This document shows positions 1-64,000 of a DNA stretch of 64,000 nt, piece by piece. Position 1 is the stretch's first letter; each line of letters starts with the position of its first letter. The translations under genes were made by a program, and so were the position numbers. The notes beneath the pieces were generated by a model. That model saw only the letters and a list, made by a program, of their open reading frames with translations, did not search any database and was not told where the DNA came from. This stretch comes from Iocasia fonsfrigidae (lineage in GTDB: Bacteria; Bacillota; Halanaerobiia; Halanaerobiales; DTU029), in contig NZ_CP046640.1 of NCBI RefSeq assembly GCF_017751145.1, forward strand, positions 1,592,137 to 1,656,136, given 5' to 3'.

Positions 1-720
1 AGCGAAGATATTCTTTGAGCCAATAGTAGAACCATACTTTTACGAAGACTCCTATGGGTATAGACCTGGGAAATCAGCAATAGATGCTGTAGGAATAATT
101 CGGAATGGAGGCAGAAATAATACACAAGCAATTAAAACAAAGATTAAGAGAATGTAAATTAGAACTGCATCCTGATAAAACAAGAATAGTGTACTGTAAA
201 GATGATGACCGTAGGGAAGAGCATGAAAATATAAAATTTGATTTTCTTGGATATACATTCAGACCTAGGAGGTCAAAGAATCGTTATGGTAAGTATTTCA
301 TTAACTTTACACCTGCTGTGAGTAACAAAGCATGTAAAGCAATGAGACAGGTTATCAGAAACTGGCGGATACATCTTAGACCAGATATAGAATTAATAGA
401 TATATCCAGAATGTATAATCCTATAATTCGTGGTTGGATAAATTATTACGGTCGTTATTATAAATCTGCATTATATCCGGTATTAAAACACTTGAACAGA
501 GCTTTGGTGCACTGGGCGAGAAGAAAATACAAGAAGTTGACCAGGCATAGACGGCGAGCAGAACGCTGGATGGGACGTATAGCAAAGAAAATGAAAAGAT
601 TATTTGCACATTGGAAGATGGGAATATTACCAACGGCTGAATAATGGGAGCCGGATGAGCCGAGAGGTTCACGTCCGGTTCTGAGAGGGCCTGAGGGTGG
701 AATTCCCTCGGGCTACTTAC
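1..720 (+). mobile_element. Group II intron, truncated at window edge and internally deleted
   Basis: This is the 3' part of a group II intron. Domain V is visible at about 648-683 (GAGCCGGATGAG paired with CGTCCGGTTC), followed by a domain VI-like hairpin. The last bases are ...TAC, matching the usual 3' AY. The same 3' end recurs at 14047-14741. The encoded reverse transcriptase is broken, so the copy cannot move on its own. It lies directly upstream of the first cassette gene and has probably replaced that cassette's left boundary. Confidence 0.8.
2..644 (+). pseudogene. Group II intron reverse transcriptase/maturase, internally deleted
   Basis: Bases 2-103 encode an RT block around YGYRPGKSAIDAV (RT domain 2). 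From 105 a different frame gives the C-terminal 179 residues: the end of the palm, a thumb-like segment and a GIIM/maturase domain with RGWINYYGRYY and a C-terminal RRRAERW...FAHW. The catalytic YADD region that should lie between them is missing, so a deletion plus frame change joins domain 2 to the thumb. The C-terminal part is nearly identical to 14066-14662. The protein would be an inactive RNA-binding remnant at most. Confidence 0.8.
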
Positions 721-756
721 CTATGCCTAGACTGTAGAAAATGGGAGTTGTTTTAA

Positions 757-1335
757 ATGAATAAACAAGAAGAAATAAAATTTTTTAATAAGAATGCAAA
801 ATCTTGGACTGATGATCAAAATAGTATTGATGTAGCAAAAGATTTTATTGATAGATTAAAAGTTGAAAACGACACAGTTTTAGATGTTGGAGCAGGAACA
901 GGAATATTATATAGGATTCTTAAAAAAGTGGGGATTAGCAAATATATAGGAATTGATATTGCAGAAAATATGATAAAAGAATTCACAAGATTACACCCAG
1001 AGGCTGATGTTAGACAAGCAGATTATGAATCGAGAATATCCCTAGACGAAAATTTTGATATAATAATTATATTTGATAGCATACCACATTTTAAAAAGTT
1101 AGATAATGTATTTGATAATTCATACAACAATTTAAAATCAAACGGGAAATTTATAATAGTACATTCTAAGACAAGAGAGGAATTAAAAAAACATCATAAA
1201 AAAATAGGTTATAAACCAGTAAGAGAACCAATTCCTAATGATGAGACACTAATATCCTTAAGTAAGAAATATAATTTTAAAAATATAAGAATAGAAAATA
1301 AAAGTTATTTTATGTTTATATGTGAAAAGGAATAG
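757..1335 (+). CDS. Class I SAM-dependent methyltransferase (cassette gene)
   Basis: A 192-residue protein with a Rossmann-type SAM-binding motif I (VLDVGAGTGILYR, about residues 42-54), then IGIDIAENM (motif II acidic residue binding the ribose) and a DIIIIFDSIPHF post-motif strand. The length suits a single-domain small-molecule methyltransferase. The substrate cannot be told. GGGAG lies 8 bases before the ATG. The gene ends 10 bases before an attC site, as expected for a cassette gene. Its own cassette start is lost in the intron on its left. Confidence 0.85.
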   Translation: MNKQEEIKFFNKNAKSWTDDQNSIDVAKDFIDRLKVENDTVLDVGAGTGILYRILKKVGISKYIGIDIAENMIKEFTRLHPEADVRQADYESRISLDENFDIIIIFDSIPHFKKLDNVFDNSYNNLKSNGKFIIVHSKTREELKKHHKKIGYKPVREPIPNDETLISLSKKYNFKNIRIENKSYFMFICEKE

Positions 1336-1345
1336 GCATACAATC

Positions 1346-1456
1346 GTCTAACAAAAAGTTTGCGGTTCCACTCCTGACGTCGTTGCACCCAAATTCCTGA
1401 ACCTAAGCCAAGTCTGGCTAAGGCTCAGGAACTTCGTAAACTCGGTTACGTTAGAC
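1346..1456 (+). repeat. attC recombination site, type 1
   Basis: R'' GTCTAAC at 1346-1352 and R' GTTAGAC at 1450-1456 bound an imperfect palindrome. Its inner arms are CCTGAACCTAAGCC and GGCTAAGGCTCAGG. This is the most common attC family in the window. It shows TTGCGGTTCC near the left, ACCCAAAT in the middle and ACTTCGTAAAC before R'. Confidence 0.9.
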
Positions 1457-1479
1457 GAAATAACCCTAGTGGGAAAGGA

Positions 1480-2283
1480 CTGTTAAAAATAAAAGATTGG
1501 TTTAATCCAAATGACGATAGCAAAACAATTATCTCAGCCCAAGAACACATAAAAAGTTCTCATGGATATCAGAATTACAATATTAAGTTAGGTAATACTA
1601 CATTATTATTTGAAACAGGCATAGCTATACCATATATTGAAGAAAATTATGACACATCTATATTAATAGATAAATTACCTGGATTTTTATATAATCCAAA
1701 ATGTTTAAAATTTAAAAATAATGAAGATCTTAATTTGATTCAAGGAGGATATGGTTCGCCTGCCGCAATTGATACACTAGAAACTATTATTGCAATGGGT
1801 ACAAAAAGAGTTGTTATCTTTGGGATGTGTGGAGGAATTGGGAAAGATTTAGAGGTAGGAGATTTAATAATTCCTAAAGAAGTAATTAGAGAAGAAGGAA
1901 CTTCTTATCATTATTTAAAAAGTGGGATTAATTCTGAACCAGATATAGAATTATTGCATAAAGCTGAGAATTTTTTTACAAAACATTATGAGAAAAAAAC
2001 ATTTACTGGTAAGACAGTTAGTACAGATGCAGTTTATAGACAAACAATAAATAAAGAAAAGAGTTGGAGAGAAGAAAGTATTTTAGGAATAGATATGGAA
2101 TCATCTGCTTTGCTAGCGGTTTGTTCTTATTATAAGATACCTGCAGTATCTATACTTATAGTATCAGATAAACATAATTTAGATGATAAAGAGGATTGGA
2201 ACTGGGGTTCTAAAAGTTTCAATAATGATAGAAAAAAGGCTATTGATTTGTGTATTAAGTTTGTGGCGGGTTACATCGTCTAA
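1480..2283 (+). CDS. Nucleoside phosphorylase / MTA-SAH nucleosidase family protein (cassette gene)
   Basis: The frame is open from 1378 and encodes about 268 residues if started near 1480. It contains QGGYGSPAAIDTLE, a glycine-rich FGMCGGIGKDLEVGDLII and GIDMESSALLA, matching the phosphate/nucleoside and ribose-binding (ME) motifs of PNP_UDP family enzymes. The likely role is cleavage or phosphorolysis of nucleosides. No ATG, GTG or TTG gives the full length. The first good standard start, TTG at 1735, would remove the N-terminal third, so a rare start (CTG 1480 or ATA 1489 behind GGAAAGGA at 1472) or read-through from attC is possible. The TAA stop lies inside the R'' box of its attC. Confidence 0.7.
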   Translation: MLKIKDWFNPNDDSKTIISAQEHIKSSHGYQNYNIKLGNTTLLFETGIAIPYIEENYDTSILIDKLPGFLYNPKCLKFKNNEDLNLIQGGYGSPAAIDTLETIIAMGTKRVVIFGMCGGIGKDLEVGDLIIPKEVIREEGTSYHYLKSGINSEPDIELLHKAENFFTKHYEKKTFTGKTVSTDAVYRQTINKEKSWREESILGIDMESSALLAVCSYYKIPAVSILIVSDKHNLDDKEDWNWGSKSFNNDRKKAIDLCIKFVAGYIV

Positions 2284-2406
2284 CAAATCAGGAGTATTTC
2301 CGCAATTGAGCCAAAAAGAAAACCCAAATCAATAATAATAAATATGATTTGAGCTTTTCAAATCTGCTAAACTATGAGATACAATTGAGGAAATACTTTG
2401 TTGAAC
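2278..2406 (+). repeat. attC-like hairpin, type 2 (linked to IS91-like element)
   Basis: R'' GTCTAAC (2278-2284) is the exact complement of the start of the nucleosidase cassette (GTTAGAC at 1450). A long hairpin follows, with arms GGAGTATTTCCGCAATTG and CAATTGAGGAAATACTT, ending in GTTGAAC (2400-2406). The same hairpin recurs at 17186, 51694 and 54164, always next to the end of the IS91-like element. It may therefore be an attC or the element's own terminus. Confidence 0.65.
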
Positions 2407-2566
2407 GAAGCTGCGGCGCTCAAGATATTAATCTATGGATTTTTAATAAATCTTCAAATCATTAAAATTAAATAAAAGATATAAACATAAATAAGAACCC
2501 AAGAAATAACAAGAAAAAAACTAAAAAATAGCAACCCAGGGATGCAAGTTCCCCCTCCCCATAAAG

Positions 2567-3755
2567 TCAATTTTTATAAAATTTAAGAATTAGATCTGGA
2601 GGGCCTTTAAAGTTTCTGGGTAACTCATCTTCAGTAACAAATTTATGACAACCACATACAGGACACTTTTTAATTTCAAGACCGAGTTTTTCAATAAGCT
2701 GATCAGTAGAAAGTCTAATATATTCAATAATCTTTGTACTGGTAAGTTTTTTACATAAAAGAAGTTTGGTCTTTCGGTTTCGACTGCCCATAATACCAAA
2801 GTAACGGATCTTTTTGAATCTCTTTGGTAGGATATGCATAAGAAATCTTCTGATAAATTCAAAGACATGGAGTGTCATAAATTTCTTTTTATTTTTATGC
2901 TTATAATCTTTATACGTAAAAGTGACCTGATGATTCTTCACTTTAACAATTTTGTTATTGGCAATAACAACCCGATTTGTATATTTAGCAAGATAGTTAA
3001 CAACATAGGAAGCATTTTTAAAAGTCTTTTCACAAAAGACAACCCAATTTTTATTGTACAAAGTATCAATAAAACCCTGATAACTTCTATTATCATTTAA
3101 AAAATTAATATCACCATAGAAATTAATATTACCTGCTAACACTTCTTTTTTAAAGAAAGCCAGAAATTTACCTCTGAACTTTTTAGCAATAACTTTAACA
3201 GGCATAAAGAAATTATTTTTTGACTTAATCCATTGATTAATAGATGATAATCCCCCTGCAGGTATGATACAATGTAAATGAGGGTGAAAAGAAAGAGTCT
3301 GTCCCCAGGTATGCAAAACAGCAGTAATGCCGATTTGTGCACCAAGATATTTTTTATCAAGAGCAAGTTCCTGCAATGTCTCTGAAGCGGCCTTAAAGAG
3401 AAGCGAATAAAAAATTCTTTGATTTTTAAGAGCAACAGAATTAAAATCAATCATCAGGAACAGTAAAAACAACATGAAAATACTTTTCATTAAGCATATT
3501 AGCCTGTTGTTTAAGAATCCACTGTTCTCGCTCAAGGCCCTGACATTTAGGACAATGCCTGTTACGACAGGAATTATATGAGATGCTTAAGTGACCGCAT
3601 TCTACACACTTATCAATATGTGCACCCAAAGCAGAAGTACGGCAGTTAATCAAAGCCTGGATAACATTAAAGGCATTATGGTGGACAGGAAAATTCTTTT
3701 TAAACTCATCCCAATATTGGATTAAAATGTCCTGAATCTCAGGCATTTTTATCAT
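2567..3755 (-). pseudogene. IS91-family Y2/HUH transposase, frameshifted
   Basis: The N-terminal 102 residues (3755 down to 3447) carry a zinc-binding domain (CVECGH ... CRNRHCPKCQ). The rest, read in another frame to 2567, has the HUH motif (FHPHLHC), the double tyrosine YLAKYTNR and a second CPVCGCHK zinc knuckle. The frames break at about 3447-3455, where GATT is repeated in the coding strand (GATGATTGATTTTAAT). Removing 4 bases restores VPDD-FNSVALKN. The family moves by rolling-circle single-strand transfer. This copy is probably inactive unless a frameshift rescues it. Confidence 0.85.
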
Positions 3756-4587
3756 AGCTTAAGGTATCAAGGGGGCTTTTTATCTTAAGCACTATTGTAT
3801 CTCTTAAATGGAGATACAAGCTAGTTGTTTTGATGCTGGCGTGTCCCATGAGTTGTTGAATATATACAAGGTCAACGCCAGCATCAAGCAAATGAGTAGC
3901 AAAACAATGTCTCAGTGTATGAAGAGAGGCCTCTTTTGCAATACCCGCATCAATTCTGGCTTTACGAAATTCTTTCTGTGGTGTTCTGGAACTCAAATGA
4001 ATCTCAGGATTTTGTCCCGGGAAAAGCCAGTATTGAGGTTTATATTCTCTGTAATAATCACGTAGAATATCAAGATTAATATTTGACAAGAGGGTATGTC
4101 TATCTTTATAGCCCTTACTCTGATTAACAATAATTTTCATACTGTAACTATCAATATCTTTAACTCTCAATCTAACAACTTCTGAAACACGCAACCCACC
4201 ACTATAAATAGTATAGAAGATAGTCTTGTGTTTAAGATTATTAACCCTATCAAAAATAGCCTGAATTTCTTTTTTGGAGAGGATAACAGGGAGTTTTTTC
4301 TGTTTTTTAGCTCTGGGAATATACTTAATATCCCAGTGTTGATCAAGGGTTGACTCAAAAAAGAAGCGCAGAGCACTATATGCCTGATTAACATATCCTG
4401 TACTTAAATTTCTTACATCAATGGCATGAGCAAGAAATTCTCTGATATGATCTGAATTAAGAGAATCAGCATCAGAATCAAAGAACTTCTCAAAATGTTC
4501 AATATGTCTGAGATGACAAACCTGGGTTCTACTACTGAAATTTCTTAACTTCATGTCCTGAATCATTTTTTCTTTGAAAACTGTCAT
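3739..4587 (-). CDS. Xer-like tyrosine recombinase of the IS91-like element
   Basis: A protein of about 282 residues with a SAM-like N-terminal core-binding domain and a catalytic domain. It shows the box I arginine (GGLRVSEVV), a beta-hairpin lysine (SKGYKDRH), HTLRHCFATHLL, and GHASIKTTSLY with the tyrosine. It overlaps the transposase start by 17 bases, so the two are co-translated. An in-frame ATG lies 9 bases upstream of the chosen start, but AAGGAG is right against it, so the second ATG fits better. The RRHH patch typical of integron integrases is absent, so it is unlikely to be IntI. Confidence 0.85.
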   Translation of the reverse strand: MTVFKEKMIQDMKLRNFSSRTQVCHLRHIEHFEKFFDSDADSLNSDHIREFLAHAIDVRNLSTGYVNQAYSALRFFFESTLDQHWDIKYIPRAKKQKKLPVILSKKEIQAIFDRVNNLKHKTIFYTIYSGGLRVSEVVRLRVKDIDSYSMKIIVNQSKGYKDRHTLLSNINLDILRDYYREYKPQYWLFPGQNPEIHLSSRTPQKEFRKARIDAGIAKEASLHTLRHCFATHLLDAGVDLVYIQQLMGHASIKTTSLYLHLRDTIVLKIKSPLDTLSYDKNA

Positions 4588-4704
4588 AAACCACATCTCC
4601 TTAAAATTTTTTATTCTATTTTACATAAAGATGTGGTGAAATTAAATAGACTTATTTGAGGATTATATGTTATGCTAGGAGAAAGCCACTGCGTTAGCAG
4701 TTTT

Positions 4705-4817
4705 GTTCAACAAAATATTGCCGACTCCATTCCTGACGTCATTTCGTCCAAATCCATCAGACCAAGATAGGAGCTATCTAAGGTCTGATGGACTTCAGCA
4801 ATACGGTTACGTTATGC
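4705..4817 (+). repeat. attC recombination site, type 1
   Basis: GTTCAAC (4705-4711) to GTTATGC (4811-4817). The inner arms are CCATCAGACC and GGTCTGATGG, separated by AGATAGGAGCTATCT. Apart from the GTTC contributed by the IS91-like element, this is a standard site. Confidence 0.88.
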
Positions 4818-4888
4818 GAAAGACCCCCAAGTAAGTGTATGTATTGTACGTTATGTATGTGATTTTTTAAAAAAAGGACGTGAATAAA

Positions 4889-5365
4889 ATGGAGGTTAAA
4901 ATAAGAGAAGCAAATTTTGAAGACTATAATGAAATTAAGATACTAATGAATCAAGTTCATAATTTACACTGTCAAAACAGGCCAGACATTTATGTAGATA
5001 CAAATGAACCTTTAAAAAAAGAGGAATTCAAAGAAATAGTTAATAATAGTAATAAGATTGTGCTTTTAGCAGAATGTCAAGACAAGGTTGTAGCCTTAAG
5101 TATAATTACGATTAAAGAACCTTCTGAGAATCCTATATTAGTTTCTAGAAAGGTTGCATACATGGAAGATTTATGTGTTCATAAAGATTATAAGAGAAGA
5201 GGAATAGGAAAGATGGTTTATAATGAAGCATTAAAAAGGATAAAATTGCTTGATATAGATAGTTTAGAATTGATGGTTTGGTCTTTTAATAAATCAGCAA
5301 TAAAGTTTTACGAAAATATGGGAATGAAGCCACAATATTTAAAAATGGAAATGAAAATAGATTAA
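4889..5365 (+). CDS. GNAT family N-acetyltransferase (cassette gene)
   Basis: A 158-residue single-domain acetyltransferase. Motif A is DLCVHKDYKRRGIGKMVY (acetyl-CoA pyrophosphate loop R/Q-x-x-G-x-G/A), followed by NKSAIKFYENMGMK (motif B, typical of GNATs). AAAGGA at 4873 is best spaced for ATG 4889. A GTG at 4880 is too close. The acceptor substrate is unknown. It sits alone between two attC sites. Confidence 0.88.
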   Translation: MEVKIREANFEDYNEIKILMNQVHNLHCQNRPDIYVDTNEPLKKEEFKEIVNNSNKIVLLAECQDKVVALSIITIKEPSENPILVSRKVAYMEDLCVHKDYKRRGIGKMVYNEALKRIKLLDIDSLELMVWSFNKSAIKFYENMGMKPQYLKMEMKID

Positions 5366-5446
5366 AATAATATATGAGACATTTAGTATTTTGTACAATC
5401 TAGTAAAAATGATTATGTAAAAGCATATGGGGGTAGGGGGTCCATC

Positions 5447-5550
5447 ACATAACATGGTATTTAAGATTCCGCTACGCTCCATGCAAATTTCTTCACCAAG
5501 CCAAGTCTGGCTAAGGTTCAGAAACTTCTTAAATACCTGGTACGTTATGC
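5447..5550 (+). repeat. attC recombination site, type 1
   Basis: ACATAAC (5447-5453) to GTTATGC (5544-5550). The left flank TCACATAAC is nearly the complement of the GNAT cassette start (GTTATGCGA). Confidence 0.85.
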
Positions 5551-5576
5551 GACATGCTAGGAAGAGAGGAAAACAA

Positions 5577-6059
5577 ATGAAAAGATTAGATACTTATTGT
5601 GGATTATATTGTGGTAGTTGCGAAATATTTTTAGTTAATCAGAGAGACTTAGTAGAAGAAACTGCAAAAAAATGGAAAACGAACTCAGAAGATTTATATT
5701 GTAACGGATGTAAGAAAGATACTAATTCAGTATTTTGTAAAGATTGTCAAATTAAATTATGTTCAGAAAGCAAAGAACTAGATTATTGTTTTCAATGTGA
5801 AGATTTTCCCTGTGCTGATTTAATAAAATTTAAGAATGATGAAAATCCACATCATTCAATAGTCTTACATAACCTTAATAATATAAAAAAAATCGGAACA
5901 AAAAAATGGTTAAAAGAGCAGGAAAAAAGATGGAGTTGTCCAGAATGTGGAGAAAAATATTCCTGGTATGATGAAAAGTGTTCAAACTGTAACAGATATG
6001 TTAAAAGTTGTATTGATGATGAAAAAGAAATAAAATTAAAATATTTATGGAGTGAATAA
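5577..6059 (+). CDS. DUF3795 cysteine-rich protein (cassette gene)
   Basis: A 160-residue protein starting MKRLDTYCGLYCGSCEIF, the N-terminal pattern of the DUF3795 family. It has clustered cysteines (CNGCKK, CKDCQIKLC, CFQCEDFPC) and a C-terminal zinc-ribbon-like pair (CPECGEKY and CSNCNRY). These suggest metal binding. No biochemical role is established for the family. AGAGAGGA lies 6 bases before the ATG. Longer readings upstream would run through the attC and are not used. Confidence 0.85.
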   Translation: MKRLDTYCGLYCGSCEIFLVNQRDLVEETAKKWKTNSEDLYCNGCKKDTNSVFCKDCQIKLCSESKELDYCFQCEDFPCADLIKFKNDENPHHSIVLHNLNNIKKIGTKKWLKEQEKRWSCPECGEKYSWYDEKCSNCNRYVKSCIDDEKEIKLKYLWSE

Positions 6060-6060
6060 A

Positions 6061-6285
6061 TTGAGTAATGTTGACAAGAGAAATAAATTAGATGAACAAA
6101 TATTTTCTTATAGAACAACAAAAGATGGTAAGATTTTTATTTATTGGTATGATAAACAAGTAAAAATATTAAAAGGTAAGCAGGCAAGTAAGCTTTTGTT
6201 AAAAATAAGTAGAGCAGATAAAAAAGAAAAACAATTATTGCTGGCAAAAATTACAGAAAACTTTAAAAAAGGAAATGAAAAATAA
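6061..6285 (+). CDS. Small basic protein of unknown function, coupled to the DUF3795 gene
   Basis: A 74-residue Lys-rich protein (YWYDKQVKILKGKQASKLL, then an acidic/basic helix). It starts at TTG 6061, one base after the upstream stop, with GGAG 8 bases before it. A GTG at 6052 overlapping the stop is also possible. The two genes share one cassette and are probably translated together. I do not recognise a family. The Lys/Arg content would suit a nucleic-acid-binding protein, which is inference only. Confidence 0.65.
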   Translation: MSNVDKRNKLDEQIFSYRTTKDGKIFIYWYDKQVKILKGKQASKLLLKISRADKKEKQLLLAKITENFKKGNEK

Positions 6286-6314
6286 GTTGATAGAGTATGA
6301 ACGGTCGCACGATC

Positions 6315-6425
6315 GCATAACACAGTATTGCCAGTTCCACTCCTAACGTCGTTTCACCCAAATTCCTTCGTTAAGGGCAGTTGCCCTAAAACTCAGGAAC
6401 TTCTTAAACCCTCGGGACGTTAAAT
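6315..6425 (+). repeat. attC recombination site, type 1
   Basis: R'' GCATAAC (6315-6321) is complementary to the start of its own cassette (GTTATGC at 5544). R' is GTTAAAT (6419-6425). The central loop contains AGGGCAGTTGCCCT, the same apex that the group IIC introns interrupt elsewhere. Confidence 0.9.
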
Positions 6426-6844
6426 GGAAGTGGTCATAAGCAAGGATTTGATACCTTTTATGCTTTTAGAACAAAGCACCAATACTCAGGTAAATTTAAC
6501 AAAGAATTTGAAACCGATATGCCTGATTAACATATCCTGTACTTAAATTTCTTATATCAATGGCATGAGCAAGAAATTCTCTGATATGATCTGAATTAAG
6601 AGAATCAGCATCAGAATCAAAGAACTTCTCAAAATGTTCAATATGTCTGAGATAACAAACCTGGGTTCTACTACTGAAATTTCTTAACTTCATGTCCTGA
6701 ATCATTTTTTCTTTAAAAACTGTCATAAACCACATCTCCTTAAAATTTTTTATTCTATTTTACATAAAGATGTGGTGAAATTAAATAGACTTATTTGAGG
6801 AATTATATATTATGCTAGGAAAAAGCCACTGCGTCAGCAGTTTT
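6426..6844 (-). mobile_element. Truncated IS91-like element (recombinase 5' end only)
   Basis: 6520-6844 is about 97% identical to 4376-4704: the right terminus and the first ~65 codons of the tyrosine recombinase on the minus strand (MTVFKEKMIQ... at 6726 downward). Bases 6426-6519 are unrelated. They read as about 30 codons (GHKQGFDTFYAFRTKHQYSG) ending just inside the element, perhaps a relic of a former cassette gene. Confidence 0.8.
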
Positions 6845-6955
6845 GTTCAACACAGTATTGCCAGTTCCACTCCTGTCGTCGTTCCACCTAAATTCAGGTA
6901 CCTAAATAAGAGCTATCTAAGGCCCCCTGAACTTCGGCAAACCTATACGTATATG
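6845..6955 (+). repeat. attC site, type 1, degenerate right end
   Basis: GTTCAAC (6845-6851) leads into ACAGTATTGCCAG and ACCTAAATTCAGG. The right end reads ACGTATATG instead of the expected ACGTTATATG, so one base of R' appears lost. Confidence 0.75.
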
Positions 6956-7032
6956 AAAGAATGAGCCTGTTTTTTAGTGGATAATGATTGGTGAATGTAA
7001 AGTATTGATTATAAATTAAGGAGTCAAATGAC

Positions 7033-7578
7033 ATGCAGAATTTAGTGGTTCGAAGACCAAGAATTGAAGAGATAGATTCCATAAATGAGTTTTTTGAACT
7101 TGTAATTAGGGATACATTTGAAAGAAATGGAATTGCTGATTTAGTAGAAACTTTGGAAGGAGAGATAGAGGATAAAAGAAAATGCTTAAATCAAGATATA
7201 GAAAGTAATGGTGAAAAAAGATATTTTCTTATAGTTACAATAGATGATATGATAGTTGGTTCTATTGAGTATGGACCATCTAATGATTTAATAATTACAT
7301 GTACGAATGGAGAATTAAAAGATCTAGTAGAGATAGGAACAGTTTTTGTGCATCCTGAGTATCAAAGAAAAGGTGTAGGAAATATTATGTTAATTCATAT
7401 ATTTAATGAATTAAAGAACAAGGGAATAAAAGAGTTTTGTTTTGATAGTGGATATAAAATTGCACAGAAGATATGGATTAAGAAGTTTGGAGGTCCAGAG
7501 TATTATTTAAAGAATTATTGGGGAGAAGGTGCTGATCATATGGTTTGGAGATTGAAGGTAAGTGATGTCCTAGAATAA
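7033..7578 (+). CDS. GNAT family N-acetyltransferase (cassette gene)
   Basis: A 181-residue acetyltransferase. The acetyl-CoA site is VGSIEYG ... IGTVFVHPEYQRKGVGNIML (Q-R-x-G-x-G). The C-terminus has YLKNYWGEGADHMVWR in place of the usual FYxKxGF. AAGGAG lies 9 bases before ATG 7033. It is a single-gene cassette between a type 1 and a type 3 attC. Substrate unknown. Confidence 0.88.
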   Translation: MQNLVVRRPRIEEIDSINEFFELVIRDTFERNGIADLVETLEGEIEDKRKCLNQDIESNGEKRYFLIVTIDDMIVGSIEYGPSNDLIITCTNGELKDLVEIGTVFVHPEYQRKGVGNIMLIHIFNELKNKGIKEFCFDSGYKIAQKIWIKKFGGPEYYLKNYWGEGADHMVWRLKVSDVLE

Positions 7579-7634
7579 AAAATTTGAGTGTGTCGTTCTA
7601 AAGATAATTAATCTAATGGGGACGGCTCATTCCT

Positions 7635-7783
7635 TCGCAATCCCATTACGGCTAAAAACCAGCCTACCCTAACGGGACATTGTCTCTGTCATGTCTTTTG
7701 CATTAATTATGCATGTAATATATGAGCAAAAGCCATGCCAGCCCTACGGGACGACAACGTCGGGAATGCTCGGGACGTTAGGC
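7635..7783 (+). repeat. attC site, type 3 (decayed left box)
   Basis: The right part reads ACGTCGGGAATGCTCGGG then GTTAGGC (7777-7783), matching the sites at 25966 and 29944. The left box is altered (CGCAATCCCATTACGGC). The inner arms CATGTCTTTTGC and GCAAAAGCCATG form a long hairpin. Confidence 0.7.
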
Positions 7784-7826
7784 GACATACCAAATTAAAA
7801 TAATTACAATATGGAGGAATAATTAT

Positions 7827-8684
7827 ATGAGTAAAATATTATTAGCAGGAGCAACTGGATACTTAGGTGGTTATATATTAAGTGAGCTTTTAAGACAACA
7901 ACATGAGGTAAGAGTTATCGTCCGAAATAGGACAAAATTAGAACAAAAAAATTATGAAAAAGTTGAAGTAATAGAAGCTGAAATAACTAAGCTAGAATCA
8001 ATCAATAATTGTTGTGATAATATTGATTTTGTTATCTCTACAGTAGGAATTACAAAACAAAAAGATGGCCTTACATATATGGATGTTGACTATCAAGCTA
8101 ATAAGAATTTGTTAAAAGAAGCAAAGAAAAGTGGTGTAAAAAAATTTGTTTATATTTCTTTATTAAACGGGCAAAAACTTAAAAATCTAAAAATATGTGA
8201 AGCAAAAGAGTTATTTGTAAATGAATTAAAAAAATCTGGTATTGATTATTGTATCATTCGACCAAATGGATTTTTCTCTGACATGTCAGAGATTTTTTAT
8301 ATGGCACAAAAAGGACGTGTTTATCTATTTGGTGATGGAAAATATAAAGCAAATCCTATACATGGTGAAGATCTAGCAGTAGTATGTGTAAACTCTATCG
8401 AGAATGCAAGAAAAGAGATAAATATAGGGGGGCCTGAGACATTATCGCAAAATGAAATTGCTAGTATTGCTTTTAACATTGCAGAAAAAGAAATTAAGAT
8501 AACATATATACCTAATTGGATAAGAAAAATTATCTTATTCATTATAAGAACATTTACTTCTCAAAAGTTTTATGGATCAATAGAGTTTTTCTTAACTGTC
8601 TTATCAATGGATATGATTGCTCCAGAAAAGGGTAAACATACTCTGGAAGAATTTTATGGGAATTTAAAAAATAATCATATGTAA
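7827..8684 (+). CDS. NAD(P)-binding NmrA-like/atypical SDR protein (cassette gene)
   Basis: A 285-residue Rossmann protein. The N-terminal dinucleotide motif is GATGYLGG (about residues 8-15), then VIVRNRTKLEQ (an arginine favouring NADP) and FVISTVGITKQKDG. A FVYISLLNG strand and YCIIRPNGFFSDMSE follow. There is no YxxxK pair, which fits the atypical NmrA-like group rather than classical SDRs. GGAGG lies 9 bases before the ATG. Ligand or reaction unknown. Confidence 0.85.
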   Translation: MSKILLAGATGYLGGYILSELLRQQHEVRVIVRNRTKLEQKNYEKVEVIEAEITKLESINNCCDNIDFVISTVGITKQKDGLTYMDVDYQANKNLLKEAKKSGVKKFVYISLLNGQKLKNLKICEAKELFVNELKKSGIDYCIIRPNGFFSDMSEIFYMAQKGRVYLFGDGKYKANPIHGEDLAVVCVNSIENARKEINIGGPETLSQNEIASIAFNIAEKEIKITYIPNWIRKIILFIIRTFTSQKFYGSIEFFLTVLSMDMIAPEKGKHTLEEFYGNLKNNHM

Positions 8685-8713
8685 GATATTATAAAAGATA
8701 ATTTGGTACGATC

Positions 8714-8750
8714 GCTTAACAATATATTGCCAGCTCCATTCCTAACGTCG
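8714..8750 (+). repeat. attC site, type 1, left half only
   Basis: GCTTAAC (8714-8720) and the usual ATATTGCCAG...CATTCCTAACGTCG, then the sequence jumps into an intron remnant. The right half is gone. GCTTAAC differs by one base from the complement of the cassette start (GTTAGGC). Confidence 0.75.
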
Positions 8751-9030
8751 GACATGATATAATGAAAAAATACAATATCAAATTCATTAGACTGTGTAGA
8801 CAGGCGGTTGGTTAAATGGACGATGTGTAAATTTAAAAGATTTAGGACACAGAAAGAGAGCAGAAAGATGGCTATCTGAAGTGCAGAAGAGAGATCCTAA
8901 TTTATTTGCACACTGGCAATACCGGAATAGAAATATTAATATGGGTTGAATGATAAGAGCCGGATGAAGAGAGACTTTCAAGTTCGGTTCTGTGAGAAGC
9001 TTGAGGTGAAAATCCCCTGGCTTACTCGAT
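8751..9030 (+). mobile_element. Group II intron 3' remnant
   Basis: 8833-8949 encodes the last 38 residues of an intron maturase (GHRKRAERWL ... NLFAHW). Domain V follows at about 8958-8992 (GAGCCGGATGAAG with CAAGTTCGGTTC), then domain VI and an end at CTTACTCGAT. It differs in sequence from the 1-720 intron, so it is a separate lineage. It replaces the right half of the attC at 8714. Confidence 0.75.
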
Positions 9031-9092
9031 TTGTAACATTGCACACTAATTATAGAAATAGAGTTTATTTATATTGTACGAGGTGTAAGGAT

Positions 9093-9470
9093 ATGATAAA
9101 AAAGGAAGAATGCATAAAAAGATACTTTAATATGTGGTTAAGTAAAGATGGTTCATGTCTTAATGAGATATTTGAGTTTAATGTTGTATATAGTGAATGT
9201 TATGGTCCTGAGTATAGAGGAATAAGACAAATTATCCAATGGTTTGATGATTGGAATGAACGGGGAACTGTTATAAGGTGGGATATAAAGCAATTTATAC
9301 ATCAGATGAATCAAACTGCTGTAGAATGGTATTTTGAATGTGAATTCGCTGGGCAAATCTCTAGGTTTGATGGGGTATCTATTATTGTATTTAATGATAA
9401 TGGAAAGATTATTGATATAAAAGAGTTTCAATCGAAAGCAGAGCATGAATTTCCTTACGGGAAATTATGA
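9093..9470 (+). CDS. NTF2-like / SnoaL-like protein (cassette gene)
   Basis: A 125-residue protein with the cone-shaped NTF2-like pattern: an N-terminal helix (KEECIKRYFNMWL), a helix with WFDDWNERGTVI, then strands QTAVEWYFECEFAGQ and DGVSIIVFNDNGKIIDIKEF. Such proteins bind small ligands or catalyse isomerisations, and the specific role cannot be read. ATG 9093 has AGGTG 7 bases upstream. The frame is open further upstream, but only through the intron end. Confidence 0.8.
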   Translation: MIKKEECIKRYFNMWLSKDGSCLNEIFEFNVVYSECYGPEYRGIRQIIQWFDDWNERGTVIRWDIKQFIHQMNQTAVEWYFECEFAGQISRFDGVSIIVFNDNGKIIDIKEFQSKAEHEFPYGKL

Positions 9471-9486
9471 ATATAATCTTATGGCT

Positions 9487-9889
9487 ATTTAGTGATTAAT
9501 AAGAGAGATATATAAGCCTCCTACATAAGGGGGTTTTATTGTTTTATGTCTAGTTTCGTCGAAGTTGAAGGAATTATAAATATCATGATGAAGTAGATAG
9601 TAAAAAAGACTTAGTAAGGGGTTGATTCCTACTATATGCTTATTGTTTAATGAATAATCAGAAATAGTCAATTAATATGAAACTCTAATTAATCCTGACA
9701 AAGGTTTGGGGCCTACATAACTTTTAGCTTTTCATATCTTTGCTATCCTTGTATCTAATGAAGGTGACTTGATGGTTTGATATTATTGATTAACTATATA
9801 GTAATCTATATTTTACTTTTACGCAATGCACATAAGAAAAAAATATAGGTACTTAGATGCAATACGTGAAGTCTATTGTTATATGACAT
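9487..9889 (+). repeat. ~390-bp non-coding repeat, copy A, ending in an integron core site
   Basis: Starts near GTGATTAATAAGAG, has a terminator-like hairpin (AAGCCTCCTAC...GGGGGTTTTATT, about 9518-9545) and shares more than 85% of its sequence with 37263-37645 and 43832-44215. The last 100 bases form an attC-like hairpin and finish at GTTATAT (about 9883-9889). The next cassette's R'' (GTCATATAAC) is complementary to this point over 10 bases. No coding frame is conserved. Confidence 0.7.
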
Positions 9890-9930
9890 TCTAATAACGT
9901 CTGCTATTTTTATAAAAAGGATGAGGCAAG

Positions 9931-10503
9931 ATGCAAAAAAGATTAATCAAAACAAGTATAATCTTAATGGTTATTCCATTAATTCTAAGATTAATATTAT
10001 TTCTTTTTTTTAACAATTATGCTCGGTTAAATATATTCTTACACTATATTTATTATGAATTTATGTCTTGGACAAGAATCATAATAATTATAGTTTTAGT
10101 TGATATTCTTATAATCTTATTTATAGAGTTATCAAAAAAAGATATAAGTACAATTAAAAAGATGGCATATCATGTATCAAGAGTTATAATTATTATAATG
10201 TTAATTTTATTTATAAGAATAGGACAGATGAGTATAGATATAGAGACATATCTGTCTGGTGAGATTCAAACAAAACTAATTAGAATTGCTGACATCGAAT
10301 TATCTGATGGAAGATATGAAGAAACAGAATTACCATATATAATAACAAGTTATAACGATGCTTTTTTTTCCTTATATAAGAAACTAGATAAAAATTTAAT
10401 GATAAAAATGAAAAACGGATATAAAACTTTACAGACATTTGAAATAGGTTATATAGAAACTTATAATAGTAAAGTTATTTTACAAATAGATGAATATAGA
10501 TAA
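9931..10503 (+). CDS. Hypothetical membrane protein (cassette gene)
   Basis: A 190-residue protein with three predicted transmembrane helices (about residues 8-30, 45-67, 85-103) and a soluble C-terminal half beginning RIGQMSIDIETYLSG, probably outside the membrane. GGATGAGG precedes the ATG. No family recognised. Membrane proteins with a small extracytoplasmic tail are common among integron cassettes of unknown function. Confidence 0.7.
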   Translation: MQKRLIKTSIILMVIPLILRLILFLFFNNYARLNIFLHYIYYEFMSWTRIIIIIVLVDILIILFIELSKKDISTIKKMAYHVSRVIIIIMLILFIRIGQMSIDIETYLSGEIQTKLIRIADIELSDGRYEETELPYIITSYNDAFFSLYKKLDKNLMIKMKNGYKTLQTFEIGYIETYNSKVILQIDEYR

Positions 10504-10540
10504 TCAAAATATTTTAGTGGGTTGAGACCATTAGAACGTC

Positions 10541-10653
10541 ATATAACAAAATATTTCCGGTTCCGTTCCTTTGTCTCTGCACCCAAATCCATCAACCCAA
10601 GTTAGGAGCTAACTAAGGGTTAATGAACTTCTTAAATCCCTGGTACGTTAGAC
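10541..10653 (+). repeat. attC recombination site, type 1
   Basis: ATATAAC (10541-10547) to GTTAGAC (10647-10653). Inner arms CCATCAACCCAAGTTAGG and CTAACTAAGGGTTAATG. Confidence 0.88.
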
Positions 10654-11165
10654 GAAATATTTTAAATACTTTAATACTACTGATCGTTTAAAATAAGGAG
10701 GAGAATAAAACAATGGATGAAAATATTAAATGGCACCAAGCTATGAAAATAGAAAGAATACTAGATAATATTAGAAATAATAATATGAAGGGTTTTTATG
10801 TGAAGACTCGGGAAGATTTGATTAACAAAATAAAGGAACTTGTTTCGGAGAGATCTGTCGTTGGAGTTGGAGATTCAATGACATTATTTGAAACTGGCAT
10901 TATAGATTTATTAAGAAAAGAAAATTATATATTTTTAGATAAATATAAAGAGGGCTTAACAAGAGCTGAAAAAGATAAACTTTATTCAGATATTTTTAGT
11001 GCTGACACTTTTTTATGTAGTACAAATGCAATCACAGAAAAAGGAGAATTATATAATATAGATGGGTACGGGAATAGGGTATCTGCAATGTAAGCGTCAA
11101 ATATAACCCACATTCCTTACAGCCGAAATCTATGAGATAATTTCCCTGAGGGAGGTTATTTGAAG

Positions 11166-11486
11166 ATGAATAACAAACGTGAAATCTGGATTGAAAGAAT
11201 CCAGGATTACAAAGCAAGTAGTTTAACTGCTGCCAAATGGTGTGAAGAGAATGGTCTAAACATTAATTCTCTAAGATACTATATTCATAAATTTAATAAG
11301 GAAAAGAAAGAACAGGAATCTAGTCAAACTAAATGGACAGCTGTATTTCCTGCCCGAGCAGAAAATAACAATTCTGAAACTAAAACCATAAAAATAACTA
11401 TAGGTCAGGCGATCATAGAGGTCGTTCCAGGTTTTGATTCTAATACTTTTGAAACTCTTATCAGGATTCTTAAAGAACAATGTTAA
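11166..11486 (+). CDS. tnpA: IS66 TnpA accessory protein
   Basis: A ~106-residue protein with an N-terminal helix-turn-helix-like segment (EIWIERIQDYKASSLTAAKWCEENGL ordering) followed by a charged linker and a C-terminal strand region (GQAIIEVVPGF). It is the usual first gene of IS66 elements. It overlaps tnpB by 7 bases, suggesting coupled translation. A TTG at 11160 is an alternative start closer to GGAGG. Confidence 0.85.
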   Translation: MNNKREIWIERIQDYKASSLTAAKWCEENGLNINSLRYYIHKFNKEKKEQESSQTKWTAVFPARAENNNSETKTIKITIGQAIIEVVPGFDSNTFETLIRILKEQC

Positions 11487-11836
11487 ATCAGCATCATATC
11501 AATAAAGTATATTTATCCCTGGGGCCTACAGATCTTAGGAAATCAATCAATGGCCTATCCTTAATAGTTCAGGAGAGTTTTAAGCTCAATCCCTTTTCTC
11601 ATGACCTCTTTGTCTTCTGTAACAGAAAGCAGGACAAGCTCAAAATTCTGGAATGGGATAATGATGGTTTCTGGTTACACTACAAACGCCTGGAAAAAAG
11701 CAGATTCAGATGGCCTGATGGTACTACTGGCTCTACAGTAATGATTGATGAAAGACAATTCAGGTGGTTACTTGATGGTTTATCTATTCATCAAAAAGGT
11801 GCTCATCCTGCCGTTAAAGAAAGAATAATCATCTAA
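11480..11836 (+). CDS. tnpB: IS66 TnpB (Orf2-like) accessory protein
   Basis: 118 residues with the conserved TnpB sequence: GPTDLRKSINGLS, FSHDLFVFCNRKQDKLKILEWD and FWLHYKRLEKSRFRWP. It is full length for the family. Needed with TnpA for IS66 movement, though its exact biochemical role is not settled. It is separated from tnpC by a 98-base gap with its own promoter-like AT-rich stretch. Confidence 0.92.
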   Translation: MLNQHHINKVYLSLGPTDLRKSINGLSLIVQESFKLNPFSHDLFVFCNRKQDKLKILEWDNDGFWLHYKRLEKSRFRWPDGTTGSTVMIDERQFRWLLDGLSIHQKGAHPAVKERIII

Positions 11837-11934
11837 AATAAACTTTAGACAAAAGGCTCAAAAACATTGTAAAATCAGAGCTTTTACGCTTAATTTTAGT
11901 ATCTTTTTTCTCCTAAAAATGATATAATAAACTT

Positions 11935-13530
11935 ATGAAAACTACTGATAAATCAACGACTATACAAGTTAATAAAGAAGAAAATCAAGAGCTATCTTTA
12001 GAAGATAAAATTGCAATACAGGCTCAACAAATTGAAGAATTGACAGCTAAATTAAACTGGTATGAGGAACAATTTCGCTTAAACCAACAAAGGCGATTTG
12101 GTGCTTCTAGTGAAAAATCTAATTCTAATCAGTTATCAATTTTTAATGAGGCTGAACAGGAAGCTAAGGTCAGTCTCAAAGAAGCTGAACTTGAGGAGAT
12201 TACATATAAAAGACGTAAGGGCAAAAACAAAAAGAAAAAGTCCTTCGAAGATCTCCCTGTTGAAGTCATTGAATATCATCTAGATGAAGCTGAGCAGATC
12301 TGTCCGCAATGTGGTAAGCAACTTCATGTCATGAGTAAGGAAATTAGAAAAGAATTAAAGATTATTCCTGCTCAGGTTAAGGTTGTTGAACATGTTCGTG
12401 ATGTTTATGCCTGTAGAAATTGCGAAAAGGAAAATATCACAACTCCAGTAATTACTGCTCCTATGCCTAATCCAGTTTTAAAAGGGAGTTTTCTCTCTCC
12501 ATCGTTACTGGCATATATCATGGATACCAAATATTCTCAAGCAGTACCTCTTTACAGACAGGAGAAACAATTTAAGAATTTTGGCATTGAGCTATCCCGT
12601 CAAAATCTGGCTAACTGGGTAATCCATGGAGCCAACAACTGGCTTAACTATCTATATGATAGAATATATGAATATTTATTAAAAGAAGATATCGTACATG
12701 CTGATGAAACTACACTTCAGGTTTTATCTGAAAAAGGTAAAGCAGCTAAAAGCAAATCATATATGTGGCTCTATGCTACTGGAGTTTCCAGTCCACCGAT
12801 CTACTTATATGAATATCAACCTTCCAGGGCTAATGAACATCCGAAGAAGTTCTTAACTGGATTCAGTGGGTTTCTTCAAACCGATGGCTATGCTGGATAC
12901 AATAGTGTTCAGAACGTCACCCAGCTCGGATGTTTCGCTCACGCTAGACGTGGTTTCACAGATGCCTTAAAGGCATTACCTAAAGGCTCTGTTCACTTAA
13001 AAACTAATGCTGAGGAAGGTCTGAATTTCTGCAATCGACTCTTCCAGATTGAACGGGACTTAAAAGACTTATCAGCTGAAGAAAGATATCAAAAACGCCT
13101 TGAACAAAGCAAACCAGTTCTGGAGGCCTTTTTGTCATGGCTAAAAATCAAGGAACAACAGACTTTACCTAAAAGTGGTCTCAGCAAAGCTATTAAATAT
13201 TGTCTCAATCAATGGCCTAAACTAGAAGCCTTTCTCCTGGATGGTAGACTAGAGATCAGTAATAATCGGGCAGAAAGAGCAATCAAGCCCTTTGTTATTG
13301 GGAGAAAGAACTTTCTATTTTCCAAGTCGGTAAAAGGAGCTACAGCCAGTGCCATTACTTACAGTATCATAGAGACCGCCAAAGCAAACAACTTAGTACC
13401 ATTCTTTTATCTAAAATATCTTTTTGAGAAACTACCCAACATTGATCTACAAAATATTGAACAATTAGATGAATTATTACCTTGGTCTCAATCTATTCCG
13501 GAAGAATGCAGGATTCCTCATAAGAATTAG
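11935..13530 (+). CDS. tnpC: IS66 TnpC transposase
   Basis: A 531-residue DDE transposase. It has an N-terminal coiled-coil (EDKIAIQAQQIEELTAKL), a CPQCGKQL zinc-binding segment, then the catalytic core with HADETTLQVL (first Asp), TDGYAGYNSV (second Asp) and NNRAERAIKPF (Glu). A C-terminal IS66 domain follows. It is full length with no breaks, so this IS is potentially active. Confidence 0.95.
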   Translation: MKTTDKSTTIQVNKEENQELSLEDKIAIQAQQIEELTAKLNWYEEQFRLNQQRRFGASSEKSNSNQLSIFNEAEQEAKVSLKEAELEEITYKRRKGKNKKKKSFEDLPVEVIEYHLDEAEQICPQCGKQLHVMSKEIRKELKIIPAQVKVVEHVRDVYACRNCEKENITTPVITAPMPNPVLKGSFLSPSLLAYIMDTKYSQAVPLYRQEKQFKNFGIELSRQNLANWVIHGANNWLNYLYDRIYEYLLKEDIVHADETTLQVLSEKGKAAKSKSYMWLYATGVSSPPIYLYEYQPSRANEHPKKFLTGFSGFLQTDGYAGYNSVQNVTQLGCFAHARRGFTDALKALPKGSVHLKTNAEEGLNFCNRLFQIERDLKDLSAEERYQKRLEQSKPVLEAFLSWLKIKEQQTLPKSGLSKAIKYCLNQWPKLEAFLLDGRLEISNNRAERAIKPFVIGRKNFLFSKSVKGATASAITYSIIETAKANNLVPFFYLKYLFEKLPNIDLQNIEQLDELLPWSQSIPEECRIPHKN

Positions 13531-13861
13531 CCTATCATAACGTCCTCAATTTTTCCAGGTGGGGACGTTTTGACGCTTACTCTGCAATGATTTTTGGCCC
13601 TAAACAAGTTATTATTGTAGCTGGAAAAAATAAAATAGTTAAAGATTTAGAAGAGGCAAAAAATAGAGTTAAGAATATAGCAGCTCCTATTGATGCAAAA
13701 AGGCTTAATAAAGATACTCCATGTACAAAAGTTGGATATTGTGTAGATTGTAGTTCGAAGGATAGAATATGTAATAATATAACAATAATAAAAAGACAGC
13801 TTAAAAAAAACCGAATTAAAATTATTATAGTTGACGAAAATTTAGGATACTAAAATACTTC

Positions 13862-13868
13862 GTCTAAC
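13862..13868 (+). repeat. attC R'' box without the rest of the site
   Basis: GTCTAAC with TTC before it, complementary over 10 bases to the LUD cassette start (GTTAGACGAA). Instead of a hairpin, the sequence runs on as ATGGCATTAGAAGG into the next gene fragment, so almost the whole attC is deleted. Confidence 0.7.
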
Positions 13869-13890
13869 ATGGCATTAGAAGGTGAAAAAA

Positions 13891-14046
13891 ATGGATGTAA
13901 ATAATCATAACAGTAAAGCTTGGGATTATAGTGTTGATTCAGGTAACATTTGGACTCAACCAGTAAATAAAGAAGTTATGGAAAAGGCAAAAAGGGGAGA
14001 ATAGGAAATATTTCTATCTCCAACAAAAAGAGTTCCAAGAAGTTGG
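13891..14046 (+). pseudogene. SAM methyltransferase, N-terminal fragment with a nonsense codon
   Basis: MDVNNHNSKAWDYSVDSGN then IWTQPVNKEVMEKAKRGE, then TAG at 14002 where a Trp is expected, then EIFLSPTKRVPRSW in the same frame. This is the start of a common UbiE-like methyltransferase family (NxxxxAWDxxVExGNxWTxPV). The gene is cut at about 14046 by the group II intron fragment, before any SAM-binding motif. Confidence 0.7.
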
Positions 14047-14741
14047 TTATGCATTCGATAAATGGATGGAAAGGACATTTCCAAAAAGATATGCGGATGA
14101 TGCGGTAATACATTGCAAAACCAAGAAGGAGGCAGAAAAATTATACATTCAATTAAAACGAAGGTTGAAAGAGTGTAAGTTAGAACTGCATCCGGATAAA
14201 ACGCGCATTGTATATTGTAAAGATGATGACCGTAGGGAAGAGCATGAAAATATAAAATTTGATTTTCTTGGATATACATTCAGACCTAGGAGCTCAAAGA
14301 ATCGTTATGGTAAGTATTTCATTAACTTTACACCTGCTGTGAGTAACAAAGCATGTAAAGCAATAAGACAGGTCATCAGAAACTGGCGGATACATCTTAG
14401 ACCAGATATAGAATTAATAGATATATCCAGAATGTATAATCCTATAATTCGTGGTTGGATAAATTATTATGGTCGTTATTATAAATCTGCATTATATCCG
14501 GTATTAAAACACTAGAACAGAGCTTTGGTGCACTGGGCGAGAAGAAAATACAAGAAGTTGACCAGGCATAGACGGCGAGCAGAACGCTGGATGGGACGTA
14601 TAGCAAAGAAAATGAAAAGATTGTTCGCACATTGGAAGATGGGAATATTACCAACGGCTGAATAATGGGAGCCGGATGAGCTGAGAGGTTCACGTCCGGT
14701 TCTGAGAGGGCCTGGAGGTGAAATTCCTCCGGGCTACTCAC
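14047..14741 (+). mobile_element. Group II intron, 5'-truncated copy
   Basis: Related to 1-720 (about 95% identity in the shared part). Domain V at about 14669-14704, 3' end at ...GGGCTACTCAC (14741). It starts inside the reverse transcriptase, so everything up to RT domain 4 is missing. Confidence 0.8.
14066..14662 (+). pseudogene. Group II intron reverse transcriptase fragment with a nonsense codon
   Basis: Begins just before the catalytic RYADDAVIHC motif and runs through the GIIM domain (RGWINYYGRYY). A TAG at 14513 replaces the TTG present at 494 in the other copy. Reading continues in frame to AHWKMGILPTAE at 14662. It lacks RT domains 0-4, so it is inactive. Confidence 0.85.
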
Positions 14742-14899
14742 CTTGTCCTGACAAGGAGTAAAATTACAATCGTGGTAACACGGTGACGATGGCTTACTCC
14801 CTGTGATGGGGCAACGGTTACGGTAAGCTGTATACGGGAGGAACCGTACGTGCAGTTTGACGAGGGGTCCCAGTCGAAAGACTGGTCCTACTCTATTAT
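14742..14899 (+). mobile_element. 3' remnant of a second group II intron lineage
   Basis: Contains TACGGGAGGAACCGTACGTG with CAGTTTGACGAGGGG and an end at CCTACTCTATT, resembling domain V/VI of a group II intron different from the one on its left. No protein is left. The junction with the IS91-like fragment is at about 14899. Confidence 0.55.
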
Positions 14900-15159
14900 A
14901 CAAAGCATCAACAAAATCCTGATAATTTTTATCACTATTAAAATAATCAATATCAGCATAAAACTTAATATTACTAGCTGAGACTTCTTTTTTAAAGAAA
15001 GCAAGGAATTTACCTCTAAACATATTGGCAATAACCCTGACAGGAATAAAGAAATTTTTTTTGGACTTAATCCATTGATTATTAGGTGATAATCCCCTTG
15101 CAGGTATGATACAATGTATGTGAGGATGAAAAGAGAGTGTTTGTCCCCAGGTATGTAAA
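14899..15159 (-). mobile_element. IS91-like transposase fragment
   Basis: Minus-strand sequence similar to 3056-3316. It encodes the centre of the Y2/HUH transposase: HTWGQTLSFHPHIHCIIPA (HUH motif) through NNQWIKSKKNFF to FFKKEVSASNIKFYADI. Both ends are missing. Confidence 0.8.
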
Positions 15160-15169
15160 TAGCACATTG

Positions 15170-15367
15170 GGGTAGAGGAGAGCATATTTAATGGCTGGTA
15201 ACATATGGATTGCTCTAAATTTAGATGAAAAAGAATTGTCAAATCAGAATCCTGATTATTCACATATTGCATTTAATGTTCTTTCAACAGAGTATCCAAA
15301 ATTAAAAAAACGACTTATGGAAGCAGGAGTAAAAACATTTAAAAACAATACATCAGAAGGTCATTAA
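15170..15367 (+). pseudogene. FosA/FosX-like glyoxalase (VOC) fragment
   Basis: An in-frame stretch AYLMAGNIWIALNLDEKELS, then DYSHIAFNV (metal-binding His) and LKKRLMEAGVKTFKNNTSEGH, then TAA. This matches the middle of fosfomycin-resistance type thiol transferases/hydrolases. The first metal-binding His and the final SFYFLDPDGHxxE block are absent, so it cannot bind metal properly. It is cut on the left by the IS91-like fragment. The family call rests on pattern only. Confidence 0.5.
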
Positions 15368-15386
15368 CATGAAAGGGGATTAAAGT

Positions 15387-16178
15387 ATGAATAATAAAAC
15401 AATAATAAAATGGACAAATAGAATCGCACTTTTAGCTATTATATTACTTATTTATTGGATATTTATTTATACCTCTATAACCGTATTTAGCTTGAAAATA
15501 TTTAAAGAAAATATTACTGAGTTTTTTTACTTATCAATATTAGGTATTATTGCAATATTAATTGGAGCTGTAATTGTAAATATAATGTTTAATTTAACAA
15601 GCATTTCAGAATCATTGACAAAATCGGAGCATCATAATTTTAACAGTAAACGTAAAAAGTTATCGATAGGTTTATTAATATTATCTTTTCCTTTAATTTT
15701 TGGAGTCCTTTTTTATGGAGATTATAGAACTACATTAATTAGAGAAAAGAAATTGATAAAAGCCGCTAAATATTCTATTGTAAATAATGAAGAAACAACT
15801 GAAAATTTTTTGGATTATTCATTTAGTGAACAGTATATTCGAAAAACGGCAGAAGGATTAGAATTTATTGCAAAACAAGCTGAAAGTTTTCCATCAATAA
15901 GTATAATAATAAAAGATACTATTCATGAGAAAGATGTTTTTTTAAGATTTACAAGATACTATAATAAAAATAAAAGTTATTCAAAAATTGATTACATTTA
16001 TGCTTGTTCCCCAGAAGAGCAAGAATATTTAAAATCTGTATTCGATGATAATAAAAATAGACATTTATTTAGTGCTTCTGATGGTAATTATGAATTATAT
16101 TATCCTTATCAAAAAGGTAATAAGGTAATCATTTTATATTTTACCGATAGAAAACAATATGGAAAATATGGTTCATAA
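15387..16178 (+). CDS. Hypothetical membrane protein (cassette gene)
   Basis: 263 residues with three transmembrane helices (about 11-35, 45-68, 92-112) and a soluble ~150-residue C-terminal domain (starting REKKLIKAAKYSIVNN) that should lie outside the membrane. AGGGG lies 8 bases before the ATG. The layout resembles the cassette protein at 9931. No family recognised. Confidence 0.7.
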   Translation: MNNKTIIKWTNRIALLAIILLIYWIFIYTSITVFSLKIFKENITEFFYLSILGIIAILIGAVIVNIMFNLTSISESLTKSEHHNFNSKRKKLSIGLLILSFPLIFGVLFYGDYRTTLIREKKLIKAAKYSIVNNEETTENFLDYSFSEQYIRKTAEGLEFIAKQAESFPSISIIIKDTIHEKDVFLRFTRYYNKNKSYSKIDYIYACSPEEQEYLKSVFDDNKNRHLFSASDGNYELYYPYQKGNKVIILYFTDRKQYGKYGS

Positions 16179-16247
16179 ATAATTTATAAAAGATAGAAGT
16201 TAAGTACATATAAGTTTAATTAAATATTATTTATGTAAAGCGAAAGC

Positions 16248-16331
16248 ACTTGTCGCTTCACCCAAATTCATCAACCCAAGTTAGGAGATATCCAAAGGTT
16301 GCTGGACTTCGGAAATATGGTTACGTTATTG
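16248..16331 (+). repeat. attC site, type 1, left end lost
   Basis: Begins at ACTTGTCGCTTCACCCAAAT and continues through CATCAACCCAAG and GGACTTCGGAAATATGG to GTTATTG (16325-16331). No R'' box is seen on the left. Confidence 0.7.
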
Positions 16332-16402
16332 GAAATTAGCTTTTACTGTTACATATGAAAGGAAAAAACAAGATAAAATAAAAAACCAGAGGAGCGATTT
16401 TT

Positions 16403-17152
16403 ATGGACTTAGGATTAAAAAACAAATTAGCATTTATTACTGGAAGTGCTCGTGGATTAGGAAAAGCTATTGCAGAAAAACTTGCGGCTGAGAAAATAAA
16501 TATTGCAATTACCGATATTAATGAAAAAATAGCAGTATCGACAGCTGAAGAGATATCAAATAAATATAAGGTAGAGACTATAGCTTTAAAACATGATGTT
16601 TCTTCAGAAGAATCAACAAGACAAGTTGTAAAGGCAATAAAAAATAAATTTTCTAGAATTGATATTCTTGTTAATAATGCAGGAATAACCAAAGATGCTC
16701 GACTTATGATAATGAAGCAAGAAGATTGGGAAAATGTATTAAAAATAAATTTAACAGGAGCTTTTATTTGCACCAAATTAGTATCAAAGCAGATGTTAAG
16801 ACAAAAGTCAGGAAGTATAATAAATATTGCAAGTGTGGTTGGTCTTATGGGAAATGTTGGACAAGCTAATTATTCTGCATCAAAGGCTGGTTTAATTGGA
16901 CTGACAAAGACAACTGCTAAAGAAATGGCTGAAAGAGGAGTTAATGTTAACGCTATTGCACCAGGATATATTGAAACAGACATGACACATGAGCTTCCAG
17001 AAGAAGTTTCATATAAAATGTTATCACAGATTCCAATGAAGGCATATGGGAAACCAGATGATGTGGCAAATGTTGTTTTATTTCTAGTATCTGATTTAGC
17101 TAAGTATGTAACAGGACAAGTTATTAATGTAGATGGTGGAATGGTAATGTGA
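16403..17152 (+). CDS. Short-chain dehydrogenase/reductase, FabG-like (cassette gene)
   Basis: A 249-residue classical SDR: cofactor motif TGSARGLGK (residues 12-20), structural NNAG, a catalytic Ser in INIASVVG and the YSASK pair, then PGYIETDMT and a C-terminal VDGGMVM. It is closest in pattern to 3-oxoacyl-ACP reductases, which use NADPH to reduce the keto group in fatty-acid elongation. In a cassette it may serve another keto-substrate. GAGGAG precedes the ATG. Confidence 0.88.
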   Translation: MDLGLKNKLAFITGSARGLGKAIAEKLAAEKINIAITDINEKIAVSTAEEISNKYKVETIALKHDVSSEESTRQVVKAIKNKFSRIDILVNNAGITKDARLMIMKQEDWENVLKINLTGAFICTKLVSKQMLRQKSGSIINIASVVGLMGNVGQANYSASKAGLIGLTKTTAKEMAERGVNVNAIAPGYIETDMTHELPEEVSYKMLSQIPMKAYGKPDDVANVVLFLVSDLAKYVTGQVINVDGGMVM

Positions 17153-17185
17153 AAATAATAATTAGAGGAAAACCAAGCTAACTTC

Positions 17186-17308
17186 ATATAACAAATCAGG
17201 AGTATTTCTGCAATTGAGCCAAAAAGAAAACCCAAATCAATAATAATAAATATGATTTGAACTTTTCAAATCTGCCTGAGATGCAATTGAGGAAATACTT
17301 TGTTGAAC
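17186..17308 (+). repeat. attC-like hairpin, type 2
   Basis: ATATAAC (17186-17192) then the arms GGAGTATTTCTGCAATTG and CAATTGAGGAAATACTT, ending GTTGAAC (17302-17308). About 90% identical to 2284-2406 although the upstream gene is different. Confidence 0.7.
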
Positions 17309-17480
17309 GGAGCTGCGGTGGTTTACACTTAATACTATGGGGTTTTAATAATTTCACTCTTACTAAAAACTATATATTTAGTGATATAATAATTTAATTT
17401 CAAGAAATAAAAAAAACCTAAAAAATAGCAGGATAAGGGTGCAATCTCCTCCTCCCCATAAAATTATTTTTTTAAATTGA
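17309..17480 (-). mobile_element. IS91-like element, transposase-side end only
   Basis: GGAGCTGCGGTGG through ACCTAAAAAATAGCAGG to CTCCCCATAAAATT is shared with 51824-52215 (where a 220-bp element interrupts it) and more distantly with 2407-2560. The transposase gene is gone, and the sequence switches to the 805-bp duplicated segment at 17481. Confidence 0.7.
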
Positions 17481-18285
17481 TTAGGTAATGAGGTTATATA
17501 TTGTTGGTGGGTGTCACCTAATTCTGAATGGAAACCTTTAGAAGATCTAATTAAAATAGTTTCAAAATATTTACCATTTGATTTATATGACTAATATATA
17601 CCAAAGAATGTTGTGCCTAAATTTATTTTAAATACATTAATTACTGTTCTATAGTATTAGAAGAAATATATCTTTAAAAATAATCCCTATGTGTTAGCTA
17701 CATTAGGTGAATAATCAAGTGAAGAGCCGTATGCTTAAATAGGGCAAGTACGGTTCTGTGAGGAATTGGGGTTTTGTATAAACTACGTTTACTTGACCTG
17801 TGAAATGCCTAGCGTAAAATAATGAGAAGGAAGGAAAATTTGATGAAAATTGGTCCAGCATTAACACTGAAAAAAGATTTTGATCAGGGAAAAAACGTAA
17901 GTATAAAAAAAGCAAAAAAGATATTAAATGAATCTAAGCTGATAAATAAACTTTTGGCTGAACCAAAACAAAAACCAAGGACTTTTGTTGGTCTTAGAGC
18001 ATATGAGTGGCGTTTATTAGAGCTTTCAGAAATTCCCTATACATATACATTAGACAAAGTAAAAAAATGGCTGAATATGCTTATAGAAAAATCTTATATC
18101 AAAGAAGGTTTCTCTCTAACTGGAGATAAAGATGGTCTGCTTTCCTGCCATAACTCAATGATTACCACAATTCTTATAAAGATGAATTATGATGATAAAG
18201 ATTTGATAGATGCAGGAATAAACTGGATAATAAAATATCAAAGTACTAATAGGGGAGAAGAATGTGAATGGACAGGAAAGAATCT
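17481..18285 (+). repeat. 805-bp segmental duplication, copy 1
   Basis: Matches 52861-53665 at about 96% over its full 805 bases without a net gap. It holds the last ~38 codons of the protein encoded at 52591-52974, a group II intron 3' remnant and the first ~147 codons of a toroid-like gene. Both copies lie just behind an IS91-like remnant. Confidence 0.9.
17706..17796 (+). mobile_element. Group IIC intron 3' remnant (domains V-VI)
   Basis: GTGAATAATCAAGTGAAGAG then GCCGTATGC and GTACGGTTC form domain V, followed by a domain VI-like region ending TTGAC. It is about 85% like the 3' end of the intron at 21512-23390 but degenerate in domain VI (GGGGTTTTGTATAAACTACG). Confidence 0.75.
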
Positions 18286-18472
18286 TAGTGATCTTGATTT
18301 GATTGTAGAACTAGCTAAAAAAGATTTATTTGAATTGGCTGGTTTGAAGATGGATTTAGAAGAAAAACTGAATATATCTACAGATATTATTACATATAGT
18401 GGATTAAGAAATTTTGCGAAAAAAGAAGGTTTTAAAAAGGCTGTATTGGATGAGCAGGTGATTATAATGTGA
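17843..18472 (+). CDS. Chimeric ORF: toroid-like N-terminus fused to a MntA-type nucleotidyltransferase C-terminus
   Basis: Residues 1-147 equal the N-terminus of the 297-residue protein at 53223-54116. At 18285 the sequence changes in frame to SDLDLIVELAKKDLFELAG and LEEKLNISTDIITY, the C-terminal part of a minimal nucleotidyltransferase antitoxin (the MntA partner of HepT). The GSxxxGxxxxxSDxD active-site loop is only half present, so the nucleotidyltransferase is dead. AGGAAGGA precedes ATG 17843. The fusion most likely arose by deletion, and its product, if made, has no clear role. Confidence 0.7.
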   Translation: MKIGPALTLKKDFDQGKNVSIKKAKKILNESKLINKLLAEPKQKPRTFVGLRAYEWRLLELSEIPYTYTLDKVKKWLNMLIEKSYIKEGFSLTGDKDGLLSCHNSMITTILIKMNYDDKDLIDAGINWIIKYQSTNRGEECEWTGKNLSDLDLIVELAKKDLFELAGLKMDLEEKLNISTDIITYSGLRNFAKKEGFKKAVLDEQVIIM

Positions 18473-18559
18473 AGCAAAAGGAGAGAGATCTAAAGTAACT
18501 TGAGGTTACCTGAGGTAGAAAGTGAAATTAAAAGAATTTATAATGATATTTTGCAATAA
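18470..18559 (+). pseudogene. HepT (HEPN toxin) remnant
   Basis: GTG at 18470 overlaps the upstream stop and gives VKQKERDLK then a stop. After a gap, LPEVESEIKRIYNDILQ ends at 18559. These look like the first and last residues of a HepT-type HEPN ribonuclease, the usual partner of MntA, with about 110 central codons deleted, including the RxxxxH catalytic motif. Confidence 0.5.
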
Positions 18560-18599
18560 CTATTTACACAAATTTAATTACACTCCTTATATTAACGAA

Positions 18600-18645
18600 A
18601 AAAGCCATGATTATTATAATTTTATCATGGCTTTTCTTTAACTAT
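18600..18645 (+). terminator. Hairpin terminator, member of a three-copy terminator family
   Basis: AAAAAAGCCATGATTATTAT with ATCATGGCTTTTCTTT. The stem AAAGCCATGAT/ATCATGGCTTT works in both directions. Near-identical hairpins stand at 38645-38690 and 55545-55582. The ~190 bases behind it are a decayed copy of the XRE-gene 3' end found at 55583-55800. Confidence 0.75.
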
Positions 18646-18876
18646 TCTTATTATCAGAATGAATTTTTCTATTTCCTTAGTATTAAGACTTTTCGTTTTT
18701 TAAACTAAATGCAGTAAATCTTCTCGTTCGCACTAAACAGGATAGTAAATTTTCCAGTTTAGAATCATTCTGGGTTAATTTTCTGAGTTTTGTTTAGCAA
18801 ATGATTTTGCTCTTTCCCAAAAAACAGGTATTCTAGAGAGATAGGTGGTTTAAAGGAATTATTTAGTTATCTTGAG

Positions 18877-19889
18877 TTGATAACATTTTTAAATCCTAAT
18901 GAGTATAAACACCCCTATATTGCTTTTATTTCCCGGCCCACCTGGATCTGGGGGGCCGAAATGGGTGTTAATCAATATGGGCTTGCCATTGGCAATGAAG
19001 CGATTTTTTCCAGAGAAAGGGTTCCAGAAGATGGTCTATTGGGTATGGATATTTTAAGGTTGGCCTTACATAACTGTCAGAAGGCAATAGAGGCAGTAGA
19101 TTTCATTACCAGGTTAATTGAGCTGGTTTTAAAAGCAGCCTAAAATATTTTAACTCTTTTCTAGTTAAGGATTTTACAGAGGCTTATATCATTGAAACAT
19201 CTGCCAAGAAATGGGCTGTCAGGAAGGTAAAAAGTAAAGCGGCTATCTCCAATAAATATAGTATTGAGAATGATTATACTTCAACTAATCTGAAAAATAC
19301 TGATATCAATTTCAGAAAGGAATATGAAAATAAAATTATGTCATTTTTTAGTAAAGGGGCACAGAGAAAAGATTATGTACTGGCCCAATTGGAAAGTCAG
19401 GACCTGGACTTGTTTAGTTTAATAGAGTTATTAAGAAGTCATAATGGTCAAGGCACGATTAAGAGAGGAATGAAGTCAGTTTGTATGCACCCGGGATTAA
19501 TAATAAAATCAGAGACCACCTCATCTTTAATAGTTGATTATCTAGATGATAAATTTTTTATCTGGTTTACAGGTGCACCTAATCCCTGTGTCTCTTTGTA
19601 TAAACCTTTTGCCTTTACTTTACAAAATGCTAATCAAAAATATCTTCAAGATCTCGATACGGCAATTAGATTTAATCATAAGTGGAGGGTGTTTTCTCAA
19701 AAAATGATAGGCAATTATAATTGGTTTATTAATAATGTTAAAAAAGAACGGGATGAAATTGAGCAGGAATTTATTTTGCAGATTGATAAGGTAATTGATA
19801 ATAAAAATGATAAGGAATTAAGTAAGCTTATTCTTGAATTAACAAACAGAGCGGAGGAATTCAGGGAGAAATATGTTTTGTGTAAATAA
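18877..19889 (+). pseudogene. Peptidase C69/secernin-like protein, truncated and internally deleted
   Basis: 18877-19143 encodes NEYKHPYIAFISRPTWIWGAEMGVNQ and GLAIGNEAIFS, characteristic of dipeptidase/secernin (Ntn-hydrolase) proteins, then a stop. The frame that resumes at about 19168 gives DFTEAYIIETSAKKWAVRKV and continues to 19889 with FIWFTGAPNPCVSLYKPF. The N-terminal nucleophile cysteine region and about 20 codons in the centre are missing. It is cut on the right by the recombinase fragment. Confidence 0.7.
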
Positions 19890-20441
19890 GAAATTGGGAT
19901 TAAGGTACTATAGTCTAAATGAAATAAAAAAGGTTATTCAAATAACTCAGAATTTAAAACATAAAACAATATTGGTATTTATTTATTCTTCAGGTTTAAG
20001 GGTAAGTGAAGTAGTTAAAATTAAGATGAATCATATTGATATTGAAAGGAAAATGTTAAGAGTCCCTCAAGGTAAAGGTAAAAAAGATAGATATACAATT
20101 TTATCTGATACTGCTCTTTTGTATCTTCGAGCATATAGATCAAAATATAAAATTTATGAATGGTTATTTCCAGGACGGGGAGAAAAACATTTAAGCGTAA
20201 GGTCTGTTCAAAAAATTTTTAAAAAAGCAGTTAGTAAAGGAATATAAAAAAAGATGTATCTGTTCATTCATTACGCCACTCATTTGTAACACATCTTTTA
20301 GAAAACGGTACTGATATCAGGTATATCCAAGAGTTTTTAGGTCATAAAAGTACTAAAACTACAGAAATATATACCCATGTAAGTAAAACACAATATAAAA
20401 AGATTAAAAGCCCATTAGACCAACTACTAAAAAATCAGTGA
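19890..20441 (+). pseudogene. Tyrosine recombinase catalytic-domain fragment, frameshifted
   Basis: Has box I SSGLRVSEVVKIKM, a lysine hairpin GKGKKDRYT, then a frame change at about 20245 in an A-rich run, then [14 protein letters not shown] and [13 protein letters not shown] with the catalytic tyrosine, ending [12 protein letters not shown]. The N-terminal DNA-binding half is absent. It resembles the recombinase at 3739-4587 but is a distinct lineage. The spacing between boxes leaves no room for the integron-integrase patch. Confidence 0.8.
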
Positions 20442-20480
20442 AAATATAATGCGTTATTAAGCAAGAGTAAGACTTTATTA

Positions 20481-20510
20481 TTGACAAATATATAAAAGTT
20501 GTAATACAAT
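20481..20510 (+). promoter_or_regulatory. Strong sigma-A type promoter upstream of a cassette
   Basis: TTGACA (20481-20486), 18-base spacer, TACAAT (20505-20510). It lies between the recombinase remnant and the first core site of this array segment (GTTATGC at 20586), so it would drive the GNAT cassette and perhaps further cassettes, in the manner of an integron Pc. Confidence 0.6.
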
Positions 20511-20642
20511 TTATATAAATTAGTAAAATATTGCAATAAGACACTTCAGCCAAAGGATATCTTCACGAAATACGTAAAGATAGTAGTTATGCGCAATAAC
20601 TCCAAGTGGGTTTAATAAGTAAAAAATAAAGTAGGTGAGCTT

Positions 20643-21431
20643 ATGATAAGAAAATGTAATAACAGTAATTATCAGAAGATAATTAACTTAATAAGTAGAG
20701 AACCAGCTTTTAATCTTTTTATAATAGCAGATATCGAAAGATATGGGGTATCAACAGATTTTATTGATTTATGGGGAGATTTTTATAATAATAAACTAAA
20801 TGCTGTCTTACTCAGATATCATGCTAATTACGTTATTTATAGTAACATTGAAAATTATGATATTAATGGTTTTATAGATATAATGGAAAGTCAAAAAGAA
20901 TTTAAGGTACTTTCGGGAAAAAAAGAAATAATAGATGTTTATAAAAATAGAATAAATTTTAGTAAAACAAGAGATACATATTTTTTAAAATTGGAGGAAC
21001 GAAATTTTAATTATAGTTTTATTAAGAAGAATACTGTTAAAATTGAAAAAGCAACCGCAGATGACGCACAAGATTTGTTTGAATTAAGTAAAAAGATAAA
21101 AGAATTTGAGATACCCAATTCAGTAGAAGATATTAGAAAAAGATTAGAAGATAAGTTTGGGAGAACCTATGTAATTAGAAAAGATAATAAAATAATTTCT
21201 GCAGCATCAACAACAGCAGAGTGTTCTTTTTCAGCAATGATCGGAGGAGTTATGACAGACCCTAGTTTTAGAAAGAAGGGATATGCTTCAATTTGTATAA
21301 CTGAGCTTTGTAAAGAGTTATTAGATGAAAATAAGACAGCGTGTCTATTTTATGATAATCCTACTGCGGGTTCTATATATAGAAAAATAGGCTTTAAAGA
21401 TATTGGTTCTTGGGATATGTGTGTAAGGTAG
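20643..21431 (+). CDS. GNAT family N-acetyltransferase, two-part (cassette gene)
   Basis: 262 residues. The N-terminal ~120 residues (AFNLFIIADIERYG ... VLLRYHANYVIY) resemble the extra domain found ahead of some GNATs. The C-terminal GNAT domain has GGVMTDPSFRKKGYASICI (acetyl-CoA loop R-K-x-G-x-A) and CLFYDNPTAGSIYRKIGF. AGGTGA lies 5 bases before the ATG. The cassette start GTTATGCGC (20586) matches its R'' over 9 bases. Confidence 0.85.
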   Translation: MIRKCNNSNYQKIINLISREPAFNLFIIADIERYGVSTDFIDLWGDFYNNKLNAVLLRYHANYVIYSNIENYDINGFIDIMESQKEFKVLSGKKEIIDVYKNRINFSKTRDTYFLKLEERNFNYSFIKKNTVKIEKATADDAQDLFELSKKIKEFEIPNSVEDIRKRLEDKFGRTYVIRKDNKIISAASTTAECSFSAMIGGVMTDPSFRKKGYASICITELCKELLDENKTACLFYDNPTAGSIYRKIGFKDIGSWDMCVR

Positions 21432-21511
21432 AGAGTTACTGCGCATAACAATATATTGCCGGTTCCATTCCTGACGTCATTTCACCCAAATTCCTTCATC
21501 AAGGGCAGCCG

Positions 21512-23390
21512 GTGCGCCAAGAAAAGAGCATATCATATAGTAGGTGGGATTCCTACTGAGGAAGGTTTAGCAAACCACTCATAGCGAGTTTTGGACATTT
21601 AATGGGTAACCATAGATGTTAAGCGTAAACAGTTAGGTAGTAGGCGGTAAGCATTTAGCTGAAGGGATTGAGCCTCGAAATCTTGGAGATTGGGAAAGGC
21701 CGATGCTGTCGACTGAGCAGAAGGCAACATTATAGTATTCGATAAGCGAGAATACAATAACACCCCGGGGTCGGAGACCTCCGCATGCTATACATAGATA
21801 TGATATTGTTAACTTGGGAGGCCCTGTAATTTCTACGCAGAGAGATAGGATGTAACCAAGCGATAACAAAGTAAGGACATCTAATATTACAGGGAGTCGG
21901 ATAATCGCATAGTACCGAGGAAGCAGAGTAATGCCTGTGGATGGGAAGGAGATTACACAAGATTAATCTTAAAAGGGAAACATATTCTATACACAGAGAT
22001 AGGTGAAAATGTGGAAACGAAACTTGCAAGAATAGCTGAAGTAGCTAGAAATAGACCTAATGAAAGATTTACATCACTAATACATCTAATTAATTATGAA
22101 TTGATAGTCAAATGTCATCATGAACTAGCTGGAAACAAAGCAGCTGGAGTAGATGAAGTAACAAAAGCGGAGTATGGAAAGAATCTTCCAGGGAATGTTA
22201 AGAGCTTAATAGCTAGAATGAAAAGATGGGCATATAGGCCATTACCTGCGAAAAGGGTATATATTCCAAAAGAAAATGGGAAGAAGAGACCGCTAGGGAT
22301 TCCAGCATACGAAGACAAACTAGTTCAAAAGGCACTATCAAAGATTCTAAATGCGATATATGAAGAAGACTTTCTTGAATGTTCATTTGGTTTTCGTCCA
22401 GGAAGAAACTGTCATGATGCCTTGAGAATATTAGGAAGAATAGTTAACAGAGATGATATTAACTATGTAGTTGATACAGATATTAAAGGATTCTTTGATA
22501 ATGTAGACCACGGGTGGATGATGAAATTCATTGACCATCGAATTAAAGATCCTAATATACAACGACTCATATCGAGACTTCTTCGGGCTGGAGTCATGGA
22601 GGCAGGAATAAAATATGACACTCCACAAGGAACACCGCAAGGTGGAGTCTGTTCTCCAATTATGGCGAATTTATATCTACATCATGTTGTTGACCTATGG
22701 TTTAATAAAACAATGCGTAAAGAGTTAAAGGGTAAAGCTTACATGGTGAGATACGCAGATGATATAATATTTTGCCTACAGTATAAAGAAGATGTAAAAT
22801 ACTTCTATAAAGCAATGAAAGAAAGAATATCCAAATTCGGTTTAGAGTTATCAGAAGAGAAAACTAAGATAGTAAATGTATCTGCTGATGATGACAATGA
22901 CACATTTGATTTTCTTGGATTTACCCATTATATGGGTAAATGTAAGGATGGAATCAAACGACTAAAGAGAAAGACAAGTAATAAGCGATATCATCGTAGT
23001 ATAATGAGATGTAAATCCTGGCTAAAATATAATAGAACTCTTCCAGTAAAAGAACTTATGAGGAAGTTAAACAGAAAACTAACAGGAACATACAACTATT
23101 ATGCAGTATCAGATAACAGCAAAAGTATTGATAGCCTGTATGATGAGGTTCAAAAGCTAGTTTATAAATGGTTAAACAGACGCAGTCAAAAGAAAAGCTT
23201 TGACTGGGAGAAGTTCGAAATATTCTTGGAGAAATATCCTATTGTCAAGCCAAGAATAAAAGTAAATTTATATAGATTAGGTGCTGGTGCTAGTTATGTT
23301 AGGTGAATAATCGAGTGAAGAGCCGTATGCCTAAATAGGGCACGTACGGTTCTGTGAGGAGTTGGGGTTGTAAAGCCCCGCTTACTCGAC
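21512..23390 (+). mobile_element. Group IIC (attC-targeting) intron, full length, 1879 bp
   Basis: Starts GTGCGCCAAGAAAAG (5' GTGYG consensus) and ends CTTACTCGAC (3' AY). Domain V at about 23317-23352 (GAGCCGTATGC / GCACGTACGGTTC), and domain VI is TTGGGGTTGTAAAGCCCCG. It encodes an intact reverse transcriptase without an endonuclease domain. It is inserted between G and C in the loop of an attC hairpin. A copy of identical length lies at 45800. Confidence 0.93.
22011..23306 (+). CDS. Group II intron reverse transcriptase/maturase (class C)
   Basis: 431 residues. RT domains include GIPAYEDKLVQKAL, SFGFRPGRNCHDAL, DTDIKGFFDNVDH, QGTPQGGVCSP and the catalytic YADD at 248-251, then LGFTHYMG and a maturase domain (GTYNYYAVSDN). 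It ends PRIKVNLYRLGAG with no HNH endonuclease, as in class C introns that use single-stranded or hairpin targets. It starts at GTG behind AGGTGA. It supports splicing and retrohoming. Confidence 0.93.
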   Translation: METKLARIAEVARNRPNERFTSLIHLINYELIVKCHHELAGNKAAGVDEVTKAEYGKNLPGNVKSLIARMKRWAYRPLPAKRVYIPKENGKKRPLGIPAYEDKLVQKALSKILNAIYEEDFLECSFGFRPGRNCHDALRILGRIVNRDDINYVVDTDIKGFFDNVDHGWMMKFIDHRIKDPNIQRLISRLLRAGVMEAGIKYDTPQGTPQGGVCSPIMANLYLHHVVDLWFNKTMRKELKGKAYMVRYADDIIFCLQYKEDVKYFYKAMKERISKFGLELSEEKTKIVNVSADDDNDTFDFLGFTHYMGKCKDGIKRLKRKTSNKRYHRSIMRCKSWLKYNRTLPVKELMRKLNRKLTGTYNYYAVSDNSKSIDSLYDEVQKLVYKWLNRRSQKKSFDWEKFEIFLEKYPIVKPRIKVNLYRLGAGASYVR

Positions 23391-23467
23391 CCCTAAGGTT
23401 CAGGAACTTCGGCAATACGGTTACGTTAGGTGAAAGTGTGTACTAGTTATAGATTTGGAGGGGGTAT

Positions 23468-23992
23468 ATGCATATGGAACTTAGAGCTTGTAATATTGAA
23501 GATTTAGACGATTTACGTGAGTTATCTATTAGAACTTACAGCGAGACATTTGGTGCTATGAATACCGAAGCTAATATGAAAGAGTATTTAGATAGGGTTT
23601 TTAATAGAGATGTATTGAGTGAAGAACTGATGAATGGTGATTCGAAGTTTTTCTTCCTGTATATTGACAATAAATTAGCTGGATACTTGAAGTTGAATGA
23701 ATATATGGCACAGACAGATATAAATGATTCAGAATCGATTGAGCTTGAAAGAATATATGTCAAGAAGGAGTTTCAGGGAAGTGGTTGTGGAAGTTTCTTG
23801 ATTGAGAAGGCTATAGACTTGGCCCTAGAGAGTAGAAAGAAGTATATATGGTTAGGTGTTTGGGAGAACAATGCAAAAGCATTAGGTTTTTATAAGAGGA
23901 ATGGATTTTATCAGTTTGGTCAGCATTCATTTGTAATGGGAGATGATGAACAGACAGATTATGTTTTACGTAAGGATTTATTATTTCAGTAA
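23468..23992 (+). CDS. GNAT family N-acetyltransferase (cassette gene)
   Basis: 174 residues, a PaiA/RimI-like acetyltransferase: LERIYVKKEFQGSGCGSFLIE (acetyl-CoA loop) and YIWLGVWENNAKALGFYKRNGF. The signature LGVWExNxxAxxFYxKxGF is typical of polyamine-type GNATs, but the substrate is unproven. GGAGGGG precedes ATG 23468. A second ATG at 23474 is possible. The cassette ends TTCACCTAAC, complementary over 10 bases to its start GTTAGGTGAA. Confidence 0.88.
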   Translation: MHMELRACNIEDLDDLRELSIRTYSETFGAMNTEANMKEYLDRVFNRDVLSEELMNGDSKFFFLYIDNKLAGYLKLNEYMAQTDINDSESIELERIYVKKEFQGSGCGSFLIEKAIDLALESRKKYIWLGVWENNAKALGFYKRNGFYQFGQHSFVMGDDEQTDYVLRKDLLFQ

Positions 23993-24069
23993 ATATATAG
24001 ATTAGAAGCAAGATAAAGAAGGCATCACGGCGAAGTCTAAGTGGACCTTATGCTTCCGTACACACCTTC

Positions 24070-24181
24070 ACCTAACAAAATATTGCCGACTCCATTCCTG
24101 GCGTCATTTCGTCCAAATCCATCAAACCAAGATAGGAGCTATCTAAGGTCTGATGGACTTCGGCAATACGATACGTTATGC
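24070..24181 (+). repeat. attC recombination site, type 1
   Basis: ACCTAAC (24070-24076) to GTTATGC (24175-24181). Arms CCATCAAACCAAGATAGG and CTATCTAAGGTCTGATGG. Nearly the same sequence as the site at 4705. Confidence 0.9.
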
Positions 24182-24220
24182 AAAATATGCCGTAGATTGT
24201 ATTAAATGGAGGTCAAAAAT

Positions 24221-24685
24221 ATGTCGCGAGCATCAGCAATTATATTAAAAGATAATAAAGTTGCACTCATTGAAAGAAGAAATGGTATACATGAACATTT
24301 ATATTACATATATCCTGGTGGAGGAGTAGAAAAAGGAGAAACTATTGAGGAAGCTACAATCAGAGAAGTTGAAGAAGAAACAGGTTTAGTCGTAACTATC
24401 GAAAAACTTATAGCAGAAGTAATATTTAGAGAAAATGTTCAATATTATTATTTGACTAAAATTATTGGAGGCAAGTTTGGTGAAGGAAATGGACCAGAAA
24501 TGAGAGGATTATATGATGAATCTCATGGTACATATAATGCAATTTGGATGTGTGTTGAAGATCTTCTAAAAAACCCAGTATATCCTGAATGTGTTAGTAG
24601 AATAATAGTTGATTCTTTCAAAAAAGGTTGGCCAAAAGAAATAAAAAAAAATAAAGATAATGATAAAATAGCAAGAAGTAATTAA
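24221..24685 (+). CDS. Nudix hydrolase (cassette gene)
   Basis: 154 residues with a full Nudix box (GGGVEKGETIEEATIREVEE plus ETG, residues ~35-57), including the metal-binding REVEEE helix. Such enzymes cleave nucleoside diphosphates linked to another group. The substrate is not readable. ATG 24221 is preceded by GGAGGT at 7 bases. An in-frame ATG at 24206 lies ahead of that site and is rejected. The gene shares its cassette with the ASCH gene. Confidence 0.9.
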   Translation: MSRASAIILKDNKVALIERRNGIHEHLYYIYPGGGVEKGETIEEATIREVEEETGLVVTIEKLIAEVIFRENVQYYYLTKIIGGKFGEGNGPEMRGLYDESHGTYNAIWMCVEDLLKNPVYPECVSRIIVDSFKKGWPKEIKKNKDNDKIARSN

Positions 24686-24697
24686 AGGGTGATAAAA

Positions 24698-24982
24698 ATG
24701 GAACATAATATGAAATTATTTGAGGAACCATTTGAACTAATAGCACAAAGAAAAAAAGTTATTGAAATTAGGTTAAATGATACAAAAAGACAAAAAGTAA
24801 AAATTGGAGACTATATTACTTTTTTGAAATTACCAGAATGTGAAGAAACTATAAAAGTCAGAGTTGTTGGACTGCTTCATTATCAGTCCTTTGAAAAGTT
24901 ATATAAAGATATACCATTTATTCTTTTTGGAAGAGAGGAAAAATCTTTGGAATGGATGATAAAAGGAACATATGATATATAG
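24698..24982 (+). CDS. ASCH (PUA-like) domain protein (cassette gene)
   Basis: 94 residues: LFEEPFELIAQRKKVIEIRL, KVKIGDYITFLKL and a C-terminal LFGREEKSLEWMIKGTYDI. This is the compact ASCH fold, which binds RNA or modified nucleosides in characterised members. It follows the Nudix gene by 12 bases, with AAAGGGTGA overlapping the Nudix stop. Pairing with a Nudix enzyme suggests a shared nucleotide-related role (inference). Confidence 0.8.
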   Translation: MEHNMKLFEEPFELIAQRKKVIEIRLNDTKRQKVKIGDYITFLKLPECEETIKVRVVGLLHYQSFEKLYKDIPFILFGREEKSLEWMIKGTYDI

Positions 24983-25064
24983 TAAAGAAAAAGAAAATAG
25001 ATATGGGGCATTAGGAATAAGAATAGAATTAATCGAGTGATACTACGTGGGGACGGCATACTTC

Positions 25065-25174
25065 GCATAACAGCAAGGTTTCCGATTTCGCTCCTACGTC
25101 GCTGCATCCAAATTCATTCGGTAAGGGCAGCCGCCCTAAACCTCATGAACTTCGGCAATACGGATACGTTATGG
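25065..25174 (+). repeat. attC recombination site, type 1, with intact intron target
   Basis: GCATAAC (25065-25071) to GTTATGG (25168-25174). The apex AAGGGCAGCCGCCCTAAA is the uninterrupted form of the sequence that carries introns at 21512 and 45800. Confidence 0.92.
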
Positions 25175-25239
25175 GAAATTCTATTTTAGAAGATTGTGAA
25201 AGTATAATAATATTAGATGAATAAACTAGGAGGTAAATC

Positions 25240-25959
25240 ATGAAACGATATAACATATTAACATTAGAATTTAAAATGGGAGAGGATATAAATGAAGTAC
25301 ATCCATTATTAATACAAGAAGGAGAAGAGTTGATTTTGTGTGATGCAGGTTATCCTAATCAAATAACACAGATTGAGTCAGAATTAAATAGATTTGGATT
25401 TGGTATAAATGATTTGACAAAAGTATTCATTTCACATCATGACCACGATCATATAGGCTCATTGGAGTCATTGAAAAAGAGAAATCCTTCTATAAAAGTG
25501 ATATCATCAAAAATTGAAAAACCATTTATTGATGGTAGTGAAAAATCGCTGAGATTAATTCAAGCAGAAGAATATAATAAAACATTGAGTAAAGAAAAAA
25601 GAGAGTTTGGAGAGCAGTTTGTTAATTACCTTGCGACTATCAACACAGTAAGTGTAGATATAACTGTAAAAGAAGATGATTATATAGCTAATGGAGTAAA
25701 GATTATTTCTACTCCAGGTCATACTCCAGGACATTTATCAATATTGTTAGAAGAAGAATCAGTTCTATTTGTTGGTGACGCGTTAGCTTATGAAAATAAT
25801 CGATTTATTATAGCTAACCCTGAATTTACGTTAGATATTGATGAATGTATGAATAGTATAAGGAAGATAAAAAACATGAAAATTCAAAAAATGATTTGCT
25901 ATCATGGCGGTTTAGTAGAATCAGATATTTCAGACTCATTAAGTAAGTTACTAAAATAG
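25240..25959 (+). CDS. Metallo-beta-lactamase-fold hydrolase (cassette gene)
   Basis: 239 residues with the zinc-binding ISHHDHDHIGS motif, a later STPGHTPGHLS histidine, the bridging Asp in LFVGDALAY and a final His in MICYHGG. This set marks the general MBL hydrolase family (glyoxalase II/lactonase-like) rather than a class B beta-lactamase. The product is cytosolic, with no signal peptide. AGGAGGT precedes the ATG. The cassette start GTTATGGGAA matches its R'' over 10 bases. Confidence 0.88.
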   Translation: MKRYNILTLEFKMGEDINEVHPLLIQEGEELILCDAGYPNQITQIESELNRFGFGINDLTKVFISHHDHDHIGSLESLKKRNPSIKVISSKIEKPFIDGSEKSLRLIQAEEYNKTLSKEKREFGEQFVNYLATINTVSVDITVKEDDYIANGVKIISTPGHTPGHLSILLEEESVLFVGDALAYENNRFIIANPEFTLDIDECMNSIRKIKNMKIQKMICYHGGLVESDISDSLSKLLK

Positions 25960-25965
25960 AACTTC

Positions 25966-26129
25966 CCATAACAGAGTGTTCCCGTGGACGGCTAAAGATC
26001 AGCCTACCCAGGGGACATGCCTTCTGGTTACGATGTTTGCAGGTGTTACTGATGATTCAAACCGGAAGTAAATATTATCGTACCAGGCCTAGCGGCACAG
26101 GCACGTCGGGAACACTCGGGACGTTATGT
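25966..26129 (+). repeat. attC recombination site, type 3
   Basis: CCATAAC (25966-25972) then AGAGTGTTCCCGTGGACGG. The right side is CACGTCGGGAACACTCGGGAC, ending GTTATGT (26123-26129). Outer arms GAGTGTTCCCG and CGGGAACACTC pair, with a long variable inner stem. Confidence 0.85.
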
Positions 26130-26185
26130 GAAATAAGCTGCAGTTGAAATAAGAAAATAGTAATACGAGGGTGTATATCAAAAAA

Positions 26186-26222
26186 GCAGGCACCTCCTCG
26201 GACCTCCTACTTTTTTGATTTA
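26186..26222 (+). promoter_or_regulatory. Hairpin upstream of the nucleotidyltransferase gene
   Basis: AAAAAAGCAGG ... CCTACTTTTTTG enclosing CACCTCCTCGGACCTC. It could act as a terminator for upstream cassettes. The internal CTCCTCGGACCTCC is repeated on the other side of the gene at 27103-27116. Confidence 0.5.
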
Positions 26223-26371
26223 ATATTAAAGCTTATAATTTTTAACGGAAATGCTTCATTTATGAAATAATTTTCAAGATTATAATTGTATTAAATTGAG
26301 TGTGGAATAATGGATAGATTCTAATTTAAACCTGAAAAAATTATAATAATTTGGGAAGTAGGTTTTATGTC

Positions 26372-26932
26372 ATGAAGAATACTTTAATTAAAATAGCAAA
26401 AGAGTTAAATAAAGAGCAAATTACTTGGGCGATTGGAGCTTCTGTATTGTTAAATTTTTACAAACTTATAGATAATCCAAATGATATTGATATTATAATA
26501 GAGATATCCGATATAGAAAAAGCAAATAAAGTATTAAAAAATATTGGACATAAAAAGACTTGTAAAGAATCAGATTCTTATTCTTCAAAATATTTTTTCG
26601 AATATGAGATTAATAAAATTGATATTGATGTGATGGCAGGGTTTGTTATTAATTACGGTAGTAATAAACAATATCTATATGAATTTAATAAAAAATCCAT
26701 AACAGACATTTTAAATATAAATAATGTAGAAATCCCATTAACATCCTTAGAAGATTGGTATGTTTTATACAGTTTGATGACTAAACGAGAAGATAAAGTG
26801 AAATTAATTGAAAAGTATTTTAGAGAAAATGGTATTAGAAATTTTGAGATTCTAAAAAAACATATGTCAAAAAAAGATATACCTAAAGAAGTGAAAGAAA
26901 ATATTACAAAATTATTAAAAATAAACAACTGA
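26372..26932 (+). CDS. Nucleotidyltransferase-fold protein (cassette gene)
   Basis: 186 residues. The N-terminus WAIGASVLLNFYKL and NDIDIIIEISDIEKANKVL fit a nucleotidyltransferase fold with the DxD metal pair (D-I-D), and FEYEINKIDIDVMAG supplies a third acidic residue. Similar to DUF6036-like/AbiEii-type proteins, whose targets are often tRNA or protein. ATG 26372 is chosen, and a TTG at 26351 would add 7 residues. No partner gene is in the cassette. Confidence 0.7.
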   Translation: MKNTLIKIAKELNKEQITWAIGASVLLNFYKLIDNPNDIDIIIEISDIEKANKVLKNIGHKKTCKESDSYSSKYFFEYEINKIDIDVMAGFVINYGSNKQYLYEFNKKSITDILNINNVEIPLTSLEDWYVLYSLMTKREDKVKLIEKYFRENGIRNFEILKKHMSKKDIPKEVKENITKLLKINN

Positions 26933-27084
26933 ATTACTTATAATTATTTGAATACTGTAATATCTTATATTCAATTCTATAATTTTTCAAAAAGTGTACA
27001 AAAACTTAATAGTTTTGATATATTGAGAAAGTATATAAAGAATAGGTAAGAAACGGAAAATAAAAATAATTACGGAAAAAGCGC

Positions 27085-27120
27085 AGTACAGATCAGGTCC
27101 CTCCTCGGACCTCCCAATCT
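27085..27120 (+). promoter_or_regulatory. Hairpin downstream of the nucleotidyltransferase gene
   Basis: ACAGATCAGGTCCCTCCTCGG with GACCTCCCAATCTGT forms a stem with AGGTCC/GGACCT in the middle. It shares CTCCTCGGACCTCC with the upstream hairpin. Probably a terminator or a paired regulatory element. Confidence 0.4.
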
Positions 27121-27141
27121 GTCCTGCTTGGCAGCTTACTC

Positions 27142-27246
27142 ACATAACATGGGGTTTAAGACTCCACTATCGTTTCGTCCAAATTCCTTCATCAAGGGCA
27201 GTAGCCCTAAGATTCAGGAACTTCTTAAACCCCTGGTACGTTATCA
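27142..27246 (+). repeat. attC recombination site, type 1
   Basis: ACATAAC (27142-27148) to GTTATCA (27240-27246), apex AAGGGCAGTAGCCCTAA. R'' with its flank (TCACATAAC) is complementary to the start of its cassette (GTTATGTGA, 26123). Confidence 0.9.
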
Positions 27247-27408
27247 GAAATCGAGGGTAGTTAGGTTAAAATCGGGTAGTAAAAATAATCAATTTAAAGG
27301 ATATAGAAAGGACGACATATGGAGCTATATAAGTAAGCGTCAAATATAACCCACATTCCTTACAGCCGAAATCTATGAGATAATTTCCCTGAGGGAGGTT
27401 ATTTGAAG

Positions 27409-27729
27409 ATGAATAACAAACGTGAAATCTGGATTGAAAGAATCCAGGATTACAAAGCAAGTAGTTTAACTGCTGCCAAATGGTGTGAAGAGAATGGTCT
27501 AAGCATTAATTCTCTAAGATACTATACTCATAAATTTAATAAGGAAAAGAAAGAACAGGAATCTAGTCAAACTAAATGGACAGCTGTATTTCCTGCCCGA
27601 GCAGAAGATACCAATTCTGAAACTAAAACCATAAAAATAACTATAGGCCAGGCGATCATAGAAATCGTTCCAGGTTTTGATCCTAATACTTTTGAAACTC
27701 TTGTCAGGATTCTTAAGGAACAATGTTAA
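27409..27729 (+). CDS. tnpA: IS66 TnpA accessory protein
   Basis: Same 106-residue protein as at 11166-11486 with a few changes (SINSLRYYTHKF, ARAEDTNSE, EIVPGFDPN). Frame intact, overlapping tnpB by 7 bases. Confidence 0.85.
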   Translation: MNNKREIWIERIQDYKASSLTAAKWCEENGLSINSLRYYTHKFNKEKKEQESSQTKWTAVFPARAEDTNSETKTIKITIGQAIIEIVPGFDPNTFETLVRILKEQC

Positions 27730-28079
27730 ATCAACATCATATCAATAAGGTGTACTTAGCCCTAGGGCCTACTGATCTTAGGAAATCAATCAATGGCCTA
27801 TCCTTAATAGTTCAGGAGAGCTTTAAGCTCAATCCCTTTTCTCATGACCTCTTTGTCTTCTGTAACAGAAAGCAGGACAAGCTCAAGATTTTGGAATGGG
27901 ATAATGATGGTTTCTGGTTACACTACAAACGCCTGGAAAAAAGTAGATTTAGATGGCCTGATGGTACTACTGGCTCTACAGTAATGATTGATGAAAGACA
28001 ATTCAGGTGGTTACTTGATGGTTTATCTATTCATCAAAAAGGTGCTCATTCTGCCGTTAAAGAAAGAATAATCATCTAA
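27723..28079 (+). CDS. tnpB: IS66 TnpB accessory protein
   Basis: 118 residues, two substitutions from the copy at 11480 (YLALGPTDL and KGAHSAVK). All conserved TnpB positions are kept. Confidence 0.92.
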   Translation: MLNQHHINKVYLALGPTDLRKSINGLSLIVQESFKLNPFSHDLFVFCNRKQDKLKILEWDNDGFWLHYKRLEKSRFRWPDGTTGSTVMIDERQFRWLLDGLSIHQKGAHSAVKERIII

Positions 28080-28177
28080 AATAAACTTTAGACAAAAGGC
28101 TCAAAAACATTGTAAAATCAGAGCTTTTACGCTTAATTTTAGTATCTTTTTTCTCCTAAAAATGATATAATAGACTT

Positions 28178-29773
28178 ATGAAAACTACTGATAAATCAAC
28201 GACTATACAAGTTAATAAAGAAGAAAATCAAGAGCTATCTTTAGAAGATAAAATTGCAAGACAGGCTCAACAAATTGAAGAATTGACAGCTAAATTAAAC
28301 TGGTATGAGGAACAATTTCGCTTAAACCAACAAAGGCGATTTGGTGCTTCTAGTGAAAAATCTAATTCTAATCAGTTATCAATTTTTAATGAGGCTGAAC
28401 AGGAAGCTAAGGTCAGTCTCAAAGAACCCGAACTTGAGGAGATTACATATAAAAGACGTAAGGGCAAAAACAAAAAGAAAAAGTCCTTCGAAGATCTCCC
28501 TGTTGAAGTCATTGAATATCATCTAGATGAAGCTGAGCAGATCTGTCCGCAATGTGGTAAGCAACTTCATGTCATGAGTAAGGAAATTAGAAAAGAATTA
28601 AAGATTATTCCTGCTCAGGTTAAGGTTGTTGAACATGTTCGTGATGTTTATGCCTGTAGAAATTGTGAAAAGGAAAATATCACAACTCCAGTAATTACTG
28701 CTCCTATGCCTAATCCAGTTTTAAAAGGGAGTTTTCTCTCTCCATCGTTACTGGCATATATCATGGATACCAAATATTCTCAAGCAGTACCTCTTTACAG
28801 ACAGGAGAAACAATTTAAGAATTTTGGCATTGAGCTATCCCGTCAAAATCTGGCTAACTGGGTAATCCATGGAGTCAACAACTGGCTTAACTATCTATAT
28901 GATAGAATATATGAATATTTATTAAAAGAAGATATCGTACATGCTGATGAAACTACACTTCAGGTTTTATCTGAAAAAGGTAAAGCAGCTAAAAGCAAAT
29001 CATATATGTGGCTCTATGCTACTGGAGTTTCCAGTCCACCGATCTACTTATATGAATATCAACCTTCCAGGGCTAATGAACATCCGAAGAAATTCTTAAC
29101 TGGATTCAGTGGGTTTCTTCAAACCGATGGCTATGCTGGGTACAATAGTGTTCAGGACGTCACCCAGCTCGGATGTTTTGCTCACGCTAGACGTGGTTTC
29201 ACAGATGCCTTAAAGGCATTACCTAAAGGCTCTGTTCACTTAAAAACTAATGCTGAGGAAGGTCTGAATTTCTGCAATCGACTCTTCCAGATTGAACGGG
29301 ACTTAAAAGACTTATCAGCTGAAGAAAGATATCAAAAACGCCTTGAACAAAGCAAACCAGTTCTGGAGGCCTTTTTGTCATGGCTAAAAATCAAGGAACA
29401 ACAGACTTTACCTAAAAGTGGTCTCAGCAAAGCTATTAAATATTGTCTCAATCAATGGCCTAAACTAGAAGCCTTTCTCCTGGATGGTAGACTAGAGATC
29501 AGTAATAATCGGGCAGAAAGAGCAATCAAGCCCTTTGTTATTGGGAGAAAGAACTTTCTATTTTCCAAGTCGGTAAAAGGAGCTACAGCCAGTGCCATTA
29601 CTTACAGTATCATAGAGACCGCCAAAGCAAACAACTTAGTACCATTCTTTTATCTAAAATATCTTTTTGAGAAACTACCCAACATTGATCTACAAAATAT
29701 AGATGAATTGGATGAATTATTACCCTGGTCTCAATCTATTCCTGAAGAATGCAGGATACCTCATAAGAATTAG
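28178..29773 (+). CDS. tnpC: IS66 TnpC transposase
   Basis: 531 residues, six or so substitutions from the copy at 11935 (for example EPELEEI, HGVNNWL, NIDELDELL). The catalytic Asp-Asp-Glu residues in HADETTL, TDGYAGY and NNRAERA are unchanged, so it should be active. Confidence 0.95.
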   Translation: MKTTDKSTTIQVNKEENQELSLEDKIARQAQQIEELTAKLNWYEEQFRLNQQRRFGASSEKSNSNQLSIFNEAEQEAKVSLKEPELEEITYKRRKGKNKKKKSFEDLPVEVIEYHLDEAEQICPQCGKQLHVMSKEIRKELKIIPAQVKVVEHVRDVYACRNCEKENITTPVITAPMPNPVLKGSFLSPSLLAYIMDTKYSQAVPLYRQEKQFKNFGIELSRQNLANWVIHGVNNWLNYLYDRIYEYLLKEDIVHADETTLQVLSEKGKAAKSKSYMWLYATGVSSPPIYLYEYQPSRANEHPKKFLTGFSGFLQTDGYAGYNSVQDVTQLGCFAHARRGFTDALKALPKGSVHLKTNAEEGLNFCNRLFQIERDLKDLSAEERYQKRLEQSKPVLEAFLSWLKIKEQQTLPKSGLSKAIKYCLNQWPKLEAFLLDGRLEISNNRAERAIKPFVIGRKNFLFSKSVKGATASAITYSIIETAKANNLVPFFYLKYLFEKLPNIDLQNIDELDELLPWSQSIPEECRIPHKN

Positions 29774-29943
29774 CCTATCATAACGTCCTCAACTTTTCCA
29801 GGTGGGGGCGTTTTGACGCTTACGTAGATTAAACCAAATTCTTTCCGATGTATTATGGGGATATTTAAAAAATAAAGATAAGATGAATTATATTAAATTC
29901 AAATAAGGTTTTATAAAGTATAGACGTGGGCGCCTCAGCCATC

Positions 29944-30082
29944 AGATAACAGAGTATTCCCGTGACGCCAAAAACCGGCTACCCTGTCGGGACATGCTCT
30001 CTGTCATGACTTTTGCGAATTGCGGCAAAAGTCATGACAGGCCTTTGGCACGAGCACGTCGGGAATACTCGGGACGTTAGCT
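29944..30082 (+). repeat. attC recombination site, type 3
   Basis: AGATAAC (29944-29950) then AGAGTATTCCCGTGACGCC. The right side is CACGTCGGGAATACTCGGGAC, ending GTTAGCT (30076-30082). A long inner stem CATGACTTTTGC/GCAAAAGTCATG makes it the most symmetrical type 3 site. Confidence 0.88.
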
Positions 30083-30198
30083 GACATTGATATACTATTT
30101 TTTTGCGAAGTTGAGATGGAATTTATGGTATATGAAAATGGTACATAATAGATATACGCGAAGGTCTAAAAATAAATTGAAGAGAGAAAGGTGTAAAA

Positions 30199-31341
30199 AT
30201 GCATACGATTAAAAGTAATTACAGGGATAATTATATTGACTATTTGAGATTAATTACAATTGTGGCAGTTGTTATTTTGCATACTGTATTGACATATAGT
30301 GGCATAGCTAATTGGCATTATATTGAGGAGCAAGAAATGAGTGACTTATCTAAGTTGATCTCAGCATTAGTTGTAACTTTTATAAATGGATATTCCATGG
30401 GTTTTTTGTTTCTTATTGCCGCTTATTATACAGCAAAATCATATGCTAAAAAAGGAAAAAAAGAGTATATTACTGGTAGATTATATCGATTAGGATTACC
30501 AGTCTTATTATTTGTCTTATTTATTTATCCATTAACAATGTATTTGTTATATATTGCGGGAGAGAAGAAAGTACCAAAAGATAATTTTTTGTTATATCTT
30601 AAAGAATATATAACTACGGGTCAGTTTTTAGATAGTTCTGGACCTTTGTGGTTTGCATTTGCATTGCTTATTTTTTCTATAATTTATGCTATGATAGGAA
30701 AAAAACGAGAAGTAAGTGCTAAGCATTTACCTAATACGAGTATAATAATTTTAACGATTATTTTAGTTGGAACAGTTAGTTATTTAGTTAGATTAGTCTT
30801 TCCAATAGGGTTTGAATTTTTAAATATGCCACTTAGTAACTTTGCGCAACATATTGCTTCATTCATAATTGGTATTAAGGCATATCAATATGGTTGGTTT
30901 AATCAAGTAAGATATAAAGTTGCAAAAAGATGGTTAATAGGAAGTATCGTAATAGGTATTATTAGTTGGCTAGCTCTTATTGTGCTAGGTGGTGTAATTG
31001 AACATGGTGATTATATATTAAAGGGTAAACTAAATTGGCAGAGTTATGTATATGCTGTTTGGGAAAGTTTCATAAGTTTCGGTATGTCTGTTGGATTAAT
31101 AGGATTCTTTAGAGAGAAATTTAATACAGAAAGTAGGTTGATGGTAATATTATCTAAAAATAGCTTTAGCGTTTATGTTTGGCACACGTTAGTTTTAGTA
31201 GCTGTGTCACTACTTATGAGAGATCTTGTTATATATCCCCTAGTGAAAATGATGCTAGTAGCTGGTACTACCTTATCATTATGTTTCTTGTTATCACACT
31301 ATGTATTTAGAGCATTACCTATGCTTAAGAAGATAATGTAG
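30199..31341 (+). CDS. Acyltransferase 3 family membrane protein (cassette gene)
   Basis: 380 residues with about ten transmembrane helices. It opens with YIDYLRLITIVAVVILHTVL, the N-terminal helix of acyltransferase-3/OpgC-like proteins with the putative active His. FINGYSMGFLFLIAAYYTA, GPLWFAFALLIF and SVYVWHTLVLVAVS follow as expected. These proteins move acyl groups onto sugars or other envelope components from the cytoplasmic side. AAAGGTG precedes the ATG. It is one of the largest cassettes here. The cassette start GTTAGCTGA matches its R'' over 9 bases. Confidence 0.88.
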   Translation: MHTIKSNYRDNYIDYLRLITIVAVVILHTVLTYSGIANWHYIEEQEMSDLSKLISALVVTFINGYSMGFLFLIAAYYTAKSYAKKGKKEYITGRLYRLGLPVLLFVLFIYPLTMYLLYIAGEKKVPKDNFLLYLKEYITTGQFLDSSGPLWFAFALLIFSIIYAMIGKKREVSAKHLPNTSIIILTIILVGTVSYLVRLVFPIGFEFLNMPLSNFAQHIASFIIGIKAYQYGWFNQVRYKVAKRWLIGSIVIGIISWLALIVLGGVIEHGDYILKGKLNWQSYVYAVWESFISFGMSVGLIGFFREKFNTESRLMVILSKNSFSVYVWHTLVLVAVSLLMRDLVIYPLVKMMLVAGTTLSLCFLLSHYVFRALPMLKKIM

Positions 31342-31429
31342 TTTTGATTAAGGAAAATACACTAGAAAATGCTACACTTTAATATAAGCTTTAATTATTT
31401 TAATGGTGAATTTTCCGTATATCAACATC

Positions 31430-32533
31430 AGCTAACAATGAGTTTACGGCTCCACTATCGTTACACCCAAATTGATGAACCTAAGCCAAGTCTGGCTAAG
31501 GCTCATCAACTTCGTGGACGCGGCCATTAATGCCGATAATCTAGCAAGGTGAAAGTCCTTGTATCATTAGTTGACCGAATTAGATGATTAGCATATCCAA
31601 CGTACGGTGAGGTAACGAACCGTGATGATGCTTGGGGTGTAAAAGTCGCAGTGGCCTTATACTACGCAGAGAGGATAGGTCAGAACAGTCTGAGCGACGA
31701 GCAAACCTGGGGGTTTGAAGGAAGGAAACGAATACTGCAGCCTCGAAATCATTACCCTTCTGAAACTGTTGAAGGGATAAATGCCTAGCGTCGACCTGTT
31801 TCCAAGTCAGGGAAGACCATGCTTTGTAGGAAGAAACGGTTAAAGGCACTACAAAGGCAGCCGGGGTATGGGTTCTTACACCCAGGGAAAGATTATCGGA
31901 GTAACGACGGGAAAATCCTACTTCCAGCTGGGATTCGTCATAACCAGCAAAGACGATGCTTATAGGGGTACAACCTAAAAGTAGAGAGGACTTAGGATTG
32001 TCGCATGAGCTTATAGTAGCTATGAGAACTAGGTAATACTAGTTTAAGTAATGAAGGGACATTACTCCAGGAGAGGTAACACCTCAAATGGGCAAAGGGG
32101 CTCTCGGTAGATGACGGACATTTAAAGGAAATACTGTCCAGACACAGTGCTGGGATATCAGTATCAACCTCAATAAATGTCGAGCTTATAATCAAACTGT
32201 ATAATTAATGAGAGTACGTAGGCGAATACTTAAATCTGTAATTATATAGGAAGGGTTATTAGGGAAAGTTGTCGCTGCCAACCGGATTCGGGAAAACCGA
32301 CCGTCCGGGATGAGAGGGGGGCTCTGGGGAACGTGATTTGATGACTTATTTACAATAGGACCAACGTAAATACCCGATGGTAAGGGACACAGAGAGTGAA
32401 GAGAACCGATATCAGGTAACCTTTGCTACCTGGCTATCTTAGGAAAAGTGAAGGTCGTTGAATGCTTTGAGTAATTTAAGTTAGCAGATGTGCGCACCCA
32501 GTTTCTACCCGACAAATGCCTGGCACGTTATGT
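31430..32533 (+). repeat. attC site, type 1, interrupted by an intron-like insertion
   Basis: Left part 31430-31513 (AGCTAAC ... GGCTCATCAACTTC), right part from about 32509 (CCGACAAATGCCTGGCAC) to GTTATGT (32527-32533). The insertion falls on the 3' side of the inner stem, not at the apex used by the group IIC introns. Confidence 0.8.
31514..32508 (+). mobile_element. Group II intron-like structured element without ORF (~995 bp)
   Basis: Begins GTGGACGCGGCC and includes CAAGGTGAAAGTCCTTG, a motif common in domain I of group II introns. It ends near GTTTCTAC. No reading frame above 90 codons is credible. A strand-wide pattern of short G-rich stem-loops suggests a large folded RNA. I could not place a convincing domain V, so the class is uncertain and the exact ends could shift by a few bases. 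Confidence 0.5.
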
Positions 32534-32588
32534 AACATTTCTGGCTATAAAATCATTTTGAAATCATAGAGAGGAGAGAAGAGATTAG

Positions 32589-33290
32589 ATGAGTAGAGGG
32601 TTAGAATTAGAGGAGGTAGTTTTAATTGGGAGGACATTTGAGGAATACTATAAGATGTTTGCATTAGAGGAGTTAAATTTAGCAAAAGAAAAAATTTTAG
32701 ATGTTGCTTCTGGTGTTTCTTCGTTTGGAGCTACGGCTAGGGAAGATGGATATGATGTAATAAGTAGTGATAGAATATATCAATTTAGTGCTGATGAAAT
32801 TGAGGATAAATGTTCTAATGACTTAGTAGAAGTTATGGATAAGTTAAAGGGGATAAAGGAGCTATATAAGTGGAAATTTTTTAAAAACATAGACCATTTG
32901 GAAAAGCATAGAGAAAAAGCATATAAGACCTTTATAAAAGATTTTTCCCAAACTAAAGGTGTTAACTATAAATTTGTTGAGTATCCAGGTAGTAATTTTA
33001 GAGATAAGGAGTTTAGTATATCTTTGGTATCTCATTTTTTATTTATGTATGATGAGCATTTAGATTATGATTTTCATAAAAGAACATTAAAGGAATTAAT
33101 AAGAATTACTAAAAAAGAGATTAGGATATTTCCATTAGTAAATTTAAAGAGTGAAAAATCAGATTTTGTTCAGCGGATTATGGAAGATAAGGATTTTGCA
33201 AAATTTCGCTTTAAAAAGGAAGATGTAGATTATGAATTTGTAAAAGGTGGAAATCAAATTTTGAAAATTGTTTTGTCGGAGGAGGAATAA
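32589..33290 (+). CDS. Class I SAM-dependent methyltransferase (cassette gene)
   Basis: 233 residues with motif I ILDVASGVSSFGATAREDGYDV (residues ~37-58, a variant of the GxGxG loop) and the acidic SSDRIYQF strand end. FSISLVSHFLFMYDEHLDYDFH marks the post-motif region seen in a widespread family of small methyltransferases. GAGGAG precedes the ATG. The gene shares a cassette with the tautomerase gene 4 bases downstream. Confidence 0.8.
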   Translation: MSRGLELEEVVLIGRTFEEYYKMFALEELNLAKEKILDVASGVSSFGATAREDGYDVISSDRIYQFSADEIEDKCSNDLVEVMDKLKGIKELYKWKFFKNIDHLEKHREKAYKTFIKDFSQTKGVNYKFVEYPGSNFRDKEFSISLVSHFLFMYDEHLDYDFHKRTLKELIRITKKEIRIFPLVNLKSEKSDFVQRIMEDKDFAKFRFKKEDVDYEFVKGGNQILKIVLSEEE

Positions 33291-33293
33291 ATT

Positions 33294-33683
33294 ATGGGGC
33301 AAATTAAGGTGTATGGTTTAGAGAAATATTTAAATCCAATTAAAGAAGATTTGTCAGAGATAATTCATTCATGTATAGTTGAGGTATTTGAATATCCTGA
33401 AGATAAAAGGTTTCACAGATTTTTTCCAATGAAAGAGGAAGATTTTTATTTTCCATCGAGTAGAAGTGAGAATTATATGATAATTGAAATAAGTATATTT
33501 GAAGGTAGGAAGAAAGAAACTAAGAAGAAATTAATAAAACTATTATTTGAGAAAATAGAAAAAGAATTAGAGATATCTCCTAAAGATATTGAGATAACAA
33601 TTTTTGAAACACCTGCATGTAATTGGGGAATAAGAGGAAGTACAGGAGATGAATTAGTGTTAAATTATAAAGTAGATGTTTAA
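33294..33683 (+). CDS. Tautomerase family protein (cassette gene)
   Basis: 129 residues matching the Tautomerase_2 pattern: IKVYGLEKYLNPIKEDLSE, EDKRFHRFFPMKEEDF, SENYMIIEISIFEGRKKETKK and NWGIRGSTGDELVLNYKV. The amino-terminal proline catalyst of 4-oxalocrotonate tautomerases is not at position 2 (Gly here), which may mean lost or altered activity. GGAGGAGG precedes the ATG. It lies in the same transcription unit as the methyltransferase. Confidence 0.8.
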   Translation: MGQIKVYGLEKYLNPIKEDLSEIIHSCIVEVFEYPEDKRFHRFFPMKEEDFYFPSSRSENYMIIEISIFEGRKKETKKKLIKLLFEKIEKELEISPKDIEITIFETPACNWGIRGSTGDELVLNYKVDV

Positions 33684-33714
33684 AGAGAAAGGTCAAGAGC
33701 ACGCCAGAAACATC

Positions 33715-33845
33715 ACATAACAGCACCTTAGCGACATCCCAGTTAGGAACATAAATAAGAGATAAGTTGACTTATGTAAGATATATAGGGTTTATCAAGA
33801 TTAGGAGTATTACATGGGACGTCGCGAACCTGCGGGACGTTACAC
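33715..33845 (+). repeat. attC recombination site, type 4
   Basis: ACATAAC (33715-33721), complementary to the cassette start GTTATGT, and GTTACAC (33839-33845). Arms CTTAGCGACATCCCA and TGGGACGTCGCGAAC. This site closes the second array segment. Confidence 0.8.
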
Positions 33846-34147
33846 GACATGCTAAATTCTGTTTTTTATAAGATTGTATAGCTTTTAACCTCTCTAACAA
33901 TTAAATCAACAATATTAAACTGAATAATTAAATAAATTATTAGATGATAAAATGATAAATAAATATATAATGGAAATTTTAGACTCTAAATTTTTTGTTT
34001 TTAAGCAGGTATGTGGTTTAGAAGTATTTAAATAGGTAGGCTAATACTTTAGAGAAAATAAGAGAACTAATGATAGATAGAGAAGAAAAATAATTTTTTA
34101 AAGTCATTAAAAATTGATTAAAAATTGAAATGAAACTTTTAAAACAT
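33846..34147. other. AT-rich gap after the array
   Basis: About 300 bases of very AT-rich sequence with many short stops in all frames. No gene, repeat or hairpin that I can support. Confidence 0.5.
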
Positions 34148-34201
34148 TTGACAATTTGATAAAGAATTAGTATAATTTTTATTGACTAGTTATTCGATAA
34201 A
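34148..34201 (+). promoter_or_regulatory. tetR promoter with overlapping operator
   Basis: TTGACA (34148-34153), 17-base spacer, TATAAT (34171-34176). Just downstream lies TTGACTAGTTATTCGATAAA (34182-34201), which shares TGA...TTATTCG with the palindrome at 34832. This suggests TetR autoregulation. Confidence 0.65.
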
Positions 34202-34225
34202 AATTATTTTGAAAGGAGTGGAGAT

Positions 34226-34816
34226 ATGTCTCCAAAATTAGTTAATGTTGAGCAAAAAAGAAAAGAAATCATTGAAGGTACATTGATGGCTTTGTCTAAA
34301 AAAGAGTTGAGTGAATTAAAAATAGCTGATATTGCTAAAGAAATTAATATGGGGCAGAGTACTATTTATGAATATTTTAAGAATAAAGATGAACTGATTA
34401 AACAAGCATTGGAATATTTCTTACAAGAGTTATATATTCCAGAAGAAAATGAGGAACTAACTGTTTTAGAAGAATTTGAATTGATTTTAGAAAAATTCAA
34501 AAGGCAAATTAAAGAAGAAAGAACAAATGAAATCAATATTCTGATTGATGTTTTTTATCAAGGGATTAAAGGAGATTTTGAAAAATTAGGAGAAGTATAT
34601 AGCGATTATATTGATTATATGGTAGAAAGGATAAATCGAGATCAAAAGCGAGGAATAATTAGAGAGGATATTGATCCTCAAGCTTTAATTTCTTGGGTAG
34701 GAGCTACTTTTGATGGATTATGGATTCAAAGTTTATTAAGACCAAAAGATTTTGATGTTGATAAAATTTTCAATTCCTTTTTAAAAGCAATAGAAATTTA
34801 TATTAAAAAAGATTAA
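34226..34816 (+). CDS. TetR/AcrR family transcriptional regulator
   Basis: 196 residues. The N-terminal helix-turn-helix is IADIAKEINMGQSTIYEYFKNK (about residues 31-52) in typical TetR form, followed by an all-helical ligand/dimer domain containing ALISWVGATFDGLWIQSLL. AAAGGAGTGG precedes the ATG. It probably represses itself and the following membrane-protein/EFR1 genes through the two related operator sequences. The ligand is unknown. Confidence 0.88.
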   Translation: MSPKLVNVEQKRKEIIEGTLMALSKKELSELKIADIAKEINMGQSTIYEYFKNKDELIKQALEYFLQELYIPEENEELTVLEEFELILEKFKRQIKEERTNEINILIDVFYQGIKGDFEKLGEVYSDYIDYMVERINRDQKRGIIREDIDPQALISWVGATFDGLWIQSLLRPKDFDVDKIFNSFLKAIEIYIKKD

Positions 34817-34831
34817 ATTTTATGCTTATTT

Positions 34832-34851
34832 TTGAACGATTATTCGTTCAA
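34832..34851 (+). promoter_or_regulatory. Palindromic operator, likely TetR site
   Basis: TTGAACGATTATTCGTTCAA, a perfect 8-bp inverted repeat around ATTA. It lies between tetR and the next gene start at 34884. Confidence 0.6.
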
Positions 34852-34883
34852 AAATGCATTAAACTTAATAGTGGGAGATATTA

Positions 34884-35427
34884 ATGAATTAAATTAAAGA
34901 TGAGATTTCATTTTTCTTTGGTGAAAATCCAAAAACTTTTGATGTTATAGTAATAGGATTGGTTTCAATTTTACTTGGTATTTTTCTAGCCTTTTTTGTG
35001 CCAGTAATAAAAGAAACAACAAATATGCTTCAAAAAGCAATTATTGTTTTAATAGCAACCGATGATCTCGGGGGTGTAATTGCTAATTTTACAAAATTAA
35101 CAAATAATTTTCATGCTTCAAGTCATAAGTTAAGGCTATTCTTTTACTCATTACACATTTTACAACCATTAATTATATTTATAACTTTTAAAACATCGAT
35201 AAGTTTCTTTATCTTTTCATGGCTATATCCTGTTTTAGCAGCTTTGTTAGTAACTGAAGTAATAAAGGATGATTATAAGAGTACTTTTGCTAGTGTATTC
35301 TGGTTAATAGGTATAGTTGTTTGTATTTAATAATAAATCCACCTGTAATAGTATTATGGTTTGCGATTACTTTTTTGACTAAATTAATTTTAGGTTATTC
35401 GATTAATCATTTTCCTGAAACTAACTA
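34884..35427 (+). pseudogene. Small membrane protein, broken by a stop at codon 3 and a late frameshift
   Basis: GGGAGA and ATG 34884 are followed by AAT TAA. The frame then stays open (KDEISFFFGENPKTFDVIVI, VSILLGIFLAFFVPVIKETT) to 35330. Another frame supplies the expected last helix (NPPVIVLWFAITFLTKLILG) to 35427. About four or five transmembrane segments in all. The family is not recognised. Its place between tetR and an EFR1 gene suggests a former membrane partner. Confidence 0.55.
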
Positions 35428-35468
35428 AAAAGCTGGATGATTAAATTTACCAAAAAAGGAGGAGAATT

Positions 35469-36317
35469 ATGAAAATATTAATTCTTTATTTTAGCGGAAC
35501 TGGTAATACCTATTTTATTGCCAATATGATATATAAAAAGTGTAAGGAAGATAATTATAAAATTCAGCTATCATCTATAGAAAATTTTTCGCCTGAAAAT
35601 GTAAAAGGATATGATATTCTTATCTTTGGTTTTCCAATCTATGCTTGTGATATGCCATTATTTTTGCAGGAATATGTAGATCGAATGTCCCTTCCTAAAA
35701 GTAGAGGAGTTATGTTATTTTCCACTTTTGGATTTTATGCAGGTAATTCTTTAAGAAGAACAGCAAAAAAATTTAGTGATAAAGGTTTCATTCCATTAGT
35801 TTCAGAAGAAGTTAAGATGCCAGGATCAGATGGTTTAGCTTTCATGAAAAAAGACTCAAATTTTGTGAAAAAAGTTCTGTCAAAAAATTATTTAGAAAAT
35901 CCAATTATTAAAAATTATGTGAATAAGATTTATAATTTTATTGATAAAAATACTGATAAACTAAAGCAAGAATTAAATAGAGAAGATTTAGTAATGTCAA
36001 AATTAAAGGCAAGAGGGGTAGTATTAGATTCTTTTGTAAAAATGATTTATAATCCTGGTGAAAGATTTATTAAGAATAGGTTTTGGGTTGACAATAAATG
36101 CATTAAATGTAGACTCTGTGAGAAAATTTGTCCTGCTAATAATATAAGGATTACAAATAATGAAGTTATATTTTCAAATCAATGTTATTTATGCATGAGA
36201 TGTATTCATCAATGTCCAGTTGAATCAATACAGATTGGGAAATGGACTGTAGATAAATTTAGGTGGCAAGGACCTAATAATGATTATAAGCCTGCTAAAC
36301 TATTGAATAAAACGTAA
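35469..36317 (+). CDS. EFR1 family ferredoxin-flavodoxin protein
   Basis: 282 residues. The N-terminal flavodoxin-like domain has ILYFSGTGNTYFIA (FMN phosphate loop, residues 4-17) and FGFPIYACDMPLF. The C-terminal bacterial ferredoxin has two 4Fe-4S motifs, CIKCRLCEKICP and CYLCMRCIHQCP. EFR1 proteins are predicted cytosolic electron carriers in anaerobes. AGGAGGAG precedes the ATG. It is the only intact gene of the TetR locus. Confidence 0.92.
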   Translation: MKILILYFSGTGNTYFIANMIYKKCKEDNYKIQLSSIENFSPENVKGYDILIFGFPIYACDMPLFLQEYVDRMSLPKSRGVMLFSTFGFYAGNSLRRTAKKFSDKGFIPLVSEEVKMPGSDGLAFMKKDSNFVKKVLSKNYLENPIIKNYVNKIYNFIDKNTDKLKQELNREDLVMSKLKARGVVLDSFVKMIYNPGERFIKNRFWVDNKCIKCRLCEKICPANNIRITNNEVIFSNQCYLCMRCIHQCPVESIQIGKWTVDKFRWQGPNNDYKPAKLLNKT

Positions 36318-36443
36318 ATTAGTAATAATTTAAGCTAAAAGAAGGTAAGTTAATTTAGTTAGAATTGATCAGCTAATAGCTAGTAGTATAAAAAATATAA
36401 GATATTTTGATTAGGGTAGTACCAATACAAAAGGAGGGATATA

Positions 36444-37181
36444 ATGAAATTTTATGAAGCTAAAAAATTAAAGTCACAAAATGGTGCAATGGATTCTGTA
36501 GCACAACTAGATATTATGAAAGGAATGAAGCATATCCTGAATGATGAGATTGGAAGTATGAAGGCTACCAGTATACTCTTGAAAGCATTTTTATGGGATC
36601 CAATCTTTAATAAACCAGGCTGGAAGCCAGAACTATTTGATTTACCAAATGAGGAAGTTAGACAGACTTATGAAAAGAAATTTAAAGATTTAACTCCTTT
36701 TATATGTTTGTTTAATAGATTAAAGAAAAATTATAGGATGGAACAAGTCCAAATTATTATAGCAAAATTAAGTGTTCCTGCTTCAGTACCTTATTTGGCA
36801 AAAACTTTTAAACCAAACCCTGATATAAAAGATATTGATAAATTTAGACAAGATATGACCGATTATCTTGGTAAAGGAACCGGTTTTGAGTGGACAGAAA
36901 AGGTATCAGCAGATAAAAAGGAAGTGATTTATAAATTTACAAGGTGTGCCTATATTGAAATTCTTCGAGCATATGGAATGGAGTATGCAGCATCAATGGC
37001 CTGTTATTGTGATCCTATTATCTTTGATAATTGCACCCCTGAACTATATTTTAAGAGAGACCACTTTATCCAACGCCTTAGAGAGGGTTGTGATACTCCC
37101 AGATCTTTGGCTACAGAACTTATTGTTCGACCTTTTTCTACTACCATTTTTACGGCACTGGCTTTGAATTCATCATCATAA
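36444..37181 (+). pseudogene. L-2-amino-thiazoline-4-carboxylic acid hydrolase-like protein, 3' end replaced
   Basis: Residues 1-208 follow the ATC hydrolase family (CAYIEILRAYGMEYAASMACYC then FKRDHF). The normal ending with a cysteine-containing CDFRF is replaced from about 37066 by the reverse strand of an IS3-type fragment (REGCDTPRSLATELIV ... ALNSSS). The GGAGG ribosome site and start are good. Family members hydrolyse a thiazoline on the L-cysteine synthesis route or are uncharacterised. With its end lost, this copy is doubtful. Confidence 0.75.
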
Positions 37182-37258
37182 AACCTATTTTTGTTTCCCA
37201 TATTAACACCCTTTCATGATTTAATTATACAATCACGATCCGGTGTCCGTCAAAGTGG
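37066..37258 (-). mobile_element. IS3-family fragment (orfA start)
   Basis: From 37201 downward the minus strand reads MGNKNRFYDDEFKASAVKMV and ISSVAKDLGVSQPSLRRWIK, the helix-turn-helix of an IS3-type OrfA, cut at about 37066. The outer end near 37258 reads TTTGACGGACACCGG. The rest of the IS is gone. Confidence 0.8.
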
Positions 37259-37262
37259 GAAT

Positions 37263-37645
37263 GAGTCAATAAGCCTCCTATATAGGGGGTTTTTTATTGT
37301 TTTATGTCTAGTTTCGTCGAAGTTGAAGGAATTATAAATATCATGATGAAGTAGATAGTAAAAAAGACTTAGTAAGGGATGGATTCCTACTATATGCTTA
37401 TTGTTTAATGAATAAGCAGAAATAGTCAGTCAATATGAAACTCTAATTAATCCTGACAGAGATTTGGGACCTACATAACTTTACTTTTAGCTTTCATATC
37501 TTTGCTATCCTTGTATCGAATAAAGGTGACCATGGTTTGATATTATTGGTTAACTATATAATAACCTATATTTTACTTTTGCACAATGTGCCTAAGAAGA
37601 AAATATAGGTACTTAGTGCAATACATGAAGACTATAACATCTGTT
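37263..37645 (+). repeat. ~390-bp non-coding repeat, copy B
   Basis: Matches copies A (9487) and C (43832) from GCCTCCTATATAGGGGG to GCAATACATGAAG. The final core site is degraded (CTATAACATCTG instead of CTATTGTTATRTG). Confidence 0.75.
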
Positions 37646-37841
37646 TTTATTGGTATGGAAATTACGATCTTAGCTGTTCTCTTCTTTCTTTTTGAATATT
37701 TCTTGTAAAAAAATGGTTAATGTGACAATAAAGTATTTAAATTGGAATCTAGAAGTAATTAAAATAGGATTGTGTACTGCTCACATCTTATGATATTATA
37801 TATCTAAGGAATACATTAATTATTTTGAAGAGGAGGTTAAA

Positions 37842-38157
37842 ATGAATTGTAAAATTACTGTTTTAAAGACAAGTTTTAATAAGGAATTCGTTGATGAGTA
37901 TGTGGAAAGTAAAAGAAAATTGACACTGGGACCATGTGAAGTTTTTAAAAGAAGGTCAAGAATTCATTGTAAATCCTTGGGTTGGGCTACCAAGTGGGTT
38001 TTGTCCATGGGCATGGGATGATATTTACAAATCCCTAGTAGGATTTGCAGCTGACGGCAATTTTGGAGAATGGTATGAGGATAAAAACATTATCATTGCA
38101 TGCTGTACAGATGGAACAAGGCCGGTTTATTTCAAAATCGAAAAATTAGTAGATTAA
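37842..38157 (+). pseudogene. TIGR04076 family protein, single-base frameshift
   Basis: GAGGAGGT and ATG 37842 give CKITVLKTSFNKEFVDEYV ... GPCEVF. After an A run (TTTTTAAAAGAAGG, about 37944) the frame must shift by one to continue KEGQEFIVNPW, GFCPWAWDDI, GGNF-like DGNFGEW and IACCTDGTRPVYFKIEKL to the stop. All conserved positions of this ~100-residue family are present otherwise, so a recent mutation or a sequencing error in the homopolymer is likely. Function unknown. Confidence 0.8.
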
Positions 38158-38179
38158 ATTATGTAACTACATATACAAA

Positions 38180-38371
38180 TTGAAAAAGTATCATAATAGG
38201 TTGATTGAAATTGAAAATAAGGTAGAACAGAATATTAATATGTTACAAAAAGATAGCATTTTGCCTAAAGCATATTGGAACTCTTTTGCGATAAATAAGA
38301 TAATTGAATATTTAATAAATCTTAGGGCAGATAGCCTGAAAGAGGCAATAAATTTATTTGAAAATGAGTAA
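38180..38371 (+). pseudogene. C-terminal fragment of a larger hypothetical protein
   Basis: 63 codons from a TTG without a ribosome site: NRLIEIENKVEQNINMLQKD, ILPKAYWNSFAINKIIEYL, RADSLKEAINLFENE. The ending resembles tails of coiled-coil membrane proteins in clostridia. It is probably a remnant and not a gene of its own. Confidence 0.45.
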
Positions 38372-38810
38372 GGTATATTGAACAAATTGAAAAGGTAGAT
38401 ACAATGCATAAAAATATAATGGGTGAACTATATAAAGTAAAATATTCAGCTAGAAGTTCACAAATTGCTTCATGGATTAACTTTTTAAGTAAATAAAATG
38501 ATAATATTCTAGACTAGTTTAATAATATAATTATTTTGAAAATTGAGTCATTCTTAGTTTTTTGGATACTATTTGTTCTGCTTGAAATATCATAAAATTA
38601 AAAGATAAAAATTATATAATTTTTCAATCTAAATCCGAATACTAACGAAAAAAGCCATGATGAAGAAAAATTTCATCATGGCTCTTCTGCAGTATATGGT
38701 AAAGTCTCACCCTTAAACCACTTATTTCAAGTTTAATAGTACTGGCTCTTATTCTGTTTTTATCCTGCAGGTACTGGAAAAAAACTGATGATAGGCTCAG
38801 GGAACTTTTC
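38372..38810. other. Gene-poor gap with gene debris
   Basis: Contains a short frame MHKNIMGELYKVKYSARSSQ (38403-38495) without a clear ribosome site, AT-rich sequence, and the terminator at 38645-38690. Nothing else can be supported. Confidence 0.4.
38645..38690 (+). terminator. Bidirectional hairpin terminator
   Basis: AAAAAAGCCATGATGAAG with TTTCATCATGGCTCTTCT. Nearly the same as the terminator at 55545. Confidence 0.75.
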
Positions 38811-39059
38811 GTGAAGGTAAAGAAAGAAGACGATGAAAAAGAATTGTTTAAACTCTTAAATGAGATGATTAAGTACAGTTTTGGTATAAGTCTAAAAGCA
38901 GTTTCCAGGGAAAAACTTAAAAACATTATAGATGAGAAGGAACTTTTAAAAGTCCTGCTGCAGGTTATGGATTATATGGAAAACATGAAGGGTATACAGG
39001 ATAGAGAAGGTCTTAGTCTTAAGGATAAGATTAAGGAAATATATCAGAAGATACGCTAG
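38811..39059 (+). CDS. Small helical protein of unknown function (possible fragment)
   Basis: 82 codons from GTG 38811: VKKEDDEKELFKLLNEMIKY, then SREKLKNIIDEKELLKVLL, LSLKDKIKEIYQKIR. The frame is open further upstream (DDRLRELF), so the true start may be lost. It lacks a good ribosome site. Strongly charged and helical, with no family recognised. Confidence 0.4.
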   Translation: MKVKKEDDEKELFKLLNEMIKYSFGISLKAVSREKLKNIIDEKELLKVLLQVMDYMENMKGIQDREGLSLKDKIKEIYQKIR

Positions 39060-39463
39060 AATCTATTTTCTGGATGATTCCTGAAATGAGCTGGGATATA
39101 ACTTCCAGGGACTAAAACAAGGCGAAAAAGGTCTCCAATTCATTTGGAATCTTTTTTATCATCCTTATTTCCTTTTACAGCCCTTTACCCATTTAGGATT
39201 GGTAAGGGTGGAATATCACAGGAAGATTTTTTAAGGGTACCTGGAAAGATAAAGAGATTATTTCTCGTATTAAATCTGATACTTTCTAGTCTCCAATACT
39301 AACATTACAATTTTAACAGCAGTACTTGCATCAATAGTAATAATCATTGTTCTCTATAATATAGACTTTTCAAGAATAGAAACACTGGACTTAATCAATA
39401 GTTATTATCCAAAAGTAAATATAAATATTATTGTAAAGTACAAAAAATAAAATGGAGGATCAA
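39060..39463. other. Gap with a transmembrane-protein fragment
   Basis: 39298-39450 encodes ILTAVLASIVIIIVLYNIDF and SYYPKVNINIIVKYKK then stop, the tail of a one-helix membrane protein whose start is missing. Around 39110-39170 there is a T-rich hairpin region (AAAAAGGTCTCC ... GGAATCTTTTTTATC) that could be a terminator. Confidence 0.4.
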
Positions 39464-40554
39464 GATGAAAAAAATTTTATTAGGATTAATTTTGTGATTG
39501 GATGGATTATTATTTTAGAATTGAAAAGGATGATAAAAATGATTCTATTTTAATCATTCCATATGGAATATATAATGAGGAAGTTTTTAGTTCTGAACCT
39601 GTGGATGTAAAATTAAATAATGGGACTAAAATTAGGATTAAAATGGGATTAGGAGCAATTTATCCCTATGGTGAAGGTGGTGCTGAACCTTCTAAATTTA
39701 TAAGTGTTTGGATTGATAAAGTAAAGGTAATAAGTAAACAAAATTTGTTTATTACTGATAAAGGGACTTCTCTTAAAATTGAAATTACTAAAGATGGTTA
39801 TTGGTTATACAAATTTGATATTAATTGGTTTAAAGATGAAGAAAAGATTTCAAGTGAGTTTATTCCCAAAGAGAATTATCCAACTGAAATAGATTTGATA
39901 GAATATCCAAAAAATAAAATAAAACCCAAAGATGGTGAAATAGCTATTTTACATTGTGAAAACGAAGAATTAAAAGATATAATACTACAAGCTGAATTAA
40001 GAAGAAATCATAGTTATGTAGGCTATGCTATTCAGCCTCCAGATGAATCAATTTCAATTGAAGAATTTGATGTAGAAAAGAGAAAATATAGTACTAAAAT
40101 ATATCAATATGAATATTCAGGGTATCTCAGACATTTTGTTGCTGATATAGATAATGACGGAAAAGAAGATTATGTTTATGCATTATATTCGAGAACACAT
40201 TATAGAGATGGAGATGTTTATTTTATTTTTGATGAGGAACAAGTTATTGATAAACCTTTTACTGATGATGATTTTGAAATTTTTTTAAAAAGAGCAAGAA
40301 AGATTTTTCCAAATAATTGGGTAGAAAGATATTTGTCATTTAAAAATAAAATTGATCCCTGGTGGTCACCAATTAAAAATCCCAATTTTGGATTGAGATA
40401 TACATGTTTTTGGCCTTTTATTTATGAAGATAAGTTTTATTTCATTTTGGGTTCAAGAGAAGAAGTTTATAATAATTGGTTTGCTGTATTAAGAATAGAT
40501 GGTGAAGATTTAATAGAAGAACTAATAGTTCAAAAAGTAAAACCAAATTATTAG
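39464..40554 (+). CDS. Putative secreted beta-rich protein with a disrupted signal sequence
   Basis: GGAGG and ATG 39464 give MKKILLGLIL then TGA, a signal-peptide start cut short. A second frame from ATG 39502 runs 350 codons: KDDKNDSILIIPYGIYNEEV ... HFVADIDNDGKEDYVYAL (an FG-GAP/VCBS-like calcium loop) ... YEDKFYFILGSREEVYNNW. The two frames probably belonged to one exported protein. The 39502 start has no ribosome site. Function unknown. It ends before a terminator at 40591. Confidence 0.55.
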
Positions 40555-40590
40555 AGTTAGAAACTACATATAAATATATCATAGTGTCAA

Positions 40591-40632
40591 ATGACCATAG
40601 TTTGCGTTAAGGCAGATTATGGTCTTTTTTAG
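40591..40632 (+). terminator. Rho-independent terminator
   Basis: GACCATAGTTTGCG ... CAGATTATGGTCTTTTTT: a GACCATA/TATGGTC stem with an inner partial pairing and a T tail. Confidence 0.8.
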
Positions 40633-40793
40633 ATTCGGCCAGGTTTCAATTTTACTACAGCGAGATTTATCTACTTTAGTCTAGGAAAAATAACTAAAAA
40701 TAAAAAAACTTCAAGAAAAAACAAGGAAATAATATCCTCCTGTTGAATTACAAAGATAAGAAAAATCTATATAAAATAACAGGAGTGTAAAAT

Positions 40794-41375
40794 GTGCAAG
40801 AAATACTATCTTATGGTTGTCGCTTTAATAATCTAAAAACAGAAATAACTATTGAACCTTTAAATAATGATTTAACAGGTTATGAAACAACCCTAAAAAA
40901 GGAGTTTATCAGGAAAATCTCTTTTGATTACTATAGTAATGTCTATATCATTAAAGGTTATTATCCTAATAATGACGTTGATGAGTGTTTTAAAGGAGTA
41001 GAACTAGAAAGATGGGCGAGTTTAAAAAATAATCATAAAGACGTTGTTAAAAAAATAAGGATCAGATGGGTCAGGGGAGAATATGTTGACAGAGAAATAG
41101 ATTTTAATGCTTGTGCTATAAAATATAAAGAAGAAATAGATAAGATAAACCATCATTTTTATTTATTATTAGTAGATGTAGATAGGGAAAGAGAAATTGC
41201 TTATAATAATATAATAACAGTTAACAATAGTGATCTTTTATATATTAGCATGAAACCCTATAGAGAAAATGAATCCCTTAATTCCGTACTGAGAAAATTA
41301 GATAATAAATATACATCTATAAGTGACCTCAAAGGTAATTATGCTTTATTGAACAATCTAGCAAAACAAAGATAG
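40794..41375 (+). CDS. Hypothetical protein, first gene of a three-gene locus
   Basis: 193 codons from GTG 40794 (or a +1-shifted ATG at 40792 that reads MCKKYYLMVVALII then stop, like a lipoprotein signal). AGGAG lies just upstream of both. The body (TEITIEPLNNDLTGYETTL, FDYYSNVYIIKGYYPNND) looks beta-rich and extracytoplasmic. I suspect a frameshift between the signal sequence and the body. No family recognised. The next gene starts 39 bases downstream. Confidence 0.5.
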   Translation: MQEILSYGCRFNNLKTEITIEPLNNDLTGYETTLKKEFIRKISFDYYSNVYIIKGYYPNNDVDECFKGVELERWASLKNNHKDVVKKIRIRWVRGEYVDREIDFNACAIKYKEEIDKINHHFYLLLVDVDREREIAYNNIITVNNSDLLYISMKPYRENESLNSVLRKLDNKYTSISDLKGNYALLNNLAKQR

Positions 41376-41413
41376 TAACTAAGAAAAGTATTATAAGTGA
41401 AGAATATTGGAAA

Positions 41414-43219
41414 ATGGAATTACTAATATCTTCTTTAACCACAAAATTCAAGTCTGTCTCCTTTGAACTAAATGTCAATTTTAATAAAGCTGCTTATGAT
41501 GGGCTAGTTAACAATGGTAGACCCTTAAATATATTAAGGAGAATAATATCAGTACTAAGTAGGCATATAAGTAACGAGGCAATAAAAGATGTAGAAAAAA
41601 CAAAGAAAAATTTAGATACAAAAAAAGTGCTTTCATCCAGGCAACTAAAAGAAGGTGTAAGAGAAATAATCAAGAGAGAAGACCTGATTATACAGCCCAG
41701 GCTTAATTCCATACGTATTTGTAAGAATAATAATGGTGGTGGAACAGGTATGACAACAATAAGCCAAAAGTCAGAACCCAGAATAAAATGGGGTGAAGAG
41801 GTCGATACAGGATATTCAAGATATTTAAGTCAAAGAAATGGAATAGTAAACGGGCAGGAGACTAAAGAAGAAAAAAGTAATAATGATAATAAAGAAAATA
41901 ATAATATGAATAATAACAGTGATATAAAAAATGAAGATACAATAATAAATTCAAATGATAATTGGGATTGGGTACCTGCCAGTTTAATAAATAATGCCAG
42001 TTATATAAATTTATATAAACATACATATACCAAGGAAGATTTTAAATTGACTGTCAAAGATGTTGCATTGATAGCAGGGGAGAATTTTTTAACCAGGGGA
42101 TGGCACTGGGCAGGAACCGCTGCCAAAGACCTTGGTAAGACTGCTTTGCAAAAAGGTAAAGCAGGATATTCATTGACTTTAGGAGATACTGAAGAAGTAT
42201 TTGGCGCATTAATTGAATTAGGTAAAAATGATTATAAAGAGAAGAAAGATTATCTCTGTGGTAGGGATATTCCCCCAAAAGCAGATTATATGATAGTTGC
42301 CTATAGAAAGGTTAGCAGAGGAAGTTCTGACTATATAGATAAGAGTTTTATAAAACTTGATACTGTAGAATTTTATTATAGAAATGGTGATAAGATAAAA
42401 CACATTGATGATGATGGAGGATATGGATTTACTGGTATTGTTCCATTTCTAGATAACTTTGATAAGCTTTTTAATCAGGGAAAATGGTATCCTGAAAGAA
42501 ATGATAAACTTCCTAAAAACGAAGCTAATGAGGAAAAGCTGACTCAATGGACTGCATCAAAAAAGGAATGTTTAAATTTTAAAATTTCGAATCAGGGTAG
42601 TGAAGATAAGATTAAAGATATACCCTTGGAGATATATGATAGGGTGGTAAAGTTAAAGAATGATGCTAGTCATATAAATAGATATAAACATACATATACC
42701 AAAGAAGATTTTAACTTGACTGCCAAAGATATAGCAATGGCAGCAGGAGAAAACTTTTTAACCAGAGGATGGCACTGGATAGTAAATACTATAAAAGACC
42801 TGGGGAAAAAAGCTGCAATAACAGGACAGGAAGAATTCAAATTAACTGTAGGAGACACTGAAGAGATTTTTGGTGGTTTAATCGAATTAGGTAAGAATGA
42901 TTATAAAGAGAAGAAAGATTATCTCTGTGGTAGGGATATTCCTCAAAAAGCAGATTATATAATAGTTTCCTATAAAAAAGTCACCAGAGGAAGTTCTGAT
43001 TATATAGATAAGAGTTTTATAAAACTTGATACTGTAGAATTTTATTATAGAAATGGTGATAAGATAAAACACATTGATGATGATGGAGGATATGGATTTA
43101 CTGGTATTGTTCCATTTCTAGATAACTTTGATAAGCTTTTTAATCAGGGAAACTGGTATCCTGAAAGAAATGACAAACTACCTAAAAATGAAGCTGATGA
43201 GGAGGGGCGGACTCAATGA
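41414..43219 (+). CDS. Large hypothetical protein with a 180-residue internal tandem duplication
   Basis: 601 residues. Residues 1-~155 form a helical N-terminal region, followed by an Asn-rich linker (SNNDNKENNNMNNNSDIKNE). Two copies of a ~182-residue unit then lie at about 193-374 and 416-597: YKHTYTKEDF, GENFLTRGWHW, KDYLCGRDIP, KADYxIV, SSDYIDKSFIKLDTVEFYYR, DDDGGYGFTGIVPFLDNF. The units are about 85% identical in protein and start about 667 bases apart. A toxin-like or cell-surface role is possible, but no family is recognised. Its stop overlaps the next start (ATGA). Confidence 0.6.
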   Translation: MELLISSLTTKFKSVSFELNVNFNKAAYDGLVNNGRPLNILRRIISVLSRHISNEAIKDVEKTKKNLDTKKVLSSRQLKEGVREIIKREDLIIQPRLNSIRICKNNNGGGTGMTTISQKSEPRIKWGEEVDTGYSRYLSQRNGIVNGQETKEEKSNNDNKENNNMNNNSDIKNEDTIINSNDNWDWVPASLINNASYINLYKHTYTKEDFKLTVKDVALIAGENFLTRGWHWAGTAAKDLGKTALQKGKAGYSLTLGDTEEVFGALIELGKNDYKEKKDYLCGRDIPPKADYMIVAYRKVSRGSSDYIDKSFIKLDTVEFYYRNGDKIKHIDDDGGYGFTGIVPFLDNFDKLFNQGKWYPERNDKLPKNEANEEKLTQWTASKKECLNFKISNQGSEDKIKDIPLEIYDRVVKLKNDASHINRYKHTYTKEDFNLTAKDIAMAAGENFLTRGWHWIVNTIKDLGKKAAITGQEEFKLTVGDTEEIFGGLIELGKNDYKEKKDYLCGRDIPQKADYIIVSYKKVTRGSSDYIDKSFIKLDTVEFYYRNGDKIKHIDDDGGYGFTGIVPFLDNFDKLFNQGNWYPERNDKLPKNEADEEGRTQ

Positions 43220-43758
43220 GAAAGAAAATATTTTTAAAACAAATTATTATGGTAATTTTGGTTTTAATTATCATCTTAGGGGTTATTTATTATATCAAAA
43301 CTATTAGTGAGCCTCAATTTAAAATAAACCTTAGTCCTAATACTCAGATATTTTTTTCTGAGAAAAGAAAGGAATATTATGTTGTAGATAATGGAAATAA
43401 AGTTTATATTAGTATTACAAGAGATAATTACCCGACAATTATTAATGAATTTAATATGAATAATAGAGGTATTGTAGCATTTTCTATAGACAGTTTTGAT
43501 TATTCAAAATACACTATAGTAGCACATCATTTAGTTTTTGTTTCTCCAGATAATAAAGTAAAAGCTCGAAGGATATATGGTATTATTGATGAAATGGAAT
43601 GGATTGATAATAAAACACTTAAAGTTAATGTTGATCCTATTAAAAATGGAGAGAGTATTACATATATAAAGGATCCGTTTAATTTAACTATGTTTGAAAA
43701 AGTCATAGAAGAAGGAAAAGACCTTATTAAATGGATCAGGCTTAAGGGTTGGAGATGA
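43216..43758 (+). CDS. Single-pass membrane protein coupled to the repeat protein
   Basis: 180 residues: one N-terminal transmembrane helix (IIMVILVLIIILGVIYYI, about 10-27) and an extracytoplasmic beta-rich domain (YYVVDNGNKVYISITRDNY ... VFVSPDNKVKARRIYG). It begins inside the stop codon of the upstream gene, so the two are co-translated and their products probably work together. An immunity or anchoring protein for the repeat protein is a guess. Confidence 0.6.
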   Translation: MRKKIFLKQIIMVILVLIIILGVIYYIKTISEPQFKINLSPNTQIFFSEKRKEYYVVDNGNKVYISITRDNYPTIINEFNMNNRGIVAFSIDSFDYSKYTIVAHHLVFVSPDNKVKARRIYGIIDEMEWIDNKTLKVNVDPIKNGESITYIKDPFNLTMFEKVIEEGKDLIKWIRLKGWR

Positions 43759-43831
43759 TAGATAAAAATCATTGAGTTATAGAGGTATAAAGAAAGATGA
43801 TTAACTTGATATAAATTTAATTTAGTGATTA

Positions 43832-44215
43832 ATAAGAGATATATAAGCCTCCTACATAGGGGGTTTTTTATTGTTTTATGTCTAGTTTCGTCGAAGTTGA
43901 AGGAATTATAAATATCATGATGAAGTAGATAGTAAAAAAGACTTAGTGAGGGGTGAATTCCTACTACATGGTTATTGGTTAATGAATAATCAGAAATAGT
44001 CAGTTAATATGAAATTCTAATTAATCCTGATAGAGATTTGGAGCCTACAAACTTTTAGCCTTTCATATATTTGCTATCTTTGTATCTAATAAAGGTAACC
44101 TGATGGTTTGATATTATTGATTAACTATATAATAACCTATATTTTACTTTTGCGCAATGCGCCTAAGAAAAAAATATAGTTACTTAGACGCAATACGTGA
44201 AGTCTATTGTTATGT
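43832..44215 (+). repeat. ~390-bp non-coding repeat, copy C, ending in an integron core site
   Basis: Starts GATTAATAAGAGATATATAAG, terminator-like hairpin near 43849-43873. The final ~100 bases form a hairpin (ACTTTTGCGCAATGCGCCTAAG / CTTAGACGCAATACGTGAAGT, loop of A/T) and end at GTTATGT (44209-44215). This core site is the left border of the defence cassette. Confidence 0.75.
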
Positions 44216-44316
44216 GCAATACCTGAAAGATTTTCAGGAAGGAGGTGGATTTACCTAGGAAGAAAACTATAAAGACTTGTGAAGTAAAAAAGATTATAAA
44301 GAAGGGGATGTTTGCT

Positions 44317-44703
44317 ATGGCAAATAAAAACAGGATATTTATAAGTTTTGCTATTGAAGATGAGACACTAAGGGATTTTTTAGTTGGACAGGCACGTAAC
44401 GAGAAATCTCCATTTAAATTTGTTGATATGTCAGTGAAAAAACCATGGGATTCTTCATGGAAAACAAAGTGTCGCACAAAGATTAAAGGTTGTGATGGTG
44501 TTTTAATTATAGTAACAAAAAGTAGTAAAAAGGCAGATGGACAACTCTGGGAGATAAAATGTGCAAAAGAAGAAGGGATTCCACGTAGAGGTATCTGGGG
44601 TTATAATGATGATAAACCAGCAACTTTACCATCAGAATTTGATGGAGTTCGTATAGTGAAATGGACATGGACAAATATAAAAAATTGGTTAGACACACTG
44701 TAA
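44317..44703 (+). CDS. TIR-domain protein, ThsB-like (type IV Thoeris candidate; cassette gene)
   Basis: 128 residues forming one TIR-like domain (DUF1863 type): RIFISFAIEDETLRDFL, GCDGVLIIVTKSS and GQLWEIKCAKEEGIPRRG. Glu79 in WEI is the expected NAD-cleaving residue. In Thoeris systems the TIR protein senses phage infection and makes a cyclic ADP-ribose-type signal that switches on an effector. AAGGGG precedes ATG 44317 by 9 bases. The neighbour is a caspase-like protease 19 bases downstream in the same cassette, the gene pair described for type IV Thoeris. The assignment is from domain logic, not a database search. Confidence 0.8.
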   Translation: MANKNRIFISFAIEDETLRDFLVGQARNEKSPFKFVDMSVKKPWDSSWKTKCRTKIKGCDGVLIIVTKSSKKADGQLWEIKCAKEEGIPRRGIWGYNDDKPATLPSEFDGVRIVKWTWTNIKNWLDTL

Positions 44704-44722
44704 AAGTAAGGAGGACAAGATT

Positions 44723-45670
44723 ATGAGGAAGGCTCTTGTTATAGGAATTAATGACTACCCAAATTGTCCACTATCGGGTTGTATTAACGATGCAGTTCAG
44801 TTAGCCTCATTATTGGAGCGTCACAGTGATGGTTCACCAAATTTTAGCGTTCGTAAAGTATTATCTGATTGCAATGAGATTAAACGTGGTACTCTTAAAA
44901 AGGAAGTAGATGATCTTTTTTCTGGCGATCCAGAAGTTGCGTTATTTTATTTTTCAGGTCATGGGTATTTAAATTCATATGGCGGCTATATTGTAACACC
45001 TGATTTTGAGAACTATGATGAAGGTGTTTCAATGGATGATATCCTTAAGGCTGCAAATCATTCTTCAGCTAAAAATAGAATAATTATTCTTGATTGTTGT
45101 CATGCAGGTGCGATGGGTTCCCCGGCTATTACTGAGGGACGTTTTTCTGAGCTAGCTGATGGTGTTACTGTTCTAGTGGCATGTCGAGAAAAAGAAACTG
45201 CTATGGAATCAGAAAAATCAGGTGTTTTTACTTCTCTTTTATTAGACGCTCTTCATGGTGGTAGTGCGGATCTTCTAGGTAATGTATCTCCTGGTAGTAT
45301 TTATGCTTATGTTGATAGAGCTTTAGGACCATGGGCGCAGCGACCAGTATTCAAAACTAACGTCTCAAGATTTGTATCTTTAAGAAATGTTTCTCCACCT
45401 ATTGACCCTAACATATTAAGAAAAATAATTATACACTTTCCAAGTCCCTATGATGAATATTGTCTAGATTCATCATATGAAGATACTGAACCTAACGCTG
45501 ATACAAAACATGTTGAAATATTTAAAGAATTACAAAAGATGGAGAGAGTAGGACTAGTTGTACCAGTAGATGAAGATCATATGTATTATGCTGCAACCAA
45601 TGAAAAATCCTGTAAACTAACTGCTATGGGTGTTCAATATTGGAAACTTGTTCAATCAGGAAATGTGTAG
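44723..45670 (+). CDS. Caspase-like (peptidase C14) effector, type IV Thoeris candidate (cassette gene)
   Basis: 315 residues. N-terminal caspase p20 fold: ALVIGINDYPNCPLSGCIND, ALFYFSGHGYLN (catalytic His80) and IIILDCCHAGAMG (catalytic Cys126). SGVFTSLLLDAL and the p10-like segment end near residue 220. The C-terminal ~95 residues (HVEIFKELQKMERVGLVV ... LTAMGVQYWKLV) look like a winged-helix or ligand-sensing domain. AAGGAGG lies 8 bases before the ATG. With the TIR gene it forms a two-gene operon bordered by matching integron core sites (GTTATGTGCA / TGCACATAAC). The expected role is cell-suicidal proteolysis on infection. Confidence 0.85.
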   Translation: MRKALVIGINDYPNCPLSGCINDAVQLASLLERHSDGSPNFSVRKVLSDCNEIKRGTLKKEVDDLFSGDPEVALFYFSGHGYLNSYGGYIVTPDFENYDEGVSMDDILKAANHSSAKNRIIILDCCHAGAMGSPAITEGRFSELADGVTVLVACREKETAMESEKSGVFTSLLLDALHGGSADLLGNVSPGSIYAYVDRALGPWAQRPVFKTNVSRFVSLRNVSPPIDPNILRKIIIHFPSPYDEYCLDSSYEDTEPNADTKHVEIFKELQKMERVGLVVPVDEDHMYYAATNEKSCKLTAMGVQYWKLVQSGNV

Positions 45671-45799
45671 TCACTATCAGGTATAAACTGTGGATATTAA
45701 ATATTTTTTAGGATTACTATGTGAGTCGGGTACTGCACATAACAGCAAGGTTTACGGTTCCGCTACGCTTCACCCAAATTCCTTCATCAAGGGCAGGCG

Positions 45800-47678
45800 G
45801 TGCGCCAAGAAAAGAGCATATCATATAGTAGGTGGGATTCCTACTGAGGAAGGTTTAGCAAACCACTCATAGCGAGTTTTGGACATTTAATGGGTAACCA
45901 TAGATGTTAAGCGTAAACAGTTAGGTAGTAGGCGGTAAGCATTTAGCTGAAGGGATTGAGCCTCGAAATCTTGGAGATTGGGAAAGGCCGATGCTGTCGA
46001 CTGAGCAGAAGGCAACATTATAGTATTCGATAAGCGAGAATACAATAACACCCCGGGGTCGGAGACCTCCGCATGCTATACATAGATATGATATTGTTAA
46101 CTTGGGAGGCCCTGTAATTTCTACGCAGAGAGATAGGATGTAACCAAGCGATAACAAAGTAAGGACATCTAATATTACAGGGAGTCGGATAATCGCATAG
46201 TACCGAGGAAGCAGAGTAATGCCTGTGGATGGGAAGGCGATTACACAAGATTAATCTTAAAAGGGAAACATATTCTATACACAGAGATAGGTGAAAATGT
46301 GGAAACGAAACTTGCAAGAATAGCTGAAGTAGCTAGAAATAGACCTAATGAAAGATTTACATCACTAATACATCTAATTAATTATGAATTGATAGTCAAA
46401 TGTCATCATGAACTAGCTGGAAACAAAGCAGCTGGAGTAGATGAAGTAACAAAAGCGGAGTATGGAAAGAATCTTCCAGGGAATGTTAAGAGCTTAACAG
46501 CTAGAATGAAAAGATGGGCATATAGGCCATTACCTGCGAAAAGGGTATATATTCCAAAAGAAAATGGGAAGAAGAGACCGCTAGGGATTCCAGCATACGA
46601 AGACAAACTAGTTCAAAAGGCACTATCAAAGATTCTAAATGCGATATATGAAGAAGACTTTCTTGAATGTTCATTTGGTTTTCGTCCAGGAAGAAACTGT
46701 CATGATGCCTTGAGAATATTAGGAAGAATAGTTAACAGAGATGATATTAACTATGTAGTTGATACAGATATTAAAGGATTCTTTGATAATGTAGACCACG
46801 GGTGGATGATGAAATTCATTGACCATCGAATTAAAGATCCTAATATACAACGACTCATATCGAGACTTCTTCGGGCTGGAGTCATGGAGGCAGGAATAAA
46901 ATATGACACTCCACAAGGAACACCGCAAGGTGGAGTCTGTTCTCCAATTATGGCGAATTTATATCTACATCATGTTGTTGACCTATGGTTTAATAAAACA
47001 ATGCGTAAAGAGTTAAAGGGTAAAGCTTACATGGTGAGATACGCAGATGATATAATATTTTGCCTACAGTATAAAGAAGATGTAAAATACTTCTATAAAG
47101 CAATGAAAGAAAGAATATCCAAATTCGGTTTAGAGTTATCAGAAGAGAAAACTAAGATAGTAAATGTATCTGCTGATGATGACAATGACACATTTGATTT
47201 TCTTGGATTTACCCATTATATGGGTAAATGTAAGGATGGAATCAAACGACTAAAGAGAAAGACAAGTAATAAGCGATATCATCGTAGTATAATGAGATGT
47301 AAATCCTGGCTAAAATATAATAGAACTCTTCCAGTAAAAGAACTAATGAGGAAGTTAAACAGAAAACTAACAGGAACATACAACTATTATGCAGTATCAG
47401 ATAACAGCAAAAGTATTGATAGCCTGTATGATGAGGTTCAAAAGCTAGTTTATAAATGGTTAAACAGACGCAGTCAAAAGAAAAGCTTTGACTGGGAGAA
47501 GTTCGAAATATTCTTGGAGAAATATCCTATTGTCAAGCCAAGAATAAAAGTAAATTTATATAGATTAGGTGCTGGTGCTAGTTATGTTAGGTGAATAATC
47601 GAGTGAAGAGCCGTATGCCTAAATAGGGCACGTACGGTTCTGTGAGGAGTTGGGGTTGTAAAGCCCCGCTTACTCGAC
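45800..47678 (+). mobile_element. Group IIC (attC-targeting) intron, full length, 1879 bp
   Basis: Same length and about 99.7% identical to 21512-23390, with identical ends (GTGCGCC ... ACTCGAC). Its 3' end abuts the next intron copy with no spacer base. Confidence 0.93.
46299..47594 (+). CDS. Group II intron reverse transcriptase/maturase (class C)
   Basis: 431 residues, one substitution (Thr for Ile at residue 67) from the protein at 22011-23306. YADD and all RT motifs intact. GTG start behind AGGTGA. Presumably active. Confidence 0.93.
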   Translation: METKLARIAEVARNRPNERFTSLIHLINYELIVKCHHELAGNKAAGVDEVTKAEYGKNLPGNVKSLTARMKRWAYRPLPAKRVYIPKENGKKRPLGIPAYEDKLVQKALSKILNAIYEEDFLECSFGFRPGRNCHDALRILGRIVNRDDINYVVDTDIKGFFDNVDHGWMMKFIDHRIKDPNIQRLISRLLRAGVMEAGIKYDTPQGTPQGGVCSPIMANLYLHHVVDLWFNKTMRKELKGKAYMVRYADDIIFCLQYKEDVKYFYKAMKERISKFGLELSEEKTKIVNVSADDDNDTFDFLGFTHYMGKCKDGIKRLKRKTSNKRYHRSIMRCKSWLKYNRTLPVKELMRKLNRKLTGTYNYYAVSDNSKSIDSLYDEVQKLVYKWLNRRSQKKSFDWEKFEIFLEKYPIVKPRIKVNLYRLGAGASYVR

Positions 47679-48276
47679 GTGCGCCAAGAAAAGAGCATAT
47701 CATATAGTAGGAATCCTACTGAGGAAGGTTTAGCAAACCACTCATAGCGAGTTTTGGACATTTATTGGGTAACCATAGATGTTAAGCGTAAACAGTTAGG
47801 TAGTAGGCGGTAAGCATTTAGCTGAAGGGATTGAGCCTCGAAATCTTGGAGATTGGGAAAGGCCGATGCTGTCGACTGAGCAGAAGGCAACATTATTGTA
47901 TTCGATAAGCGAGAATACAAGAACTCTTCCAGTAAAAGAACTTATGAGGAAGTTAAACAGAAAACTAACAGGAACATACAACTATTATGCAGTATCAGAT
48001 AACAGCAAAAGTATTGATAGCCTGTATGATGAGGTTCAAAAGCTAGTTTATAAATGGTTAAACAGACGCAGTCAAAAGAAAAGCTTTGACTGGGAGAAGT
48101 TCGAAATATTCTTGGAGAAATATCCTATTGTCAAGCCAAGAATAAAAGTAAATTTATATAGATTAGGTGCTGGTGCTAGTTATGTTAGGTGAATAATCGA
48201 GTGAAGAGCCGTATGCCTAAATAGGGCACGTACGGTTCTGTGAGGAGTTGGGGTTGTAAAGCCCCGCTTACTCGAC
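47679..48276 (+). mobile_element. ORF-deleted group IIC intron copy (598 bp)
   Basis: Same 5' end (GTGCGCCAAG) and 3' end (ACTCGAC) as the full copies, but about 1277 bases are missing between GCGAGAATACAA and GAACTCTTCC. Domains V and VI and the first domain I stems are kept. The remaining frame (47866-48192) holds only the maturase C-terminus. It could splice if the upstream copy supplies the protein in trans. Confidence 0.88.
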
Positions 48277-48344
48277 CGCTAAGGTTCATCAACTTCGTAA
48301 ACCTGCGAAACGTTATCTAAAATCTTGCGTGAGATAGTTTACTA

Positions 48345-48356
48345 TGTATGTTATAA
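48345..48356 (+). promoter_or_regulatory. Cassette-borne extended -10 promoter
   Basis: TATGTTATAATG with the TGn extension before TATAAT, about 35 bases before the gene at 48390 and after the core site. The cassette seems to carry its own promoter. Confidence 0.5.
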
Positions 48357-48389
48357 TGAAACCATAGTAAATAATTGGGGGTATTCAAA

Positions 48390-48644
48390 ATGAAATGGAA
48401 AGGTTTAAGAGAAAAATATCCTGATAGTTGGGTACTTTTTGAAGCTGTACAAGCACATTCAAATGAGGGAAAACGTATTATCGATGATATAGCTGTTCAT
48501 GATACTTATAATGATAGTGATGAAGCTATTAAAGCATATCGGGAATTTCATAAAAAAGAACCTAAAAGAGAATTATATGTTGCTCATACTAAGAAGCAGG
48601 ATCTTGAAATACAGGAAAGAAAATGGTTAGGTGTTCGTTTATGA
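48390..48644 (+). CDS. Small protein paired with a retropepsin-like protease (cassette gene)
   Basis: 84 residues: KWKGLREKYPDSWVLFEAVQ, KRIIDDIAVHDTYNDSDEAI, RELYVAHTKKQDLEIQERKW. The same type of small protein is often found ahead of retropepsin-like aspartyl proteases in clostridia. GGGGG lies 8 bases before the ATG. Its TGA overlaps the next ATG by 4 bases, so the two proteins are made together. Function unknown. An antitoxin- or substrate-like role is conceivable. Confidence 0.7.
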   Translation: MKWKGLREKYPDSWVLFEAVQAHSNEGKRIIDDIAVHDTYNDSDEAIKAYREFHKKEPKRELYVAHTKKQDLEIQERKWLGVRL

Positions 48645-49024
48645 CATTCAAAATACAAATAAAGGATAATCTACCATTTGTACAAATGAAAGTACAATAT
48701 AAAGATAAAGAAAAGATGTTAAAAAATGTATTGGTCGATACAGGGTCTGCAAGTAGTATTTTAAAAGGAGAATTGGTTAGAGAAATTGGAATTAAACCTG
48801 AACCTGAGGATATTCTCGGTAGTGTAAGAGGTGTTGGGGGTTCAGAGTTTGTTTATATAAAGCGAGTAGATTTATTATCGATTGGAGATATAATAGTAGA
48901 TGATTTTAAAATAGATGTTGGCGAGATGGATTATGGATTTGATATTGATGCAATAATAGGTATGGACTTTTTACAAAAAACAGGAGCTATTATTGATTTA
49001 CATAATTGTAGTATAAGTAGATAG
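48641..49024 (+). CDS. Retropepsin-like aspartic protease domain protein (cassette gene)
   Basis: 127 residues with the catalytic motif VLVDTGSASSIL (DTGS) and the second hydrophobic motif AIIGMDFLQKTGAI (IGxDxL). These are the hallmarks of single-chain retropepsin folds that dimerise to form an active site. No signal peptide, so it is cytosolic. It starts in the stop codon of the preceding gene. The substrate is unknown. The cassette start GTTATCT matches its R'' AGATAAC. Confidence 0.85.
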   Translation: MTFKIQIKDNLPFVQMKVQYKDKEKMLKNVLVDTGSASSILKGELVREIGIKPEPEDILGSVRGVGGSEFVYIKRVDLLSIGDIIVDDFKIDVGEMDYGFDIDAIIGMDFLQKTGAIIDLHNCSISR

Positions 49025-49062
49025 AACAAGATGAATGTGAATTTTGAAAGCCGCAAGACTTC

Positions 49063-49172
49063 AGATAACAATATATTGCCAGTTCATTCCTGACGTTATT
49101 CACCCAAATTCAGGTGCCTAAGATAAGAACTATCTAAGTCTGCTGGACTTCGGCAATACGGTTACGTTATAT
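49063..49172 (+). repeat. attC recombination site, type 1
   Basis: AGATAAC (49063-49069) to GTTATAT (49166-49172), with CAGTTCATTCC and GACTTCGGCAATACGG as in other type 1 sites. Slightly decayed inner arms. Confidence 0.88.
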
Positions 49173-49217
49173 GACATTGAACCGGGGGTATATGAAAAAA
49201 ACAAGCCAGTAAAGGAC

Positions 49218-49529
49218 TTAAAGTAAAAAATCATATTTTCGTTTTCCATGAATTATCCGGCGGATCTCAACTTCTAATGTGTTTTCTTTTACCACATAGA
49301 AGACTAAATAGCTTTGAATAACTAAAATGCGATAGCCTTTAAATTGGAGAAGAGTATCTTTAGGCGTCGCCCCCATATACGGAAAGTCTTCTAATTTAGA
49401 AATAGTATTTTCAATTTGATCTAGAAATTTCAATGCTGCATTAGGACTATCTTCTTGAATATACTCTATAATACCTATTAAATCTTTTCGTGCAACAGGA
49501 AGATAGTATATACTATATTTTTTACTCAT
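49218..49529 (-). CDS. RelE/ParE family toxin (cassette gene, inverted)
   Basis: 103 residues: SIYYLPVARKDLIGIIEYIQ, ALKFLDQIENTISKLEDFP, LQFKGYRILVIQSYLVFYVV and EIRRIIHGKRKY. This is the compact ParE/RelE fold, acting on the ribosome/mRNA or on gyrase. It overlaps the antitoxin end by 8 bases. It is transcribed against the array, as is usual for toxin-antitoxin cassettes that must carry their own promoter. Confidence 0.9.
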   Translation of the reverse strand: MSKKYSIYYLPVARKDLIGIIEYIQEDSPNAALKFLDQIENTISKLEDFPYMGATPKDTLLQFKGYRILVIQSYLVFYVVKENTLEVEIRRIIHGKRKYDFLL

Positions 49530-49788
49530 TTAGCTTAGCTCTCATTTCATCCATTACTTGTTTGTGGGGGATTTTGTTTGCATTTGATTCACTTTCGGTT
49601 TCAGCTTCTCCTAATTTTTGGTATAATTCTAGTAGAGCCTTTTGTTTTTCATATAAAGCTTGACTCATAACAACCATATCACCTTTACCATTTTTGGTTA
49701 GGAATACTGGTTCGCCTTCTTCATGGCATAATTCTGATATTTGTTTAAAATTATTTCTCAAGTCAGAAACTGGTCTAATATTAGGCAT
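49522..49788 (-). CDS. Phd/YefM family antitoxin (cassette gene, inverted)
   Basis: 88 residues: IRPVSDLRNNFKQISELCHE, GEPVFLTKNGKGDMVVMSQ with the Phd/YefM DNA-binding N-terminus, and a C-terminal toxin-neutralising tail (MDEMRAKLNE). AAAGGAG lies ahead of the ATG on the minus strand. It likely represses its own operon. The pair stabilises the cassette array by addiction (known role of such cassettes). Confidence 0.9.
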   Translation of the reverse strand: MPNIRPVSDLRNNFKQISELCHEEGEPVFLTKNGKGDMVVMSQALYEKQKALLELYQKLGEAETESESNANKIPHKQVMDEMRAKLNE

Positions 49789-49875
49789 AAAGATAACTCC
49801 TTTATCATTAAGATTGTTATTATTATATCACAATTAAGATAAAATATAAATAAAAATAGAATTTGAAAGTGTAAT

Positions 49876-49978
49876 GTATAACATGAGATTTAAGATTCCG
49901 CTACGCTGCATCCAAATTTATTCGGGAAGGACGTCGCCCTAAACCTCATGAACTTCTTAAATCTCTGATACGTTATAC
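49876..49978 (+). repeat. attC recombination site, type 1
   Basis: GTATAAC (49876-49882) to GTTATAC (49972-49978), apex GGAAGGACGTCGCCCTAAA, right stem ACCTCATGAACTTCTTAAAT. Confidence 0.88.
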
Positions 49979-49982
49979 GCAA

Positions 49983-50849
49983 GTGCGACCAGCCCCCGCC
50001 ATAACAGGGACTAAGCTATATCCTAGGCTGTCTAAGTCAACAAAAAAAAGTTGACCTTTGGACTACCTATTCTATTTGAGGTAACCCTACTTATGGGTGC
50101 ATTGCTGGTAACGGTTTTGTGCTGAGCCATAAGGACAATGTGAACTATCCTGCTAGCCTTAAAGTAGGTGATTGCTAGGGTAAATATACTGCTAAGGTTA
50201 AATTAATTGAATTACTGCAAGCTTCGTAAAACGTGAATAGTGAAATTAGGCTGAAACACTATGACCAAAAGGTGTGAGATGGGGTCAAGTAAGTTTTCGT
50301 GTTGCTTGACAAATAGACCAATGTCTCCGGAGTAAAGGTAGAACCTAAGGTAGTATGAATTGGCTAAGATATAGAACTGGGTAACCCCAATATGTTCCTG
50401 AGAAAATGATATCTCAGGTAGGTCAATAGATTTATGATACAATATATAGTGGGTATGGGAAATAGGAAGAAGCGAAGGTCATCTTGTAATGAGGTGAATA
50501 AGGGTTCAAAATTTGTCTTACTCTGAAAGGAGGCAGACGTCCTATGGGTCATTCAAGGCAGTAAAGGTGAGAAACTTTATGAATATGGCAAGCCAAATAA
50601 CTCATTAGAGTGGGCGACCATAGACCAAAACAAGTGACAATTCCAATGGAAATAATCTTCCTGAAGATTGTCAATGTAGAGGGTTAATAGACTTCGAACC
50701 CGAATCGCCAAAGCAATAATGAAAGAATTAATCAAGTAATTATTGTTTGCTAGTTGCCAGGACTAGTTTTGAAGGGCTTGAGCCGTATGAGTTGAAAGGC
50801 TCATGTATGGTTCTTATGGGGGAAGGGAGCCGCAAGGCTCCTGACCTAC
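49983..50849 (+). mobile_element. ORF-less group II intron (~867 bp)
   Basis: Begins GTGCGACCAGCCCC (5' GTGCG) four bases after the attC R' box. A full domain V lies at about 50779-50813 (GAGCCGTATGAG / CTCATGTATGGTTC), followed by domain VI (GGGAGCCGCAAGGCTCC), and it ends near CTGACCTAC. It has no reverse transcriptase, so it depends on a helper. Sequence differs from the group IIC copies, so it is another lineage. Confidence 0.8.
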
Positions 50850-50889
50850 CAGACTCCAGCTAGACTGCTAACTAACGAAAGGAGTAAAA

Positions 50890-51699
50890 ATGAAAGAAAT
50901 AATAACACCATTTATAGAAAATCCAGTAGAATATGCCTTTGCATATGTACTTCTAGTAATGATTATTTGGTTATTTATCAACATAAATCTGAGAATTGAA
51001 AAAATTGAGGTTAAAAATATTGATCGAAATGACGTTTTTTTAACTAAATGCGGTAAATTATTATTTTTATTGAAATCTGAAAAAGATAATAAAGAAAAAA
51101 TTGAGAAGATTATTAGTGAAATGGTTCCATATACTTCTGAAACATTTATGAATTCATTACTCTCGTGGGAAAGTGAAAGAGATAAGATAATAATAGAAAT
51201 CCAAGATAAGATGACGACGCTAAAAAGAGAACAAGAATTGTTTATCTATAAAGATGACTTAACGACTTTAAAATTGTTTAGAAAAGGCATTTTTATTTCT
51301 GGGTTAAGTAATTATATAAAATCATTCATTTTTTTATGTTTTATATTATTATTGATTTTGATTTCTTTTGTCGCAATATTAGAAGCTTATACCAACGGGA
51401 CTTTTGCAGGAATACTTTTTATAAGTCCATATTTTTGTTTTATTTTATGGGTTATTACTTTTTGGGAAGTATATGACACTCATAAAATAACAAAAAGTGT
51501 TTCTTTTGATAGAGTAGTCTGGTTTATATTATATTCTTTATTAATCTTCATTGGTATTATTATAATTGCACTTCGCATAAGATATGAAAATAATTTAGTT
51601 TACATATTTGGAATAATAACTTATTTAGTTTTGTATTACAAAGTACTTGATCTAGGTGAATTTTTTGAACTAAAGAAAGAAAAGCTGGATATCGCCTAA
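50890..51699 (+). CDS. Hypothetical membrane protein (cassette gene)
   Basis: 269 residues: one N-terminal helix (YAFAYVLLVMIIWLFININL), a ~120-residue charged cytosolic helical domain (IDRNDVFLTKCGKLLFLLKS ... LKREQELFIYKDDL), then four helices between about 145 and 250. GAAAGGAG precedes the ATG. The stop codon lies inside the R'' box of its attC, as for the nucleosidase. No family recognised. Confidence 0.7.
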   Translation: MKEIITPFIENPVEYAFAYVLLVMIIWLFININLRIEKIEVKNIDRNDVFLTKCGKLLFLLKSEKDNKEKIEKIISEMVPYTSETFMNSLLSWESERDKIIIEIQDKMTTLKREQELFIYKDDLTTLKLFRKGIFISGLSNYIKSFIFLCFILLLILISFVAILEAYTNGTFAGILFISPYFCFILWVITFWEVYDTHKITKSVSFDRVVWFILYSLLIFIGIIIIALRIRYENNLVYIFGIITYLVLYYKVLDLGEFFELKKEKLDIA

Positions 51700-51823
51700 C
51701 AAATCAGGAGTATTTCCGCAATTGCAAGAAAGTAAAAGCCCAAATAAATTTTTAAAAGATTTCATTTGAGCTTGAAAATATGATTAATTAAAAATATGCA
51801 ATTGAGGAAATATCTTGTTGAAC
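51694..51823 (+). repeat. attC-like hairpin, type 2
   Basis: GCCTAAC (51694-51700), arms GGAGTATTTCCGCAATTG and CAATTGAGGAAATATCTT, ending GTTGAAC (51817-51823). Third gene context for the same hairpin. Confidence 0.7.
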
Positions 51824-52455
51824 GAAGCTGCGGTGATTTACACTTAATACTATGGGGTTTTAATAATTTCACTCTTACTAAAAACTATATATTTAGTGAT
51901 ATAATGGTTTGCCCACAAAAAGGTCATCTCTCGCAGCAAGGCAAATTTTTTGAGTCATCTAAGGCCCGTATCCATTCAAAATAAGGTTTCCTAATCCATG
52001 GGACATCCTGACCCAGGATTAGCTCACCACGTCCTGTGCTTCGACCTTATTTTGAATTCCTACGTGCCAAGATTCCTTACAAAAAATTTGCTATTTGCTC
52101 AATATAACCTTTTTGTGTTTGAATCATATAATAATTTGATTTCAAGAAATAAAAAAAAAAAAACCTAAAAAATAGCAGGACAAGGGTGTAATCTCCCCTC
52201 CCCATAAAATTAAGTTTTTTTAAATTGATAATTTGAAGCAGGTGGTGACTTAATATTTTTTGGTAATAGTTCTTTTAGCTTGAATTTTTAGTACAGCCAC
52301 AAACAGGACATTTCTTAAGATTTAGCCCAAGTTTCTCAATAAGCTGGTCTGTTGAAAGCCTGATATATTCAATAATCTTTGTTCTGGTTAGTTTTTTACA
52401 TAACAGTAGCTTAGTATTACGATTTCTACTGCTTATAATACCGAAATAGCGGATT
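51824..52455 (-). mobile_element. IS91-like element remnant (transposase 3' end)
   Basis: GAAGCTGCGGTG ... ATAGCAGG is the element end. 52215-52455 on the minus strand encodes the transposase tail (RNRNTKLLLCKKLTRTKIIE, RLSTDQLIEKLGL, KKCPVCGCTK). The rest is deleted. A 220-bp inverted-repeat element interrupts it. Confidence 0.8.
51906..52125. mobile_element. MITE-like 220-bp inverted-repeat element
   Basis: Flanked by the 7-bp duplication ATATAAT (51899-51905 and 52126-52132). The empty site is visible at 17390-17410. Almost the entire element is one long hairpin: GCAAATTTTTTGAG pairs with the AAAAAATTTGC near 52090, ATTCAAAATAAGGT with ACCTTATTTTGAAT, CCTAATCC with GGATTAG. No coding capacity. 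Confidence 0.75.
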
Positions 52456-52590
52456 GGTCTGATTACGGAAGTGAGTATTCTTGAAGAGCCTGCTGCGGTA
52501 GTTTCGCACGCCGGGATCTATGCGTGGTGACTGGGTAACCGGTAATCCTACCGTGACGGCGACATACTAAGATAGTTAAGGAGACCTTAA

Positions 52591-52974
52591 ATGATGAATG
52601 ATATAGATTATATAAAAATAAAGTATAGCAGTTCTTTGGATTCAGTAAAAGTTGATGTGGATTTATCAAGTAGTGATGAAGGTACATATTTTATGGATTA
52701 TGGTGTACAGAATATGTATGAGGAGATAAAGGGACATGCTGAGATTTCGAAAAAAGATTCCCAAAGGATAAATGATATTATAAATAATAATAAAATACCA
52801 ATTATAACAAAAGGGTTATTTGGTTTGGATGGACATACTGTTGAAATATCATTAAAATATTTAGGTAATGAGGTTATATATTGTTGGTGGGTGTCACCTA
52901 ATTCTGAATGGAAACCTTTAGAAGATCTAATTAAAATAGTTTCAAAATATTTACCATTTGATTTATATGACTAA
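52591..52974 (+). CDS. Hypothetical protein, acidic, 127 residues
   Basis: DIDYIKIKYSSSLDSVKVDV, GLDGHTVEISLKYLGNEVIY, CWWVSPNSEWKPLEDLIKIV. A single small alpha/beta domain, the size and composition of many immunity-type or cassette proteins, but no family is recognised. AAGGAG lies 7 bases before the first ATG. Its last third is duplicated at 17481-17593. It sits between an IS91-like remnant and an intron remnant, so it is no longer in a complete cassette. Confidence 0.65.
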   Translation: MMNDIDYIKIKYSSSLDSVKVDVDLSSSDEGTYFMDYGVQNMYEEIKGHAEISKKDSQRINDIINNNKIPIITKGLFGLDGHTVEISLKYLGNEVIYCWWVSPNSEWKPLEDLIKIVSKYLPFDLYD

Positions 52975-53665
52975 TATATACCAAAGAATGTTGTGCCTAA
53001 ATTTATTTTAAATACATTAATTACTATTCTATAGTATTAGAAGAAATATATCTTTAAAAATAATCCCTATGTGTTAGCTACATTAGGTGAATAATCAAGT
53101 GAAGAGACGTATGTCTAAATAGGGCAAGTACGGTTCTGTGAGGAATTGGGGTTTTGTATAAACTCCGTTTGCTTGACCTGTGAAATGCCTAGCGTAAAAT
53201 AATGAGAAGGAAGGGAAATTTGATGAAAATTGATCCAGCATTAACACTGAAAAAAGATTTTGATCAGGGAAAAAACATAAGTATAAAAAAAGTGAAAAAG
53301 ATATTAAATGAATCTGAGCTGATAAATAAACTTTTGGCTGAACCAAAACAAAAACCAAGGACTTTTGTTGGTCTTAGAGCATATGAGTGGCGTTTATTAG
53401 AGCTTTCAGAAATTCCCTATACATATACATTAAACAAAGTAAAAAGATGGCTGAATATGCTTATAGAAAAATCTTATATCAAAGAAGGTTTCTCTCTAAC
53501 TGGAGATAAAGATGGTCTGCTTTCCTGTCATAACTCAATGATTACCAGTATACTTATGAAGATGAATTATGATGATAAAGATTTGATAGATGCAGGAATA
53601 AGCTGGATAATAAAATATCAAAGCACTAGTAGAGGAGAAGAATGTAGATGGACAGGAAAGAATCT
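52861..53665 (+). repeat. 805-bp segmental duplication, copy 2 (source copy)
   Basis: Counterpart of 17481-18285. Here both genes at its ends are complete, so this is probably the source or the less damaged copy. Confidence 0.9.
53087..53176 (+). mobile_element. Group IIC intron 3' remnant (domains V-VI)
   Basis: GTGAATAATCAAGTGAAGAG, then GACGTATGTC and GTACGGTTC (domain V), ending GCTTGAC. Domain V is already damaged (GACG for GCCG). Part of the 805-bp duplication. Confidence 0.75.
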
Positions 53666-54116
53666 ATTTACAAAATACGGTGGTTGTATGAAGAAAACAC
53701 CCTGTTTTTATGGTGTAGTAAAATCTATGATTACACTTACTGAGTATAAAAAGAGATTCGATGTTTCTAAAGAAGTTCAAAATAAATTAAATCAAGGATT
53801 GGAATATATACTTGATCATAAAGTGTATAAAAAGCTTTCTACAGGAGAGCCAATAGAATCATCAATTATAAAGAACTTTTATCCATATACATATAGATCA
53901 AATATTATAGAAATTCTATCATTACTTAAAGCAAACGACTTACTTGATGATGAAAGGTGTAATGATGCTATGGATGTTTTACGGCAGAAACGAAGAGATG
54001 ATGGATTTTGGCAGGCTGATACATCTTATATGAAAACAGCTTGGGTGGATTTTGATAAACCCCAAAAACCTGGTCAGTGGGTTAGTTATGTTATTAAAGA
54101 TATTTTAAATGAATAA
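53223..54116 (+). CDS. Hypothetical protein resembling an alpha/alpha-toroid (prenyltransferase/squalene-oxidase repeat) protein
   Basis: 297 residues, rich in helices with repeats such as VGLRAYEWRLLELSEIPY, GKNLFTKYGGCMKKTPCFYG, DDGFWQADTSYMKTAWVDFD and a final GQWVSYVIKDILNE. The W/D/G-rich ends of helices resemble terpenoid-cyclase-type toroids seen in uncharacterised clostridial proteins. No catalytic DDxD or DCTAE motif is visible. AGGAAGGG precedes ATG 53223. The N-terminal half is duplicated at 17843. The downstream boundary is a type 2 attC. Confidence 0.55.
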   Translation: MKIDPALTLKKDFDQGKNISIKKVKKILNESELINKLLAEPKQKPRTFVGLRAYEWRLLELSEIPYTYTLNKVKRWLNMLIEKSYIKEGFSLTGDKDGLLSCHNSMITSILMKMNYDDKDLIDAGISWIIKYQSTSRGEECRWTGKNLFTKYGGCMKKTPCFYGVVKSMITLTEYKKRFDVSKEVQNKLNQGLEYILDHKVYKKLSTGEPIESSIIKNFYPYTYRSNIIEILSLLKANDLLDDERCNDAMDVLRQKRRDDGFWQADTSYMKTAWVDFDKPQKPGQWVSYVIKDILNE

Positions 54117-54163
54117 TATTAATAAGATTTCTTTAATTTGGGGGCCGTAAATGACGGCACTTC

Positions 54164-54297
54164 ACCTAACAAATCAGGAGTATTTCCGCAATTACAAGAA
54201 AGCAAAAGCCCAAATAAATTTTTAAAAGATTCATTTGACTTGAAAATGTGATTAATTAAAAATATTCAATTGAGGAAATAACCTATTGCATGAAGTG
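54164..54297 (+). repeat. attC-like hairpin, type 2, degenerate right box
   Basis: ACCTAAC (54164-54170), arms GGAGTATTTCCGCAATTA and CAATTGAGGAAATAAC. The right box is degraded to ATTGCATGAAG. It is followed by the IS91-like end sequence (54300-54385), again without the transposase. Confidence 0.6.
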
Positions 54298-54465
54298 CGG
54301 CAGTTACGTTTAAAGCTATGTGGTTTTAATAATTTTACTATTACTATACTATATATTTAGTGATATAATAATTTGATTTCAATATAGAGTCAGAAGGACT
54401 GGATAGCGCATTGTAAAAGATGCAATCCTATTAGGTTGGGAAAAATTACCAGGGAGGAAAGAATT

Positions 54466-55053
54466 GTGTTAAAAAAAATAAAATTATTACTTTTTGCATT
54501 ATTGGGTGTTATATCTTATACAATAATATTTTTTATTCTAAGAATTGGTCTAAAATATATTCCTAGTTTTTTCTTATGGAGTGATTATAAATTAATTTGC
54601 AATATTTATAGCATGCCTATGTATTTTATAGATGTTATATATTACATTTTTGGAATGATAGTTACTACTCATGGAATTATTAATCTTTTTCTAATTTCTA
54701 AGGAAAATCATAAAGCTCAAAATATGAAAACAAGAAAGCCAGAAAAATTAATAAAAACAGGTTTTTATTCAAGAGCAAGGCATCCTATGTATGGAACTTT
54801 CATGATTATTAATTTGGGTTTGTTTCTTTCGATTCGTTCTTTGTGGAGTATATTAATAATAATTTTATTTTTTACAATTAAATATATTAGTACTGATTAT
54901 GAAGAAAAAAATGAATTAATAAAAATATTTGGAAACAATTACAAAGAGTATAGAGAGGAAGTAAGTAATAAGTTTTTCCTGCCTATTTACAAAGTATACA
55001 TAATTATTAGTGTTATTTTAACAATAGTTGGTATTAGTATTTTTATTTGGTAA
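54466..55053 (+). CDS. Isoprenylcysteine methyltransferase-like (ICMT/PEMT) membrane protein (cassette gene)
   Basis: 195 residues, five transmembrane helices. The family signature GFYSRARHPMYGTFMIINLG (about 110-129) and DYEEKNELIKIFGNNYKEYR near the end carry the SAM-binding RHPxY and E-E residues. These enzymes methylate small or lipid substrates at the membrane. GGGAGGAAAG precedes GTG 54466. Five bases after the stop lies GTCTAAC (55058), an R'' box without a following hairpin. Confidence 0.82.
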   Translation: MLKKIKLLLFALLGVISYTIIFFILRIGLKYIPSFFLWSDYKLICNIYSMPMYFIDVIYYIFGMIVTTHGIINLFLISKENHKAQNMKTRKPEKLIKTGFYSRARHPMYGTFMIINLGLFLSIRSLWSILIIILFFTIKYISTDYEEKNELIKIFGNNYKEYREEVSNKFFLPIYKVYIIISVILTIVGISIFIW

Positions 55054-55064
55054 CTTTGTCTAAC

Positions 55065-55341
55065 ATGTCTTTCAAAGATATGGGAGAAAAAACCACCATG
55101 ATATTGTGAAGAACCAACGCGACTATAGTTAGTCACTGGTGTGGCTTATATTTTTTATTGTTTGGATTTAAGAACATAAACTAGAAAAAAATGTTATTTT
55201 GGCAGGGGTATTGCATAGGACTAGAATATATAGACAGGAAAAAAGAGCTAAAGTTCAATATGTTTGTATATAGAAATATTACTGAAATATGTTCGGTAAT
55301 ATAATCATAAAGATTATATTTGTGAAATAAAGTAATATTTC
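55065..55341. other. Gap after the last cassette gene
   Basis: AT-rich, no credible gene. GCGACTATAGTTAGTC and TGTTCGGTAATATAATC-type short inverted repeats occur but no complete attC. It ends at the degraded attC at 55342. Confidence 0.4.
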
Positions 55342-55450
55342 GTTATGCAACTTCGCATCAATATATTGCTGGTTCTGTTTGTCTCTGCACCCAAATCCAC
55401 GAGCTTAAGATAGGAGAGATATCTAAGGTTCGTAGACTTCGGCAAAGCTT
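55342..55450 (+). repeat. Degenerate type 1 attC, end of the array
   Basis: GTTATGC, then AACT, then TCGCATCA (an R'' GCATAAC that lost AA), then ATATATTGCTGG, CACCCAAATCCACGAGC and CGTAGACTTCGGCAAAGC. The final R' is lost. A core site and the next R'' stand only four bases apart. Confidence 0.6.
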
Positions 55451-55544
55451 ATTATTTCTCAGGAAAAAAGATTGGAAAAATTAATTATCTGCAGTTTATT
55501 CGTCCCATTATATCAAACCTAAAAAAAGAAACGAAAATAGAAAA

Positions 55545-55582
55545 AAGCCATGATGAAGAAAAATTTCATCATGGCTTTTCTT
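55545..55582. terminator. Bidirectional hairpin terminator
   Basis: AAAAAGCCATGATGAAGAAA with TTTCATCATGGCTTTTC: a 13-bp stem with A tail on one side and T tail on the other, terminating the XRE gene from the right. Confidence 0.85.
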
Positions 55583-55949
55583 TTACTATTTTAATTATCC
55601 GAATGAGCTTTTCTATTTCCCCGGGGCTAAGGCTTTTTGTTTCCTGGAGTAATTGCAGTAAATCTTTCCGGTCTGCTAAACAGGATAGTAAATTTTCCAG
55701 TTCAGAATTATTCTCTGTTAGATTTCTGAGTTTGTTTATTAAATCGCTTTGCTTTTTACCAAAAAGTAGATATTCTAAAGAAACTTCAAATATCTCGGCC
55801 AGTTTCTTTATTTTATTTATATCAGGTATGTTAACATCATTTTCATATAGTGAAATTGTAGATTTTACTACCTTGAGTTTTTTCCCTAAATCTTCTTGTT
55901 TAAGTCCGTTTTTTTTTCTGAGTTTACATATTCGTTTTCCTAGTGTCAT
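55569..55949 (-). CDS. XRE family transcriptional regulator
   Basis: 126 residues. An N-terminal helix-turn-helix (GKRICKLRKKNGLKQEDLGK, STISLYENDVNIPDINKIKK, FEVSLEYLLFG), then a leucine-rich helical C-terminus (ENLLSCLADRKDLLQLLQE) for dimerisation. AAAGGAG precedes the ATG on the minus strand. It faces away from the sugar operon. Parts of its 3' end are copied at 18646-18835. The target is unknown. Confidence 0.88.
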   Translation of the reverse strand: MTLGKRICKLRKKNGLKQEDLGKKLKVVKSTISLYENDVNIPDINKIKKLAEIFEVSLEYLLFGKKQSDLINKLRNLTENNSELENLLSCLADRKDLLQLLQETKSLSPGEIEKLIRIIKIVKEKP

Positions 55950-56447
55950 ATATTTTTTACTCCTTTAAAATGAAATCTTATTTAATTAACTAAAAGTTTA
56001 TAAAAAATAAACTAATTCCTAAAACCACTTGACAAACTCCTAATTAATGTTGTATAATCTAATAAAAGTTCATGTAAACAAAACTAAAATGCATAATAAC
56101 AATATAGTAGTTAATGTTTTTTATATTTAATTAATAGCCATAGTATAAGAAACTATAGTTAACTTTTAATTTTTTGCTAAAGACTCAGCTAAATATTTAA
56201 TTACATCTAAACATATACATAATTTTAATCACAGTATTTATTTAACACTATACCTATGCAAGTATCTTTATTTATCTCTTAGTAACTCATTTTAATTAGA
56301 AAGGGGGTATTAGATATAAAAACAGAGAACAGTCCTCAGCTGTTCTGCTAAATGATTTTCATTTAATAATTATACCATATGGACATGTTTTTGTAAATTT
56401 GTGGTAGAGGTGTTTGTGGTGGAGTATGGTTCCCGGGAGGGGTTGCT
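55950..56447. other. Intergenic region with divergent control signals
   Basis: Holds the ribosome site of the XRE gene (minus), the plus-strand promoter at 56029 and a hairpin GAACAGTCCTCAGCTGTTC at 56327-56345 that may be an operator or attenuator. The rest is AT-rich with no gene. Confidence 0.5.
56029..56058 (+). promoter_or_regulatory. Sigma-A type promoter
   Basis: TTGACA (56029-56034), 18-base spacer, TATAAT (56053-56058). It would give a ~390-base leader before the small gene at 56448, so it probably serves that gene or a leader RNA. Confidence 0.65.
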
Positions 56448-56594
56448 GTGCAGAGAGAGAAGAAGCGGCAGGGAGTTTTACCAGAATATCAACCGGGAGA
56501 TAAAATCTACAAGTTATTCAATCACGAGATAGTAATAATAAGGGGAAGAGATGAGGAATTTATTATTAGAATTGCCAGATTGGAAAAAGAATAG
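56448..56594 (+). CDS. Small conserved-looking protein, 48 residues
   Basis: GTG start with GGGAGGGG 6 bases upstream: QREKKRQGVLPEYQPGDKIY then HEIVIIRGRDEEFIIRIARL and stop. The composition (a short beta-rich charged peptide) and the strong ribosome site support translation. GC content is higher than in the cassette genes. Followed by a terminator. No family recognised. Confidence 0.6.
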   Translation: MQREKKRQGVLPEYQPGDKIYKLFNHEIVIIRGRDEEFIIRIARLEKE

Positions 56595-56611
56595 CTAAGT
56601 TTGACCTGGGG

Positions 56612-56653
56612 CCCTGGGCCGGGAAATTTATTTCCTGGTCCATTTTTTTTATG
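56612..56653 (+). terminator. Rho-independent terminator
   Basis: GGGCCGGGAAATTTATTTCC then TGGTCCATTTTTTTT: the stem GACC...GGTC with GGAAAT/ATTTCC inside, followed by eight T. Confidence 0.85.
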
Positions 56654-56691
56654 TTTAAAATGTGAAAAGATATCTTAAAAGGAGGAGTAAT

Positions 56692-57705
56692 TTGAAAATG
56701 ATTAAGAGAGAAAGATTTTTTGTCTTATTTGCGTTGCTTATGGTTCTGACTTTTAGTTTTTCAACTGTTCTATTTGCTGAGGAGTATAATATTGCTGTTA
56801 TTGTCAAGGCTACTGATTCTGGTTTTTGGCAGGATCTATTTACTGGTGCAGAAGCAGCCGATGAAAAAATGGATAAGGTAAAAATTACTAAACATGGGCC
56901 GACCTCAGAAGCTGATATTGCAGAGCAGGTTGCTATTTTAGAAAATGTTATTTCAAGAAGGCCTGATGCAATTGTAATTGCTTCCACCAGTTCTGATGCT
57001 ACAGTACCTTCTTTAGAGCGGGCCTATGATCTGGGTATCAAAATTATTACAATTGATAATAAAGTAAATACTGATAAAATTAATTCCCATCTTGCAACTG
57101 ATAATATTAAAGGAGGAAAACTGGCAGCAAAAATGTTTGTAAAATTAGTCAAAGAACATGGTAATTCGATTGCTGCTGGTAAGGTAGGTATAATTAGTTC
57201 TATGGCTGGTGTACAGGTTCTGGCTGATCGTGATAAAGGATTTATCACAGGATTGAAAGAATATGCCCCTGCTTTAGAATTACTGGAAACACGTTATGTT
57301 AATAACCGTATTGCTGAGGCTTTATCAACAACAGAAGATATTCTTACAAGTAATGCTGAAGCATTAGTTGGTTTCTTTGCTGATAATAATCATACTGGTA
57401 TAGGGACTGCCAGGGCAATTGAGGAAAGAAAATTAACAGATAAATTACCTGTGGTAGCTTTTGATGCAGATGATGATGAAAAAAGGGCCCTTCAAAATGG
57501 TTCTATTGATTGTTTAATAGTTCAGGATCCATTTGGTATGGGCTATAAAGGGGTTCAATTTGCAGTAGATGCGATTGAAGGAAAAGAGCTTCCTAAATAT
57601 GTGGATACAGGTGTGGTAGCTGTGACAAAAGATAATTTTGATGACAATGAGATTTATTACTTGTTAAATCCAAAAAAACGTGCTGAAGCTGTTTTAGCTG
57701 AGTAA
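56692..57705 (+). CDS. Sugar ABC transporter substrate-binding protein (RbsB-like)
   Basis: 337 residues. A signal peptide (FFVLFALLMVLTFSFSTVLFA, cleavage near residue 28-30) without a lipobox cysteine is followed by a type I periplasmic-binding fold: YNIAVIVKATDSGFWQDLF, AIVIASTSSDATVPSLERA, ITIDNKVNTDKINSHLATDN, VGFFADNNHTGIG. This fits ribose/deoxy-sugar binding proteins. GGAGG lies 6 bases before TTG 56692. ATG 56698 is the alternative. It is the first gene of the import and catabolic operon. Confidence 0.88.
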   Translation: MKMIKRERFFVLFALLMVLTFSFSTVLFAEEYNIAVIVKATDSGFWQDLFTGAEAADEKMDKVKITKHGPTSEADIAEQVAILENVISRRPDAIVIASTSSDATVPSLERAYDLGIKIITIDNKVNTDKINSHLATDNIKGGKLAAKMFVKLVKEHGNSIAAGKVGIISSMAGVQVLADRDKGFITGLKEYAPALELLETRYVNNRIAEALSTTEDILTSNAEALVGFFADNNHTGIGTARAIEERKLTDKLPVVAFDADDDEKRALQNGSIDCLIVQDPFGMGYKGVQFAVDAIEGKELPKYVDTGVVAVTKDNFDDNEIYYLLNPKKRAEAVLAE

Positions 57706-57716
57706 AATAACAAAGT

Positions 57717-57745
57717 TGCCCCCGCCATATAAAGTGGGGGTGATA
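57717..57745 (+). promoter_or_regulatory. Intercistronic hairpin between the binding protein and deoC
   Basis: CCCCCGCC-ATATAAAG-TGGGGG without a T tail. Hairpins like this behind binding-protein genes usually protect the upstream message and lower downstream expression. Confidence 0.6.
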
Positions 57746-57772
57746 CTATAACTGAAAAAAGGAGAGAAAATA

Positions 57773-58450
57773 ATGAAATTTACAAAGAAAGAAGTTGCCA
57801 AAACAATTGATCATACTTGTTTAAATCCTGCTGGGAGAATTGCAGATATTCAAAAATTATGTGAAGAGGCTGCTATATATGGTTTTGCTTCTGTAGCAAT
57901 TGGACCTGATTTTGTAAAATATGCTAGCAAAAAGCTGGAAGGAACAGATGTCAAAGTTGATGTCGCTGTTGGCTTTCCACTTGGGTATAATACAACTGCT
58001 ACCAAGGTGTTTGAAACAAAGGAAGCAATAGACAATGGAGCAACAGAGGTTGATATGGTAGCTAATTTAGTTGCTGTTAAGGATAAAAGATGGGATAAAG
58101 TAAAAGATGATATTAATCAGCTTGCTGATGTCTGTGGAGATATTACATTGAAAGTTATTTTTGAAACCTGTTATTTAAAAAAGGATGAAATAATTAAGCT
58201 GGCAGAAATATGTTTAGAGATTGAAGGAGTGGACTATATAAAAACCTCTACTGGTTTTGGCCCTGAGGGAGCTACTATGGAAAATGTGAAATTAATGAAG
58301 GAAATAGTAGGCAATAAAAAGATGGTTAAAGCTGCAGGAGGAATAAAGACACTTGATGATTATAAAAGTATGATAAATGCTGGTGCCTCAAGGATAGGGA
58401 GTAGTTCTGGTCTGGAAATATTGGCTGAGATTGATAATAATATAGTTTGA
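57773..58450 (+). CDS. deoC: Deoxyribose-phosphate aldolase
   Basis: 225 residues, a full class I TIM-barrel aldolase: Asp94 in EVDMVANL, the Schiff-base lysine Lys157 in IKTSTGFGPEG and Lys186 in VKAAGGIKT. It splits 2-deoxy-D-ribose 5-phosphate into glyceraldehyde 3-phosphate and acetaldehyde. AAAGGAGAG precedes the ATG. Its place inside an import operon with a sugar kinase and no pyrimidine/purine phosphorylase suggests free deoxyribose (or a similar sugar) is the substrate, not nucleosides. Confidence 0.93.
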   Translation: MKFTKKEVAKTIDHTCLNPAGRIADIQKLCEEAAIYGFASVAIGPDFVKYASKKLEGTDVKVDVAVGFPLGYNTTATKVFETKEAIDNGATEVDMVANLVAVKDKRWDKVKDDINQLADVCGDITLKVIFETCYLKKDEIIKLAEICLEIEGVDYIKTSTGFGPEGATMENVKLMKEIVGNKKMVKAAGGIKTLDDYKSMINAGASRIGSSSGLEILAEIDNNIV

Positions 58451-58477
58451 ATTGTTGTACGGAAGGAGGAAGTTTAA

Positions 58478-59974
58478 TTGGCACAGGAAGTATATGCACT
58501 GGAAATGCAGAAGATAGTAAAATCTTTTCCTGGAGTAAAAGCCCTGAATGGGGTAGATTTCAGGGTAAAAAAAGGAGAAATACATGGATTAATTGGAGAA
58601 AATGGAGCAGGGAAATCAACTCTCCTTAAGATTTTAATGGGGGTTTATCAAAAAGATGCTGTTAGTGGTGATATATTAGTAAATGGTAAGAAAGTTAAGA
58701 TTAATAATCCTATCATGGCAGAGGAATATGGGATGTCAGCAGTTTATCAGCATTTAATGCTTGCCCCTCAGTTATCTGTAGCGGAGAATATTTTCCTGGG
58801 ACAGCAGCCTGGCAAATATGGTGTTCTTGATTGGAACAAAATGCACCAAGAAACAGAAAAGATATTAAATTCTTTAAAATTAAATAATATTAACCCTCAA
58901 GATAGGCTAGGTGATCTGACCAATGTTCAGCAGGAAATGGTGGCCATAGCAAAGGCCCTTTCTCATCAAGCAAATATAATGATTTTTGATGAACCTACAG
59001 CCTTATTAGCAGAAAAAGAGACAGCAGAATTACACAGAACAATGGAGGATTTAAAGAAAAAAGGGGTTTCCATTATATATGTTAACCACCGTCTTGATGA
59101 AGTTTTTGAGGTTTGTGACCGGGTAACTGTTCTTCGTGATGGACAATATGTGGGCACCAGGGAGATAGATCAGGTTACTGAGGATGACCTAATAGCCATG
59201 ATGGTTGGTCGTGAACTTGGTGATTTATACTATAAGGAAGATATTGAACGAGGTGAAAAAATCCTCGAAGTTAAAAACTTGAATAGTGGTCAGCAGGTAA
59301 AAAATGTTTCTTTTGAACTCTATAGAGGAGAGGTTTTGGGTTTCTTCGGTTTGATAGGTGCCGGGCGAACAGAGCTTGTTAGAACTATTTTTGGAGCAAA
59401 TAAAGTTGATTCTGGAGAGATTATGGTTAATGGGGAAAAAATAAATATTAAACAACCTATTGATTCAATAGATTCTGGAATTGGTTTAATACCTGAAGAT
59501 AGGCAGAGACAGGGCCTGGCACTTCCGTTAAGTGTAAAGGATAACTGTAGTCTTATTAGTTCTAAGTATTCAAGTAAAGCTGGTATTTTAGATATCAATT
59601 TTGAAAGAGAACAAAGCAAGAGGAATATTAGGGAGTTAAATATTAAAACCCCCTCCATAAGGCAGAAAGTTAAATGCTTGAGTGGAGGTAATCAACAAAA
59701 AGTTGTCATTGCCAAATGGTTGAATATAGATGCCTCTATCTTATTTTTTGATGAATCAACAGTTGGTATTGATATAGGGGCTAAAAAAGAAATATATAAA
59801 TTGATGGCTGAATTGTTAAAAAGAGGTAAAGCAATTGTATTTATTTCCTCTTATTTACCGGAGTTACTTGGTGTTTGTGATAGAATAGCTGTTATTTCTG
59901 AAGGTGAGATAACAGGGATTTTAGATAGGCAAGAAGCAAGTGAAGAAAAACTACTTCAGTTAGCTACATTATAA
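58478..59974 (+). CDS. Sugar ABC transporter ATP-binding protein, double domain (RbsA-like)
   Basis: 498 residues with two ATPase domains. The first has Walker A GENGAGKSTLLK, signature-like LTNVQQEMVAIAKAL and Walker B IMIFDEPTALL. The second has the degenerate GLIGAGRTELVRT, LSGGNQQKVVIAKWL and ILFFDESTVGIDIG, the normal pattern for ribose/galactose importers. TTG start behind AAGGAGG. Works with the permease and binding protein encoded beside it. Confidence 0.92.
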   Translation: MAQEVYALEMQKIVKSFPGVKALNGVDFRVKKGEIHGLIGENGAGKSTLLKILMGVYQKDAVSGDILVNGKKVKINNPIMAEEYGMSAVYQHLMLAPQLSVAENIFLGQQPGKYGVLDWNKMHQETEKILNSLKLNNINPQDRLGDLTNVQQEMVAIAKALSHQANIMIFDEPTALLAEKETAELHRTMEDLKKKGVSIIYVNHRLDEVFEVCDRVTVLRDGQYVGTREIDQVTEDDLIAMMVGRELGDLYYKEDIERGEKILEVKNLNSGQQVKNVSFELYRGEVLGFFGLIGAGRTELVRTIFGANKVDSGEIMVNGEKINIKQPIDSIDSGIGLIPEDRQRQGLALPLSVKDNCSLISSKYSSKAGILDINFEREQSKRNIRELNIKTPSIRQKVKCLSGGNQQKVVIAKWLNIDASILFFDESTVGIDIGAKKEIYKLMAELLKRGKAIVFISSYLPELLGVCDRIAVISEGEITGILDRQEASEEKLLQLATL

Positions 59975-59998
59975 GAATGATAAAGGAAGGTGTCTTAA

Positions 59999-60964
59999 GT
60001 GGGAAATGAGATAGTTCAAGAAAATAAAATAATCAATTATTTAAAAATAAATGTTTCTAAAGCGACATTGTTTTTAGTTTTATTTGTAATGTGGGGGGTT
60101 TTGTCTATTTTAAGTCCTTACTTCCTCACTTATAATAATATTTTTAACCTGGTAAGACAGACCTCTGTAATCGCTGTTGTTGCTACGGGGATGTCATTTG
60201 TTATTATTTCAGGTGGTATTGATCTTTCGGTTGGTTCTATTGTTGGGGTAAGTAGTATAATTATAAGTTTATTGATGGTAAACGGTGTACCTGTCTTTGG
60301 GGCTATGATTATAACGCTTTTAATAGCGATAGTATTAGGGGCAATAACAGGTATATTTATTTATGAAGGTAAGGTGCCACCATTTATAGCCAGTCTTGGT
60401 ATGATGAGTATGGCCAGAGGTCTTGCTCTGCTTTTGAGTGGGGGTCAGATTATTACTGGACTACCTGGAAGTTTTATTAGTTTCGCGCAAGTGACTGTGC
60501 TGGGACTGCCGATGCTTTTTGTTGTTTTAATCATTGTTGTTGGGATTTCATTTTTTGTATTATCAAGAACCCGTTTTGGCCGGAATGTATATACCATCGG
60601 AAGTAGTGATGAGGTGGCTCGCCTTTCCGGTGTTAATATGCGCATCAATTATTATGCAATCTATATGTTAAATGCATTTTTATCTGCAGTTGCTGGTATA
60701 ATGCTTACTTCCCGCCTTTCATCTGGTATTCCTACTTCAGGTAATATGTATGAATTAGATGCCATAGCTTCTGTAGTAATTGGAGGAGCCAGTCTTAATG
60801 GTGCAGAAGGCTCTGTATTTGGGACAGTAATTGGCGCGTTAATTATGACAACCCTCCGCAATGGTGGAAACTTACTGGGGGTTGATCCATTCTGGTTGAG
60901 AATAGCTACTGGTCTTTTAATTGTTCTGGCAGTGTTATTTGATCAGGTACGTAAAAAACAATAG
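59999..60964 (+). CDS. Sugar ABC transporter permease (RbsC-like)
   Basis: 321 residues, about ten transmembrane helices. Typical motifs are SGGIDLSVGSIVG and FIASLGMMSMARGLALLLSG, then NVYTIGSSDEVARLSGVNM and AIASVVIGGASLNGAEGSVFG (the ATPase-contact region). GTG start behind AAGGAAGG. Only one permease gene is present, so it would form a homodimer. Confidence 0.92.
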   Translation: MGNEIVQENKIINYLKINVSKATLFLVLFVMWGVLSILSPYFLTYNNIFNLVRQTSVIAVVATGMSFVIISGGIDLSVGSIVGVSSIIISLLMVNGVPVFGAMIITLLIAIVLGAITGIFIYEGKVPPFIASLGMMSMARGLALLLSGGQIITGLPGSFISFAQVTVLGLPMLFVVLIIVVGISFFVLSRTRFGRNVYTIGSSDEVARLSGVNMRINYYAIYMLNAFLSAVAGIMLTSRLSSGIPTSGNMYELDAIASVVIGGASLNGAEGSVFGTVIGALIMTTLRNGGNLLGVDPFWLRIATGLLIVLAVLFDQVRKKQ

Positions 60965-61058
60965 TCAGGAATCTAAATACAGGAACGCAAAAATCATATT
61001 ACTGTAGAGAAGAATTTGAAGAAAGCAGTAATGAAAATTAAAGAGGGGGGTTTGGCAA

Positions 61059-62585
61059 ATGGGAGAATATATTTTAGCTCATGATCTTGGTACAAGCGGA
61101 AATAAGGCAACTTTATATAACAGTGCAGGAAAGCTTGTTAGTAATCATTTGTCTGAGTATGAAACTTTTTATCCAGATGTAAACTGGGCTGAACAGAATC
61201 CTGATGACTGGTGGAAAGCAGTATGTAAGTCAACAAAAAAATTGATTTTCGAAAGTGGAATAAAAAAAGAAGAAATTGCGGTGATAAGTTTTAGCGCTCA
61301 GATGATGGGTTGCCTGCCTTTAGATAAAAATGGGGCTCCTTTATGCCGTTCTATTATTTGGGCAGACCAGAGAAGTGTCAAGCAGGCAGAAAAGTTAAGA
61401 GATAATATCGGCGCAGAAAAGGTATATAAGATAACAGGCCATAGAGTTAGTCCAGCTTATTCTGTAGAAAAAATAATGTGGATGATGGATAATCAGCCAG
61501 AGATTTACGAAAAAACATATAAATTTATTCATGCTAAAGATTATATAGTCAATAAGCTGACTGGTGAATTTGTAACTGATTATTCTGATGCCTCGGGAAT
61601 GAATCTCTATGATATTAATAAAAAACGCTGGTCAGCTGAAATTATTTCTGCTATCGGTCTGGATAAAGATAAATTACCGGAAGTAAGATCTTCATTTGAT
61701 GTGATAGGAAAAGTTAGCAAGGATATTGCCGAAGAAGTTGGCCTTAAAGCCGGCACACCAGTGGTGCTGGGCTCAGGAGATGGAGCAGCAGCTGGAGTAG
61801 GAGCTGCAGTTGTCAGAGAGGGAAATGCATATAATTACCTTGGCTCTTCATCCTGGATAGCGCTTGCCACTGAAAAACCAATTCTGGATCCAGAACAGCA
61901 GACTTTCAACTGGATCCACATGGATCCCAAGATGTATATGCCCTGTGGAACGATGCAGACAGCTGGTGCCTCATATAACTGGTTAAAAAACACTTTATGT
62001 CAGCTAGAACAGCAGGCGGCTCAAGATTTAAATTTGAGTGTTTATGAATTAATGAATTTATCTGTAGAAGGTGCGAAAGCTGGGGCAAATAATCTTTTAT
62101 ATCTACCCTATCTAATGGGAGAAAGAAGTCCTCACTGGAATTCAAAGGCAAAGGGGGCTTTGGTGGGTCTTACTTTAAGACATACTAGAAAAGATATAAT
62201 TAGAGCTGTCTTAGAAGGTGTTACTTTTAACTTGAAAATAATCAGTGAAATATTTGAAAATGAAATAGATTTTTCAAAAATCAGGGTTATTGGTGGAGGT
62301 GCCAAAGGTAGAACCTGGCGCAAAATAATGGCCGATATCTATAATAAAGAAGTGTTAATGCCTAAAATTTTAGAAGAAGCTACTTCTCTGGGTGCAGCAA
62401 TAGCAGGGGGAGTTGGGGTTGGTATTTTTTCGGGAGTAGAAGTTGCTGAAGAATTAAATCCTATTATTGAAAAGGAATCACCAGAGCAAAAAAAGGTTAA
62501 AAAATATCAAAAGCTTTACCCGGTATTTAAAGATGCTTATTCTTCTCTGACAGGTGTCTATAATAGTCTATCAGAGATTGATTAA
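61059..62585 (+). CDS. FGGY family carbohydrate kinase (xylulokinase-like)
   Basis: 508 residues. The N-terminus AHDLGTSGNKATLYNSAGK is the phosphate loop, AEQNPDDWWKAV follows, ISFSAQMMGCLPLD and WADQRSVKQAEKL are the sugar site, and GSGDGAAAGVGAAVV, MGERSPHWNSKAKG and RVIGGGAKGRTWRKIMADI form the second half and ATP site. It is closest in pattern to xylulokinases, but related kinases act on deoxy- or branched sugars. GAGGGGGG precedes the ATG. It probably phosphorylates the imported sugar. Confidence 0.9.
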   Translation: MGEYILAHDLGTSGNKATLYNSAGKLVSNHLSEYETFYPDVNWAEQNPDDWWKAVCKSTKKLIFESGIKKEEIAVISFSAQMMGCLPLDKNGAPLCRSIIWADQRSVKQAEKLRDNIGAEKVYKITGHRVSPAYSVEKIMWMMDNQPEIYEKTYKFIHAKDYIVNKLTGEFVTDYSDASGMNLYDINKKRWSAEIISAIGLDKDKLPEVRSSFDVIGKVSKDIAEEVGLKAGTPVVLGSGDGAAAGVGAAVVREGNAYNYLGSSSWIALATEKPILDPEQQTFNWIHMDPKMYMPCGTMQTAGASYNWLKNTLCQLEQQAAQDLNLSVYELMNLSVEGAKAGANNLLYLPYLMGERSPHWNSKAKGALVGLTLRHTRKDIIRAVLEGVTFNLKIISEIFENEIDFSKIRVIGGGAKGRTWRKIMADIYNKEVLMPKILEEATSLGAAIAGGVGVGIFSGVEVAEELNPIIEKESPEQKKVKKYQKLYPVFKDAYSSLTGVYNSLSEID

Positions 62586-62639
62586 ACTTTAAACTTATTA
62601 ATATAGATTCTATATGTAGATAAATTGGAGGGTTTTAAA

Positions 62640-63602
62640 GTGCTTTATAGAAAATTGGGTAGTTCAGGTTTAGAAGTATCAGTTCTAGGATTTGGCTGCT
62701 GGCCGGTAGGAAACGACTGGACAGAGGCTAATGATAAAAGTTCAGTTGAAACAATTAGAGAGGCAATGGAACTAGGTATTAATTTCTTTGATGTTGCTCC
62801 GGTTTATGGATTTGGTCATGCCGAAAAGGTATTAGGTGAGGCGATCAAAGGTAAGAGAGATCAGATATATATTGCCAGCAAATGTGGACTGCGCTGGGAT
62901 GATTCTAAAACTATAACTCGTAATCTTTCTCGCGAGAGTATTTTAGAAGAGGTTGATTTAACTTTGCAAAGACTAGATATAGAGTATCTGGATCTTTATC
63001 AGCTACACTGGCCTGATCCTAATACTCCTTTAGAAGAAACTATTTCAACATTGAATGAACTTAAAGAAAAGGGGAAAATCCGCAATATAGGACTCAGTAA
63101 TTATAATGTATTTTTGATTAAAGAAGCCAAAAAATATGGAGAAATTGTGAGTGACCAGGTCTTATATAATATGATAGATAGAAATTCAGATCACTATCAT
63201 GATTTAGCATTAAATTATAGAACTGAAGCGGAAATACTTCCATATGCAGAAAATAATAATCTTGGTGTAATCCCATACAGTCCACTCTGTCAGGGGCTTT
63301 TAACTGCTAGTTTTGAAATCGAAAAACTTGATAATGGTGATGTGAGAACAGCCAATTCAGAACTTAGAGGAAAAAAACTGCAGAAAAATTTAAAAAAAGC
63401 AGCCGAAGTTCGCCAAATAGCAAAAGACTTAGGAAAACCTATGGTACAGCTGGTTTTAAACTGGATGGCTGCTAAAAAGGGTATTTCGACTATTATTGCC
63501 GGGCCAACAAATGTAGAAGAAGTAAGAGAGAATGTAAGGGCTTTTGACTGGGAGCTTAAATCTGAGGTAATAGAAAAAATAGATGAAATTTTACAAGCTT
63601 AA
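62640..63602 (+). CDS. Aldo/keto reductase
   Basis: 320 residues. YRKLGSSGLEVSVLGFGCWP, NFFDVAPVYGFGHAEKVLGE (catalytic Asp and Tyr), IASKCGLRWDD (Lys) and YLDLYQLHWPDPNTPLEETI (His) make the complete tetrad. A C-terminal STIIAGPTNVEEVRENVRAF binds NADP. GTG start behind GGAGGG (a TTG at 62625 precedes the ribosome site). It could oxidise or reduce the sugar or an aldehyde formed from it, such as the acetaldehyde from DeoC. Confidence 0.9.
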   Translation: MLYRKLGSSGLEVSVLGFGCWPVGNDWTEANDKSSVETIREAMELGINFFDVAPVYGFGHAEKVLGEAIKGKRDQIYIASKCGLRWDDSKTITRNLSRESILEEVDLTLQRLDIEYLDLYQLHWPDPNTPLEETISTLNELKEKGKIRNIGLSNYNVFLIKEAKKYGEIVSDQVLYNMIDRNSDHYHDLALNYRTEAEILPYAENNNLGVIPYSPLCQGLLTASFEIEKLDNGDVRTANSELRGKKLQKNLKKAAEVRQIAKDLGKPMVQLVLNWMAAKKGISTIIAGPTNVEEVRENVRAFDWELKSEVIEKIDEILQA

Positions 63603-63668
63603 AATATTAAAAGCTGTTTGTTATCAAAAAATTGGGATAATAATTTATTTGAAAGGGGTAGAATATTT

Positions 63669-64000
63669 ATGAAACGCAAAGGAATTTTAAACCGTGAAGT
63701 CAGTAGAGTTATTGCCAGTATGGGCCATGGACAATTTTTATTAGTTTGTGATGCTGGCTTTCCAATTCCCCAAGAAGCAGATTGTGTTGATTTAGCAATA
63801 AAAAAAGGTCTGCCAGATCTGCCTACAGTTCTTAGCACTATTAATAAAGAGTTTATCAGTGAGAAAGTGATGTGTGCACCCGAAACAAAGAGTAATAATC
63901 AACCTTTATATGATGAATTAAAAAAGATATTTAAAGAAGTAGATTTTGAAGACATATCCCATGAGAAAATTTTAAAGGAGATAGCTTATGAGGCTCGAGC
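63669..64000 (+). CDS. rbsD: D-ribose pyranase, 3' end outside window
   Basis: The first 110 residues: MKRKGILNREVSRVIASMGH and GQFLLVCDAGFPIPQEAD (His20 and Asp28, catalytic in RbsD), VDLAIKKGLPDLPTVL. RbsD interconverts pyranose and furanose forms of ribose-type sugars. AAAGGGG precedes the ATG. The gene continues past 64000. Its presence supports a pentose-like import substrate. Confidence 0.9.
   Translation, partial: MKRKGILNREVSRVIASMGHGQFLLVCDAGFPIPQEADCVDLAIKKGLPDLPTVLSTINKEFISEKVMCAPETKSNNQPLYDELKKIFKEVDFEDISHEKILKEIAYEAR

Follow-up and report, generated by a model that had tools for sequence, protein, structure and literature searches.

Results

The locus and its features

The window, meaning the whole stretch of 64,000 nt that was analysed, is part of the 3.93-Mb, single-contig genome of Iocasia fonsfrigidae (G000) and carries an array of gene cassettes with attC sites. 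An element encoding an IS91-family transposase and a tyrosine recombinase is found in this array in several copies, most of them decayed. One copy alone, at 2284-4710, is full length, and in it the transposase gene carries a frameshift. The features referred to below are:

2278..2284, plus strand: R'' box GTCTAAC, the target, belonging to the upstream nucleosidase-like cassette; its complement matches the cassette start at 14/16 positions
2284..4710, minus strand: mobile unit of 2427 bp; crossover AA|C on the plus strand (N|TT on its own strand), placed by comparing junctions across copies
2285..2406, minus strand: attC-like 3' hairpin (spacer, L', loop, L'') with the inner box GTTGAAC at 2400-2406; constant in all copies
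2400..2416, minus strand: 3' terminal inverted repeat (recombinase box), complementary to the 5' end, a layout that recurs in 18 + 6 elements
2567..3755, minus strand: IS91-family Y2 (HUH) transposase (NF033538), frameshifted into ORFs 3755-3447 and 3535-2567
3739..4596, minus strand: IntI-like tyrosine recombinase, 285 aa, assigned by TIGR02249, 2A3V and the tree
4684..4711, minus strand: 5' end with a small hairpin CTGC-GTTA-GCAG, TTTT and GTTCAAC (terminal inverted repeat), from sequence and comparison
4711..4817, plus strand: remainder of the host attC, with R' box GTTATGC at 4811-4817
6517..6848, minus strand: second copy, reduced to the recombinase N-terminus and the 5' end, 93% identity, with an attC core beyond
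14894..15159, minus strand: transposase fragment of another copy, 85% identity (55% protein identity)
17193..17476, minus strand: 3' end and hairpin of another copy, 80% identity, after R'' ATATAAC of a fabG-like cassette (R'' 13/16)
51701..52454, minus strand: decayed copy (hairpin, body pieces) after GCCTAAC, 76-78% identity
54171..54301, minus strand: decayed 3' end of another copy after ACCTAAC, 76% identity
105-716, 8760-8945, 13990-14745, 21520-23390, 31530-32000, 49985-50860: group II intron-like sequences or fragments, recognised by eye, in or adjoining attC sites, several of them cutting attC cores

Read on the minus strand, the unit starts with G|TTGAACAAAACTGC (5' repeat) and continues through the recombinase, the transposase, the inverted 5' repeat CTTCGTTCAAC and the hairpin, which ends CTCCTGATTTG|TT at the host R''. 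The 2285..2406 hairpin joined to the 5' end gave predicted folds of -31.0/-33.1 kcal/mol (z -7.5/-8.3 against mononucleotide shuffles). At the ORF and profile level no reverse transcriptase ORF, as expected of a group IIC-attC intron, was found within 2284-4710, and a search of a phage collection gave no match.

A profile search of the whole genome found no integron integrase above the curated cut-off of TIGR02249, a level reached in 2 of the 398 phylum genomes sampled, and the array looks like a CALIN, an attC cluster without an integrase. The same genome has a second set of attC-like sites at 2.440-2.470 Mb (L050, L051), on the minus strand, that resembles those of the main array. Two near-identical IS66-like elements lie inside cassettes at 11097-13577 and 27334-29824. 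Also within the array is another kind of IntI-like tyrosine recombinase, again lacking the IntI insert, present as a pseudogene at 19883-20440 of the window and intact at 1.543 Mb (L003, G000 1543402-1544202), which is a member of a stand-alone clade found in many Bacillota.

Junctions of the element with host cassettes

The sequence-only reading had placed an IS91-like element, equipped with its own recombinase and ending like a cassette, exactly in the R'' boxes of attC sites, and the junctions bear this out. The four left junctions that it named are exact, with AAC ending at 2284, 17192, 51700 and 54170 and followed each time by AAATCAGGAGTATTTC. It had also proposed mapping both junctions in related genomes. 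With the search widened to all of G000 and to 100 relatives, the left junctions numbered nine. Six are in G000, two of them half-ends outside the window at 1,533,133 and 1,485,331, and three are in the relative G003. All nine lie directly after R'', and every copy has the pattern yyTAAC|AAATCAGGAGTATTTC, apart from one with TAAG in place of TAAC (8/9 and 1/9). At four sites the complement of the R'' flank matched the start of the same cassette at 15/16, 14/16, 13/16 and 14/16 positions; R'' therefore pairs with the start of the interrupted cassette itself and is a property of that cassette. The same comparison gave no good R'' pairing partner at the remaining left-junction sites.

Six right junctions were found, at 4705-4711, near 6845, at 1,565,313 and 1,536,250, and two in G003. 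Each reads GCAGTTTTGTTC|AAC and then resumes an attC core, the sequence of which differs from one junction to the next; the R' boxes beyond include GTTATGC, GTTAGGC, GTTAGGT and GTTAGAC. Both right ends that had been described, at 4705 and 6845, do leave GTTC|AAC and enter an attC as claimed, but the attC past 6845 is not a normal one, as its R' is degenerate (GTATATG). The body was likewise said to begin GTTGAAC and end GTTCAAC, which holds at 2400-2406 and 4705-4711, whereas in the copy at 54170 GTTGAAC has become CTATTGCA.

Intact attCs with the same core and an ordinary R'' are present in the array, for example at 24064-24185, and the host attC remainder at 4711..4817 is 94.7% identical to the part at 24074-24185. 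Comparison of the junctions with intact attC sites indicates that removing the element and joining its flanks restores an ordinary attC of the array; no unoccupied ortholog of an insertion site was found. By the sequence-only reading, hairpins lacking the element would break the link. Truncated hairpins with no body do occur (L044, L045, L060), and these look like decay.

The hairpin is constant at all sites and the distal attC is different at each, which identifies the mobile unit as the element plus the hairpin, not the body plus the distal attC. Relative to the array this unit is inverted and always at R'', in G000 and G003 as well as at the attC-like sites of other Bacillota and of ISWz1-like elements described below.

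The recombinase and the transposase

The best curated match of the recombinase is the integron integrase profile TIGR02249, at 196.9 bits against a cut-off of 265, and its closest PDB chain is 2A3V, a Vibrio integron integrase. Profile positions of about 171-234, which correspond to the IntI-specific insert, are unmatched, and the protein therefore falls short of an integron integrase on both counts. This insert is the part that integron integrases use on folded attC. An SPLD motif lies near the C-terminus. A structure predicted from one sequence had a mean pLDDT of 36 and was not used.

In a tree of 45 recombinases, in which L137 was labelled IS91-linked though no transposase was seen beside it, 20 IS91-linked recombinases formed one clade (support 98/95), with that of L137 outside the main IS91-linked clade. 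The IS91-linked and stand-alone recombinases together with IntI were split from XerC/XerD (100/99), and IntI itself formed a single clade (100/99). Elements that target attC fall on at least two branches within the IS91-linked clade. A TnpF beside tet(X3) on pHH1107 (L139 3052-3717) is a relative of these recombinases and lies outside the IS91-linked clade.

The two pieces of the transposase scored 125.7 bits (N-terminal piece) and 296.7 bits (the rest) with NF033538 (cut-off 125), and Zn_Tnp_IS91 and Y2_Tnp also match, so that it has both the Y2 HUH and the zinc-binding domain of the IS91 family. It is in one frame in G003 and G019. The encoded proteins match only the IS91 transposase and tyrosine recombinase families, and no DEDD transposase of the IS1111-attC kind is among them.

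A control is provided by a canonical IS91 of a different kind (30-31% identity), present in G000 as eight copies outside the main array. Their ends read hairpin-TTTT|GTTC with varied flanks, as expected of an IS91 element whose ori end abuts GTTC or CTTG with no further conserved end. The unit studied here, in contrast, continues through the hairpin to N|TT.

Relatives and their insertion sites

Transposase searches of the 398 phylum genomes found relatives in 23, most with an adjacent recombinase, and plasmids of Proteobacteria and Bacteroidota carried further recombinase-transposase pairs. The left end of the relatives is target-NTT|G followed by a box (ACTAAACCGC-like), and the right end is an inverted box, a stem, a spacer and NTT|target, with CTRR-like bases after the 3' stem in most of them. 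Joining the ends gave attC-like folds in 24 elements from Bacillota, Proteobacteria and Bacteroidota, including ISWz1-like ones. All of the first 18 circle junctions fold, with top-strand z from -2.6 to -9.1 against mononucleotide shuffles, and six Bacteroidota elements, one of them on a Myroides plasmid whose paper names ISWz1, have compact attC-like folds. In the predicted site the terminal inverted repeats pair as the outer boxes, a spacer by the crossover stays unpaired, and a stem forms further in; compared with a textbook attC, the crossover-side spacer of the Bacillota elements is the more one-sided. The longest run of inner-stem pairing was 10.7 with an element's own arms and 5.0 with arms swapped between elements. 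Because the stem sequences differ and yet pair within each element, this amounts to covariation.

The calling of flanks as attC used no dedicated detector but the R' box, the pairing of rejoined R'' and R' and the presence of repeats within the contig; a simple attC score of our own reached p<0.05 for 8/13 attC flanks and was too weak to classify them, which is why those features were used instead. Outside G000 and G003, elements with GTTG ends lie backwards at R'' of attC-like sites in seven of 11 insertions, across five Bacillota genomes: G019, G408, G104 (two), G180 (two) and G239. Judged informally, this is far above what chance would give from the small share of a genome that attC makes up. 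Repeats of attC-like sequence recur in the same contigs in G104, G180 and G239, and the rejoined R'' and R' are complementary, by reading, in G180 (GTTATCTGCTGTCGG / GTTATCTGCAATCGG) and G408 (GTTAGGCG / GTTAGGCG). The other four of the 11 are elsewhere, in an apparent coding sequence on G180 contig 36 and in G179, G142 and G069. The expectation that copies keep to attC cores fails for some distant relatives. On G069 contig 25 (L173) the hairpin of the element is also present as a solo copy, and the element directly follows it, as though this copy had been the target.

Five of six ISWz1-like copies are in attC-like sites at R'' and in the same orientation, and the sixth (L187) is probably also in an attC-like site, with R' not found. 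These elements (L187-L192) are on Bacteroidota plasmids, some beside resistance genes, and the hairpin end was seen as a solo copy in L194 and L195.

One insertion in G104 has ATA|TT on its element side but G|TT on the side of the target, a difference that locates the crossover at N|TT, the position used in integrons. Elements with an 8-nt spacer form a class found outside attC. In the clearest cases their two ends have 5-8 bp in common (AGACATT, TATGGATA, CAAAGAA and GGATT), as would be expected of the overlap of a recombinase.

Discussion

A probable cassette, inserted backwards

Viewed on its own coding strand, the unit is better described as a cassette, running G|TTGAAC, recombinase, transposase, attC-like site. 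In common with integron cassettes it has genes with an attC, and R'' and R' are complementary in the predicted circle junction of the 18 + 6 elements. It departs from them in always being inverted relative to the array and in crossing over at R'' where a cassette would use R'. We propose, at a probability of roughly 0.7, that the element is a self-contained backwards cassette, likely inserted by its own IntI-like recombinase through a folded strand at N|TT of R''. The HUH transposase would most likely supply a single-stranded or circular form, the joined ends would fold into an attC-like site on a single strand, and the recombinase would most likely join this folded strand to N|TT of the host R''. 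The consistent use of R'' and not R' suggests that one folded target strand, or a difference between the box spacers, may be recognised.

This proposal draws on the boundaries, the ownership of R'', the foldable and covarying junctions, the fixed orientation and the IntI-like recombinase. Counting against it are the missing insert of the recombinase, the one-sided spacer of the Bacillota elements, the frameshifted transposase in the window and the decay of most copies.

It could instead be that the Y2 transposase alone moves the element by a rolling circle, with the hairpin acting as an extension of the origin end and a folded attC offering the target GTT. The encoded enzyme is, after all, of the IS91 family, HUH enzymes work on single strands, and the reversed 5' end (hairpin-TTTT/TTTA-GTNC) resembles the canonical ori end in G000 (hairpin-TTTT-GTTC); since the 3' hairpin and the CTRR-like bases resemble helitron-type ends, an HUH enzyme could use the same structure. 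However, the canonical G000 copies end at GTTC, possess no such unit and lie outside arrays, which weakens the idea of a plain IS91 element aiming at GTTR, while terminal inverted repeats and 5-8 bp overlaps are recombinase features and most hit loci keep a recombinase gene next to the transposase. We therefore regard a transposase acting alone as unlikely. More unlikely still is movement as a passive cassette by a host integrase, or one formerly present, acting in trans. The ends do resemble a cassette with attC, and PMC12772301 concluded this for ISCR28, but G000 has no integrase above the TIGR02249 cut-off, such matches are scarce in the phylum (2/398), the same architecture is found outside arrays too, and insertion is always backwards at R'' and not at R' in the cassette direction.

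Along the array the body does stand between two attC sites, as it would if an IS91 element had been captured by a normal cassette that then spread with the distal attC. Capture predicts a constant distal attC and varied hairpins; the opposite was observed, and this reading is contradicted and hardly credible. Of the two explanations put forward in the sequence-only reading, a rolling-circle element targeting GTTR and a cassette that had captured the element, neither fits as worded.

Relation to known elements

Returning to the backwards cassette with its own recombinase, parts of it have precedents. ISWz1 is catalogued in the IS91 family, and IS91 elements with an added recombinase are already known, ISWz1 having been reported near tet(X) and further resistance genes; the accessible text of these reports (PMC9751785, PMC11322121) does not mention attC targeting. 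ISWz1-like elements share with ours the gene pair and its order, the TTGAACTAAACC-type start, the attC-like 3' end and insertion at R'' (5-6 of 6), and differ in their diverged proteins and compact attC-like site. An attC has been described at or right after ISCR28 (PMC12772301), and ISShvi3 adjoins an attC, giving a new cassette structure (PMC9229058); as far as the accessible parts of these sources go, both are treated as passive cassettes or single cases, and we liken them by description and not by their ends.

Insertion sequences of the IS1111-attC group target one attC end (PMC11187229). They differ in having a DEDD transposase with a guide RNA and no tyrosine recombinase. To our knowledge, no attC-like end is known for this group. 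Group IIC-attC introns insert into attC in the orientation opposite to that of the cassettes, and do so even where the array lacks an integrase (PMC7923331), but are retroelements that enter at or beside the attC stem-loop. Strand-biased circularizing (SE) elements use tyrosine recombinases and form circles from one strand, whereas no attC-like inverted-repeat structure was detected at their sites (PMC9345347), a comparison made here by description. With integron cassettes and IntI the element shares the G|TT-type junction, the folded attC and a recombinase of the same wider clade; it differs in encoding that recombinase itself, in the recombinase lacking the IntI insert and in lying backwards at R''. 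In the literature searched, largely outside subscription journals, we found no account of how the ends are built, of the R'' rule or of the recombinase probably being the mover, and priority for these is unproven.

A wider, and more doubtful, possibility is that recombinase-bearing IS91 elements in general are autonomous single-strand cassettes, a sister branch of integrons, that also move attC cassettes in trans where no integrase is present. Cassette arrays without an integrase are widespread and poorly explained, and an IntI-like recombinase that homes to attC, carried by an element with an attC-like site of its own, is a candidate driver for them. The element bears on the origins of integrons, and its mode of insertion would explain how ISWz1-type elements, which in Bacteroidota are known near tet(X) and further resistance genes, place themselves.
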